Part shown: positions 1-64,000 of the stretch, piece by piece
Layout of the letters: every line of letters starts with the position of its first letter
Numbering within the stretch: position 1 is the first letter of the stretch
Source of the DNA: Anadara kagoshimensis
Lineage: Eukaryota; Mollusca; Bivalvia; Arcoida; Arcidae
DNA length: 64,000 nt
Reading direction: 5' to 3'
NCBI GenBank assembly: GCA_021292105.1
Contig: CM037870.1
Location: 18,996,424 to 19,060,423, forward strand
Program-made: the position numbers and the translations under genes
The notes under the pieces: model-generated
Database searches by the model: none
Told to the model about the DNA's origin: nothing
Seen by the model: only the letters and a program-made list of their open reading frames with translations

Positions 1-524
1 GAACACATGTTCTCTTGATTCCCTAAAACTATTCCATAACTGACAGAAAGAATCTGGACTGGGTTGTAAAACTCAATTACTCTATTACATTTAAGATTTC
101 CAATGTTAAATAAAAACACTAAGCGGGAAATAACATAACATTTTCTTATTGTCAACACTAGCTACACTTAAGGAGTACAGCATGGTTTCTGTAATTACTC
201 TGATGTTTGTTGACAAGAACAGGATATAAATCAACTCTCATTTAGTTATTGTTCTTTCTGAGCAGAATCATGTTAATGAAGCCAGTTACGGCAACATCCG
301 ATTTTGTTCCATATAGTATTAACCAGCCTGAAATATACCATTTTCTAATACCACCTAACTAATTAGAATGGCAGCTGGTTACTAAGGGACAGATTAGTCA
401 ATAGCAGGATGACAAAAGCACCATACTAACAACAATGTGTGGGAAATCATTTTCTGTTACAATATGGTACAAGTAGAAATATTCACATTATATAAAAGGT
501 GAACTGGCAGATACATCACTAATA

Positions 525-775
525 TTGTGACATCACCAGCTAAAGGTGAAGTGAAAGAAATCTTTACCTTGGCATTGTGCTAAGCGTCATTTGCAGGGAG
601 GGTTCATCAATATTCATCAAAATGACATACAAACCATGAAAAAGAAGATTGGTTTTTAAAGTATTTTCTAAAGGTTCCTGTGACTTTCTTTAATGGTTGG
701 TCAATGGTGAAAGAACAGCAATAACCTACTTTCAAGTCCTGGTCAGACCCAGGCAGGTTTTGATCCAGAGGCCTG
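525..775 (-). mobile_element. SINE-A copy, degraded
   Basis: It carries the family body (CACCAGCTA..AGGTGAAGTG, GCAGGGAGGGTTC, TTTCAAGTCCTGGTCAGACCC) with a truncated tRNA-like head. The region left of it holds no recognisable feature beyond a SINE-B tail fragment near 53-85. Confidence 0.7.
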
Positions 776-833
776 TTGTTATAGGATTATACACTAAAAG
801 TAACATCAGATACTTAAAGCTTAAGACACTTAC

Positions 834-979
834 CTAGAATCTGAGGCCCAGTGCATGGCATATATCTTAGCCAGGTGTCCTCGAAGGGTGCGCCTAGTGC
901 GCATTTGTATTCTACCCACGGCATCGACATTGACTGTGGCTTGAGTTAAAGTGGTATCTGCTGCTGCCTTTCTAGCTTC
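834..979 (-). CDS. GNB1: GNB1-like second coding exon
   Basis: The 146-base exon enters in phase 0 after TTACAG and encodes 48 residues plus two bases of the next codon. It ends ...[11 protein letters not shown], inside the first WD40 repeat, and the GH of RGHLAKIY is the conserved blade-start dipeptide. The donor is GTAAGTG at 833-827. Between this exon and the start-codon exon lies a 9.2-kb intron of SINEs, MITEs and unremarkable AT-rich sequence. Confidence 0.95.
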
Positions 980-3900
980 CTGTAACAGACAAGACACAAA
1001 CAATTAATCAATTCATGTTAATTACACAATTAAGTCTCTCTTTTTAAATGTTTATCATACTGTAAACATATTTATTTTCGCAGTGTATTAATTTTTGCTT
1101 ATTTCACGGTCGTTTTGTTTTGCACAAAAATGAAAACCTAGCGAGAATTATATTACGCTTATTGTGTTATAGTGCATACTTCAAAATCTGAAAAAATTGG
1201 GGACATGTCTAAATTTCCTATACTGCAAAAATAAATACATGTGAAATTAAATGTGTTTACAGTATAATGATACCTTGTCACAATGCCCTTCAATAACTTT
1301 GTCATTTCACCTATCACCACAATATTTTGAAATCCAGTTTCTCAAAGTCTCTTTAATTTTTAATCAAACACTTTAACATAATAATCCGACTGATCAAGAG
1401 GAAATGAAATAAGGCTTAATTGTATTTAGGATAAACTCCATAACCTAACCACACAAATCAAATGTATTTTCTTTAGCAATACCTGTTAAGAGATTGTCAG
1501 GATTTGAAGATACAGTAGAACTAGCAGATATACCAACTATTACATCATCATGTGAATCTTACTGACATATGTTACCTCCAAAAATAGATGCTTTGTTTTT
1601 TTATGTATTTGTAGATAAAACTATGACCGAATTATAATAATACAGAAGTTATACAGGTGAAATTCTATGCTTTTTTTGTATTAGATTTTTTCTCCTCAGA
1701 AGTTTTTAACAAGAAAAAGACACTTCAAAAACAAGTGGCACATACTAACTGTGATATATTGTTGAGTTTTATACAAACTACCTTCTGCCTTTTTGATAGG
1801 AAAAATTTGTTAAAACTATTTGCTTTTGTATCAATGTTGTTTTTGGAAATTTTAGTAGTCTGATTGGGAAATTTTAGTCATTTTTTTCTCCAAGGGAAAC
1901 TACCTTTATTCAGTAGTAAATAAGTAAACACGGACTGATTACATGTACATGTGATTGAAGTTGATTTTTAACAACCCCTTAGTGGTCAATATTTAACATT
2001 ACATAATGCACAAGTATTGATGTTATGGTGTTTTACACAAATGAATTTAAAAATGGCCCACTCTGAAAAATTCTAGATAGAACACCATGTCTTAACCGAG
2101 TTTATGATCAAGAACTATTGATAATCGGAAACAAGTCATAACATAAACAAGATGTAGGGGATAGAATGACTGCTTATTAAGTCTGCCGAGAAAAAAATTA
2201 AAATTTTTGTGTTTCAACAAGCATCTTAACCGAATTATTGATCAAGAAGTACGGACAATCTAGGACAAATTGTAATATTATCGAGATGAAACATAGAATA
2301 ACTGGTCATCAAGTCTGCTGATAAAAAAATAAAAGTTTTTTTTAACCAGCGTCTTAACCGCATTTATGACGATAGAAGTATATTAATAATCATTGTTTTG
2401 GGTTTATGTTTGTGGTAGAATATAGCAGTAGTAGATATGAAGCCTAGTAAATATGAAGCCGTTCTGACTTGATTCTCTGCCAAATATTATTAGAATAAGC
2501 AAATACAATGCTAACACCAATCTCTTTAACCAATCTTGCTATCTATTTATGGATAAACCAATATTTTTGGTAAAATACAGTATTTTCTCCGTCATACCTC
2601 AAAACAAGCATGACAGCTTCAGAGGAGACGCAGCTTGAGATGAAGCAGTACCAGAATTAATGGAACACGCTAATGGATTTTATGTGCTTTTATATTGATT
2701 TTGTCAGAGACACATGTCACAATATATTTTATACACCATAATCACAGATTTACTGGTATAAATTTATACATAATATTGCATCTCGGATTATTCGATTCTG
2801 TAATTATTTATGCATAGCACAAACAGGATATGATGAAGATGATGCTCTGAATACTAAATAAAGTAACAGATGATGATATAGAATTATTTAAAAACTTTTT
2901 AACTATCCTAGGAAATTGGGATTGTTGTCATTATTTGTCTGAATGGATTGATTGATTGAATGGGTTTTTTAAGTCCGAGACAAGAATATTTAACTTATAT
3001 CTAGATGTCACCAGCTATAGGTGAAGTGACAGAATTTTTTTGTTTGCAGTGGTCTCGGGCAAGGTGCAGTGAGGGATCTTTAATGAACCACACCTGAAAA
3101 GGCACAGGTGTGGCACAGGGCATCAGTTTTTAAGGTCTTTTCCAAAAGACCCTGCAACTTTCATTTCTAAATTCTGAGTGTTTGGCAAAAGAACAGTCAT
3201 TACCTTTTTTCAAGTCTTGGCCTTGGCCAAGGTTCAAACCCAAAATTTCCACATACAAAGTGAGCAGTCTACCAAGTGATCTACCTTAGTATCTGGCTTA
3301 GTATGATTCACTGTAAAGTCTAAATCAACATTCAAACCAAAAAGTATGGTTTTAAATGTATAATCTATGTTTCCATTCCTGATAGCCGAAATCGCCATAG
3401 GCTACTAATTTCTGAGAAATTCTTTTAAAAAGTAACCTATTTTAGCAAATTTGTGGGAAAAAAACTTTTAAAAGGGCTATATTTTCACCAATTTTGGAAA
3501 TTTTAAAAGTTTTGGAAACCTAGTATAATGATACATGGTTTTGAATTTATATTTTATTTATTTATTTATTATGAATAATTGGTCCCTGTAAGTCCTTTAT
3601 TACGACAGATTTAAGTAGTTTTACCACTTATTATGAACTGTTTACCACTATATTCTTACACACCTCATATTTATCTACCTGTATAAACTAACACACAGCA
3701 GGTAAACCCGATACACAACAAGTACACAACGTGATCAGTGTAACACGGAGTAATAATAATTAAGAAATGCTTTATTTATTGCTTTCATTTAAACGAGCGT
3801 TCCTTCTCACTTGTTTTCCATAAAATAGCTCTAATCAAGGATAAAGATTAAATTATGATTGAAATATCATGCAGTCTCAATAGGAAACAACTGATCTACT

Positions 3901-6900
3901 CTGTATTGATTTTTGAAATCAGTCTCAGAAAACACCGACTTGGGAGACAATAACAACGACCTGACCTGGCAATCTAAATCCTCAATCTTGTTTATTTCTA
4001 CAGATAAGAAAAACATGCTGTGTATCGATCATGATCATACTGCTTTATGGGTAGGACATTTTTTTAAAGACTTAAGAATATATTAAATTAACATTGCCAT
4101 GTTAATTTTCATGTTTTTAAAACCAGTAGTAAGTATTTTATCAGTTGTTGCCATAGCTAGCTAGCACAGATGAGCTTTTCCATCTCCAATCAATACAATT
4201 TATACATGTACTGAATGTATATAGCACATGTATTATTTATTAAGACTGGTTATTAATTTTTAACCAGGTGAACTGAAGTATATCATATTAACAAGTCTTT
4301 TATATATAAGGCATCATTATTTTGTCTTGCCACAGTGACAGGGTATAAGCCAAGCTTATGATCACAAGCACAATGTAATACAAAATGTACTTGGATACAA
4401 AAATACACAAGATGGGTTGGGTGGGTGTGGTATTTTATGCCAGTCATTGTTTTACATATTCCATTTATAATGAAGCAGTCAACTTAAGAATTGTGGAAAG
4501 TGATCTTGGTGGCCAAGTGATCTAAAGAGCAAGTGCTGATCTGGGCTGATCAAAGTGTGAGAAAGTTTGTCAGATTGCTTGCTGGAAGATACTTACTGGT
4601 AGTTTTCTCTGGACACACCAGTTTCCTCCACTATTTCTTTAAATGACGAACTTGATACATAGGTTAAATTTTAATTTAATCAAGAGTTAGTGGATTAATA
4701 AGTACCACAAAACTTGTGTCTAAAACTTTTTTAAGTTATTAGACCCCAAACACAATGTTTTTTTACAATACAATTACTTAATATTTTATGTTTTATTTTA
4801 ACAATTTTTTTTAAATTACAAAACATAAAATTTTAACCCAACAAACATTTAATGAATTCTAGTTATTTTTGCAGTAAAATGATACATTTTCATTAAAACT
4901 CTGCATGTGCTGCCTGGTATGAATATATTAACAGTCCAATATCTGTTCATTTTATATTTACTGGTAATTAATTCAATGAAGCATACAATCAAATTTATAG
5001 AATCACCTGTTTTAACATATTTATTTATTTATTTATTTAAGATTTAATCTGTGCAGACTTGATATATTTGGAAATCTTGGAAATCAGCCAAAAGTCTATT
5101 AATTAAAAATCTGCTACAGTAAACACGCAACAATTAGAGTACACCATTAATTACAGCAAAACCTAAAATGGTACCCAGTATTTTCTCTATGTCAACAACA
5201 CTGAAACAGAAGTATTAAACAATAACAAGATGGCCGCCGCCAGCCATTGTTGGGTGATCAGTTAATACCATACTACAACAGTACTGTCAGACTAGGAGAT
5301 GATATTGATTATACTGTTTAGTGGTTTTATAAGCTTCAGATGAATTGGACAGCTGTAGAAATATTACACAGAGAAGGACAGTATTAGTAACTCAGCAAAC
5401 TGAAGCAGGCAGGCATGGATGGATGGACTATGTTGTTGACCTTGTATTGATCACCATAAATACCAATTTTAATGCTAATTGTTTTGTTATAAATAACAAA
5501 TTTATACATCAACAGAATTTAATTATAGTACAAATACATTATACAATTTACCAGACCATAATTACTTTATTTTAAAGAGGGAAATCTTAAAATAACGGTG
5601 TCATACAGTCCATAAGTAATATTCCATAAAAATTTAGACCATTATTTTTAAACAAAGTTTGAAAAATCAATAAAACCAACACATACAAATAGACATGAAT
5701 TAAAACAGCCATTTGTACAAACTGCTGTAACATGTTGACCTTATCTGCCCTTGAATCTTGAAAACTTTTAGGTCTTTTAAGACAGTTGGGCCATAATTTA
5801 ATCCAACTGTGGAGACCATGTCCCAGAATTTTAGTCTATTTTTAATTAATTCCTGCCTTGAATTTAGAGATAACTTTTTAGCATACCATTTCAAGAAGCA
5901 ATAAGCCAGAATTCTAACTCATAACCCTTCAACCCAGGGTAAAAATGTCTACCATTTAGCCATACAAAATGATTTGCAAACCATAATCAAACCTATGTTT
6001 CCATTCCTGGAAGCTAAAATCGCCATTGGCTACTCATTTTTGTGAAAAATTACTTTAAAAGGTACTATATTTTCACAAATCTTGGAAATTTGGCTACTAG
6101 TAATTTTAAAATTGTGGAAACATAGTCAAACCAAATGATGCAAACACTATTCACTACAGGGTTTACAAGATTCTCTATAGAGGCCATCCAAAGTGGCCTT
6201 TAAGGACAGATGGTCATTATACAGGATCAAATATCATAAATAAAGAACAATTGGGATGGAATTTTATGAACTTTTTTAACAGCAGGTGGTCCTTATATAG
6301 AAGTAACCTTTAAGTCAAGTTTGACTATAAGAAAGTTTCTTAAATAAACTTCTCGATTCACAAAACATTCAAAACAGTTCAACAGCAAAGGTTACAATAA
6401 CCATATTTTTATTTACATGAATCTATGTGTATTTATTTATAAACTTGGCATGTATTGGCCTAAATACCTTGGATTACATTGTAATTTGTTATTATTTTGT
6501 GTAACATTTGGTGAACAGAGTGTATATGTGCACACAAATGCCACCTTGGATTAGTGGTTTTACTCTGTTATCTCCCACGATTATCAGTACAACTTTTTCT
6601 ACGCAACAGAAAAGTTCTTTACCAAAAGCATAACCACAAAGCATTAGTGTAGAAACCTGGCAAAACTTCATCCAAAGCTCTTGAAAACATCATATTTACA
6701 ATAATACATAAATTTGAGTCTTGATTTCATGGGAAATAAGACTAATTCTCAGATAATGAATCAATGATGAAGATTAAATGCAATGGCGAAATTAGAACTA
6801 TCACAAGTATGGTACCACAATAGCCCTTATTTCTAAAGAATAGGGGCACATGATAGTGGTCTTGTGTGTTAAACATTTACTCAAGGACTGAGATTTTACA

Positions 6901-9900
6901 CCTCAGATGGTATAATGGTACTGAACAAGACTAATTTCAAATTGCTTCATTACACCCAACCGACCCAATAAATATCAATACAGGTACTGTTCTGACAGAA
7001 ATTTGAAAAGGTCGGATGTCCCATCCAAGGGGAAATTATGTCATCTCAGAATAAGCTCTGACCATAAACCCCAGGCAGACTACATTGATACACAAAATGA
7101 ATCCCCCATCAACACAATAGAAATCTGCACAATTTTATTTTCTAACAACTTTAGGTTTTGTTCTACATACAGCAGGCAAATATCACAAACTTATTCATAT
7201 GGATTGAAGTTTAAAGTACAAATGATAATAAGTATTGGTAATACATCTTCCCGTCAAAAACAAGCCAGCTGATTGATTGATGAAACCGGTCTATTACACT
7301 AATGTCCAGACATCAACTGATGCGAGTGAAGATGCAGACATTGTTCTAAATACTGGCATTGTAATATATACATGTACTGGCTGGCATGAGGCAACTATTT
7401 TTAAGTCCCTTCCAATGGATGCTGCATACTCAGTGTTGATCAACTAGATTTAACATTACCATAAAATTCAAACTTAATCGGTCATATTTGTCATGACAGG
7501 AAATTAATTTTCCGTGATCTGAAAACCATCCAGACAAAATACATCAGAACCTAATTTTGATCCAAGGTTTTTAGACATAAGATATAGCTGACAAACAAAG
7601 AAATTAATAAGATTTTTTGTTACTCAATAACCTCAACAAACCATTCCACTCTGGCAGCTATAGGCAAAAGAACAGAAATATTGCCTGTATGTTGCACTGA
7701 TGGCATTATACAGCAGTGTTCTTTACTGTATCATGGCTACCATAACATGAGACTTCCTTTATTACAAGTTCCCATCCGAAAGGATTAACTTTCATTTTGT
7801 AATGTCAAGTGCTTGGTTGAAAAGAACAGTCACTACCCACTTTCAATTCTTGGACAAGACCCCGCAGGTTCAAACCCACGAGCTCCCACTTGCGGAGCAA
7901 AAACTCTTAAAACTGAACTAAGCAAGACCCCGCAGGTTCAAACCCACAAGCTCCCACTTGCGGAGCAAACACTCTTAAAACTGAACTAAGCAAGACCCCG
8001 CAGGTTCAAACCCACGAGCTCCCACTTGCAGAGCAAACACTCTTCAAACTGAGCTACCGCAGTGGTATTACTCTGTACAAAAAATTTATTAAATTCTCTT
8101 TCATGCATTTGAAGATGACAACCATCAATTCTGAATTCTCTATAACAGACATACACTGACTGGGTTAGCTCAATTGATAAATGCTCATTCGGTTTAAGAG
8201 GCTAATGACAGGTTCCGACTAAAATGTGAAAGCAGGTAGCAACCTTTTGCCAAGCATTTGACATTTAGAAATGAATGTCACTGGGTCATTCAGTTTTAAT
8301 GAATCAAATAAAGTACATGGATAGAATGGTTTGATAGTTATACCGAAGTCAAGATTTCATGTGGTTTATTTTAGTGTAGTGGAGAAACCAGGAGCAACTG
8401 GAGAAAACACAGACTCTGGGCTAGTGAAGCGATAAACTTTATGACTCTAAAAACTACACAAATGGAAATTGCGAAGGGATAAGTTTTCAAGCACTTAAGA
8501 ACTGTCCAAATTGGAATTAACCAAGATACTAACAGGAACTATAATCTGTGGAGATGATCCATAAATCAGACAGTATTTCACTCATGACAGTTTTTTTTAA
8601 TTGCTGCATCATCAAACACACTGACAACCACCCAGTTAATTGATAGAAAACATGTCAAACATCTCTGGCATAAAGATACAAGAAAAATAACCAGAATTTT
8701 TCAAATAATCAAACCATCATGATTGCCAACAGCTTTAAAAACCATGTTGGTTGAATGAGGTTTTACGTGCTAGTCAAGAATATTTCACCTATATTGAGAT
8801 GTCACCAGCTATAAGTGAAGTGTCAGAAATTTATACCTTTGCAGTGCACTCAGGGCAATGTGCAGGGAGGGTTCATTAATGTGCCACACCTGCATTGACA
8901 TGGGGCATTGGTTTTTAAGGTCTCTTTCAAAGGACCTTTGACTTCCATTCCAAAATGCAGAGTGCTTGGCATAAGAACATTCACTACCTATTTTTAAGTC
9001 TTGGTCAGGCCCCAGCTGGGGTTAGCGTCCATGATCTCCCATATACGATGCAAGCACTCTAACAATCACGTGTAGCTATATTCCTTGCAAATATTGGAAA
9101 GGCGTGTACTTGAGGACAATCCTAACCCATAATCTTCTCAACACCTCTCCTATGTCTCTCAAGTTTTATGGCCCGTAATGAATATTGAAACACCTGCCAA
9201 TCTCAAGAAAATTGTCTGAGATTTGTGATCACATTTCATGTAAAATTTATTCATGAAAGATAGCCTTCAATTTTGTCTACTAAAATGGTGGCCAAATTGA
9301 CCAAATAGAAAATTCACTTTTTTGTTTGGACTATTAGCCATCATGATTCCACTAATTTAAAATTTTTGACACTTGAGAAAATAAAGTGTTTTTAAAAATA
9401 TTTTTATCACAAATTTGCTAAAACGGACAACTGTTTCATAGAATTCTTAGAAACCTTATAGCCAATGGCAATTTTGGCAGCTACCAGAAATGGAAACAGA
9501 TGAAGTTTCTTTGAACCTATCTTTAACTTGCAGTGTGCACAGCATCCATTCAGTTTACTTCTCAATTACCTAAATGAAAGTCGGACTTTGAAATCCATTG
9601 AATACCAGTATGATCAATTTATTGGGATTTCATGTCCCAGTCAAGAATATTTCATATATATAACCCCCAACATGACTGAATTTCCTAGACAAGAACAATT
9701 TTAATGCTTATCAGAAATATTCACAAGCAGTTCAGAGATTAGAAATAGTTCAATGATACTTGATTTGAAATTAACAATTGTATCTAGAAATCATGTTTCG
9801 TGAGGTATTATTATAAATTAAGATGTGATATGCTGATATCAATACAGTGGTTTTTTATACAGCCAGCAAGGTGACAAAAGTTGTTCGTTTCTTTTTTGTT

Positions 9901-10220
9901 TTAATTTAGATAAGTTTGTTGTCTACTTCAAATAAGTTCACATTATTGAAATTTGGCTACTACTTAAAAATTTAGTGAAAGGGCTGGAATAGATTTTGTA
10001 AGATCTGGTAATGAACATCTATGTCACTGTAGTTTCTTGCTCCTGAATGTTGGACCTTGGCTAACGTTTAGCTCATTTCATCACTTCAATTGCTGCTGTC
10101 GCTTGTCTAACAACCAAATATAGGTTTTGTTCATTCTTGTATACTTTGTAAAATACATACCCTAATTTGATTCTTTAATTGTTCTGTTTCTTGACGTAGA
10201 TTTTCTAGTTCACTACTCAT
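834..10220 (-). CDS. GNB1: G-protein beta subunit (GNB1-like), 5' two coding exons, partial
   Basis: Two coding exons on the minus strand, join(834..979, 10161..10220), give 68 complete codons. The product starts [20 protein letters not shown] (the amino-terminal helix that forms a coiled coil with the gamma subunit) and continues [13 protein letters not shown], then [20 protein letters not shown] into the first WD40 blade. This is the known layout of G-beta 1-4, which with gamma carries signals from seven-transmembrane receptors at the inner plasma membrane. The start has a good context (TTCACC before ATG). The donor after the first exon is GTATGT, the acceptor of the second is TTACAG, and its donor GTAAGTG splits an Arg codon after two bases. 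The remaining 270 or so residues of a roughly 340-residue protein lie off the left edge. Family membership is near certain; the paralogue number is inferred from general invertebrate usage. Confidence 0.95.
1058..1264. mobile_element. MITE family E (TACTGTAAA ends), CpG-decayed copy
   Basis: A 207-bp element with inverted ends TACTGTAAAC...GTTTACAGTA, including the TA target duplication. It is a nearly full-length match to the copy at 18518-18724. Where that copy reads CG, this one mostly reads TG or CA (for example CCGCGAAAAT there, CTGCAAAAAT here). It is non-autonomous with no coding frame, and the TA target suggests a Tc1/mariner-type mobiliser. Confidence 0.85.
2945..3290 (-). mobile_element. 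SINE-A, near full length
   Basis: Written on the plus strand it starts with TGATTGATTGAATGGG. It passes through TCACCAGCTATAGGTGAAGTG and a GCAGTG..GGCAAGGTGCAG block, and ends with a tRNA-like head read on the minus strand (A-box region near 3275, B-box GGTTTGAACC near 3235). The same architecture recurs at 8752, 16663, 25318, 30345 and 40160. Confidence 0.85.
3365..3523. mobile_element. MITE family T (CTATGTTTCCA ends)
   Basis: The ends are CTATGTTTCCA and, inverted, TGGAAACCTAG, enclosing AT-rich sequence with no frame. Related copies lie at 5993-6125 and 44042-44206, with parts at 9404-9500 and, interrupted, around 57500-57875. Confidence 0.75.
4495..4625 (+). mobile_element. SINE-B fragment
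   Basis: It has the TGGTGGCCAAGTGATCTAAAG tRNA-like head (A box) followed by GAGAAAGTTTGTCAGATTGC and ACACCAGTTTCCTCCACTAT, shared with the copy at 16985. The 3' half is missing. Confidence 0.6.
5993..6125. mobile_element. MITE family T copy
   Basis: A compact 133-bp copy bounded by CTATGTTTCCATTCCTGGA and TTGTGGAAACATAG, which are near-perfect inverted ends. Confidence 0.8.
6147..6326. mobile_element. MITE family P (GTCAAACCTGTC ends), degraded
   Basis: The ends resemble CAGGGTTTACAAGATTC and, inverted, AAGTCAAGTTTGACT. The inside carries repeated GGCC..TTTAAGGAC and TGGTCCTTATATAG motifs shared with copies at 19859, 21147, 27549 and 41649. Confidence 0.6.
7760..8065 (-). mobile_element. 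SINE-A with tandemly triplicated tRNA head
   Basis: The 5' part matches the SINE-A body (CAAGTGCTTGGTTGAAAAG, AACAGTCACTACCCACTTTC). The tRNA-like end, about 67 bp from AAGACCCCGCAGGTTCAAAC to ACTGAACTAAGC, then occurs three times in a row (from about 7856, 7923 and 7991) with only a few differences. Each unit carries its own B-box-like GGTTTGAACC on the minus strand. Confidence 0.8.
8160..8290 (+). mobile_element. SINE-A fragment
   Basis: The head reads GGGTTAGCTCAATTGATAAAT with B box AGGTTCCGACT, followed by TTTGCCAAGCATTTGACATT. It is in the opposite orientation to its neighbours. Confidence 0.6.
8752..9065 (-). mobile_element. SINE-A, near full length
   Basis: Plus-strand landmarks are GAATGAGGTTTTACGTGCTA, CACCAGCTATAAGTGAAGTG, CAATGTGCAGGGAGGGTTCA and TTTTTAAGTCTTGGTCAGGC, with a tRNA-like head ending near 9065. 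Confidence 0.8.
9404..9500. mobile_element. MITE family T fragment
   Basis: It reads TTTGCTAAAACGGACAAC and ACCAGAAATGGAAACAGATG, matching one end of the family. The other end is not recognisable. Confidence 0.5.
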
Positions 10221-10249
10221 GGTGAATTTTTTAAAAAAACAAAAAAAAT
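10161..10249 (-). CDS. GNB1: GNB1-like exon with start codon
   Basis: The exon starts after a pyrimidine-rich acceptor (TTTCTTTTTCAG, ending at 10250). It has 29 bases of T/A-rich 5' untranslated sequence, then ATG at 10220-10218 and 20 codons ending in an AGG Arg codon at the GTATGT donor (10160-10155). No other in-frame ATG follows an acceptor here, which fixes the start. Confidence 0.93.
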
Positions 10250-10374
10250 CTGAAAAAGAAAATAAATAGCAATAGTTAAGAATAATATTGAGCAGGAGTG
10301 GATAATTGAGAATAATGCCCCTAGCCAAGATTCCCTCATTTATAACCATGCAGTAAGTTCAGACATTTCTTTTC

Positions 10375-10495
10375 ATCCTTGCAAAAGAACAGTCACTACC
10401 AACTTCCAAGTATTAGGTCAGACCTGGTTATTGTCCAAACCTACCATTCACTTCTTACACAGCGAGCACTCTAACACCAAGCTAACAGTGGTCAG
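10375..10495 (-). mobile_element. SINE-A head fragment
   Basis: It matches only the head half: AAAGAACAGTCACTACCAAC, AGGTCAGACCTGG, then GAGCACTCTAACACCAAGCT. Confidence 0.55.
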
Positions 10496-12658
10496 ACATA
10501 GCTGAGGAAATTTCAGGAAACAGGACTGCCAGGAGAAAAACCATTGCACACTGGCAAGTTAACTGACTTTTTTAAATTAGAACGATGGATCTATCCAGTT
10601 AGAGGTTCAAACCGAGGCAGACAGATGGGATGTGATCTGTAACCAAATTTAAGATCACTCAGCCACCAAAGTCTTTAATATATGTAGAAAATTGAGACTG
10701 GGAAACAAGTATAATAACAGTGTTAACAATCAAACACAGAGTTATTTTATTTACATACAGACAGCCTGTGATCATGGAAAATACCTGCTGACTTCAAAGC
10801 CATTTGAACCACCAACTGTCCTTGATAATTGAACTGGTGATCTTTCTAAAGCAAGTCACGATTTCAAACCACGTTTTGTATCAATGGACCAGGATGGCAG
10901 TAAAATTGTTTTTAATCATAGTTTTCAGTTGTATCATAAGATAGAATAATTGTTGGGTGAATAAATTTTGTACGATGTGCATTTCTGGTCAACTGTTGAA
11001 TTAAAACCTGCATGCACTGAACTTTTTTAAACCCAAGATACATTTCGTAACAAACATAAACTTCACAAAAACCGACACCAAGCTAACCGCTATCGGGCAG
11101 TAACTACACTATGATGGGGACAACAATTAACCTTGAAGTCTTAACTACATCATATGAAATGAAATCACAAGACTTGACTTTCAACATACCACTCCACATT
11201 ATGTCATATTTTGAACACCAAAACAATGAAACACACAAGACAGATTAGCACACACATTAGTTCCAATGAATCCAACACATGCATACCATGTCCAAATCAC
11301 AATCCAAACACCTATGTAAAAACTTTCAAAACCGATAAATAAAATCAAACACAGGAACTTCCACCATAGAATCGAAGTCAGCTACTTCAGAAGATAACTT
11401 GCACCTCAGGTCTAGCTAGATTCACCCGACACATGGAAAATCAAAATTCAGAATGAAAAAAACCTAGAATATGGAACGTCAAATACAAAATTTATGTATA
11501 CCCAGAATAATTTTGAATACAGATACATCGTTTTTATCAATGATATTGTGATGATGAACTATATCGTGATTGTTTTCATAATAATGCTATGGGCAGGTAC
11601 ATGCTGGTGAGAGAATCAATTGCTAGTAATCGAAGCGTAACCATGAAATAGATGCAGTAAATATAACCAAGCCTACACAAATTAGTCATGTCATCCACCT
11701 TTACTTATCATCGTACGTTTAAAAACAATTCCCCCCAAAAAATAGCAAATGATGTTTTGTATTGTTGAAAAAATTCAGATAAAGACACAAAGGGGGTGTT
11801 ACAAAAATAAATACTTTTGAGCTTATTTTATATGAAGTTGACTGATCCGTCATACTATACAATAAGTTTAAAGATATGACAGCGGATAGCATAATTTACA
11901 GAAGACAATTCTTTGTTCAACCTGATATCCTTGAAACAGACAGGGATGAAAAGAGGTTTACATATAATTACTGTCAATGTTCACGTCCGAGCTTATTTTT
12001 TCATTCCTCAGTCAGTCTCAAGTCCTTGATAACATTTTCAGAAATAATCAGCACCACACCTATAAAACTATCAATCCCTCAATCCAGCTTACAGCTCAAA
12101 ACTCCCAGTCGATATATGACTGCTTGAATTATGCATATTTATTTATGCAGTACGCCATCTTTGAAAATGGCCGAAATCCATCTCTCAATTCATTTTGTCT
12201 GACAAACCACCATTAACACATAAAAATCCATATAAATACAAATCGTACATGCAATTAATCCTTTGAATGGCGATTTTCAAACGATGACTGTGCGTTTGTG
12301 TACTTTGTATCAAAAATGTCACAATTTTTATACAATGTAGCGATATTGTATGCACTTTGTTCCAACCAGTCTCAGCAACTCCATCCACAAAATGCAATGT
12401 TTCTTGCGATTGCATAAAAAATGCTGCGATTTTGAGGTAACAAACAATACGTAAATAAATATATATAATCAGAAAATATATATTCGCTTCAATGTAAATA
12501 TTTACCTGTGAATTACAATAACAAATCCGATTTGACAGTCGGAGGTTTATTTGTGCACACGAAAAACAAGGAAGCCATTTCAAGCGAACATATTTAGCAT
12601 TTTTCTGATTATTGCAATAAAATACAACATCGGGAAGAATTTGACAGGACATACTTAC

Positions 12659-12890
12659 ATTTATGGATAAAAAGGAAAGCGAAAAATCCCGGTTATTCGT
12701 TCATAAAGGCGCTTATAAATGGTCTTCTTGTAGCCGGCATTGATCAATTTCCCTTTTCCTGGGGTGCGGTCTCCCTTGTACGATCAACTGAAACCCCGTA
12801 GTTTATTGCAAAACTAAGATGGTACGCATGCGCAGGTCGCTACTTCTTGCGTTCTTCTCATTAGCATATGCTGTCTGAAACACTATACGG
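12659..12890 (-). promoter_or_regulatory. GNB1: Probable GNB1 promoter and non-coding first exon
   Basis: A strong donor reading minus-strand AT|GTAAGTATG sits at 12658-12653, and no coding frame runs into it. This fits a 5' untranslated exon splicing to the acceptor at 10250. Just upstream, at 12825-12834, is a GCGCATGCG palindrome matching the core of NRF-1 sites, which is common in CpG-type promoters without a TATA box. CpG becomes frequent from here to about 23 kb, as expected at the end of a methylated gene body. The transcription start itself cannot be read from sequence. Confidence 0.5.
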
Positions 12891-13258
12891 AAGAGGGAAA
12901 AAATTGATGTTTTAAAACGAGATATAATTATATAAATTTAAGAAATTAATTTTAGATAATTTTATAAAATTATCTAATTATTTTTGTGGAAAATTTTACT
13001 GGTAATTAAAAATATTTTCCATCGTATTACATGGATCATGGATGTCATTAAAATTTTTGCGGGAAATTTTGAATTAAAATTAATTGACAACCAACTCATA
13101 ACGACTAAAATAATGTCTGATTTTCGAAATGAAAAAAAAATGAAATATAGATAATAATTAAAAACAGTATTTTAAAAAATTAATAATATCTGATAATTTA
13201 AGAACGAAAAGATGCGGAATATCCGAAAAATTTAATAGTCTATAACTGTTGCCTTTTT

Positions 13259-13262
13259 CTAA

Positions 13263-13325
<63 letters not shown>

Positions 13326-13326
13326 A
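13259..13326. repeat. (AAAT)n microsatellite
   Basis: About 17 uninterrupted AAAT/TAAA units. Confidence 0.97.
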
Positions 13327-13689
13327 TGTTAACCTCGGATCCAGGAATTGGAAAAGGGGATCTCTTTACAACAGGATCTCTTAGAGCAAAATACGCTAAG
13401 TCTGAACATGACCTAAATGTATTTGATTTTGAATTTTTAAAAAAAAAATTCTCTCACGTTGATTGATTGCGTCATAGTCGAGCGAGACTATTTCACGAGG
13501 CATTACCAGATATTTGTATATGAAATGACATAAATTTTAACTTTGTAGTGCTTCAGGAGGGTTCTTTAACACGCTAAGGCTGTCACCTGCACGACGTGTG
13601 AAAGATAATAATGCTTTATAACATAACTAAAGGATAAGAAACACCAATTTGGCACATATAAGCAATGACGTGTGCGCGAATTCATATAC

Positions 13690-13711
13690 ATGTGTGTGTG
13701 TGTGTGTGTGT

Positions 13712-13756
<45 letters not shown>
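13690..13756. repeat. (TG)n-(GA)n compound microsatellite
   Basis: Alternating TG followed after a short GAGAAAGA junction by about 20 GA units. Confidence 0.97.
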
Positions 13757-13759
<3 letters not shown>

Positions 13760-13789
13760 CAACGCCCCATTCAAGATTCTATCATTTAT

Positions 13790-13955
13790 ATCTAGATCTA
13801 GGCGGTCAGTTCTGGAATGATTAAGGAAAACGGAGTGCCTTGAGAAAACCACCCATCTTCGACAAGCAAGCCCAGATAAAAGGATCTCCCCAATCAGATT
13901 CGAACCTAGAAAGTGACAGGCGTCTTAGACCACTCGGCCACAGAGACACCCGGTG
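13790..13955 (-). mobile_element. SINE-B with well preserved tRNA-like head
   Basis: Read on the minus strand the head is GTGGCCGAGTGGTCTAAGAC (a textbook A box of a Ser/Leu-type tRNA), and B box GGTTCGAATCTGA follows. The body has the family block CTCAAGGCACTCCG and the GATCTAGA-like end of the plus-strand sequence. CpGs are intact. Confidence 0.85.
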
Positions 13956-14167
13956 GGGAACGGGGTGGGTGGGGTGGTGGTGGTGGTTTAAGAATACACC
14001 AAGAAACATGAATATGTAACTAATTACACAATCTTTAAAAATGGAAAGGTAAAGAATTAACTTGAAGAGGTTAGACGTTATATAACAATATGGACAAGTG
14101 AGAATGGTTTAACACATGTAAAGACTTTTAATCTCATTATTTGACAAAGTTATGTATAACAAGTCGC

Positions 14168-14395
14168 AGTGATCCCCTACCGGCAGGTTCTTTTTGTGAT
14201 TTGCAATTATGTTCAAAGGGTCATAACTCAGAGGAAAATGAGCAAACCATCTCGGATTAACGATATGCGCATCTCCTATCTATGTTGATACTTTGCACCA
14301 AGTTTCGTGAAATAATGCTTCATAGTTTTGGAGAATTAGCGCAGACGAGAATGTCGGACGGACTGAAGGACGGGGGATTCGCAAGGCGGGGATAA
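14168..14395 (+). repeat. Dispersed repeat family D
   Basis: The core TTTGCACCAAGTTTCGTGAA and CTTCATAGTTTTGGAGAAT is followed by GACGGACTGAAGGACGG. The same block recurs at 21455-21675, 47815-48010 and 63085-63270. There is no coding frame; it is probably the tail of a retroelement. Confidence 0.7.
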
Positions 14396-14744
14396 AAAAA
14401 TCTTTAAGACTGAAAAAATGACCCGTCTTTTATGGCCTAGTCAAGTTAATGTACCATTTGTTGGACTTCTTTTGTACTCCTTGATCTCACCTTAAAAAAA
14501 TGAAAAATTGTTTTCTTTACGGAAATTATGAAATTAAATCCGTCCAAAATCTCTTTGAGTGCTTGGTATCTGTGCTACCGAGAAGATTTTTTTTTTAATT
14601 TTGGCATGTGTTATTTTTGATATTCTAATGGATCATAATTTTCAGGTGATATTTTTGAAAGAACATTTATTTATTCAAAAATATCACAAATATATTTTCA
14701 ATATTACCCCCATCATACTTGGCGGCTGATATACGGATCAACTG

Positions 14745-14965
14745 GAGTGGACGCCAGTCAAGATGTTTTCACTTATATCTAGACAGTAAGTTCATTGATG
14801 GTGGAGGAAACCGGAGTGCCCAGAGAAAACCTCCGACATCCGAGAAGGCGATCGGCGGCAAACCTTCTTGCACTAGGATCTGTCCCGGACGGGATTCGAT
14901 TCTAGATAGTAAGGGGTGCTGTGACCAGTGAGCGCGGGTTAGATCATTTGGCAACCGAGGCCCCG
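14745..14965 (-). mobile_element. SINE-B copy
   Basis: Minus strand: a head GGGGCCTCGGTTGCCAAATG, B-box-like GAATCGAATCCCG, then the family body seen on plus as GGTGGAGGAAACCGGAGTGC. The two short open frames overlapping it are SINE shadows. Confidence 0.8.
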
Positions 14966-15469
14966 CGATGTAAGGAAGGAGCTCTTTTTAAGAATATGAA
15001 TGTTGGGTCCTAAAATAGGACACTACAGTCAAAGGGAGGTAACCCCCATAACAGGGTAATTTGCTTGATGTTACAGTATGCTAGGTACATATTATATAGC
15101 TTCAAATGTATGCCTATATAACTATACAATTTCATGTATATATAAAAGGACAATGCTTTCATATAATGATTTTGTTGTTACTATGGAAACAGAAACAGAT
15201 TATTGTCGCTCTCATTAGCGACCAATTCCTTTTAATTTGATATTCGGATTAAAAACCAGAAACATTGTTTGATATTTTACGGCAATAGTGACTGATCACG
15301 ACTCATTGTGTACATGGCGAGGACAAACTAAGTCATCGGTAAGTCACGGCTAAACAAATGATTAAAAAATAATGTCAATCGGGTTCAAAAACTGGTATCA
15401 AAATGGCATATGTACAGGGCACGTGCTATTTGACGTATAAACGGTTTCTTATCCCCAGAAGCAGAGACT

Positions 15470-15640
15470 CGATGACCTGGTGGTCGAAAGCGCGAACTTA
15501 CGGATCACGACCACAGCACCTCCAACCGGCCTAGGTTCGAATCCAACTCGGGACATATCCTTATGGGATAAAGATTGTCGGTGGGTTTCTCTAGGCACGC
15601 CAGTTTCCTCCGCTGTCCCGAACTACATAGGGATAGCCAG
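15470..15640 (+). mobile_element. SINE-B head copy
   Basis: The head GACCTGGTGGTCGAAAGCGC with B box AGGTTCGAATCCAAC is followed by GTGGGTTTCTCTAGGCACGC and CCAGTTTCCTCCGCTGTC. CpG-rich. Confidence 0.75.
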
Positions 15641-15701
15641 GTGTGCAGCTCGACATATATGCCGAGCTATCTGCTGTATGTATGTATACGTATGTAGTTA
15701 A

Positions 15702-15970
15702 AATGAATGTTGCTTAACGCCACATCAGCATTTTTTCTGCTATTCGCGACAAGAACTATTTTATTAATCTATGAACAAGTTCGTGTATGCATGTGAAGTG
15801 CGAGTGTGTTTTATGGTCTGCCTTGTACTAGCGCGCACTCAGGGCGATTTTAACGTGTCAGTACACCGCAGACACTTTCCCACATGTGGTCTGAGCATTG
15901 CTCGAACTCACAGCGGTGAGAGACTCTGTATTCGTAGAATGACGTCTTATCCATTAGGCCACCGCGGCCT
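15702..15970 (-). mobile_element. SINE-C (tRNA-Arg-like head), truncated inside
   Basis: On the minus strand the head reads GGCCGCGGTGGCCTAATGGA and continues to a GAGTTCGAGCAATG B box. The tail is the family end GCAACATTC (plus: GAATGTTGCTTAACGCC). Other copies are at 18809 and 46957 (plus) and 41211 (minus). Confidence 0.85.
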
Positions 15971-16662
15971 CTTAACGGACAGAAGGGGTCGGGTGGCTAA
16001 GACCTGTTTTCACAGATGGTGACGCAGGTGGAACTATCAGTATGACATAAGTGAATTCGAACATTACACTTAGGGGCTTGACTGTGGGAGGGATTTCCCA
16101 CATTCTATACCTCACAGCGGGACTATAGCACCAAAAGGTATGAAAGCTGGGTTACATGACTTAGTAAAATGCAGTTTTAACATTTTACCTTTGTCTGAAA
16201 TTCAATTAAATTACGTAGATGATGAAAACTGTTGGCAGAGTTTCCCGATTTATCTTAGCTATCGTAGGTGTCGTCGTTGGAGTAGGCATAAACTAGTCCC
16301 CCGGGGTAGTCCTTACAAGTAAATCATAGCGAGTCGTTGACACGTTCAAAAATATCGAACGTATTTTTATGTAAGCGGTTTTATTTTGCAATACAGACCT
16401 GTCCAGAGTTTAACAATGAGCTAACGATTAAAGAGTCACAGCTCGGCTATCGAGGGGATAATTTGTTGCCGAGAGGCTACAGAGAAATAAATTGTATCTG
16501 CCAAGATATACCTAACGAGGGGTCGAGATGAAATGCCGATTCGACACTTATTCGTAAGGTTAGTGTTTAACTTTCGACAGGTCTGTACTGTAATGTCAGG
16601 GCTCCAATTTTAAACCAAATTGTAAATCTAGGGTTATCTGCCTTTGACGACACGACAATAAT

Positions 16663-16945
16663 TGATTGATCGATTGATATTCCCCACGTCAAGAATATTT
16701 AACTTATATCGATGAATCACCAGCTATAGGTGACGTTGCAGAAATTTTAACCTTTGCAAGATTCTTTCACGTACCACACCTGTCGTGACAAGGGTATCGG
16801 TTTTTAGGTTTCTTTGGAAGGACCCTTTCATTTCTAAGTACTTGTCGAAGTAACATTCAATTTTAGTCTTGGTGAGACCCGTGCGGGGTTCGAACCCACA
16901 ACCTCTAACATTCGAAGCGAGAGTGACATGACTAGGTCACTGGCA
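16663..16945 (-). mobile_element. SINE-A copy, CpG-retaining
   Basis: Landmarks are TGATTGATCGATTGATATTC, CACCAGCTATAGGTGACGTT, GTCTTGGTGAGACCCGTGCG and GGTTCGAACCCACAACCTC. The B box is intact. Confidence 0.8.
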
Positions 16946-16984
16946 TAACTTCAGAGTATAATGATGGTGTGTACACTAGTGCCC

Positions 16985-17215
16985 CACCTGTTTCGCGGGG
17001 ATTTGGTGGTTGAGTGATCATATGCTTTCAGATCAAAGCGCCACTCACAGTCTAGGTTTGAATCTCACTCGGGACAGGCCCTAGTCTGAGAAAGCTTTAC
17101 AGTTAGTTTGCCGACGGTCGGCAGTTATCCCAGTACACTCCGGTTTCCCCCACCATAACTGACCGCCGCGATATAAGTGAATTAATCTTGACTGGGGCGT
17201 AAAACTCCATTACTC
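16985..17215 (+). mobile_element. SINE-B, full length
   Basis: Head TTGGTGGTTGAGTGATCATA, B box GGTTTGAATCTCACTC, then GAGAAAGCTTTACAGTTAGT, CACTCCGGTTTCCCCCACCA and the tail CTTGACTGGGGCGTAAAACT. This is the best complete copy of the family in the window. Confidence 0.85.
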
Positions 17216-17239
17216 CAGCCGACTCCACAACGCTTAGCG

Positions 17240-17520
17240 ACGTTAACGTTGTACCCGCCGCCGGTCGTTATGCGTTTGCGTCTTCCAAAACAAAAGAATT
17301 TCAACAGGGGAGATAACTGCAAACCAGTTAAATACTTGGTGTGCTGTATATAGTTGAATATACAAGATTTTGCACCTAAAAAAGATATACCGGTATACTC
17401 TTGGCGACGTTGACGCCACCGTCATGCGCTTTCACCTCCTAAAATAAAAGAATTTCGACAAGGGAAATCACTCCATCCAGTGAACAAATCAGTGATTTTG
17501 CAGCTGAAAAAGATGTACTT
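17240..17520. repeat. Twofold diverged tandem repeat
   Basis: Two related blocks share GACGTTAACG/GACGTTGACG, a CCGCCGGTCGTTATGCGTTT/CCACCGTCATGCGCTTT segment, AAAGAATTTC..ACA and AAAAAGATAT/AAAAAGATGT, spaced about 170 bp apart. No frame is present. Confidence 0.6.
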
Positions 17521-18289
17521 AACAACAAGCAATGAAACCAAGACTAATAACACAGAAAAAAACAAATATTCACGACTGATAAAATGATATCCTGATTATT
17601 AACCTGTAAATGAAAAGGTCACATTTAACCAGTCTGACATTTGACATTTAAAGAATAATAAATCTGTTGGTTTTTTGTTTGAAATTGAAGGCATTTGATC
17701 GGCTAATATACACTTTGTGTAATTACTGAAACTAATGGTTCTGAAAAACACGACACAGATAATGTGAAACTGTGATACAACACGGGTTGACATATAGCCA
17801 TCCGTACCGGGAAGGGGGGGGGGGGTGATCAGTAACATCAACACAGTAATAAAATAGTCTTACACTAATCAATAGTATAATGATTACTGTATCCGTCTTC
17901 TTTGTGTTTTAATACTGACAAACTCATTACTCAGACGGATATTTATTCTTCAATGTTATAGTTTATCTGTGAAAAGAATAGGTTAAGGACAGTATAGAGG
18001 CCCACAATAACAGCAATGCTCACCTGGCACAATGGAAGCGACGCGCGGCTGCTTAAAAACAACGTCCGTTTGTTTTAACACTATCTGATATTGTTATCTG
18101 TTTAAGAATAAAGTAAATGCTCTTAAAATTACAATGTTCACCTGATACAAATCGAAACCTTTTAAATTCCTGACTTTGGACAGACAATCGGATCAAATGT
18201 GAAATGGTGTGATTACAGTACTATTGGACTCAAATCTTTCCAGTCATTTAAATACAATACAGGCCCGTCGAAAGTTTGACACTAAGATA

Positions 18290-18460
18290 ACGAGGCAGTG
18301 TGCAGGTAGGGTTCTTTCCCACGACTTTCATTTCTGAATGCCGAGTGATTGGCGAAAAATAGTAACTACCTATTTTCAAGTCTTTCTCAGACCCGGTCGG
18401 GATTCGAACCCACCACCTCTCACATACGAATCGAGCACTCTATCCCTGAGTAACCGTAGT
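18290..18460 (-). mobile_element. SINE-A fragment
   Basis: It carries the GTGTGCAGGTAGGGTTC block, TTTTCAAGTCTTTCTCAGAC and the B box GGGATTCGAACCCACCA with GAGCACTCTATCC. Confidence 0.75.
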
Positions 18461-18517
18461 GGCTCATCTTTGATTTTTAGGAAAAGTGTAAAAAAAAAGT
18501 GGGAATTTTTTTTTTAA

Positions 18518-18724
18518 TACTGTAAACGTATTTATTTTCTCGGTGTACTAATTTTCGCTTATTTAGCGGTCGTTTGTTTTGCGCGAAAATAAATACCAAG
18601 CCAAAATTATATTATGCTTGTTGTGTTATTATTTCAAAAAACGCGAAAATTTAACTACGCGTATATGTCTAAATGTCTTATACCGCGAAAATAAATACAC
18701 GCGAAATTAAATACGTTTACAGTA
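18518..18724. mobile_element. MITE family E, CpG-intact copy
   Basis: A 207-bp element with TACTGTAAACGTATTT and, inverted, AATACGTTTACAGTA ends. It is rich in intact CGCG motifs (ATACCGCGAAAATAAATACA). It is the reference copy for the decayed element at 1058. Confidence 0.9.
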
Positions 18725-18808
18725 CACTGAAAAACGTCAATTTAACGGGAAAACACGTAAGCGTTATCAGAATGATGTTTCCAAACTCAATTTTGGAAAT
18801 ATTTTACA

Positions 18809-19170
18809 GGCCGCGCTGGCCTAATGGATAAGACGTCAGTCTTCAAATCCAGGGTCTCTCGCCGCTGTGAGTTCGAGTTCGAGTTCCGCTCGGACCACAT
18901 ATGGGAAAGTGAATTTTCCTTGTCGTTAGAGCCTTTACTGATATACCTGGTATCAGTATAATGGACTGGAGGAGTGGTACGCTTGTCTGTGGCGTACTGA
19001 CTCTGTGAACTTGTACGTTAAAGTCACCCTGAGTGCGCGCTAATACAAGGCAAACCATACAACACACTCGCATTTTACATGCATACACGAAATTGTTCAT
19101 AGATTAATCCATAGAGGTCTCGTCGCGAATAGCTGAACAATTGCTGATGCGATGTTAAGCAACATTCAAC
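18809..19170 (+). mobile_element. SINE-C, full length
   Basis: The head GGCCGCGCTGGCCTAATGGA TAAGACGTC closely resembles an arginine tRNA, with GAGTTCGAGTT B-box region, and is followed by an internal region with GGTATCAGTATAATGGAC. The tail is GATGTTAAGCAACATTCAAC CAACCAA. The 85-codon minus frame across it is a SINE shadow. Confidence 0.85.
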
Positions 19171-19402
19171 CAACCAAACTAAATTTTGTCAAGATATTCA
19201 GTCTTTGTTGTTACAATTAGTTTTAAACATGGATCATTGTGTAAATACAATGCAGTTACATTTTGAGTACAGGTATCATGATGACGCCAGTGTACTTTTA
19301 TCTAGACGTAATAATACTGTAATTAAGCATATTTTCCGTTAAACCTAAATTATATCATTACTACATGTCCTTTTTAGCAATTACGCACAATTTAATCATT
19401 AC

Positions 19403-19632
19403 TATAGGCAAACAACATTGACCTGTCCGTTTAACCATTCATTATGAATATTCATAAAGAAGGATCCACCCAATAAATGGGTAGTAGTAGGATTCGCAGT
19501 TAGGGCCCTTGATTAGTGTTCACATTATGTAGACAAAATAAGCCAACGTGAATCCTCTACATAAAAGCAATCGCCCATAATAAATATTTAAATTAAAAGG
19601 TCAAGCGGACAGGTCACAGTTGTTTACCTATA
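19403..19632. mobile_element. MITE family G (TATAGGCAAACAAC ends), copy 1
   Basis: A 230-bp element. The left end TATAGGCAAACAACATTGAC is mirrored on the right by an inverted GTTGTTTACCTATA, and both ends include CTGTCCG. It is flanked by TA, fitting a Tc1/mariner-type target. Copies 2 and 3 lie at 29404 and 32814. Confidence 0.85.
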
Positions 19633-19858
19633 CAATGGCGCCCTTTATTGTTTAATTTCATCATTATCAACCACAAGTGTGATAATTAGGACCGGTATAG
19701 TGACAAAAACGTCAAACAAGTTTTATTTCGCCTACACGCATGCGATTGTATTAAAAGTACTCACCATCAAGAAATTAGTCCAAAATTTCTGAGCAAAATT
19801 GCCCTAAGCACAATAAGAGCTAATCATTAATTAACCCATAAGTTAGCGCAATGATATA

Positions 19859-20106
19859 CAGTCCAACCTGCCTTAAAGATCACCTCTATATGGAAAGACA
19901 ACTGCTTATAAAGACCAGTAGAATCCTATCCCAATTGTTCTTTATCGATATCATTTGAACGTGTATGTAAAGGCCAGTAGCATTGTACCCCAATTGTTCT
20001 TTATTCATATTATTTGAACCTGTGTGTAAAGGCCACCTGCCCATAAGGGCCACTTAAAATTACGTGTTTCTTTGGATGGCCTTTATAGACAGGTTTGACA
20101 GACTGT
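19859..20106. mobile_element. MITE family P, copy abutting the 97-bp satellite
   Basis: The ends are ACAGTCCAACCTGCCTTAAA and, inverted, TTTATAGACAGGTTTGACAG. An internal motif CCCAATTGTTCTTTA is repeated. Its right end touches the start of the satellite. Confidence 0.75.
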
Positions 20107-21146
20107 ATGATAGTTCAATCAATGAATTTTTGTGCAACTGGGCCCTGGGCAATGACACGAAGGTAAAACGCGTTTCGTCTGAAGGTAGATTTCCAGGAAG
20201 GACCATATCATCACTGACCACCACAAAATCACGGGCAATGACACAAAGGTAAAACGCGTTTCGTCTGCATATAGATTACCAGGAATCGTGTCTGAAGGAC
20301 CATGTCATCACTGACCACAACAAAATCACGGGCAATGACACAAAGGTAAAAGGCGTTTCGTCTGCATATAGATTACCAGGAATCATGTCTGAAGAATCAG
20401 GTCATCACTGACCACTACAAAATCACGGACAATGACACAAAAAGGTAAAACGCGTTTCGTCTGCATATAGATTACCAGGAATCATGTATGAAGGGCCATG
20501 TCATCACTGACCACCACAAAATCACGGGCAATGACACGAAGGTAAAACGCGTTTCGTCTGAAGGTAGATATCCAGGAATCGTGTATGAAGGACCATGTCA
20601 TCACTGACCACCACAAAATCACGGGCAATGACACGAAGGTAAAACGCGTTTCGTCTGCATATAGATTACCAGGAATCGTGTCTGAAGGACCATGTCATCA
20701 CTGACCACCACAAAATCACGGGCAATGACACGAAGGTAAAACGCGTTTCATCTGAAGGTAGATATCCAGGAATCGTGTATGAAGGACCATGTCATCACTG
20801 ACCACCACAAAATCACGGGCAATGACACGAAGGTAAAACGCGTTTCGTCTGAAGGTAGATATCCAGGAATCGTGTATGAAGGACCATGTCATCACTGACC
20901 ACCACAAAATCACGGGCAATGACACGAAGGTAAAACGCGTTTCGTCTGAAGGTAGATTTCTAGGATTCGTGTATGAAGGACCATGTCATCACTGACCACC
21001 ACAAAATCACGGGCAATGACACAAAGGTAAAACGCGTTTCGTCTGCATATAGATTACCAGGAATCGTGTCTGAAGGGCCATGTCATCACTGACCACCACA
21101 AAATCACGGGCAATGACACAAAGGTAAAGCGTTTCGTCTACATATA
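20107..21146. repeat. 97-bp satellite array, about 10.5 units
   Basis: Units starting GGGCAATGACAC occur at 20147, 20233, 20330, 20427 (GGACAATGACAC), 20526, 20623, 20720, 20817, 20914, 21011 and 21108. The spacing is 97 bp apart from the first two intervals and one 99. Each unit has AAACGCGTTTCGTC (a perfect 10-bp palindrome AAACGCGTTT in most) and CATCACTGACCACCACAAAA. Two sub-types alternate irregularly, with GCATATAGATTACC or GAAGGTAGAT. Diverged units continue at about 21290-21445, 23030-23096 and 23336-23480. Confidence 0.95.
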
Positions 21147-21294
21147 CGGTCAAACGTGTCTATAAAAGTGGCTTTATAGGCAGGTGACACTTATATCCAG
21201 GTTAAAAATATGAGTAAAGAGCAATAGTTATAAAATTGTACTGGCAGGTGGCCCTTATATTGAGGTGGCCTTTAAAACAGTTTTGACTGTAGAT
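21147..21294. mobile_element. MITE family P inside the satellite
   Basis: The ends are ACGGTCAAACGTGTCTATAA and, inverted, CAGTTTTGACTGTAG. Satellite sequence resumes at once on the right (TAGATTTCTAGGAGTTGTG), so it interrupts a satellite monomer. Confidence 0.75.
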
Positions 21295-21454
21295 TTCTAG
21301 GAGTTGTGTGAAGGACCATGTCATTACTGAGCATCACATTACTAGATGGAAATATCAGGGCAATATTTTCGTCTACATTTTTATTTCCAGGAATCATGTC
21401 TGAAGGACCATGTCATTACTAACCATCACAAAATTAGGACAGTGACACAATTAC

Positions 21455-21675
21455 AAGCAAATTCTGAGAATAGGATCCCCTGCCTACATTTTGTGATCTG
21501 TACTAATATTGTCAAAGGGCAATAACTCTCAGGAAAATTAAGAAGACAATTCGGGTTATTGATTTGTGCATCTTCTATCAATGCTGATGCTTTGCACCAA
21601 GTTTCGAGTAATAGTGATTCATACCCCAGACAAGAATTTGTGGACGAACGGACGGCAACTCGAATTAAATATACC
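21455..21675 (+). repeat. Dispersed repeat family D copy
   Basis: It shares GGCAATAACTCTCAGGAAAA, TGATGCTTTGCACCAAGTTT and GACGAACGGACGGCAACTC with the copy at 14168. Confidence 0.65.
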
Positions 21676-21828
21676 ATTCTTTCTTCGAAAGGCGGAAGAT
21701 AATAAAACCTCTTTCGCCTATACGAGGATCATTCATTTAATTTTGTCACAAAGCCCCCAAAACAAAACAAAACATAGTTTTTAAATTAATTTTTATTTCA
21801 ACCCGTCAAAATATTCCCCCTTAACAGA

Positions 21829-22860
21829 TATACACTTTTTAGTCTCGGTATTCAACTCTGGAAAGCGGCAAAGTAGTCTCCCTTAGATATATGTTTCAAA
21901 CACTGATATATCGCACAACCCAATGGACTTCTCGTTTGATATTTCTTAACAGACAACAATTTTCTTTAATTTTGGAAACAAGAAAAAATCACAGGGACTT
22001 AGATGAGGTAAAAATACTGGGTGATTCAAAACAATCACTTTGTGTTTATTTAAAAAATCCATTACAATTTTACCCTTGTGATGTACATCATTTACATGAG
22101 GCAAATGAATCCCTGCAATAATTGTTTTACGACGCCTCTGCTGAAAAAATTTGTGCAGGACACATTGCTTGTAAAATTCACCAGTCACAAATTTGCCAGC
22201 TGGAGTAGACATCTGAACAACAGGTCCATTGGAATTAAAAATTTTACGTACAGAACCTATATAGTGCTTTTGTTTCTTTTGGCAACAACAGGGCGTTTTC
22301 ATTTTTTGTTCGCCACTGCTTATTGTCAGCACGCCTTAGGCGTTTAAACATGTAAACCCAAGTTGCATCGCCCGTTAGAAGAGTGGAAAATTTCCTTCTA
22401 TCACAATTTTGAAACATTTTTCAATTTTCTAGAGAACATTTAATTTTGGCACCCTTCTGTTCATTAGTCAATAAATGTGGTAACCACCTTGCACAAATCT
22501 TTAGTAGACCTTAATGTTTTGTCAGAATTTAATGAACACTCCCTTGTGAAATCTGTAAGAACTCAGCTATCTCCTATGCTTAATATCTTGCAACTTCATT
22601 TATTAGATCCTGCACAGATTGAATGTTTTGGTCAAGGATGTCTTCGGCTGTCCAGGACGGGGGTCATCTTTGACATCAGATTTACCCCCTTCAAATATTT
22701 TAACCATTTAAAAACTGTTCTCATTGTCAAAATAGTATATCCAAAAAAATTACACAATTCAGAAAATATATCCTTGCCTGGTATTTTCAATGTTCTGCGG
22801 CTTTTTGTGTAGTTTCTACTTTCAACCTTATTAAAACCTTTCATTTTGACCCGTGAAATA
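21829..22860 (-). pseudogene. Mariner-type transposase relic
   Basis: Minus-strand frames together give a decayed IS630/mariner transposase. A piece around 22700-22840 resembles the amino-terminal helix-turn-helix region. GDATWVYMF near 22370 matches the first catalytic Asp motif (GDETW). HPVFLPHLSPCDFFLFPKLKK (ending near 21950) matches the HPPYSPDLAPSDFFLFPKLK-type block with the last catalytic Asp. The segment where the middle Asp should be reads AGIHLPHVND and has lost the usual DNA. Several frameshifts and stops separate the pieces, so it cannot encode an active enzyme. It sits inside the diverged part of the satellite. Confidence 0.85.
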
Positions 22861-23096
22861 TACCAGTGTATATGACTGTACCAGTTTCAAATGTTTATAG
22901 CTCGTGATATTCTTCATCAAATTTACTGGGGTTTGGACTGTTATATTCGGATTTTTTTAAAGTTGTTATTCATATGGATTTATTGAAGTATATCGATGAA
23001 GAATATATGGAATGGCATAAGTGACAGAATTAAATGAATGACCCTCGTATGTAGATTTCTAGATTTCTTTCCAGAAATCGTGTATTAGTAAGGACC

Positions 23097-23335
23097 CAGG
23101 AGCGGATCCAGGATTTTTTTAAAAGGGGGGGGGGGGGTGATAATTACTAGTATATCAATGCTAGGTGCGAGCTTCCAGAGACGTGGGGTTTAGTAAACGC
23201 GATCCGGAACAACACGTATACAGAAATGGGTTGTTACATTTACACATGGGAGTCACATCAGTCAATAGCTCTCTCTCTCTTTCTCTCTCTCTCTCTTAAA
23301 TTTTTCAAAGGGGGAGGGGGGTAAATCCGCCACTG
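23097..23335. mobile_element. MITE inserted in the satellite (CAGNNGCGGAT ends)
   Basis: The ends are CAGGAGCGGATCCAGG and, inverted, TAAATCCGCCACTG. Both sides carry GGACC (23092-23096 and 23336-23340), which occurs once in the uninterrupted satellite (GAAGGACCATG). It therefore looks like a target duplication of at least five bases. The inside holds a G13 run (23127-23139) and a (CT)n tract (23265-23296). The ends resemble hAT-type elements. Confidence 0.75.
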
Positions 23336-24093
23336 GGACCATTTTATTATTGACCACCACTAAAAATATAACAATGACCAAGATAAAACGTCTTTCGGCT
23401 ACATGTAGATTTCCAAGATTCCTGAACTCGCGAATTACCGTGTCAAAACTGTCAATGGTAATAACAGGGCAATTACACAAAGGTGACGCGTGTTGTATCT
23501 TCACACATGTATATGAACTAGAATTGAGAAAATCGTTCAAAAGCTGTTGTTTGAGAACTATTTTAATCGTATGGACAAAGCATATACTCTCGGCCGTTAA
23601 CCGCGTTTCATATAACACCTTAAGGTGGGCGTATCATTTCCTTGCTGCATGCAAATCTATACTGAATGCCGCAGACATAATTATAACAATTATTTTGCTG
23701 AAAAGCCGAGTTATCTGCATTTAAGATGGTAAGACATTTTATAAATATTGCTTCCATCGTAACAATGTCTTACTACCATTAAGACAGATAATTCGGCCTA
23801 TTGTGCTGGATGCTGATTCACCCTTGGTACTGGGCAATTAGCTGATAATCCCTATCATGTTAGCAAAAAACATCCACAGTAACCGAATGACATTTACAAC
23901 TAGAAAACGCGTGGTAGTGGCTTTCACAAAGGCTACAGGTGTATATGAACAGGTAGATTTTGTTTTCCAATGATATATCATTATATATCCTTAAAATAGC
24001 CAAGCCATAGCGCTTAAATCGTCTTACTGCTTACTCTTAAAAACCGTCTCCACATAATTTCATTAGAAATCCTAAAAGAAACCAAGGTTTGTA

Positions 24094-24600
24094 CGTCTTT
24101 ATGGAATCTCGCATATCCTTTAAGCCACCCAGTCCACATCTCTATGGAATCCCATTTCATGTCTTTAAGCCACACAAAACATGTCTCAATGTAATTCCAT
24201 TGTATGTCTAAGACACACAAGCCACATCTTTGCATGTCTTTCAGACACCTAACCCACACCTCTATGGAATCCCATTGTATGTCTTTAAACAACCTAAACC
24301 AGATCTCTATGGAATCCCATTTCATGTCTTTAAGCCACCAAACCACATCTCTATGGAATCCCATTGTATGTCTTTAAGCCACCCAAACCACATCTCTATG
24401 GAATCCCATTTCATGTCTTTAAGCCACCAAACCACATCTCTATGGAATCCCATTGTATGTCTTTAAGCCACCCAAACCACATCTCTATGGAATCCCATTG
24501 TATGTCTTTAAGCCACCCAAACCACATCTCAATGTAATCCCATTGTATGTCTTTAAGCCACCCAAACCACATCTCTATGGAATCCCATTTCATGTCTTAA
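24094..24600. repeat. 45-bp minisatellite, block 1
   Basis: About 11 units of ACATCTCTATGGAATCCCAT plus TTCATGTCTTTAAGCCACCC AAACC. Because 45 is a multiple of three, several frames stay open on both strands. These are repeat products with no start or splice context. Confidence 0.95.
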
Positions 24601-24749
24601 AGCCGTAGAAATTATCGACGTGTGTTTTCGTTTCTGCCGTTTTCGCCAGAAATTTAAAGAATTCAAAAATGGAAGCTGTCAGACCACAAACCTCCAAAAA
24701 GTCAAAAAATTAAAATGGGGCTTTAGTGGGCTGATTAGTCGGACTAGTC
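24601..24749. other. 149-bp unrelated segment splitting the minisatellite
   Basis: It starts AGCCGTAGAAATTATCGACG and has more CpG than the array around it, including GTTTTCGTTTCTGCCGTTTT CGCC. No frame or terminal repeat is evident. It is probably an insertion. Confidence 0.5.
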
Positions 24750-25312
24750 TTTAAACCACCAGAACCACATCTCTATAGAATCCCATTTCATGTCTTTAAA
24801 CAACCTAAACCAGATCTCTATGGAATCCCATTGCATGTCTTTGAGGCACCCAAACCACATCTCTGGAATCATATTACACGTCTTAAAGCCACCCAAACCA
24901 CATCCCTATGGAATCCCATTGTATGTTTTTAAGCCACCAAAACCACATTTCTATGGAATCCCATTTCATGTCTTTAAGCCACCCAACCCACATCTCAATG
25001 TAATCCCATTGTATGTCTTTAAGCCACCCAAACCACATCTATATGGAATCCCATTTCATGTCTTTAAGCCACCCAAACCACATCTCTATGGAATCCCATT
25101 TCATGTCTTAAAGCCACACAAACCACATTTCTATGGAATCCCATTTCATGTCTTTAAGCCACCCAAACCACATCCCTATAGAATCCTATTGCATGTCTTT
25201 AAGCCACCCACACCACACCCCTATGGAAATCCTATTGCATGTCTTTAAGTCACCCACACCACATCCCTATGGAATCCTATTGGAAGTCTTTAAACCACCC
25301 AAACCACATTGA
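24750..25312. repeat. 45-bp minisatellite, block 2
   Basis: About 12 more units of the block-1 consensus. The 152-codon plus-strand frame at 24790-25248 is the repeat read as a HVFKPPKPHLYGIPF-like peptide, not a gene. Confidence 0.95.
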
Positions 25313-25317
25313 TTCTA

Positions 25318-25580
25318 CCACCACAGTAGCTCAGTTGGTAGTGTTCTCTTGGTATTTGAGAGGCCATGGGTTTAAACCCTGGTCAGGTATAGCCAAGATT
25401 TGAAAATAGGTAGTGACTATTCTCAGCCAAGCACTTGACATTTAGAAATGAAAAGTCACTGTGTCCATAGGAATAGACCTTAACAAGCTGTGCCCTGAGT
25501 GCACTGCAAGGGTGAAAATTTCTGCCACTTCACCTATAGCTGTTGATATCTCGATATAAGTGAAATATTCAATCAATCTA
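25318..25580 (+). mobile_element. SINE-A, full length, plus orientation
   Basis: The head ACAGTAGCTCAGTTGGTAGT and B box GGGTTTAAACCCTGG are followed by CAAGCACTTGACATTTAGAA, the GTGCACTGCAAGGGTG block and CACTTCACCTATAGCTG. It ends with GATATAAGTGAAATATTCAA TCAATC. This shows the SINE-A layout most clearly. Confidence 0.88.
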
Positions 25581-26084
25581 TGGAATCTCATTGCATATCC
25601 TTAAGCCATCTAAAATATACCTGTATGTATTCTCAAACCAAGATACATCTCCACTCAAACTGTCTTCAATCATACCAACTAGAATTGTCTCGAGAGCCAA
25701 AATACCCCTGGTCCCCAACATCTACAAGGGTTTTCACGCAACCTTGACCTTTCTGATATGACATTGGTTCAATGTCATGACACACCTTTCAATTATAAAG
25801 ATTATTCATGTGAAGTTTTATGACTGTCCTCCAAAGCAATTATGAGACATGAACCGGTCATAATTTTACATGGACAGACAGACATAGTGATTACCATATT
25901 CAAGAATATTAAATTTTTTCTTTTAAACAAATAGGTGAATGTAAAATAAAGACAAAAATACAGGTTTAACAAAACTCACTTTATTTGAACTATTTTGTAG
26001 AATTCATCCCTCCACATAACATACACATATACCAATAATAAGCATCTGATATTTGGTTGAAAAAATAATACAGGCAACCAAGAA

Positions 26085-26370
26085 ATGAACATCAGTGCAA
26101 CCATAATGATGAGAAAGTGGAAATGGATTGGGCATATCCTCCGATTCAACAGCAGTAAGAGGATATGCACAACAGCCCTTACATGGCATCTGGAGGGCAG
26201 AAGGAAAGTAGGTCGGCCAAAAACAACATGGAGGAGAGCAACAGAGCAGGAAAGAGACCACCTTGGATGGACCACATGGGCACAGGCAAGAGTAGCAGCA
26301 AAAGACCGGCCAGATTGGAGGAGGTGTATCGGGACCTTATGTGCCAATGGGCACGAAGAGGATAGGTGAG
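26085..26370 (+). pseudogene. Non-LTR retrotransposon (LINE) 3' coding tail
   Basis: A plus frame of 94 codons ends ...RPDWRRCIGTLCANGHEEDR. It includes the RKWKWIGHILRF, EGRRKVGRPKTTWRR and LGWTTWAQARVAAKDRPDW stretches. These are typical of the end of the endonuclease-reverse transcriptase protein in invertebrate LINEs. The reverse transcriptase domain itself is absent, as expected of a 5'-truncated insertion. The stop is followed by a short GTGAGGTGAGGTAAG tail. The minus-strand frames over it are shadows. Confidence 0.85.
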
Positions 26371-26408
26371 GTGAGGTAAGAAATGAACTATATTAGTCGA
26401 CAATGCTT

Positions 26409-26582
26409 TAGCATCCACCTCTACATAAAGACCACCTGTTTATAAAGACCAATGTTAAAAATAGTGCTTTTGCTTCATTTTCAACAAAAAAGAACATCTA
26501 TATAAAAGTCACCTGTCTATAAAGACCATGCATGTATTGATTAGGTCCTGTAGGTGGTTGTTTTATACAGGTTTGATTGTAT
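26409..26582. mobile_element. MITE family P copy, degraded
   Basis: CTCTACATAAAGACCACCTG and TTATACAGGTTTGATTGTA are inverted-end-like. GTCTATAAAGACCATG occurs inside. A related degraded stretch lies at 26921-27140. Confidence 0.55.
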
Positions 26583-26780
26583 TTCTTAGGTTCTGTGGAT
26601 GGTCTTTGTATATATAATGTCCAAGGTCCAATGGAAGGTCATTATAACAGAACAGTGGACAAAACCAAACAAAGATTTATGTGAAAACCAAACAAAGTCA
26701 GGACTGAAATATTTGGTCCAAAGCAAGTTAGAGAATGAAAGCCAAACAAACTAGAATTTTCTCTTAAGAGCTAGTTTGCT

Positions 26781-26808
26781 GGGGTGGGTGGGTGTTGGGG
26801 TTAGGGGG
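26781..26808 (+). other. G-quadruplex-capable run
   Basis: Five G-runs of 3-5 bases separated by loops of 1-4 (G4T G3T G3TGTT G4TTA G5) meet the usual G-quadruplex pattern on the plus strand. Confidence 0.6.
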
Positions 26809-27548
26809 TTACTTGGATACGAACTGAAGAATTTGGTAAAAACAAAATAGGCTTTTGTTTTTCACAAATTCCACTATAGAACTGTACTTATACTCAATGA
26901 ATAAGTTTGAAAATACAGTAAGACCTGTATATAAAGACCACACATGTGACCTGTATAGACAAGTGGTCTTATATAGAGGGTCTTCTTGGCTAAAATATGA
27001 AACAGAAGAATATTAAAACACTGGACTTAATGGACAGGTGGTCTTGAGATTATATTCTGTTAAAATGTGAACCTTTGCTTTCAAACACTGGACTAAATGG
27101 ACAGGCAGTCTTTATATAGAAAGGGGTCTCTAATAGGTTTCACTTTACATGATTTGGTAATTATATTCAAGGAACGACTTTGAAAATAAATGATTTTTCA
27201 ATCACTCTTCAATTTTTTGAAATTACACATTGAAAAAAAAAGAATGAATATTTAGACTAATTTAGTAAAATTGAAGTTGTTCTGAACCGTTTTGTTGTAT
27301 CTTAGCACTGTGTGCACTTTGTGCTATTCTACAAAACTACAAAAATAAATCAACCTACTGTATCAAACTTAAGGATGGATAATTAAAAGACACAATTAAA
27401 AGACAATTTTTATTGTCAAAAGCCCACAATGAATTCTATTTTCAACTTAATTTGAAATTTAAAATTTAAGGACACCCAGTACACTTCAACTGATATACAT
27501 GTACTTTAATTACAGAACATTCTACAGCAACTTATAAGCTTGTATGCA

Positions 27549-27957
27549 CAGTCAAACCTGTCAACAAAGGCCACCCAAAGAAACCAGTAAAAGTGACCTT
27601 AATGGACAGGTCACTCTTATATACAAGTTTAAATACCGTAAAGGGCATTATTTTTGCGGGGTAAAAATTTCGCTACTTCTGAAATCTGGCATTTCACGGG
27701 GGTGTAAATTTCACGGAACCAATATAAGTAGGTGTATATTCTATATATTATGAAATAAATGTGCATGTATTAACATGTTTGGTAGATATTTATGCATGGG
27801 TAAAATTTTTGCCGTAATATCCTTTAATGCGAAATAAGCGAAAAAAAATTTCCTTTTACAGTAACATGAATATAGAGCAATTAGGAGTCAATTTTACTGG
27901 TCTTTGAAAGCAGGTGGTCTCTATATAAAGGTGGCTTTTAAGGCAGGTTTGACTGAC
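27549..27957. mobile_element. MITE family P with a second MITE inside
   Basis: The outer ends are CAGTCAAACCTGTCAACAAA and, inverted, AAGGCAGGTTTGACTG. The middle (about 27636-27872) starts TACCGTAAAGGGCATTATTT and ends CCTTTTACAGTA, so it resembles a family-E type element inserted at a TA. Confidence 0.65.
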
Positions 27958-27959
27958 TA

Positions 27960-29400
27960 TAATATTTGTCCAATTTTACCAAAATCCATGGATATCTGAC
28001 AAGTTGTTGAAGAAACTCTATACATTCTTCTTAGACACATATATAAGCTATATGGATACAAAAAAGTCAAAGTGTATCAAGTGGCCTTAATGTAACAAAA
28101 CCAAAAGCTCGCAAGATGATATGCTTAGCTGAACTAAACACTTTGACTGTTTCTTTATGACATTCTGTTTTTGATATGTTTTGATATTATGAATACTGTT
28201 ATTTAAGCATTAAACTTTGTTTGTAATGGATCTTAACCATCATAGATCGATTACAAAGTTTAATGCTTATTGGTACTTATATTTACAATCCATCGCTTAC
28301 AACATACAAGTTTTTTATAAATGTGATCGATTCATTCATTTTTTTTCGTGGAAATTCCATGTAAATACCAAACAGGTTTTAATTGGATCAAACTAGGTTA
28401 GTCCCGCCTACTCGTTTTCAAAAAACGACAACACCAGACAAACCTGTCAAGATTTTATTTTAAATATCTGTGTTTTTACAATTCATATTAATATTTACAC
28501 TACAATTATTAGTGTAATTAAAAAGTGTAATTTATGTTTATCTTAATGGGTTTTTTTTTACATTCCGCTTCTTGACACGATAATTTGTTTACAATCGGCA
28601 ACTTGACACATGTATTTGTGTTGTTGCCAGCGATACAAAACGTCATGATGTAATGACGTCAGAAAACGAAAGGTCGCACGTGAAACTTTCGGTCTATCCT
28701 GTAATAGACTAAATCAATTGCCGAATAGTTTATTACAGAGAATTTGATTTGGATTGTAAATATATTTCTATATTCAGCAAGACAACCAAAAATTTTAAAA
28801 ACCGAAATGGTAATTGCCCTGTACGTAGCAATAACAAATGTGTTATTACCACATATTTTATTATTATGTATTTTTTAATATACATGTTTATGGGCTATAT
28901 AGGGTTAAGAATTGCTTAAATGCATCAGTTTAGTGATAATTAAAGTATAAATATAAAAGAAATTTGTCATATTGGGTCAAATAATACATCATTTTGATCA
29001 AAACCGTAAATACGTTTTTATATCTGCCATTTTGTTTTCACCATATGGTCAGATCGTTTTGCAGGTCAACATGATCAAAGATTGATCATCCATCATTTAG
29101 ACAACATTTTTTTGGAAAAATATCAATAAAATTTGAATTTAATTCTAAATTTGACTATTTAATCCTATTCAATCGATGTATGTGAGGGTGCATATGGATA
29201 AACAGGTATAAATAAAATATGTGGTGATAACATCGGCCTTTTAAAAAACACTCTTTGATTATTGATCTGTTTGATTAAAAGATTTTAATGTTTTCATTTT
29301 TTTGAAAAAAAAACCTCTCATGGATGTCTCAAACAAAAATATTACTAGCATATGATCTTAAAAAAGTAGAAAAATTACCCGATTGTTATATATAAATTAC
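27960..29400. other. Intergenic stretch with hairpin and CpG pocket
   Basis: It has an imperfect palindrome at 28204-28269 and a CpG-retaining pocket at about 28560-28710. The pocket holds a perfect CRE palindrome TGACGTCA (28654-28661). The remainder is AT-rich without a recognisable gene. Confidence 0.65.
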
Positions 29401-29403
29401 ATA

Positions 29404-29630
29404 TATAGGCAAACAACATTGACCTGTCCGTTTGACCTTTTATTATGAATATTCATATAGGAGGGTCCACCCAATACATAGGTAGCGTTAGGATTGGTAG
29501 TGAATACATATACAGTTTTTCATTTTGTAGATGAAATATACAGGCATAATCCCTATTACTTACATTAACTTGCCCATAATGAATATTTAAATCAAAGGTC
29601 AAGCTGACACATCAATGTTGTTTACCTATA
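29404..29630. mobile_element. MITE family G, copy 2
   Basis: TATAGGCAAACAACATTGAC on the left and the inverted GTTGTTTACCTATA on the right; 227 bp; TA flanks. Confidence 0.85.
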
Positions 29631-29974
29631 CTATAAGAAGAAGAATTACTATATACTAATAGATAATAGACCAAATGGGCCTGGACTGCTCACTTGGCCA
29701 ACTCAAAAGTTTAGCGAATAAATTCACTTTATCTGTAAATTGGATGGAATTTTGATTTTACATTGCCAGATGAACAAAACCTGAGGCGAGTAATCCTTAC
29801 CTACTTCAATTTTGCAACCTTAATCAAATACACTCTTCTTGATCCTGGCCAATATGGCCATCATTACTTTTACAGACAAACACTAAATAAATTGCAAATG
29901 CACTTTGTTTTCTGCATATTCAATAGAGCAACATTTCATACAGAAGCACCAGAATATATCAAGACTAGTACAGT

Positions 29975-30330
29975 AAAACCTTGATTCATTGCCATCATTT
30001 GTTTTGTCAGATTTTGGCTCTATTAAGGGGCTTGGCAATAACAGAGGAAAACTTACAAAGAAAAAAATAACAGAAAAAGACTTTTTGACTTAAAAATTTT
30101 GTGGTAATAAGCGAGATGGCTAAATTATGGAAGGGGCATTATAATAAGGTTTTACTGTGATGATAAGGGAGATGGTAATTTTTTAAGGAGGAATTATAAC
30201 AGGGTTTTCCTGTGGTGATAAGTGAGGTGGTAAAGTTACCAAGGAGCACTATAACAAATTTTACTTTGGCACCAAAGTAAAGCTGCATATACCGAGGGAC
30301 ATTATAATGAGGTTTTAGTGTATATCTTGG
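29975..30330. repeat. Dispersed repeat family F cluster
   Basis: Repeated GTGGTGATAAGTGAGGTGGT AAAG and GAGGTTTTACTGTG motifs, in several diverged direct copies. More lie at 30715-30905, 42880-42995, 43305-43375, 45485-45560 (inverted) and 46745-46900 (inverted). Confidence 0.6.
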
Positions 30331-30344
30331 CCCAGTTGTTTGTA

Positions 30345-30680
30345 CCACTGTGGTAGCTCAATTGGAAGAGTGCTCACTCCATAAGTGGGGGGTCGTTGGT
30401 TTGAACCCCGGCAGGGTCTGACGCAAGACTTCAAAGTGGGTAGTGACTGTTCTTTCGCCAAGCACTTGGCATTAAGAAATGAAAGTCACGGTTCTTTCGG
30501 ATGGGAACTTAAAATAAACGAGGTCCTGTGTCTTGGTAGGCTTATCACGATAAAAAACCCTGCTATATAATGCCATCAGTGCAACGCACAGGCAAAAAAT
30601 TTCTGCACCTTTGCCTATAGCTGGCAACATCTTGATATAAGTGAAATATTCTTGACTGGGACATTAAACAAAAGTACTCA
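30345..30680 (+). mobile_element. SINE-A, full length, plus orientation
   Basis: Head CACTGTGGTAGCTCAATTGG, B box GGTTTGAACCCCGGC, then CCAAGCACTTGGCATTAAGA and the tail GATATAAGTGAAATATTCTT GACTGGG. It is inserted between blocks of family F. Confidence 0.88.
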
Positions 30681-31862
30681 ATTCAACTGGGCGCAGCTGT
30701 TCAAACATTATAAAGTTTTACTTTTGCCATAAGTGAGGTGACGAAGTTATTAAGGGGCATAATAAGATTTCAGTATCTCAAGTCAAAGTTATAGAGGGTC
30801 ATTATAATGAGGTTTTACTGTGGTGATAAGTGAGGTGATAAAGTAACTGAGGGGCATGGTGAGAGGTAAGGTGGGAGTTTTTTAGAGACATTGTAACAAG
30901 GTTTTACTGTACATCTGGATTACAACCAAAACCTATTCTATAACCAGGCATTGATAATTAAATCAACCTATAAATAAAAAGCACCTGTATATTAGAAACA
31001 TTCGCAAATGTTTTACATATAATTATTCTTAAAACACTCGCAAATGTTTTACATGTAATTATTCTAAATGCATGGGTCCTACCAGTTTTGGGGTCCAAAA
31101 ATATAGGAAAAATAGGAATATGGGGTCAAAATTATAGGAGTTTTATAGGAAATTATATGAGTTTTCACCAAAAATTATTGGAATATTTTTAGAATAGTTT
31201 ACACAAAAAATATACATCCATGACCTCCTTTTCTCTTTTTCAGCCATTCCCTTTCCTCCAGCCATTCCCTTTCCTCCTTTTACTAACAAATATAAAATAC
31301 TGGCAACGTCAATGTACACTTACTGCTTTAGAAATACATGTATATAAATGTTAATCTTCTTCAGATATGTACTACATGCGGGAAAAATGTTCCCATTCTG
31401 AGTTCCTGATGCTACCAGTAACAAAATTATAGGAAAATATAGGCGGTTTTTCAAATTATATAGGAAAATATAGGAAAGGGACAAAATTATAGGAAATATA
31501 GGAATGGTAGGACACCTGTAAATGCTTATCTACACAATTTTCAGCCCAATAATTTTATAAGCATTAAGTTTTTTCTCTTTTATATTTTTTTTCAAGTTTT
31601 CATCAAATGTTCAAAATTGCTAAAAAAAATCAATCACTTAATGCTTTGTTCATTATATAACATAAGACTGACAGGAAATCAAGGCTCAGATAAAATAATG
31701 TCAAACTGCTTGGCACTGTGCCAAGTAATCAGGCATGGTGTACTCTGCATCAGGCAGTAAAAAAACAGCACACGGACAAGAAATCGGTGAGCTATTGCTC
31801 ATTTAGTATGCCCCCGCTTTTAACTCCCAACTCTAAACAGTAAATGTCGAAAAGTAAACTAA

Positions 31863-32258
31863 GTCAGGTAACAGGAAGTAGATGTCTTGTAGACTTAAAA
31901 TCAGTATTTATGACATGAGACCTCATACTGAACTGACATACAAGTCAGTTAACAGGAAGTAGATGTTGGGCAGACGTGAAATCAGTACTTGTGGCATGAG
32001 ACCTCATACTGAACTGGCATACAAGTCGGTTAACAGGAAGTAGATGTTGGGCAGACGTTGGTATTTGTGCCATGGTACCTCATACTGAACTGGCATACAA
32101 GTCAGTTCACAGGAAGTAGATGTTGGGCAGATGTGAAATCAGTACTTGTGGCATGAGACCTCATACTGAACTGGCATACAAGTCGGTTAACAGGAAGTAG
32201 ATGTTGGGCAGACGTTGGTATTTGTGCCATGGTACCTCATACTGAACAAGCATACAAA
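31863..32258. repeat. 76-81-bp tandem repeat, five units
   Basis: AGGAAGTAGATG starts at 31873, 31954, 32035, 32111 and 32192, so the spacing is 81 bp except for one shortened unit of 76. Units 3 and 5 share the variant GACGTTGGTATTTGTGCCAT, which suggests duplication of a two-unit block. Confidence 0.93.
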
Positions 32259-32462
32259 ATTTCAAGTGGCTGTGTTTAGTAGTTGCTGAGAAAACTGTTA
32301 CAAAATTTTTTGTTTCAGACAAAAGGACAGAGGTAAACCAGTATACCCCTTTCATCGAAGCTAGGGTTTAAAATGATATAATTTATTTAATCAATTTGTA
32401 GCATTATATTTTGGGCAGTTAACTAAGAATCATGGATGACATATGGCAAACTATCACTTGGC

Positions 32463-32661
32463 ACTGTCTAAGTGTGAATAAAATTCCACTTGTCACTGGG
32501 CTCTTTTAACTGGGCCAGGATGAGTAGACACTGTCCAAGTGTGAATAAAATTCCACTTGTCATTGGGCTCTTTTAACTGGGCCAGGATGAGTAGACACTG
32601 TCCAAGTGTGAATAAAATTCCACTTGTCACTGGGCTGTTTTTACTGGGCCAGGATGAGTAG
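32463..32661. repeat. 66-bp tandem repeat, three units
   Basis: CACTGTCYAAGTGTGAATAA starts at 32463, 32529 and 32595. The units are almost identical, hence recent. Confidence 0.95.
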
Positions 32662-32813
32662 ACGAGTACTTTGTCGAAGGCCAGGAAAGATTTTGAGAAT
32701 GATACTGAATTCCTTTGAAATTAAACAATAATAACTTAATTCAGTGAACATATGAAAACTGAGGGGTTAAAAAATCTACAAGTCCCATGGCATGGATTTT
32801 ATACAATCTTCAT

Positions 32814-33041
32814 TACAGGCAAACAACAATGACCTGTCCGCTCGACCTTTCATTAAAATATTCATAGATTGGTCCATCCAATACATGGGAGTGTTAAAAT
32901 TTGTGGTTAATACATCAACAATGTTCATTTCCCATGATATAGATGAAATGAACTCCAGTATTCCCTAAATATAAATATACTGTTCCATAATAAATATTTT
33001 ACATTAAAGGTCAAGCAGACAGGTCAATGTTGCTTACAGTA
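32814..33041. mobile_element. MITE family G, copy 3
   Basis: TACAGGCAAACAACAATGAC left and the inverted TGTTGCTTACAGTA right; 228 bp. This copy shows the outer TA clearly on both sides. Confidence 0.82.
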
Positions 33042-33298
33042 AAAAATGTTTATAACGAAACCTTGGGGACTTTATTTTTAACTTCGTTATAAAGCAACTT
33101 CGTTATATTGTTATAAATAGACTTGTATGAGAAGCGGTCAGGTCCAATACTTGACTTTATTCTATCCATGTATTCGTTTTAAGCGTGTTCGTTATATTCA
33201 TGTTTTACTGTATCTACAACTAACAAAACAATCATTTTGCACTACACATTGTAACTAAATAAAGAATATAACAAAATATAGTGAATAAGTTAACTATG

Positions 33299-33769
33299 TA
33301 CTGTAAATATTGAAATTTTCACAGTCATTTTATTTCATAAATTCATGAGATTAACAATCTTTGTGAAAAATTTATTTTGACATAGGCATTCATAATTCAA
33401 ATATTCACTCTCATGCATAACAATTTTTGCAAGAATTTAATTTCATACAATTCACTTGTATTTGCATTGACAATCATTTGACTTGAAAATAAAAGTATGT
33501 GAATATCTCAAAATATCAATTCTCATATGCAACATTTTTGATGAAAATTTTATTTTGATATGATTTACATGCATTTGCATTGACAATCATTGGATTTGAA
33601 TATAAAAGTATGTGAAAATCTTGAAATAATGATTCTTTACATGCAACAATTTTTGAAAAAAAAATTATTTTGATAAAATTCACTTGCATTGGCAATCATT
33701 CAACAATGTGAAGATAAAAGTATGTGTATATCTTGAAATACTGACACAAAAGTTTCATAATTTACAGTA
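33299..33769. mobile_element. Family-E-like element with internal tandem repeats
   Basis: The ends are TACTGTAAATATTGAAATTT and, inverted, AGTTTCATAATTTACAGTA, with TA at both edges. Inside are three to four diverged units of about 110 bp sharing TTGCATTGACAATCATT and AAAATAAAAGTATGTGAA. Confidence 0.7.
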
Positions 33770-33965
33770 TTTTAGGCAGGCACACATTTTTTAAAGATAT
33801 ATATCTCTAGTATGAACATAAAAAACACCATCACACTAAATATATCTAGCTTATAAGGGAGATATTCATACCACATTTGTAAAATGAAAGTATAATTCAA
33901 TTGTTTTTTTCATCTTTTTAAAACAAAAGACCTAACAAAAATACAAAATATACAAAATATTTTAT

Positions 33966-34910
33966 CTAGGTCACAATGACCTACTGGTACTCTGAATAAA
34001 ATTTAAGGAGAAAATTGTTTCTATAATATATAGAGAATAACAAGTAAAAAAATAGAAATTTTTCTAAATAAAGATTAAAAAATAACAAGACTAAACGAAA
34101 ATGTAAAGTCTCTAGGTCGCTGTGACCTACTTTTTATAAAAACATGAAGGAAATTTTTCTAATAAATAAAAAACTAAGACTAAAAGCATGAAATTCTCTA
34201 GGTCACTGTGACCTAATTTTTATAAAAAATATGTAGAAAATTTTCATTATAAATAACTAAGAGACTAAACAAAAATAAATTCTCTAGGTCACTGTGACCT
34301 ATTTTTATAAAAAATAAGAATTTTTCATACATAAAGATAGAAAATAACAAGAGACTAAACAAAAATAACTCTCTAGGTCGCTGTGACTTACTATTTATAA
34401 AAACATAAAGAATTTTTTCTACATAAAGATTGAAAATAACAAGACTAAACAAAATAGTCTCTAGTCCTGACCTACTTTATAATAACATGAAGAAAAATTT
34501 TTCTTAATAAAGATTGAAAATAACAAGACTAAATAAAAATAGTCACAGTGACCTTTTACAAATAAAAATCAGGAATAGGAGATTATTTTGTTGGTTTTTT
34601 TTTGAAAATACAGATACAAATAAGAAATATTCTAGGTCACCATGACCTTCTGTGAATAAAAAACATAAATGGGAGATTATCATTTTTTTCAAAATACAGA
34701 TACAAATAAGAAATATTCTAGGTCATCATGACCTTCTGTGAATAAAATACATAAATCGGAGATTATCATTTTTTTCAAAATACAGATACAAATAAGAAAA
34801 TTCTAGGTCACCATGACCTTCTGTGAATAAAATACATAAATCGGAGATTATCATTTTTTTTCAAGATACAGATACAAATAAGAAATATTCTAGATCATCA
34901 TGACCTTCTG
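33966..34910. repeat. Tandem array of oestrogen-response-element palindromes
   Basis: Diverged units of about 80-90 bp each carry AGGTCANNNTGACCT. Perfect matches are at 33968-33982, 34200-34214, 34286-34300, 34634-34648, 34720-34734 and 34805-34819. One- or two-mismatch versions are at 34114-34128, 34375-34389 and 34892-34906, and decayed ones lie near 34457 and 34541. The rest of each unit is A/T-rich (for example AATAACAAGACTAAACAAAA, or CAGATACAAATAAGAAATAT in the right half). No coding frame fits. The motif identity is seen directly; any receptor binding is inference. Confidence 0.9.
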
Positions 34911-34929
34911 TGAATAAAAAACATAAATC

Positions 34930-35700
34930 GGAGATTTTTTTCAACATACATTATTACAGACAGAAAATTGTATAAAGGTGTCTATGATAATACAAAACAA
35001 GAGAGAAAGTGTGTGCTAAAATTAAGAACACAGTGAAAAGTATAAAATAAAATATAAAGCACAAACTATACTCGAGAATTATAAATGAACAAAAAAAATA
35101 ACAAAGCTTTGGAATATTCATACTTGGTATGGAAACAAAATAGCAACACACACGCATACACATACTCACATTAAACAAGAGAAGAAAAAAAACAATTCTC
35201 ATACTATGTATGGAAACAAAATCATAACACAAAGTGACAAAACACACACATAAAAAATTAGAGAAGAAAAAAAAAACCATCAACAACAATGTCCATACAT
35301 TCAAATCTTGTTTTCTTGAACACAGATATCTCAAATTTCTGTATAAATTGAACTTTTCAAAGTCCGGAATGAGTTACACGTTATTCAACCAAAAATGAGT
35401 TACAAAACATCTTTTGATAAAATTTAATTTTAACTCCTGTCAGGAGCTTGGTGGATTTTTCAAGAAATGTCTATGATTATTTTTTTCAAACTGACCTCAA
35501 GGCTTTGGAATGAAGACCAAAACTGAATGATTTTTCTTTTCCATCAGCAAAATAGAAATGTCAAAGAAAGAAAGATGTAAAATTAACACATCTTGGATAG
35601 ATGAAGAAAACAACAAAATTTATCAGTTAATGTGAAAGGCATGGCGAATATGGAAGTGAAAATGAAGTTTCTTCCGGTTTACAAAAGTGCAATCATTCTC
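34930..35700. other. AT-rich intergenic stretch
   Basis: Two short related blocks sharing ATGGAAACAAAAT and CACACACAC..ATA lie near 35130-35260. The 126-codon minus frame here is low-complexity (Phe/Leu/Tyr-rich from poly-A/T) and has no family resemblance. No other feature is visible. Confidence 0.6.
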
Positions 35701-35719
35701 CCCTTTTGATTGCAATTCA

Positions 35720-35853
35720 CAAAGGATATGTCAACAGATATCTCAATGGATATGTCAACAAATATCTCATAGGATATGTCAACAGATATCTGAATGATTA
35801 TCTCAACAGACATGTCAACAGATATCTCAACAGATATCTCAATGGATATCTCA
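35720..35853. repeat. 12/24-bp tandem repeat with GATATC palindromes
   Basis: Units alternate GATATGTCAACA and GATATCTCAA(C/T)(A/G), so AGATATCT-like palindromes recur. The plus frame reads YVNRYLNG repeats and is not a gene. Confidence 0.9.
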
Positions 35854-36005
35854 AACCTCAGATAAGTCCAACTGTTTTAATTTTCCACGTTGAGTCAAGA
35901 TAACAAGATTTAACTGTATTTTATGTTAAAACACACCAAATAATTTAGTTAAAGCTATGGTTTCACTAGAATAAAACTATATAATATATGATAATTATCA
36001 TAAAA

Positions 36006-36290
36006 ACAAAATCATTTTCTCCGATCGTGTATCTATACGCTTAATAAATTAACAAAATATTTCTCCGATCATGTATATAAACGCTTAATAAATTAACCAA
36101 CCAATTATTTCTCCTACCATTTACATATATGCTTGACAAATTAACAAATTATTTCTCCGTTCATGTATATATACGCTTAATAAAGTAACAAATTCTTTCT
36201 CCTACCATTTACATATAGACTTTATAAATTAACAAATTATTTTTCTGCTCATGTACCGGTATATATATATACTCTTAGTAAATTAAGAGA
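36006..36290. repeat. Tandem repeat of about 45-50 bp, five diverged units
   Basis: The core TTTCTCCGATCATGTATATA plus ACGCTTAATAAATTAACAAA recurs at about 36016, 36060, 36108, 36160 and 36240. Confidence 0.8.
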
Positions 36291-36408
36291 TTAAAATTTT
36301 TTAATTAAATTAAAAAATTATAATTACTATTTTCATAAAATTTCATTCAATTCTTATAAAGAAATATTACAATCTAACTTCACGTTCACTGTCCATACAA
36401 TGTTAGTT

Positions 36409-36600
36409 AAAAATGGAGGTTGTGTTTTTTTCGAGACTAGAGTTTATTGAAACTGACAAATTTACATGTATATTGAATTTATTAGCATGGATAAAATAGT
36501 TCAAATTCCGAAATGGAGATTGCTTCTCGAGACTAGAGGTTACTTTAACTGACCAATTTACATGTATATTGAATTTATTAATTTAACAACAGTCCAAATG
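36409..36600. repeat. Twofold tandem repeat, about 100 bp
   Basis: AATGGAGRTTG..TCTCGAGACTAGAG and ACATGTATATTGAATTTATT occur in both halves. Confidence 0.8.
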
Positions 36601-36629
36601 CCCAAATACTTCATTTAAATGGATGCAGT

Positions 36630-36848
36630 GGAGTAATGGTGGTTTTAGACCCCAGTCAAGATTCTTCCACATATACTGAGGTGTGGCAAGTTCTTAGATG
36701 GTGGAGGAAACTGAGTGGATTATTGTTTTAAGCTGTATTAGCATAATTACAACTATTTGCAGAGCAAACTGGAGTACCTGGATAAAACACTGAACATCAG
36801 TGAGCAAATTGGCAATTCAAACCTAAGTGGTAAAAAGCATTGTGATCA
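36630..36848 (-). mobile_element. SINE-B copy, degraded
   Basis: Plus-strand landmarks are GACCCCAGTCAAGATTCTTC, GATGGTGGAGGAAACTGAGT and a decayed head near 36840. A family-H element begins immediately at 36849. Confidence 0.65.
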
Positions 36849-37275
36849 CAGGGTTCGTACAGACATTTGGACTCCACATTTAAGGACTTTTTAGGGTCTT
36901 TTCAAGGGTCTTATTTGCAAATTTAAGGCCTAATCAAAGGGACAATTTTTTGCAAAAAAAAAATATTTGTGCAAAGGCAAATAAATCAGTAAAACAATTA
37001 TGTGTCCATAGTAACGACACTTGAAATGGAGGTTGAAGTTTGGCATTCAGGAGGGCCAGGTACCTTTAAATTGCTCACTTAAATACAACTTATTAATTAT
37101 TTAGTCTATTCTCAACCACTTAATATCAAAATACAGACACCAAACTGGCCAAATTCAAGGGCTTTTTAGGGCCTTCAGAATAAATGCAAGGGCTTTTTAG
37201 GGTCAGACTTGTTTTTAGGGTCTTTTTAGGGCAAACCTCAAAATTTAAGGACTTTTCCAGGCCTGTACGAACTCT
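36849..37275. mobile_element. MITE family H (CAGGGTTCGTACAG ends), copy 1
   Basis: A 427-bp element. The left end CAGGGTTCGTACAG is mirrored on the right by CTGTACGAACTCTG with one mismatch. Inside are repeated GGACTTTTTAGGGTCTTTTC-like stretches. The ends look hAT-like, but I see no clear 8-bp target duplication. Copy 2 is at 55017. Confidence 0.8.
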
Positions 37276-38238
37276 GAATCAGTAAGCCACTTAGCCGCTG
37301 AGGGGCCAAAACTTATATGAGATATTAAAATGAACCTTTTATGTAATGACATAACGGTAAAAATTTATAAAATTTATAAAAATTTATAATTCATTTAAAA
37401 AGGTTTTTATTATCATTTTAGGTAATTAATTAATAAATCATGGTAATATTTAGTTAATTAATGAAATATCATAACTTAAAAAACGAAGACTGTCACAAAC
37501 TTACAATATAATATTATACATGTGCATTTTCAGACAAAAACACAATTCAAATTTATAAAATTTTTAGACAAAAACACAATTCAAATTTTATAAAATTTTA
37601 TCAAAATTCTGTTGAGAATACATGTATTAGAGACATGTTGATACATATACCCCAACAAAAAGCTAAAAATTGAACACTTTTTAAATTATTTGTAAAAAAA
37701 ATAATTTAAATTTTCAATCAAAAGTGTGAAATTTTGTTAATTGTACTAATGCTGTAATAATGCCATCTGAAATTAAAACAGAGATTAATTAATACTTGAA
37801 CTAGAATGAACACAAAACTGGGTTTTTGTTTAATAATTGTCTTAACATTCTCTCCATGTAAAGTTGTCCAAACACTGATTACAGCTTATTAATTGATGAT
37901 GATGTGATGACAGTGAAATTGGTGGTGGTGCTGCTGCTGCTGATGATGATGATGATGGTGGTGGTGAAATAACAACGATGATGACGGGATTATGGAAATT
38001 ATGATGGAATGATGAAAATGGTGATGAAAACAATGATGATGATGAAAACAATCTTGATGATGATGATGATGGAATGATAATGAAGATGATTATGATAATG
38101 GAATGATATGATAATGGAATGATGATCGATATGTACAACATTGTTATTCTGTGAGTGTGATTAAAAAGTTGATAAAAATATGACCATATTGTTGCCACTA
38201 CTCATGTGAATTTGTGTTAACAACCTCATTGGCTGAGG
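37276..38238 (-). other. 3' flank / probable 3' untranslated region of the ATPase gene
   Basis: It holds a duplicated CAGACAAAAACACAATTCAA-type block (about 37532-37605), a GAT/GGT trinucleotide tract at 37888-38125, and possible minus-strand AATAAA signals (for example 37406-37411). I cannot place the true polyadenylation site. Confidence 0.5.
37888..38125. repeat. Interrupted (GAT)n/(GGT)n tract after the ATPase stop codon
   Basis: The plus strand reads runs of GATGATGATG and GGTGGTGG, so a minus-strand transcript reads (AUC)n here. It lies 114-350 bases past the stop codon, within any normal 3' untranslated region. Confidence 0.9.
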
Positions 38239-38559
38239 TTATACCAATTTTGTCTGACTATCATCACAAGACGGAGCGTAATCACCAGTATCAACTTCTA
38301 CAACCGAGAAGGACGGTTTAACGACTTCCACTGAGGCACCATTGGGCAAGACGGTAGTTGCAGAGTCACTATAGCTCGATTTGAAATGGTTCTCTGGCAG
38401 GGTTCCATTCATGCTGGCGACACGACTAATTGGCGGCCAATCAGGTGTCTCGTCGATTTCCTGTTCGATTGTATGATATTCATACTGACTTAACGGAAGA
38501 CATCTTTCTACCATTTCAAGGCACTTTTGACGCACATGGGCGTTATCCAATAGATAAGT
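38239..38559 (-). CDS. ATP13A3: ATP13A terminal exon (918-1023): cytosolic tail
   Basis: It enters after TTTCTAG with [20 protein letters not shown]. Then comes TPDWPP, the family's (D/E)PxWPP tail motif, followed by a low-complexity Ser/Thr/Val-rich end and TAA at 38241-38239. The tail is longer after WPP than I expect for the vertebrate proteins. Confidence 0.94.
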   Translation of the reverse strand, partial: TYLLDNAHVRQKCLEMVERCLPLSQYEYHTIEQEIDETPDWPPISRVASMNGTLPENHFKSSYSDSATTVLPNGASVEVVKPSFSVVEVDTGDYAPSCDDSQTKLV

Positions 38560-41500
38560 CTAGAAAATAAATGAAAATTTTATAATAAGTAAAGTACAAA
38601 AGTAAGTCTGTAACAGTATATGATCATTTTCATCATATTTAGATTCAATGAAAGAAACCTTGGTGAGTGAACTCATATATCCCAGACAGCCACATATTGG
38701 ACCTCGACTTCTGCAAATATTTCTGTGAAATTTTCAAACATCCGAGAATGTAATTTCTGTAAAAATCAGCAGAGCAGAATAAAACGTAAACTGGATCTGT
38801 AATTCATTGTGGTAGACTCCCATACCCAAAATCAGTTCAATAACTTAAAGTGCGGAAAACTTATGGTGGACAGTTGTGTCTAAAACATCATGCCTTCCTC
38901 AACAAAATTGCATGGGATGTATTACTATCAAGTCCAAAAATCCATTTCTTTTTATTTTCCAAGATTTTTCACCAAACCCCTTTATTATGCCAATATTTGA
39001 CTACAACTGTATCAAATATTTATATTGCCATCTGTGTTTGAAATTGGTCATAATCTTCAGAAATTTAAAATGTTGGAAACATCCTTCTGCTAAGTGGCGT
39101 GTGTTTTAGCTAAAATAGTGTTTTGAACCCTGACCTTCCACATATCCCGGTAAAAAAAAGTCAAACAACTTACTTCTATTAAAACTGATACAAAGAAATT
39201 AGCTAAAGCAATTCCTATAAGCAACCATCTGTATGTGACAGACTCGATAGGTTTTAACTGAAATAAAAAAATAAAATCATTTTGAAAATTTTGTTATGCA
39301 TGTTTTTTTAAAGTTTTTGGGAAGAAAACCTCTTTATGATATCAAATTTGATAATTTTATCAAAATAACAAGATTAGTCAAATGGAGACACTGTAAAACC
39401 TATATATAAAGACTGAAGGCCTTAAGAACTATGGACTATAATTTATAGACAGGTGGTCTTTATATAGAAATTCTGTTTAGTAGATATTTGAACCATGTTT
39501 TACTGTAATAAGCTCCACTATCATCAGTCAAAAGAGAGATATAGTTTAACTATTACCATCACCTGGAGACTACTATCCCAGTGGACAACCGTCATCAGTC
39601 AAAGGGAGGTAATAAGCCTAACCACATGACTGTCAACAGTCAAAGGGAGATAACAGACTTTCTGTTGAATGTAATTATTTTTTTTCTTAAAAACAGACAT
39701 TAAAATCTCATTATTTTTGTATTTAAAACAACTGATAACCGATTTCTATGGTATCATTCAAACTATACACAAACTAACAAGATAAATGTCTTAACACATT
39801 CGTAAAATTACCTTTTTTTCAAAATTTCTACCATCAAATGGCATTGTGGGGCCTTGCCCAGAATCATAGAAAAAGTTAATATTAATTAATACATACCTCT
39901 AAAAACTCGGACACACTTTCGATTGGATAGAGTATAATAAATGCAGACGCTCCTGTACATATAACTACATTTACTAAAAATAAATCTGAAATAAATTTAA
40001 AGCAAATGTTAGTTATTATTTACACAAGAATAACTCATAAATTCTATGTCTCTTCACATCCAACTTGATGGCAACAAAATTTGAAATGTAAATGAAGATG
40101 TACTTTTTTTAAATGGTGTTGCTGATACCATCAAGTAAAATGACAATATTTTAATATCCATTTGATTGACTGAATGGCGTTATCTGTCTAGAATGTTTCA
40201 CTTACATTGATGCATCATCAGCTATAAGTGAAGAGGCAGTTGCTCAGCGCAATGTGCAGGGAGGGTTTTTTGTGTCTCATGCCTACCATGACACAGAGGT
40301 CTCTTCAAAAGGATTCCATGGCTATCATTTCTAAATTCTTAATGCTTGATAAGAGAACCCTCACTACTTTTTTCTAGACCAGATCCGTCCAGAACATGAG
40401 CATCCATATATGTACCAATTGATCTACCATAGTAGTCAAATCCAAATGAAATAAAGCATAAAGTGATTATTAAAAGTCAAAAGGAAGAAGAAAATTTTTA
40501 TTAATGGTACTTATAATCACTAGTAACAGCAAATCTTTGGTGCATTTTAATTACCGTAAAATATTTGCCATAACTCCTTCAGAATCTAATGTCAGACTGC
40601 TCACCGGTATATACATCAGTGAGTCTAAACTGAATGAGCAGGTAATAATGGGTAAGTGTAATAATGTACACTTTCATGCTTTCTCAAGCTTTATCTGTTG
40701 GAACTACCCTAATATTAAAACCAACTCTCTGTATACACTTTACTCAGATCAAGAATGGCCCTATACCTGGACAAAGTATCACATTCCTTTACCAAGATTT
40801 TCCTTAACTTAAATGGCAAATTTGAAATCTTTTAAAATAGTTTTGTTAATTTTACGATATTCAGAAATTTAAGGTGTCATTTTGAAAATCATTTCAATTT
40901 GCTAAATCTACCCAGTAAGATAAGGAGAGTCTTAATTAAGAAATTATTTTAAACTTTGGCCAGTACATTGCTTCAACTTACAATTTGTAAACATGGTTTT
41001 TCTATATGGTGGTCCCTTAGCAAATGTAATAGCTAGGGTTATATACTGGAACATGGAGATGTAAAATACGACAGAATTCTCATAACTTCTGTAATCATCT
41101 TCATCATTCTCCACATACGGAGTAAACCTGTAAATATAGATGTTGTTGAAATTTTCAATTGCATAATAGAATCTGCTTAATTGCATAACCTTCAAGTCAG
41201 ATTATGTTTTTGTTGAATGTTGCTTAATGTCGCATCAGTAATTTTTCAGCTATTCGTAACAAAACTACTTTATTAATGTCTATGGATTAATCTATGAACA
41301 AGTTTGTGTATGCATGTGAAGTGTGAGTGTGTTTTATGGTCTGCCTTGTACCAACACACACTCAGTGAGACTTTAAAGTGCCAGCTCACCAGGTCATTAT
41401 GCTGCAGACAAGCCTACCACTCTCCCAGTCACATTATACTGACACCAGGTGAACCAGTAAAGACCAACTGCAAGGAAAATTGACTTTCCCACATCTGGTC

Positions 41501-44500
41501 TGAGCAGGACTTAAACTCACAGCAGTGAAAAACCCTCTTCTTGGTCAGAAAGTTTCATGCAATTAAACAGAATATGCACATAGCCAGTTGTCCCATTGGC
41601 CATATTTAACCAATACATACATATCTGCTTTCAGTACAGAACCACTGTACAGTCAAACTTGTCATAAAAAACCAGTCAAAGTGGCAAAGTGGGCAGGTTT
41701 GACTGTACAATGGTTCTGTATGAGGTGAACTTTAAGACAGGTTGGACTGTACAAGGCATCAATGTAGTAACAACAGAAAATTTGTAATTCCATTAAAATA
41801 TGAAAAAGATGATCAAAAATTTAATCTTAATAAAGTTTTATAAATTCTACTTGATAATTTTAATTATATTTTGTCATTTATACACATTTCTGTGAAAATT
41901 AATTTTTCAAATATTTTTGGTCTCACAATTCTAGTCCAAGCACTATTCCGAAATGGCTGTCTAGTGCTGTAAAAATTAAAACTGGTATAATAATATGTAA
42001 TTACATACATATTAATGAGCTAGGGTAAAAAATGGAAGGTCTAGTATCATTTCATTAAAACAAATAACCGTATTACAGCAATATCATACTGACCATGGTT
42101 GTTGTTGAATGTGCAGAAAACACAGTAACTGTACTCCTAGTTGTATACCCATCTGTAGTACTATTGTCATGATCGGGAATACACTGGTTAAACTAACAGG
42201 TGGGGGCGACGACGCCAGTACTGGATAGGGCTGTGTTCTTCCAACTGCAAACATTGAAACAAGCATTCAAATTAACTTTATGTTTCAAGGCAGTACAATA
42301 AGGCTTGTCCAAATGATCTGTACTTGTCAACAGTTTGCCCTTCCAGAGCACCCAGCCTCACTCCCAACTTTCTTACTTAAATTAAACCATTTCGCGACTA
42401 TTAACTTTCCAATATGGACTTTAGCTGAATATTTGGTATGAATAAAACCATTTTTGGAAACAAATTCACAACAATTAAATTTTGTGACTACTTTGACCTC
42501 GCAATACCCACGAAAGTTAATCACACGCAAAAAAAAGTTGGTTTACAGTAACCTGTTTAACTTAACTTCAGTTGGCAGTTCTTGCTTTACTTATAGGGAT
42601 TATGGTTTAGACATGAAATTGTATGTTTGTGTTTGATAAAGATACATGTCATCTGGGTCATTGAAAGTAAAAAGTGTAAACCAAGACATTTAGCAATCTC
42701 CATCTTAATAACTCTGGTTTTATCAAGTTGAATTTATTTTCCGTATATGGTAGGTCAAGATTTGAACCCTGGATGGGTCTGCTCAAGACCTGACCTGAAA
42801 ACCACTTAGCTACATATGCAAGAGTGAAACAATTATATTTTATCAAACACAATATCATAACAAACTACAGTGAAAGGTCATTATAAAGCCTCTCAATAAC
42901 TTTACAACCTCGCTTCGCACCACAGAATTTTGTAGTTACATAGTATATTTATTTATGTTATTTCTCCCTCAGTTTATCACCAAACTCCTGTATTATGATA
43001 ATAATATTTATGTTATATGATATTTTTGTTAAACAGCTGTTTCTGTACAGGTTGTTTGTTATCCAGTTTCATGTCAATATTTTCATTGCATAAATTGACA
43101 ACTTGTTGTAGTTTTTGGTAACACATTGTGTAGAACAGATGTCAAAATCTGACTGAACAAATAGTGGTGATCAATTGTTGATTTACCGGTAAAATCTCTA
43201 TTTATTGCCACCATGTGTTCAAGCAGATTTTGACATCACAAAGGAATTTGGCAATAAATTGAGGGAGGCTTATAAAGAAAACATAGATGTAATGGATTTT
43301 GGGACTTCTAAAAGGTGATAAGCAAGATTGCAAAGTTATTGAGGAACATTATATGGAGGTGTTACTGAGATGAAGTAAGGAGCACCTACATGAAACACTT
43401 AACGTTGACAGCAAAAACAAGTCGATGTACAAGAATTCAAAATCTGTAAGATTGGCCCCGATCTGAAACACAGAATACATGTATAAGTATACCTTTATCA
43501 AATGTATGTCAAAGCACAAGCATACCAATGCATGTCCAAATCACAATCCAAAAATCAAATTAAATCTTTGAAAACTGGCAAATTAAGTTAAACATGTGAA
43601 CTTTCACCAGAGAAGTGAGACCTGTTAAGCTAGCTACACACACCATATGTAAAATCAAAATTGAAAGAAACATAGGACAAAGCATTGCCAAAAAATATTT
43701 TCTGAAATACTACAATAAAATATTAATACATGTACATGTATTCTTGATCAAAATTATGTTAAAGAAATGCATATGTACAATAAAAACAGGAATTAAGCTA
43801 TGGCTATGAAGAAAGCACCCTATGGGTTAAAAAAGAACCAATGTCAGGGGAATATCTACAGGTAGAACAAATTAGTGACTTTTAGAAACTAAGTTCAAAT
43901 CCCATCTTGGCTGATACTAATGTAAGAAAGTTTGTCAGTTTGCTTCGAAAGGATGGTGGCACTAAGTTTTTTTCACCATTCATAAACTGAACACCTCGAT
44001 ATAAGTGAAAGAATCTTGACTGGGGTATAAATCACCTTTACCTATGTTTCCACAAATTTAAAATTAGTAGTAGCCAAACAAAAAAATTTCCAAAATTTGT
44101 GAAAACATAGTCCTTTTTTTAAGTATTTTTCAAAAATTTGCTAAAACGAGTCCTCAGAAATTAGTAGCGAATGGTGATTTTGACTGCCAGGATTGGGAAC
44201 ATGTGTGAAGTATTACTTCACTCCACTCTAAAGTAATATTTTATCATTACTTACCGAGTATAAAAGACACACGGTCACAAACTGTGTCAGACTATAACAT
44301 GCCATATACTTAAATATCCCAAATGATGTAGTGAGGGCACATCTTCCTTCTCTGTAAAATAACAAGAAAAGTACTCGATTATAGCAGGGCTGAGCTAGTC
44401 ATGGTGTTGTATATAGAAGATATAATAGAGTGATTTACTGCCAGAAATTCTGGTCCGGATCTTTTAGCCATGAGGTAGAATGCTTGCTTTTCACCCAGTA

Positions 44501-47500
44501 GGGCAGGGATCTATCCTCACCCAAGGCACTTGGTGAGAAAGTGGATATTTTTAGGTGTTTCCTCCCTCCTGTTACACAAATATAGGCAAACATTGATGAA
44601 TGAGTGAGACAACAGCATGAACAATACAACTGCTGTGCTGAGTCTACTTGTGGTCACCTCTATATAAGGAAAACCCACACTTTAAAGAATAACATTTAAA
44701 TGAAAATTGAAATTAAGAGCATTTTTCAAAATGATTTACATGTATGATTTTTTTTCCATTTTGAACAATTATGTAAAAAAAATTCAGAAATCTTTCATAA
44801 CATCCAAGGAAGTTCTATCTAGTTCTTTCTCTTAAACATTTGTCAAACATTATTAATATCCATGTACTGTTTTTGTAGTATTCATTAGAAATTATCTTAA
44901 TAAGGTTTTATCCAGTGACTAGATAAAAAGCGTATCAAACAATACTTTGACGATTTCATGTAAAATGACAGTTTTAGTTAGTATTAGTTACACAGGTTTT
45001 TTGGCAAGTAACATGCCCCCCCCCCCCCCCCCCTGTATCCTGTCAAAAGATTTGTGTACCCTAGGTTGTAGGCAAAGTTAACCAAAAGCTGCACTAGTTT
45101 GGCCTTTTAAACCATAACTAGATTTCTGTTCTGAAACATGTGAATTACTTCCCTTCTACTGCTAACCGTCACACCTGTTTATATACTCTGGCAGGATGAA
45201 GAACATAATTCCATGGCAAGTTAATCAAATGCTATGCATGAAATCTGTTTGAAGGATGACAAAATCATATAAACCTTACTCTATAACTTTAGGTACACAT
45301 TCTATGTTGTCTGTTTTAGATGTGAATGGCGATGCTACCGAGGCCTCCGCTTGAGATAACGATATTCCTGCATGTGCTGTCTTCAGGGCCCCGCAGTCGT
45401 TAGCACCATCACCACACATACCAATGTAATACCTGAAGCAATAAATATTACATTTTAATACAAGTATGAATTATAGTATAGTAAAAACTCATTTTAATAC
45501 CCCCTTTTCACTTTGCCATCTCATTTATCACCACACTATTTTGAAGTCAAAGAATCTGTTTGTGGAAAGAATTTTTAAAGAATTCCCTTGATTTATAGCC
45601 AAAAACTGTAATACTGCCAACATTCGCCTGAACAAAGAAAGGTAATATAGTAAGGTTTTTAATAAAGGAAATCTTGCTTAAAATCTTCCAGTTTACTGTA
45701 CTGAATTATCATAAAAATTTTGGCTTTCAAAACAAAAACTTTTTTGGTCTTTCTGTAGGTATATCTTACAGATATTTTTTATTATTTTACACCATATTCA
45801 GGTCATTTCTGATATTAATTTACATTAATGCATTGTTTCTATTAACAATAACAACCTCTTGGTCTAAGGGAGATAATGCACAATTCTGAATTATATTGCT
45901 ACAAACAGAATTATAACCACCAAAACAGTTATAGCTGCATTTAGGACAAGTGGCACTAAAATACATCTACTGTCCATAAAGGCTATTTTGAACATGCATT
46001 TATTACGATTAAATTTTTATTTGTATCTTTTTGTTAACATTTTAATTATATTTCAACAAAGAAAAGAGAGACCTAAGTGGAAAAAATATGTTTTCTTTTA
46101 AATCGGTCTATATGAGTGTGTGCATACCATAAATTTTGCCACTTTTTCAATAAAATCAAAATGGTTAAGTATAAATACTCCTATTAGGTACCTCATTGGT
46201 TATATGTAGGTCGTCCAGGTGTGAATTGTCTTGATTCAATCACGCAGGTAAAAGGTACATTGGTTTGTAATTTGGGGCCCAAATGGATAGCTGGAATACA
46301 TATTTTCTGTCACAAATGTGATTTTTTCTATATACAGACGTTAACCAAAACATGCAGCATTGGCAAAAATATAATTTTTAGTTAGGTCTCTGAATAGTAA
46401 ATGAATATGCACTGTTAATTTGTCCAAGCAATTCTTTATTAAAATGTAATTTACAATATTCCATGTTCAAAATAGCCTTTATGCACAGTAAAATTACCAG
46501 TAAAACAGTTATGGGTGCATTTTAGACTGGTCTCATTAAAAATATACCTACCCAAGTTTCTGCAACATTTCTACCAGTTGTGCTTTCTGATCAGGAGACA
46601 TTCTGGCAAAAACAGTTCCACGTACAGCAATCTACAAATAATTTCAATTTACAAGTATTTCAGAATTTTTCACAATTTTTCTATTTTCAAAATTAATATT
46701 TCAATTTTCATTTTTCTATGCAGTAAAGTACAAGTTAAACTAAACCTAAAACCTTGTTATAACATCCCTTGATAACTTTCTTAATTTACTTATCCCCAGA
46801 ATTTTTTAAAGTTCTAAAATCCAATTTTTCTGTTTTTCCTTAAAAGCTTGCCTTGATTAATTGCTAAGACCCCTTTCTAACACTAAAATCTGACTGAACA
46901 AATAATGACAATGGATCAAGGTATAACTGTATAATGTTTCACTCCATACAATATGTGAGGCCCTGGTGACCTAATGGATAAGATGTCAGTCTACAAATCC
47001 AGGGTCTATCACCGTTGTAAGTTCAACCCCCGCTCAGACTACATGTGGGAAAGTGAGTTTTCCTTGCTGTTGGTCTTTACTGGTTTACTTGGTATCAGTA
47101 TAATGTGACTGGGGGAGTGGTATGCTTGTCTGCGGCGTACTGACTCGGTGAGCTAGCAACTTAAAGTCGCCCCGAGTGCACACTTCTACAAAGTAGACCA
47201 TAAAACACACTCACACTTCACATACATACACTAACTTGTTCATAGATTAATAAAATAGTTTTCATTGCGAATTGCTGAAAAATTGCTGATTCGATGTTAA
47301 GCAACATTAAACCAACCAACCCACCCATACAATATGTTCCAAGAACACACATGGGGATCATAACAAAGAAACACCTACAATTTATGTCTTGAGTTTGCAA
47401 TAAATTAGTACCTTACCTTTGACATAACGTCTGGAAAATGTTCTCGTATAATGGCGAAGGATTTTCCACTGACAGCAAAGTGAAATCTGGGGTTTAATTC

Positions 47501-50500
47501 ATCTATGAAAATTCTTAGCGAGTTCTGTAAAATAATAAACAATTTATTTATAAATGCTATCAGATCAGTCAGATTGAAATGTGCTAATCAAAAACAAACA
47601 TAACTATCAATGTCCTAATCACAATCCAGGAGCAAAGTAAAGACTTTGGAACTACAAATCAGGTTAGACACGTGAACTTCCCCCAGGGGCCGGGTGCTCC
47701 GGAAGAGTAAGCAAAATGAGACTCAAAATCAGACTAAGATCTTAACCTCTCAATATCCAATCACACATTCCATTATCCTGGTTTCAAAACAAGCAAATTC
47801 AGAAAATTATGATCTCTGCCAGTAACTTTTTTTGTGATTTACACTTTTGTTCAAAAGTTCATAACTCCCAGGAAAATGACCAAACAAACTTGCACATGTC
47901 CTATCAATTTTGATGCTTTGTACCAATTTTCGTAAAATAGTGCTTCATAGTTTTTGAGAAACACTGTGATCAAGAAGTGTCTGGACAGACAGAATGAAGG
48001 ATGGTACTTTTGAATTTAACTATGTGACTGTTACCTTAATGGTATAGTATTTTTAATTAATTCAAGCAATTTGATAATTTTAAATCTCATGGAAAATAAA
48101 ACTGAAATCGTCCAATATAAGGTGGCTAGGGATGGTACGATATATCGGTATACCGATATACCGACAATGGGCTACTCCCAATGATAATCGATAATGATTT
48201 TTCAAATATCGGTAAGTAACTAGAAAATCCAAAACTGCAGAAAAACGATTAAAAGATCGATTATATAAAACAATGCCTTACTTGTTTTTATTTATATTTA
48301 TTTAAACAAGCTCCAATTGTCATAACATGTGCATTTGTACATACAGGTAAGTATGTCATCAATTCTTGGGCACCTCTAAAATGATGCGAAATCCTTCAAA
48401 TACTTGAACGAACCTTATTACAGTAAGAAGTACTCCAAGCATATGCATGATTAAAATACGCTTTAGTATTTTAGGGAGTTAGATACGAAGAATCAAGACT
48501 TTTCTCCACACAGATTATTTTTCTGATATGGATCAATAGTTATTGGCATGAAAAGAATGATAATTCCAGCGATAGCCAGCCCTAAAGGTGGCCGTACTTT
48601 ATGGTTGATTTACCCCATTGTCTATCCTTAATCCTACCTTTTCATGAGTGACTTCTTCTACTTTCTTCTTCATATCATCAGCATACACAAACTCTAGTTG
48701 TGGTTGGGTATTGCCATCGGGTGGAAAGAATGCCTCAGCCATAATGACTGAATCCTGTGGCTTCACCATGCCACATTCACGAGCCACACTTATAGCTGTT
48801 AACATGTTATCACCTGTAAATATCAAAACAAATTAAGAATAAACTTTCAAAAGCGAGTTTTAACATATCACAAATTCTAATAACTTTGTATTTCCATGGC
48901 ATCTTTTCTTTAGATACTTATGACTATGAGTTACAGGTGTATGTCATTTTATAAATATTACTTTTTTGATAGGGTGATAATATGGACTGTCACCCTATCA
49001 GAAATGAAATATTCATTTTATCATACTGATTGTTGGTGTTTATCATGCTGTGTAACCAAAGTATACTGGATTGAAAATCATGACAACCAGCTGTCGACTG
49101 TAAGCAACTTATGAGACGCTTGTAACATTTATCATATTTAACATTATTTTAGAAAAGTTTTTTACTGATTTAAAAGATGAATGTGTTCAAATCACATACT
49201 CAGTTTTTCTGTTCATGTGACATTTTTCATTAAAACATTAAAAATGTTCACCTTTTCTAACATAATGTTAAAATGTGACTAATCTGTACATTACTACTAC
49301 TGTAACTGTAATGACATCACATATAATACTTGCAGTGTCTTGGAGAAAGCGTAATTTAAAGATTCAAACCGCTACTGTTTCAAGACTTATGCATTATCAT
49401 AAATTACTTTACATGAAAGAATTTGACATCACTGAACATTGACACAAAAGAAGTTACAAAATAGATCTATGTGACTCTGGATGGACTACTTTTTATATTT
49501 ACTTCTTTCACTGCACCAGACTGTACAGGTTATGTTAATGTATACTGTGACATGTAAATGGATCCCACAGTATTTCATTCACAATATCTACATGTCAACA
49601 GATCCATTACATGTATCACGATACATATCTCACAATAGAACAGATTTGTTCCATTTGTGTCCCTTCCAGGAACAATTATTTCAAATGCAAACTTATTTCA
49701 TGGTGAGGCGACTTTCAACAAAATCCAAGTGACAGCAATTCTTAACATCTCTGCTATGTTATGCCATACATAAAAGTAAAATTTAGCTGCCCAATAAATA
49801 TATCAGTGGTACCTTTGTATTTCCTCGTTAATATACTTACCAGTTATCATTACAGTTCTAATATTAGCATTCAGTAACTGATGTATCACAGGTAAAGTCT
49901 GTGGTTTAAGTTTGTTCTCCATGACAACCAAACCCAAAAATATCAAGTCCTTCTCCACCTGCTCTCTACAAAATCAACCAAATTATGTCATAATTTCAAG
50001 ATGTTTTTGTAAACTGAAAAGACTGAAATCTGGCTGGAAAAATGTTAAAAAAATTCAGATTAAAACTGGCTAAGTGAAGTTATATAGATGGGTTGGTGGA
50101 TTAATAATTTATGTGAAAGTTAATTCATTTCACTAATATTAAGGTGGTCAGTTTTGGAATGGTCGAGTAAACTGGAGTTCCAAGTAAAACACCAATCCGG
50201 CAAGTGAATTGACCTCATTTCTGCAACTAAGATCTGCCAAAGTGGGATACAAACCTAGAAAGTGAAAAGCACTTGGATCCATAACCTTTAGACAACAGAA
50301 GATAATTTTTTTTTAATGGAATATTTTGCTAGTCAAAAATTTTTCACTTATAAGTTATATCAAGACAGTCAGTTTAGGAATGGTGGAGGAAACCAGAGTG
50401 CTTGAAAAAAATCACTGACCTTTCGCCAAGTGAACTGAGGAAGATGAAAGAAATTCAAGATAAAATAAAAATTCCAAATTACCTTTGCATTCGTTGTATT

Positions 50501-53500
50501 TTGACATAGTTGACTTTTGATGATAATGGTTTCCATGCCACCGCCAGGACTCTGTAACCGTGCTGAGTATACTGTGTGAGGACGTCATGAAAATCATCTG
50601 GAACTGTAAGATATAGCTATACATAAATGATATGGAGCTCATGATTTTGAATTTATTGAATTGAAATACATTTGTATATTGTGGATATAAATAGGTAATT
50701 CTGGATGCAATTTATTGTATCATGTAGTTTCAAGGTTTTAAAACTTTTAAACAAGAGGCCCAATGAAGGCAACAGAAAGCTTAAACAGTTGTCACTTTTT
50801 GCTATTTATAAAAACAGTGCCCATCTTGGATCCACAGAAAATTGATTTGTGCAAACTTTAAGTTGCATTGCTTAGGAACATTCCACACAAAATTTGGTTA
50901 AGTGTTTTAGTAGTTTCAATATAGAAGACTTTTAAAGAATAGGAAAATTATAACCTTACTTATCTAAGTGATTTTACTTTACAAAAGAAATTATTTTTTG
51001 TGTGCAGTCACTTATCATATCATTTGATAAGTTTTGTTTCAGTGGAATGCAAAACATGCTAAAATAAAAACTGCCGCTAAAATTTCTAGGTTTACAGTAT
51101 CTAGTACCACAGTTACATTGACATACCTGTATCAGACTGAGACAGTGAAGCTATCATTTCTGAAAATCCTTTGGTATAGAGTTCAGTTTTTGTCTATTTA
51201 TTTATTTACATTAGTTCATTGGTGCCACATTGCTAGTAACTTAAGCATATCAGGTACAACACATGCATCAACATACTTGTATCAGACTGAGATGGCGAAG
51301 CTATCATTTCTGGAGATCATTTGGTATACAGTTCAAAGTTTTATTTATTTATTTTATTTTTATTTATTATTTTTACCTGTATCAGCCTGAGATAGTGAAG
51401 CTATCATTTCCGGAGATCCTTTGGTATAGAGTTCAAAGTTTTGTCCTGAAAGCTTTCTACATATGACAGACATTCGTTGTAGACTTGATGAAAATGTAAA
51501 TTGTCGTACTATACCAATTTCGTTGGAAGGAATGTTAGTCTGAAATGGAACAATCATTATTTATAGCATTACTTTGCAAGAAGCCAATGGGCCTTAATGT
51601 GTCCCATATCTCCTTAAGAAGTCCAATAGTTTATGACATTAATTACAGGGACCAAAATCAATAATGACTTTAACATTAAGGATTTATATTGCTACCAAAC
51701 TTGCAAATAATTACAAGCTACATAATCTGCTTCATGTGCAGTGATTCAAAATTTCATTTCTAAAAGCATCTTGTCATGGCCCTTATTACAATATTGTTGA
51801 TAAGTATGATGTCTCTATATTCAATATTATCCCGACTATATTTGACATTCCGTAGTTCCATGATCCTTTCATTTCAATTTTGATTATATGTGTGGTGGAT
51901 ATATCTAGCTAGACAAGGGGTGCTTACACTTATGGAGCACCTGGCCTCATTTCCTTGGTGTTAAACTTAATTTGCCAATTTTCAAAGTACCGTAATCCTT
52001 CTATGTATTCGGCCCCTCTATGTTTTCGGACACCCCAATTTTGAAATTTCAATAATTTTCAAATTTCCTCTAATTTTGGACGGCAATTTTTTGCATCTAA
52101 ATCCGGACACGATTTTGCTGGAACTCACCCAGAACACGGGGTACATATTGCTTATAATCAATATTGAATTAAAACAAGAAGAAACGATGTTGTTTTGTTG
52201 TTAATTTACATTGAAATGTGTTATTTTTATGCGTCTGTTGCGTTGTGTATTTGCGTGAGGGAGTCATGATTGTAACTTGGAGGACATGTATTTTACGATG
52301 TATTTACATTTTTAATGTAAGCTCAATGAGGCCATACCTGTATTAAGTGCTTTAATTTTCTTTGAAAGTGAAAGTTGATTGAAATTAGAACTCTTGGCTA
52401 CGAAACATCGTACGAGACCAGAAGTTCTGTCGGTACACAACTCCAACATCAAAGACATTTTTTCAGGAAGTGACGTTATCAATGAATTTCATTGGATGAG
52501 AAAACTCGTGGAATTCCCTCTGATTCAGTGCATGTCAACTATGGGAATTTCCGATCCTCCGATACTTTCATCTACCTAAGAACGGGAAGATAGACATTAC
52601 GATGTATTTATTTATTTTTTTTGAAGATGAAAATTGTTTGAAATGTGATTTAAAACAATATATTTGTAAACTATTTTGTTCCGTGAGTGATAAATTTGAT
52701 TTTTTAAAAAAAGCTGTATTGATCACGTCGAACCTCATTCATACATGTCCTCGTTCTTAGCGTACAAAAATATTGAATTTTCTTGACTGAGAAATATTCT
52801 TGACTATTATTAACTATTAAAATTTTGACCGTAGACAGTGACAGAAGACGAAGTGTGATCACGGTGAACCTTAAACGTTGGGAATTACTGACAAAGATCA
52901 CGCAATTTACTTACAAAAAAATGGCGTCCCTCGATGTGTATTGCACATTGGATCATGATTATTGGTCAATAAACACTTCAAATATAACTTTTTTTGTAAA
53001 ATAAACAACACAACAGGTAATTTTAACCTATTCTTTATTTGAAAATTTACATTATATATGATATTTATGTGCGTATCGTCGTTGATAGTGTCTTGCATTA
53101 CCGGGAGGGCAGCGAGACTTGCTTACGATCAGACATCCGGTCCAAAATATCGGACAACTCTAAATATTCGGACACCCCCATTTTTTTAAGTGTATAATTT
53201 TCATATTTCCTCTAAGTTCCCGGACACTTGAAAATGAAATTATTAAAATTCGTCCGAATACATAGAAGGATTACGGTAATTACTTTGTTTTTGGTATTGT
53301 GAATTGAACATCGATTGTTATGTTTGTGTTTAATTTAAGATACAAACACCATGGATTGTAATTATATAAACCCCAATATATAAATGTACAAGTTATAATT
53401 TTTACCAATTCTGTCATATCAAAAGCTGACTTGATGACATCTGGCCTTGATCCTGGACGTACAACTGTGGGTACCATCATATCAAATCTTGTCTGTTCTG

Positions 53501-56500
53501 CACCTGGCTCATCCAATTCCTACAATAAGAACTAGAAATGTGAGTGAGGCTCAAAGTTTTTGTAATTGGGTCATGAGAATCTCATATCTTGTCTGGAAAT
53601 AACAATAATTCCCAATTTTCCTCTACCATCCCAAAACTTACCACCTCGAAATTAGTGAAAGAATCTTGACTTGGGCATAAAACACCATTAATCCACTCCA
53701 CTATTGTGCAGGAAATCACAAATGAAAGATGGTCAAATGACTAGATTATACAGACCCAAAAAATAAGATTAACATGGTTTCAACAAACCAGAAACATGAA
53801 TGTCCCATCTTTTAACTCTCTAATTGTTAAACGGACATATGTGCCTTTTACCGGCTGCCTGCCACATGGACACATATGTCCTTTCAATGAAATGGACAAC
53901 TCTTGGTTAAGACTAATAGATAATCATAATTATTTTGTAAAGTAAATACAAATATGCAAAATGTTAAAATCTACTATTAATAAAAGATGTCCTATGACTA
54001 CAAATGTGTATGACGTGATTGGCGTCATAACCTATTGTTGATGTCATATCAATTCTCATTGTGAAAATCAATTTGGCACTGTCAACAGTGTTTTGAAATT
54101 TAATTTGGCAGCAAGAGGGTTAAACTGTCCAGGTAAAATTTCTATAAACTGTAAATCTAAATCCTCTTACCCATCCAGTGGATTCAAACATAATTAGATC
54201 CAGTGGATCACCATTAATTTTGCCATCAATAATTGTAAGTGAGTGACATGTTGCCATGGATACCATCAAACTTGTTTCTTGTAATTCATTCAAATCTGTT
54301 ATTTCCTCTTCAAATCTAAAAACAAAAGAGAAACAGTGGAAATTAATTAGTTTAAATGTATTAATTGCAATGTTTTTGCATTTTAGTGCAAATTAAAACT
54401 TGGGTAAATGCATTTGGCCTTAAATGGCATTAAGCTCATGGATTACCTTGTGTATTATGATTACCAGTATAATTAATTTGCCGGAGGATTTGAAATAGTG
54501 CTTTTGTATCATTTAAAAAATTAATACACCACTATCAATTGTCAGTATCAAATAATATCAAGAATGAATATACTATTGTAAAAACATCATGAAGTCCAAG
54601 TTTTAGCATGTGGAAAAACAAAAACTGGTAACTGCAATGTGGTCAGAAATAATGTCATATGTCTTTGGTATGAAGTATAAAGCCTTAACCACACAGCCCT
54701 CATGAAAAAAAAGTTGTCTGAATTTTGTCTGAAAAAGCTCTGAATTTTCCAGAATTTTGTCTAAATGTCAACATACACTGAACATTTTTTCATACCTTCC
54801 TTTGTTAACGGGTACAACTCCTTGCAGCATCAGACCATCTTCTGTGAGGGTACCTGTCTAGAAATTAAAATGAAATCTTAGTCGCCTAGCTTTATCAATT
54901 TAGACACTAAATACATGTGCGTGTAGTTGAAATTTACAGAATAGGCAGGACTATATTAAATGTACAAGAATGGTAATTTCTAGCATATTATTTCAGTGTT
55001 CCACATAAAACTTACACAGGGTTCGTACAGACATTTGAACTTCAAATTTAAGGACTTTTTAGGGTCTTTTCAGGGTCTTATTTGCAAATTTAAGGCCTAA
55101 TCAGAAGGACAATTTTAGCAAAAAAATAACAATTACTTACGTGTCCATAGTAATGATACCTGAAGTGGAGTTTGACTTTGTTTGTTCTGTTGGGCCAAGT
55201 ACCTTTAAATTGCCTATTTCAATATTACTTATTAATTAGTTTATTTGTTTATTTATATCAGTCTATTTGCAACCAGTTAATATCAAAATACAGACACCCA
55301 ACTGGCCAAATTCAAGGGATTTTTAGGGCTTTTAGGATAAATTCAAGGGCTTATTAGGGTCAAACTTGTTTTTAGGGTCTTTTTAGGGTAAACCTCAAAA
55401 CTTAAGGACTTTTCCAGGCTTGTAGGAACCCTGTTACATTAACAAATTACAGTAAAATTTGCTTTAGCATTCACCTCTACATAAAGACCACCTGTCCATC
55501 TAAACCAATGTCTTAAGGTTCCTTTGCTTCCTATTTTTCGCATGCCGTTCAAAATGTAAAATCAGACTCCAAAATTGTGTCAGACTGGCACACACTCTTT
55601 TCATAAGAAATGTATTGAATATTTCCTACTATCTATCTTTTAACTATTAATAAATTTTTTTTAAATTTTACATGCTCCATAAATGAAACAAAAGAGGAGA
55701 GTGATGGTGTTTCATGTTCCAGTCAAGATTCTTTCACTTATATCAAGGAAGTCAGTTCAGAGATGGTGGAGGAAACCAGAGTGTCTGGAGAAAACCACCA
55801 ACATTTGGCAATCAAACTAACAAATTTTCTCATACTAGGACCTAGGTGTTGAGAATCACTGTGATTGGTAAGTGTACACTTTGGACAACTCTGCCACATA
55901 GGTCCCCTAGAGCAAAAGAGGAGCAAAAGCTTTAACTTACCTTGTCAAAGCACACAGCATTTATACTTCCACAAATGTTAATACTTCTAGGACTGATGCA
56001 GTAGATACCATCACGCTTAAGTCTTCGTTGGGCAAATACTATCCCAACAGCCAATGCTGCAGGAAGTGCTGGTGGCACAGCGATGGTTATGATGTCCAAT
56101 GAATGTAGGGCAATTCCCCTGAAATCTTCTCCAATCCGTATCTAGATATAATACACATAAAATGACACATTAAACGGCATCCATTACTGTGGAATATGAC
56201 ACACATACATGTAGGTCAAGGTCAAAGGGTAAAATATTGAGGCCCATTCATGCACTTGTAATTTTGCTTTGGCGAACATGCAGTTCAACAGTGACTGCTT
56301 GCAAAAGCACAAGTGGTCAACAACAGTCAACATTGAAAATTGTTTGTCTAAGATTCAAGATGTGCAAACGGATTGGAAAGCAGATAGATAAACAAGCCTG
56401 TGGTGACATAGATGAAATGGAATGTGTATCAAATATAAAAGTAACAGCTTAAATAAAGAAAAGATGTGAAGAGATAAAAACAACAAACAAGCATCCCTTC

Positions 56501-59500
56501 ACCCACAGGATGATTTGATCAGGACAAGTAGAAACAAGCTTACACTCATTATTGCATTAGTAATACATGCCCCTTGTAAGCCACAACTACCAAGAATACC
56601 TGAAAAACTTCAATTTTGTAATACTTTGTTGAGAAAGACAGGTGGATGGTGAAACAAGTAGACATGCATGTTCATAATGAGACTTACGGTACATAACTAT
56701 AACTTATGTTGAACATGATCACTAAATTTCATCAAAATCCAATAAGCGCTTTAGGAGGAGTTGCAGATACAAATTTTGTGAACAGATATGAAAGGACTGA
56801 AAGATGTATGGAGGCAGGTTCATAACAGGGTTGCTTAACTAAGCATTTAACTGGACATGTCCATCAAATTTCCTGAAAATCTAATAAAGGTTTTAAAAAA
56901 AACTGGGGTAATGGTGTTTTGTCTCCATCAAGATTTTTTCATTTATATCGAGTTGGTCAGTTCTGGAATGATGGAGGAAACCAGAGTGCCTTGAGAAAAT
57001 CATCAGCCTTCTGCAAGTGAACTGACAAAACTGTCTCACACTAGGGTCTGTTTCAAGTGAGACGGTAAGAGGCACTTTGATTCATAAGCTGGGATGTTTA
57101 GGCAGATACAACTTTTGTGGACAGACAGACAAACAGATGAACAATGACAAACAATAAAGTCCCCTTTTATTTTCACTGACCGGGGACTCAAACACTTACA
57201 TCCATAACAATTGAATATATAAATCCAATCCCTGCTATGGCAGCCAATACACCAACAAACTTGTATGTATCCTGTTCAAACTTGAAATCTACTGGCTTAG
57301 GATAAAGTATAGATCTCACTAATTCTCCCTTCGCTGTTTGAAATCCTGTCATATAAACAATACACTGTATTAATATATGTGTTCAGATCCGCTGAAATTA
57401 AAATAGACACACTTTTCAGAACTGGTCATAACGTCTAGAAGTCGTATTTAAAATCTGATATGAATTTGAAACCTTGGATTTCAATAATCTGATATGCTAC
57501 AAGTGTGTTCATTCCTGACCAAATATGCCACTGGCTACAAAGTTCTGAGAAATTCTTACAAAATTTTTCTATTTTAGCAAATTTGTTAAATTTTTTTTTA
57601 AAAAAAATTTAAAAAAAGATGATATTTTCGCAAATGGGATTCGCCGCTGTACCACGTGATACCCTCTAACGTTTGCGTGGAACACTTATTTCCAATGGAT
57701 ATGGAATAATATGAGACGACGTTTCCCTCGAAAATGATGTCAATCCGGAATCTGTGACGTGACATTTTCCAAAATGTTCAGCACAAAAGTTAAGAGGTAT
57801 TGATCAGGTGGTACAGCGGCAAACCCCATTTTGGAAATATGGCAATTAATAATTCTAAATTTGTTGAAACCTAGATAATATAGAAAAGACTCATTAAACA
57901 CAACGATTACTGTAGAAAAAGCCTGATGTTACTGACATAAATATTTGTATTCTTTTGAAAAAATTTGTGAAATTATTATAATATCGATGATATTTACCTG
58001 TTCATGTAACAACAGCTTTATCTTTCTGGTTGCCATAGTAATGTTTCTGAATAATGTCAATAATGTAACTACAATTATTACAATACTAATAATATTTACC
58101 TGTTCGTATGACAACAGCTTTAACTTTCTGGTTGTCATAGTAACGTGTCTGTATAATGTCGGTGCCAGAAAACAGTACATGTCTGGAATGCTCATTTGTA
58201 CAAAACTTGACATCGGCAGAGTCACCAGACATTGATATTTTGGGATTTGGTAATGGTGTTTTGGTAACAGGGACACTCTCTCCTGCAAAAGGAAATAAAG
58301 TCAGGATATCAATGATCAGTTAAAATCAATAGCTAAAAATAAGACAGGTATATTGATAAAGTCTGTAAAAAAAAATCAATATATTAGCACTTTGAAATTT
58401 GGAAAATTTTTCTGTTTGGTGTGAAATGATAACAAAACATGAAATTGGCTACCAATCTGAGCTGTAGCAGACAAACCGTAATTGTGACTTCAAACTACAA
58501 GTTGGTTGTCTGAAGGCATTTTGAACATCTTTTGTATGAAAATAATGCAGTTTTACTTTAATTGCTGGACCAATATTTCCAATATTGGACATAAGTCATA
58601 ACTTCCAACTACCGTAATTTCAATATTTTCCATTGTGGTATATCCGAGATGTTTGAAAAAGTTATCAGTCATTCCAAAAACAACCAGCCTCATACAGTTG
58701 GGACTAGCTGTTTATTTCAACAATGATATTTCATAGTCAAGTCCTGTGACTGATTGACTGACAATCACAGGGTATTATTACCTGTTAACATGCTCTCATT
58801 GACGATACAGTTCCCGCTGACAAGGACGGCATCACACTGCATTATACATCCTGATCTAGGTATCTCTATCATATCACCAGGTACTAAATCTTCTGATGAA
58901 ATGTCCTCAAAAACTAAAATAACAAAGATTGATTGATTGAATAGGGTTTTACATCACAATCAAGAATATTTCACTTATATTGAGACATAACCATGTACTA
59001 AATCTTCTGACGAAATGTCCTCAAACATAGCACTGCAGTGCTGATCTACAGCGTAGTTGCAAATATGCTGTAAAAGGGAAGAAAATTGAAATCTACCCAT
59101 TCATACAGATATGGGGGTTTTGAAAGTTGTGACTGGCATATTACATAGAAGTTGAAGGAAAATATTCCAGCATATTTCAGTAACTGTCACAGATTTTATT
59201 GGACTTGTGTAATTTTTTAAACACACTCATGATTGATGATCAAATGATGTTCACATACTTGAATTATCAATATGATGTTTTATTCAAAGTGTATCAGATC
59301 TTACATTCATCAAATACAAAAAAATGTATTGATGAACTCTACTCTGAAAATCGGAAGAACTTGACAAAGCACTACAATTTTCATTTGATGAAGATGATTT
59401 CTCCATGTTGATGATGATGTGACATTAGCAGCAACAGTAGAACTGTGTCACAACCACCACTACCATCATCATCAAATTCATCACTATCAGAAATCCTCAT

Positions 59501-59588
59501 GTCAAATGATTATAATAGTATCATCATCAGCAGCAGCAGTCACAGCAACAGAACTGACAAGTCACCACCACCACACACCACCACCACC

Positions 59589-59622
<34 letters not shown>

Positions 59623-60320
59623 TCATCATTCCTCATGTCATATCATCATCAATATGGTGACATTATCATGAATCAGCATCATTATAAGCAGCAGCAGAAT
59701 TTAATGTCATCCACAACATCATCATTATCAGAAATCACCTTTATGAATCATCATCATCATTATTGGCAGAAGCAGGAAATAATGTCATCACTACCATCAT
59801 TATCATCATCTTCATCAGATCATTACCACCATCATCATCAGATTTACTCATGTCATCATCATCGTCATCACAAATCTTTATGCCACATCATCATCAACAT
59901 GGTGACATCATTATAATTATGAATCATCATTATCTGCAGCAGCAGAACTCAATGTCACCACCACCACTACCATCATCATCATCATCATCATCATTACCAT
60001 AATCAGATTTACTCATTTTATCATCAGCATAAGGACATTGTCATTATCATCATGGTCATCATCATCATTAATCATCATCATCATCACATCATAATCATAA
60101 TAACTCATGTCACATCATGATCAACATGGTGACATTTTCATGAACCATCATCATCATCATCATCATCATGAATCAGCATCATTTTCAGCAGCAACAGAAC
60201 TCATGTTACCATAAACTATCATCATCATCAGATTTACTCGTGTCATCATCAACATGAAAACATCGTCATCATCATCATATTTACTCATGTCACACCATCA
60301 TCAACATTAAGACATTTTTG

Positions 60321-60395
<75 letters not shown>

Positions 60396-63300
60396 CAAAG
60401 CTACATGTCACAAATGTCACATCATCATCCAAATGGTGACATCATTATTATAATGAATCATTGTCATTATCGGCAGTAACAGAACTCATGTCACCACCAT
60501 CATCAGCAGCATCAGAACTCATGTCACCACCACCATCGTCATCATCATGTTGCATTACATTAACATGTTGACATCATCTGTAGAACTCAATTTCATCACA
60601 ACCACAACCACTATTGTATCATCATAATCATATCATCAGAACTCCTCATGCCACATCATCAACATGGTGTCATCATTGCATGAAAAACATATATATTTAA
60701 ACCCTGCACCATGACCAGTCACTGCCTTTGAAATAAGTTGCTTTACTCCCCATTGTTTAAGTCAATGATTTAATTCACAATTAATTTGAATGAAAATGAA
60801 ATAAAATTTTTGTTTTGTATACTTTAGTGCTAATTTAAATGTTGTTAAAATTATTGATGAATATATATAAATTGACCAAGTGAGCTTAAAAAGCCTGAAT
60901 TGGTATAAACCATTCTTGCACGATTTTGTTTTGTTGCGAAATTTTTGACAACTGAGATATTGTGTGTTAATTGTAAAAATTCCAGGTAAAACGTGTAATA
61001 CACTTAAGGGCCGATTTTCGGGTAAATCGTTTTTATTTCCGAAGGGGCTGCAATTAATCCAGGATCCTGATTTTTTAGGACCAATCAGAAAAAATTATCT
61101 TTTATCAATCGTTTGCAGCATCCTGTTATCTGTAGTAGAAAAAAGTTCAACACCAAAAAGTTGATCGACGATCGCGCAAAAATATTTAGTCTAGTTTTTT
61201 TTTTTTTTTTTTTTTTTTTGCTGCATATATATTTTAATTCTTCACTTTTGTATGATTATTTTAAGATAAAATCATAAAAATTCATTCAGTAAAGCCTCAC
61301 GGAAACCCGAATAAAAAAGACGATCTTGACAGTTTGCACCGACGTTCTTCTTTTTGACCTACATGTGGTTGTTCACAGTCGCCGCCATATTGGATTTTTA
61401 AATTTATGCCAAGAGATATCGATAAATAAACACAAAATATGGTCTTTATACAGCATTTTAAGTTGAATAAAGTTTATAATCAACACAAATATATTCACAG
61501 CTATCAGTGTTGAAAGCAGTTTTAATTTTCCCGAACGATTTTGTTATGAAAATGAAAATATGATAATTTTGAATATGGGGAAATCCTGTCTATCCTCCGA
61601 ATCTCTCGATATCGCAGTGTGGTTGAAATCGGGGCGAAATATGTTGCAGAGATCCGAGAATAAAGAATAAAAGCTTTGACATTTAACTCATTATAAAAAG
61701 GACAGGGTGTCGTGATCATCATTTAAAAAGTATCAACAAACAGACAGGAGCTACGCCATGAGTTAGGCATCGATATCGTAGTTCATGAATATATGCAAAT
61801 TAGCCATGTGGTTGGGGCATTCTTGTGTTCTGCACTGGAAAATCGGTTCAAACAGAAACATATAAAACACGTTTCTGGTCCAGATTGAAAAAAGGACAAA
61901 AGAATATTTTTTTAAATATTTTATTAAATGTACAAATCTGTTGATAAATACTCAATCGCCGTATTCCATCTTTCAGTTTGGATGGGCGGACTACTTTTTT
62001 GTAGGATTAATTACTTGCCAGATGCAATCGTCAATTACCTGTGTAAATGTTATTTGAACGTTTCTAGCTGAATTTTATGCACGCTGTTTGATATGTAAAC
62101 AAATCTAGCTAAATTTATTAAGATGTAGCCTAACAGATCTTGCGTCCCTTAGTGCGCACTATTTCCTGATGCATACTTATTTCAGCGCAAAGAGGTTGAT
62201 CTTCTAATGCCAGGCGGTGACATACTACAGCTTACGCTGTTTCGCTTACTATCGTAAGCTAAACTCAGCGTGACGCTGTAGAAAAACTTAAATGACAAAG
62301 ATTGATTGATTAGAGTTTTATGTTGTTGTCAAGAATATCATACATATATTGAGATGTCACCAGCTATAGGTGAAGTGGAAGAATTTTTTACATTTGCAGT
62401 GTGCTCAGAGCAATGTGCAAGGAGGATTCTTTAATGGCAGCCAAAATGACAAGCTTTCTTACACTAGAAACTGTTACAAGTGGGATCCCGGCCTAGGTAG
62501 AGAAAGGCACTATGATCTATGTGGGCTTGTCCTGGAGCAAAGTTAAATTTAATTTTGCTGAAAGAACTGCCATACAGCCTGGTTAAGGGCTTAAACCCAT
62601 GACTGCAGTCTGAGTCATGAGTCTGCGACCATGAACACTCAGTCATTTTTTTTTACCAGACAACAGTACAGAAAATTAATCAAAAGGAGAGGATTTTACT
62701 AGACAGTCTCTTGAGAGACAAATACCTCCTGTCCCCAAAGGTCACATGGATGGACACTAAACCTGGAATGCGACACATTGTCTCATGTTAGTTAGTATAC
62801 ATTAGTGTTAAGTTGGATCATGCACATGAAAGACAAAATATTGGGACGGAAGAACAAGGTGATTCCTATATATGCCTTAAACTTTGTTTGCAGGAGATAA
62901 AAAATACCTACTGTCATTTCCTCTACATACACTAATAACTAATGATGATTCAATGGTATTCCTTAATGCCCTTTGATTCTGAAATAAAGAAACACAAATG
63001 TGAGAAGTTAAAATTACATACGTTTCATTTATCTTTTTTGTTAAAAGAAATTGTATAGTAAAACTTCAGTGAATTAGAATCCCCTGTCAGTAGATGCTTT
63101 TGCACGTATGTTAAAAGGGGCATGATTCCCAGAAAAATGAGCAAACCCAATTCAGGTTAATATGTACATCTCCTATCAAGATTGATGCTTTGCACAAAGT
63201 TTTGTGAAATAGTGCTTCATAGTTTTGGAGAATTATTAGTCAACAAGGATAGACAGATGGACGAAAGTTTGAATATAATATCCCCCCTGTCTTCCTTTGA

Positions 63301-63536
63301 AAAGTGGAGGATAGAAAGGGGACATCTCAGCCCTGTCCTCTGCATCATAATCACACAAAAAATAGATTTTAACAAACCAGACAAAAAATTATTTTACTTA
63401 CTTTTCGTGTTTGAATGATTGTGATGATAATGGAAACGGACGATATAAAAAATATACAGGCAGCATAATAGTAATATTCATCTGAGCACCATACGGAAAT
63501 ACTGAAAGCTTGGAACACATAAAACGGAGATAGCAC
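38239..63536 (-). CDS. ATP13A3: P5B-type ATPase (ATP13A2/3/4/5 family), partial at 5' end
   Basis: Twenty-three exons join into 1,023 codons plus TAA with matching phases throughout: join(38239..38559, 39174..39257, 39897..39985, 40982..41127, 42094..42244, 43390..43462, 44255..44351, 45280..45432, 46552..46631, 47417..47524, 48638..48813, 49841..49965, 50483..50603, 51377..51539, 53406..53519, 54171..54315, 54796..54857, 55941..56141, 57200..57345, 58100..58282, 58782..58913, 62912..62978, 63402..63536), complement. Motifs in order: M1-M2 hairpin (1-45), TGES actuator loop (111-114), [15 protein letters not shown] (172-186), PPALP in M4 (244-248, the P5B signature), DKTGTLT with the phosphorylated Asp (287-293), KGSPE in the nucleotide domain (435-439), TGDN (531-534), GDGAND (660-665), then M5-M10 and a cytosolic tail with DWPP (957-960). 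Known members pump polyamines out of late endosomes and lysosomes. Family length is about 1,180-1,220, so roughly 150-200 amino-terminal residues lie off the right edge. All catalytic residues are present. The paralogue (13A3) is my inference from overall similarity; 13A2 or 13A4 is possible. Confidence 0.96.
39174..39257 (-). CDS. ATP13A3: ATP13A exon V (890-917): M10
   Basis: [28 protein letters not shown]: the last membrane helix. Acceptor ATTTCAG, donor GTAAGTT. Confidence 0.93.
39897..39985 (-). CDS. ATP13A3: ATP13A exon U (860-889): M9
   Basis: [29 protein letters not shown]: a hydrophobic helix then the LYP.xSV loop of the family. Donor GTATGTA. Confidence 0.92.
40160..40440 (-). mobile_element. 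SINE-A in ATPase intron
   Basis: TTGATTGACTGAATGGCGTT, ATCAGCTATAAGTGAAG, GCAATGTGCAGGGAGGG and a decayed head near 40430. Confidence 0.7.
40982..41127 (-). CDS. ATP13A3: ATP13A exon T (811-860): lumenal loop and M8
   Basis: [40 protein letters not shown]: an acidic lumenal loop, YENSVVF, then M8 and KGPPYRK. Acceptor TTTACAG. Confidence 0.95.
41211..41535 (-). mobile_element. SINE-C copy, CpG-decayed
   Basis: It matches 18809-19170 inverted: GAATGTTGCTTAATGTCGCA, ATGAACAAGTTTGTGTATGC, CACATCTGGTCTGAGCAGG. The head is incomplete. Confidence 0.8.
41649..41752. mobile_element. MITE family P, short copy
   Basis: ACAGTCAAACTTGTCATAAA and, inverted, GGGCAGGTTTGACTGTA, with a partial second end at 41752. 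Confidence 0.65.
42094..42244 (-). CDS. ATP13A3: ATP13A exon S (761-811): M7
   Basis: [20 protein letters not shown] then [26 protein letters not shown]. The QQPW closing the helix is conserved in the family. Donor GTCAGTA. Confidence 0.93.
43390..43462 (-). CDS. ATP13A3: ATP13A exon R (737-761): M6
   Basis: [24 protein letters not shown]: the loop and hydrophobic M6. The donor chosen (T|GTAGGTG) is the only one here that keeps phase with exon S and yields SFGRTQPY. Confidence 0.9.
43888..44041 (+). mobile_element. SINE-B, 5'-truncated
   Basis: B box AAGTTCAAATCCCATC, GTAAGAAAGTTTGTCAGTTT, CTCGATATAAGTGAAAGAAT CTTGACTGGGG tail. It abuts a family-T MITE. Confidence 0.7.
44042..44206. mobile_element. 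MITE family T copy
   Basis: CTATGTTTCCACAAATTTAA left and TTGGGAACATGTG right. Inside, TTTGCTAAAACGAGTCCTCA matches the family. Confidence 0.7.
44255..44351 (-). CDS. ATP13A3: ATP13A exon Q (704-736): M5
   Basis: [24 protein letters not shown]: the EGRxALxTSFxxFK start of M5. Acceptor TTTACAG, donor GTAAGTA. Confidence 0.95.
45017..45033. repeat. Poly-C run
   Basis: Seventeen or so consecutive C residues in an ATPase intron; length may be affected by sequencing. Confidence 0.8.
45280..45432 (-). CDS. ATP13A3: ATP13A exon P (653-704): GDGAND hinge
   Basis: [20 protein letters not shown] then [24 protein letters not shown] carries the Mg-coordinating Asp residues, and [11 protein letters not shown] is P5B-specific. 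Donor GTAAGGT. Confidence 0.97.
46552..46631 (-). CDS. ATP13A3: ATP13A exon O (627-653)
   Basis: [26 protein letters not shown]: the [10 protein letters not shown] block preceding the hinge. Donor GTAGGTA. Confidence 0.96.
46957..47320 (+). mobile_element. SINE-C, full length, CpG-decayed
   Basis: Head GGCCCTGGTGACCTAATGGA TAAGATGTC, tail GATTCGATGTTAAGCAACAT TAAACCAACCAA. Aligned with the 18809 copy, most CG sites here are TG or CA. Confidence 0.87.
47417..47524 (-). CDS. ATP13A3: ATP13A exon N (591-626)
   Basis: [24 protein letters not shown]: FAxxGKSF is a P5B block of the phosphorylation domain. Phase 0 at both ends. Confidence 0.95.
47815..48010 (+). repeat. Dispersed repeat family D copy
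   Basis: TTGATGCTTTGTACCAATTT, GTGCTTCATAGTTTTTGAGA and GGACAGACAGAATGAAGGA. Confidence 0.65.
48127..48584. mobile_element. hAT-type MITE with perfect 8-bp target duplication
   Basis: A 458-bp element with TAGGGATGG at the left and CCAGCCCTA at the right (inverted, one mismatch). It is flanked on both sides by AAGGTGGC (48119-48126 and 48585-48592). The left end continues ACGATATATCGGTATACCGA, itself palindromic. There is no frame. It sits in the intron after exon M. Confidence 0.9.
48638..48813 (-). CDS. ATP13A3: ATP13A exon M (532-590): TGDN
   Basis: (G)[20 protein letters not shown] then [12 protein letters not shown]. The exon closes with a charged [11 protein letters not shown] stretch. 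A hAT-type MITE ends 46 bp past its donor. Confidence 0.95.
48968..48999. repeat. Perfect 10-bp hairpin
   Basis: GATAGGGTGA and TCACCCTATC separated by 12 bases, in an ATPase intron. Confidence 0.8.
49841..49965 (-). CDS. ATP13A3: ATP13A exon L (490-532)
   Basis: [20 protein letters not shown] then [10 protein letters not shown]: the return strand of the nucleotide domain into the phosphorylation domain, ending inside the TGDN glycine. Confidence 0.95.
50145..50425 (-). mobile_element. Two SINE-B pieces in tandem
   Basis: 50145-50295 has GTCAGTTTTGGAATGGTCGA and a decayed head. 50330-50425 repeats TTTTTCACTTATAAGTTATA then GGAATGGTGGAGGAAACCAG. They are probably independent insertions. Confidence 0.6.
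50483..50603 (-). CDS. ATP13A3: ATP13A exon K (450-490)
   Basis: [26 protein letters not shown]: the GYRVLA strand is conserved across P-type ATPases. Acceptor CTTACAG, donor GTAATTT. Confidence 0.95.
51121..51342 (-). pseudogene. Two partial copies of ATP13A exon J
   Basis: Copy A (51121-51190) and copy B (51271-51342) each repeat about 60 bp of the 3' end of exon J plus the donor region. Copy A stays open in the ATPase frame, ends in a strong ACAG|GTATGT donor, and has KGFSE where the gene has KGSPE. Copy B has a stop in that frame and a changed donor. Neither has an acceptor. T-rich ATTTATTTATTT separates the units. Confidence 0.9.
51377..51539 (-). CDS. ATP13A3: ATP13A exon J: nucleotide domain with KGSPE (396-450)
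   Basis: [20 protein letters not shown] leads to [12 protein letters not shown], the KGxPE ATP-pocket lysine motif. Acceptor ATTTCAG. The donor GTAAAAATAA is weak compared with the donor of its partial copy A (GTATGT). Confidence 0.96.
51988..53278. mobile_element. 1.29-kb TA-flanked TIR element with unidentified payload
   Basis: The left end TACCGTAATCCTTCTATGTA TTCGG is mirrored at the right, and TA on both sides fits a Tc1/mariner/pogo-like insertion. Sub-terminal CGGACACCCC and inverted forms repeat at both ends. The interior keeps its CpGs, unlike the surrounding intron, so the insertion is probably recent. A 66-codon plus frame (52379-52579) has no recognisable domain. Transposase motifs are absent. 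Confidence 0.85.
53406..53519 (-). CDS. ATP13A3: ATP13A exon I: variable nucleotide-domain loop (358-395)
   Basis: [24 protein letters not shown]...: PTVVRP is conserved, the rest variable as in the family. Phase 0 at both ends. Its downstream intron holds a 1.29-kb TIR element. Confidence 0.93.
53620..53710 (+). mobile_element. SINE-B tail fragment
   Basis: CCTCTACCATCCCAAAACTT and AGTGAAAGAATCTTGACTTG GGC. Confidence 0.6.
54171..54315 (-). CDS. ATP13A3: ATP13A exon H: nucleotide domain start (309-357)
   Basis: [20 protein letters not shown] then [13 protein letters not shown]. The CHSL and GDPLDLxMF blocks are P5B hallmarks at the start of the nucleotide-binding domain. Acceptor TTTTTAG, donor GTAAGAG. 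Confidence 0.95.
54796..54857 (-). CDS. ATP13A3: ATP13A exon G: TGTLT half of the phosphorylation motif (289-309)
   Basis: [20 protein letters not shown]: the intron in front splits DK|TGTLT in phase 0. Acceptor TTTCTAG, donor GTATGAA. Confidence 0.95.
55017..55433. mobile_element. MITE family H, copy 2
   Basis: It aligns along its length with 36849-37275. Ends CAGGGTTCGTACAG and GTAGGAACCCTG. The flanks (CTTACA left, TTACAT right) only partly match. Confidence 0.8.
55710..55925 (-). mobile_element. SINE-B copy
   Basis: Plus strand: CATGTTCCAGTCAAGATTCT, AGATGGTGGAGGAAACCAGA GTG, ACCAACATTTGGCAATCAA, with a head near 55900. It lies just 3' of the exon F donor. Confidence 0.75.
55941..56141 (-). 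CDS. ATP13A3: ATP13A exon F: M4 PPALP and DK of the phosphorylation site (222-288)
   Basis: [20 protein letters not shown] gives M4 with the PPALP substrate-site signature that separates P5B from P5A. Then [20 protein letters not shown] leads to CFDK, where Asp287 accepts phosphate from ATP. The exon ends exactly after DK. Confidence 0.97.
56915..57085 (-). mobile_element. SINE-B copy, truncated head
   Basis: TTTTGTCTCCATCAAGATTT, GGAATGATGGAGGAAACCAG AGTGCC, CACACTAGGGTCTGTTTCAA. Confidence 0.7.
57200..57345 (-). CDS. ATP13A3: ATP13A exon [11 protein letters not shown] motif and M3 (173-221)
   Basis: [17 protein letters not shown] is almost invariant among P5B ATPases. The exon ends with a hydrophobic helix [18 protein letters not shown] (M3). 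Acceptor ATGACAG, donor GTAAGTG, phase 0 exit. Confidence 0.96.
57500..57875. mobile_element. MITE family T interrupted by another MITE
   Basis: The outer pieces (GTTCATTCCTGACCAAATAT..., ...TTGTTGAAACCTAG) match family T. The middle, 57633-57832, is a separate element with TIRs GGGATTCGCCGCTGTACCAC and, inverted, GTGGTACAGCGGCAAACCCC. It is CpG-intact. Confidence 0.75.
57991..58058 (-). pseudogene. Partial copy of ATP13A exon D
   Basis: TATTTACCTGTTCATGTAAC to TAATGTC repeats the last ~58 bases of exon D plus its donor (58093-58160), offset 102 bp. The donor GGTAAATA is kept, but the frame now has a stop just before it (minus-strand ACATGAACAG). No acceptor lies upstream of this copy. Confidence 0.88.
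58100..58282 (-). CDS. ATP13A3: ATP13A exon D: TGES loop and rest of actuator domain (112-173)
   Basis: It starts within the TGES glycine codon: (G)[14 protein letters not shown], later [12 protein letters not shown] and KAVVIRT. The TGES glutamate drives hydrolysis of the phosphoenzyme in the family. Acceptor TTTGCAG, donor GTAAATA. The last ~65 bases plus donor are duplicated 102 bp downstream. Confidence 0.95.
58782..58913 (-). CDS. ATP13A3: ATP13A exon C: actuator domain (residues 68-112)
   Basis: [18 protein letters not shown]...[18 protein letters not shown]: the DLVPGD turn and the NESMLT that leads to TGES. A 4-kb intron, the largest of the gene in this window, separates it from exon B. 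A piece of its 5' end is copied at 58994-59024. Confidence 0.95.
58924..59024. pseudogene. SINE-A fragment joined to a copy of exon C's 5' end
   Basis: 58924-58990 is the tail end of a SINE-A (ATTGATTGATTGAATAGGGT ... ATATTGAGACATAACCA). It is followed directly by GTACTAAATCTTCTGACGAA ATGTCCTCAAA (58994-59024), a near-exact copy of 58881-58911 in exon C. The acceptor AG is not conserved in the copy. Confidence 0.82.
59405..60680. repeat. 1.3-kb compound (CAT)n/(CAC)n microsatellite in ATPase intron
   Basis: Runs of ATCATC, CACCAC and CAGCAG mix with recurring CTCATGTCA and CAACATGGTGACAT spacers. The longest pure CAT run is about 60320-60394. The 165-codon His/Ser-rich plus frame is this repeat. 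The minus-strand pre-mRNA reads (GAU)n here. Confidence 0.97.
61000..62300. other. CpG-retaining segment in the same intron
   Basis: In contrast to the CpG-poor flanks it has many CGs, a 27-base T run (61193-61219), minus-strand CCAATATGGCGGC (61381-61393) and an octamer ATGCAAAT (61793-61800). It also has an interrupted palindrome at 62227-62281 (TACAGCTTACGCTG...CAGCGTGACGCTGTA). No coding exon is visible. An internal promoter or a recent insertion would both explain it. Confidence 0.5.
62296..62460 (-). mobile_element. SINE-A fragment
   Basis: AAGATTGATTGATTAGAGTT, CACCAGCTATAGGTGAAGTG, GCAATGTGCAAGGAGGATTC. The head is replaced by a piece of SINE-B (GGGATCCCGGCCTAGGTAGA) that runs to about 62525. 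Confidence 0.7.
62912..62978 (-). CDS. ATP13A3: ATP13A exon B (residues 46-68)
   Basis: [22 protein letters not shown]: the start of the actuator domain (SLVISVCR corresponds to the family's VxVxR strand). Acceptor ATTTCAG, donor GTAGGTA after one base of an Ile codon. Confidence 0.92.
63085..63270 (+). repeat. Dispersed repeat family D copy
   Basis: TTGATGCTTTGCACAAAGTT, GTGCTTCATAGTTTTGGAGA ATTATTAGTC and GACAGATGGACG. Confidence 0.7.
63402..63536 (-). CDS. ATP13A3: ATP13A exon A (residues 1-45): M1-M2 hairpin
   Basis: It encodes [20 protein letters not shown], then YYYY and a hydrophobic helix ending IIQTRK. This is the conserved NPFYxFQ...DEYYYYA entry into the membrane domain. The acceptor is TTACAG at 63537, the donor GTAAGTA at 63401, and the phase is 0 at both ends. 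Its first ~25 bases and acceptor are also the unit of the minisatellite that fills 63511-64000. Confidence 0.93.
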
Positions 63537-64000
63537 CTGTAATTATAAGACAGAAGGAACACATAAAACGGAGATAGCACCTGTAATTATAAAACAAAAA
63601 GAACACATAAAACGGAGATAGCACCTGTAATTATAAAACAGAAGGAACACATAAAATGGAGATATTATCTGTATTAAAGAACACATAAAACTGAATGCTT
63701 GGAACACATAAAACGAAGATAGCACCTGTAAGTAAAGAACAGAGGGGACATATAAAATAGAGATAGCACTTGTAATCATAAGACAGAAGGAACACATAAA
63801 AACGAACCTTTGAAACACATAAAACTGAATACTCAGAACACATAAAACAAAAATAGAACCTGAAATTATAAGACAGAAGGAATATATAAAACTAAATGCT
63901 TGGAACACATAAAACTGAACACTCAGAACACATAAAATGGAAATAGCACATGTAATTATAAGACAGAAGGAACACATAAAACTGAGATAGCAACTGTATT
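63511..64000. repeat. 44-bp minisatellite made of the exon A acceptor region
   Basis: About ten units of GGAACACATAAAACGGAGAT AGCACCTGTAATTATAAGAC AGAA, running off the right edge. The first unit is the functional 3' splice site and first 25 bases of exon A (63512-63556). Later units drift, and some are shortened to about 23 bp (GAACACATAAAACTGAATRC TYR). The 144-codon minus frame across it is the repeat. Confidence 0.95.

Follow-up and report, generated by a model that had tools for sequence, protein, structure and literature searches.

Genes and repeats around the array

The palindrome array described here lies at positions 33966 to 34955 of a 64,000-nucleotide stretch of the genome of the bivalve Anadara kagoshimensis, referred to below as the window. 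The coding features nearest to our argument are the following.

38239..38559, minus strand: last open reading frame (ORF) of a P5B (ATP13A-like) ATPase-like gene, two other exons of which match ATP13A2
10131..10358, minus strand: weak candidate for the initial coding exon of a gene for a G-protein beta subunit (PDB E 0.015; Pfam E 0.017, under the cut-off)

The first of these minus-strand genes looks like a P5B ATPase by its matches to ATP13A2, at 48599-48832 (E 2e-6) and 58086-58319 (E 1.1e-5); its last ORF gave no match in PDB. The stop codon, TAA at 38239-38241, is about 3.3 kb from the end of the array, the distance given in the preliminary description of this DNA. Because eight polyadenylation-type hexamers (AATAAA or ATTAAA, from 37829 to 35423) precede the array on the strand of the gene, the array is more likely to be intergenic than to be part of the 3' UTR of the ATPase gene. 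The next minus-strand gene, to judge from the candidate exon at 10131..10358, seems to begin on the far side, which suggests that the array is situated between two minus-strand genes. Eight ORFs compared with Pfam gave two weak matches, both under the curated cut-off; Rfam returned no match at the gathering score, and no tRNA was found. An ORF at 21946-22335 on the minus strand, without a match in Pfam, reads like a fragment of a mariner-type transposase.

The window is rich in tandem arrays, which account for 59 overlapping TRF rows. Besides the palindrome array, sizeable ones lie at 20197-21146 (97 bp), 24118-25309 (45 bp), 31861-32257 (81 bp) and 63512-63992 (44 bp). A separate 113-bp repeat of about 2.5 copies, at 33419-33744, stops about 220 bp short of the palindrome array, and long stretches rich in CAT/CAC-type trinucleotides are found at 59563-60537 and 38018-38126.

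Structure of the array

TRF and unit alignments resolve the array into eleven units of about 86 bp that bear a palindrome (u1 to u11; the palindrome is called the box below) and one remnant that bears none. No strand is assigned to any of these features.

33966..34955: whole array, eleven palindrome-bearing units and the palindrome-less remnant
33968..33982: u1 palindrome AGGTCACAATGACCT, perfect (motif scan and flank alignments)
34036..34103 (approximate): remnant of an A-type unit, lacking a palindrome, that separates u1 from u2 (local alignments)
34112..34473: family A boxes of u2 to u6, namely 34114 (one mismatch), 34200 and 34286 (perfect), 34375 (two mismatches) and about 34457-34473 (deletion)
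34540..34554: hybrid box of u7, two mismatches (unit at 34547; flank alignments)
34597..34940: family B units u8 to u11, with boxes at 34634, 34720 and 34805 (perfect) and 34892 (one mismatch)

TRF reports the array in two rows, 34047-34541 and 34597-34936, both with a period of 86, the matches amounting to 76% in the A stretch and 95% in the B stretch. From u1 to u11, successive box centers are separated by 146, 86, 86, 89, 83, 82, 94, 86, 85 and 87 bp, that is, by 82-94 bp everywhere save between u1 and u2, where the A-type remnant sits. The remnant aligns locally with the segments u4-u5, u5-u6 and u6-u7, at scores of 66.5, 73.5 and 70.5, respectively. The earlier statement that each unit carries one palindrome does not hold strictly: the box of u6, counted among the eleven, is damaged by a deletion inside the palindrome, and the remnant lacks one altogether. 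The box of u7 has lost part of its left arm, and in all 5/11 boxes are degraded.

Number and form of the palindromic sites

The window contains six perfect AGGTCANNNTGACCT sites, at 33968, 34200, 34286, 34634, 34720 and 34805, all within 33968-34819, and the array holds four more with one mismatch (34114 and 34892) or two (34375 and 34540). The preliminary description had counted six perfect sites and at least three near matches, with spacers CAA, CTG, CCA and TCA; both observations are borne out, and CAG occurs additionally in u7. The six perfect sites conform to the sequence definition of an oestrogen response element (ERE), AGGTCANNNTGACCT or GGTCANNNTGACC. They agree with the true consensus of an inverted repeat with three-base spacing (IR3) in all 12 half-site bases and in the spacing, and their identification as the classic target sequence of the oestrogen receptor (ER) is thus correct as far as the letters go. 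Three bases is also the sole spacing in which perfect half-sites were seen; there were no IR0-2 and no IR4-7 arrangements.

Allowing up to two mismatches, the whole window has 14 sites, whereas 100 shuffles of it averaged 2.03 such sites and never exceeded 7; four of the 14 are scattered outside the array, at 29063, 29596, 46958 and 53015. Dinucleotide shuffling of the array region produced a perfect site in 0/3000 trials, and the shuffling of single units, a check proposed along with the original observation, produced none in 20000 shuffles of each of the two units tested. For independent bases, the expectation of a perfect site is 0.002 per 64 kb, or 2.7e-6 per 86-bp unit. Two considerations limit what follows from these figures. 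Since the units are copies of one another, the independent events that generated the palindromes are few, perhaps one to three rather than ten. And because many arrays, motifs and windows are open to notice, the low expectation is not decisive for function.

Two monomer families and a hybrid unit

The alignment divides the units into two families of nearly equal length, A (u2 to u6) and B (u8 to u11). Between their boxes the two families are barely more alike than shuffled sequences are: in 15 pairs of inter-box segments, a comparison that omits the letters of the box but uses box positions as segment ends, identity was 0.780 against 0.750, with a mean z of 1.85. The box plus the adjoining CT, compared for u2-u5 and u8-u11 and leaving out u6 and u7, differs in 16/224 cells, and all 16 differences trace to changes in u2, u5 and u11. 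As u2 and u5 have the same A-to-G change, a damaged box may have been copied between them. The only gapped word of 8+3+6 letters common to the A and B stretches is CTAGGTCANNNTGACCT. The longest contiguous common word, however, is AAAAACATAAA, 11 bases in the right flank, against 10 bases for TCTAGGTCAC on the side of the box. In register, A and B align with a score of 22.1, above all 68 rotations (best 21.2). The position of the longest common word and the advantage of the in-register alignment indicate that A and B are probably distant relatives.

Unit u7 combines the two families. Its left flank is of family A (best z 12.3, against 2.3 for B; the comparison with two of the five A units was indistinct, 41/300 and 40/300 shuffles doing as well), and its right flank is of family B (best z 8.1, against 1.8 for A). 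Likewise, the segment between the boxes of u7 and u8 has a mean global z of 8.12 to B and of 0.55 to A. With an A flank on the left and a B flank on the right, the switch between families falls at the u7 palindrome. A second transition behaves differently. The right flank of u1 is nearer to B than to A (best z 4.3 versus 3.1), its left flank is ambiguous (2.7 for A, 1.3 for B), and the change to A-type sequence, which falls in the interval from the u1 box to about 34036-34045, does not coincide with a recognizable box. Hence, one monomer-type transition, from A to B, is at a box, and one is away from any recognizable box.

Conservation of the box

The preliminary description held that the palindrome is conserved better than the rest of the unit. 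Within either family this is not so. The variable columns number 4/12 in the half-sites versus 38/85 elsewhere in family A (Fisher p=0.55), and 1/12 versus 7/72 in family B (p=1.0); expressed as differing cells, the figures are 16/116 versus 191/663 for A and 3/72 versus 22/423 for B. Across divergent units, in contrast, such a tendency does appear. The column test for the half-sites gave p 0.059 for the eight A and B units that remain when u1, u6 and u7 are left out, and p 0.098 for all eleven. When the most conserved 15-column block was compared with permutations, a test that is biased by anchoring, as the units were cut on the palindrome itself, values as low occurred in 21/2000 permutations for u1/u3/u8 and in 19/2000 for u1/u4/u9/u7, both subsets of our own choosing, in 75/2000 for all eleven units, in 1227/2000 for A alone and in 1871/2000 for B alone. 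This block is the palindrome, or overlaps it, in every set except B. The array accordingly resembles a conserved-box satellite, with head-to-tail units and one segment that is less variable across divergent types, although more weakly so in the A+B set (230/2000). The original proposal had regarded equal divergence of the half-sites and the remainder as evidence against itself, and within the families there is indeed no excess of conservation; the excess appears only across divergent units.

Other arrays of the window served as controls, represented by those units that a fuzzy anchor search found with room on both sides, a subset of all units (23, 8, 4, 9 and 4 for the 45-, 97-, 81-, 44- and second 44-bp array). 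The 44-bp array at 63512-63992 has a strongly conserved block (0/2000), a biased result, given that the anchor used to delimit its units lies within this block; the other four yielded 1893, 1187, 1632 and 357 of 2000 permutations as low. A palindrome containing G+C (arms of six bases with at least three G+C, spacer 0-6) was present in at least two units of none of 14 other window arrays tested, so that a palindromic box is not a routine by-product of arrays in this window.

Modest as these statistics are, they show a box that is well kept between divergent units and that is not guarded unit by unit, since 5/11 copies are degraded and there is no excess of conservation within families. This pattern fits better with survival through amplification than with present-day constraint on each site.

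The same palindrome in bacteria and viruses

We also searched prokaryote genome contigs (84,980 species, according to the database) for pairs of perfect palindromes separated by 62-92 bases, a pattern that would miss other spacings. It occurred in five stretches, four of them in one scaffold of Cohnella panacarvi and one in Vibrio albus; such tandem ERE arrays are thus rare, the paired motif being present in just two of the prokaryote species scanned. In Cohnella panacarvi (NZ_KI911563.1, L012:3935-4930), the array consists of 19.9 copies of a 50-bp unit and contains 17 of the 18 perfect AGGTCANNNTGACCT palindromes of the locus. Three more loci on the same scaffold (L011, L013 and L014) have runs of 5, 3 and 10 perfect sites, with a 51-bp spacing in L011. 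The Vibrio albus stretch (NZ_QFWT01000011.1, L015:7033-7189) is an imperfect 33-bp tandem repeat whose units are GGTCANNNTGACC-like, and its locus includes two perfect AGGTCANNNTGACCT sites. Bacteria are not known to have nuclear receptors, so these are not required for tandem arrays of perfect EREs to arise. In viral contigs the paired-box pattern and the B-unit pattern each had 0 matches; the pattern CTAGGTCANNNTGACCTWCT matched ten contigs, once each, which is the chance level by a rough estimate.

Interpretation

The array is real, and we favor the view, with a probability of about 0.58, that two monomer families of about 86 bp make up a short composite minisatellite, in which the palindromic box of 15-17 bp is the best-preserved part common to both and a likely site of unit exchange. 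Among the options originally put forward, namely an enhancer, a decoy or a satellite, the last is the best fit. Two families of similar period with scant similarity in their flanks, one hybrid that switches at the box and 5/11 decayed boxes are what the sequence presents. In this model, the exchange and renewed amplification of units would take place at the box. Units that otherwise have little in common would undergo unequal crossing-over or template switching that resolves there, boxes would persist through amplification, and units left behind would decay. The similar spacings in A and B argue for such an exchange box, as do flanks near the shuffle level next to a box plus CT that is nearly constant. 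The gapped word CTAGGTCANNNTGACCT, the conserved block at or over the palindrome across divergent units, the likeness to satellites of Meloidogyne (see below) and the wealth of tandem arrays in the window point the same way. Against it, the switch at u7 is a single event, and a random breakpoint would hit the 18-bp box of an 86-bp unit about 1 time in 5; the change from the B-like flank of u1 to the A remnant is at no recognizable box; the longest word common to A and B is in the right flank and not in the box; and a comparable palindromic box is absent from the 14 other arrays tested. Given that word, and the advantage of the in-register alignment over the 68 rotations, A and B may just be anciently related families in which selection has preserved the box. 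On balance, the box probably serves as the site of exchange and may drive it, and its identity with an ERE is probably coincidental, or the box is at most bound opportunistically by a receptor.

A mechanism that would act through the structure of the DNA appears unlikely to us: the palindrome would extrude or fold during replication and so promote amplification or deletion of units by itself. The perfect arms can form stems of 6-7 bp with three-base loops, and 7/11 sites fold at -4.1 to -4.8 kcal/mol, which places them in the top 0.2-0.5% of 21-mers in the window for stability; the loss of palindrome bases in u6 and of part of the left arm in u7 is what hairpin deletions would produce. Such stems are short, however, the other four sites are at -1.6 to 0 kcal/mol, and elsewhere in the window 70 loci likewise attain the threshold of -4.0. 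Furthermore, the changes in the arms are not compensatory, those of u2 and u5 leaving G-T pairs and that of u11 breaking a pair (AGATCA opposite TGACCT).

It seems to us quite unlikely that the array is a homotypic nuclear-receptor element, in which ER-type (NR3) dimers would occupy the boxes and the array would serve as an enhancer or insulator of a neighboring gene or as a receptor sink. The exact IR3 consensus, with no other spacing, speaks for it, as does the persistence of the half-sites across divergent units while the spacers vary. There is also published evidence in vitro for the earlier statement that a mollusc ER binds the consensus: the recombinant DNA-binding domain of the ER of the snail Marisa cornuarietis is reported to bind GGTCAnnnTGACC without ligand in EMSA (PMC3778743). 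The same paper mentions, as data not shown, an apparent absence of binding by the ERR of this snail, and describes ligand-free activity of the ER LBD for a construct that, according to a figure legend, also carried VP16 (PMC3778743). In view of the snail gel shift, occupancy of such an array by ER in a mollusc would be plausible, and a receptor function of the array is possible to this extent. Nevertheless, half-sites that are no better kept than the rest within A or B, the degraded boxes and the amplification of the same perfect motif in Cohnella panacarvi, which shows that this form of array needs no receptor, leave the enhancer and decoy options of the preliminary description without support.

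In bivalves, many short satellite-like arrays sit inside non-autonomous rolling-circle elements (Helentron, HINE or pearl type), but in our estimate this is very unlikely to be true of the present array. In the oyster, Cg_HINE elements are described as carrying short arrays of divergent monomers with two common conserved segments (PMC7492417), and the array here is short and in a repeat-rich stretch. The greater length of most Cg_HINE monomers (140-180 bp) is no argument against this origin, because the study screened only 100-500 bp (PMC7492417). A BLAST search of 33400-36400 against the window, with the dust filter on, did not, however, find a second copy outside that stretch.

Most improbable of all is a perfect ERE amplified in a lophotrochozoan genome as the best-preserved part of two dissimilar families, with ligand-independent binding by a mollusc-type ER maintaining the box and shaping the expression of a neighboring gene; the upkeep of a box by protein binding has a parallel in CENP-B on alpha satellite.

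Taken together, the evidence fits better with an ordinary repeat array that has a conserved box than with a hormone switch. As a plain minisatellite, the array adds one more case in which divergent monomers have preserved a short box; were its boxes bound by a receptor, it would represent a naturally occurring homotypic cluster of EREs in an invertebrate. The bacterial arrays caution against taking even a run of perfect 12-base matches to a response element in a tandem array, on its own, as a sign of receptor targeting.

Comparison with known systems

A literature search gave, among the matches listed, no title on ERE-bearing satellites in molluscs, and among the matches listed for papers that print at least one of five 15-17-mers none was, by title, on a satellite or a mollusc. 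An accumulation of EREs has been reported on snake Z chromosomes (PMC8303610). With the consensus ERE, the array shares the 12/12 half-site bases and the three-base spacing in six units; it differs in being a tandem minisatellite with 5/11 boxes degraded, whose likeness to an ERE is one of sequence. The repeat of Cohnella panacarvi has the same perfect AGGTCANNNTGACCT, in 17 boxes and 20 units, but it is bacterial, with a 50-bp period and other flanks.

Among repeats of molluscs, satellites with junctions at a palindrome have been described (PMC5139131). The arrays of oyster Cg_HINE, like the one discussed here, are short and consist of divergent monomers in which some segments are conserved locally, although that study covered monomers of 100-500 bp and the units here are of about 86 bp (PMC7492417). 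The closest precedent that we found, as far as the published description can be compared, appears to be the satellites of Meloidogyne, in which a 17-bp, CENP-B-box-like Box 1 is reported to be kept among monomers whose identity falls as low as 32%, and two transitions between monomers are reported to coincide exactly with Box 1 (PMC3694981). Divergent monomers with one short box in common are found in both systems, and transitions at that box may be a further likeness; the array of Anadara kagoshimensis is short, its palindromic box has the very sequence of an ERE, and one transition only is at the box.
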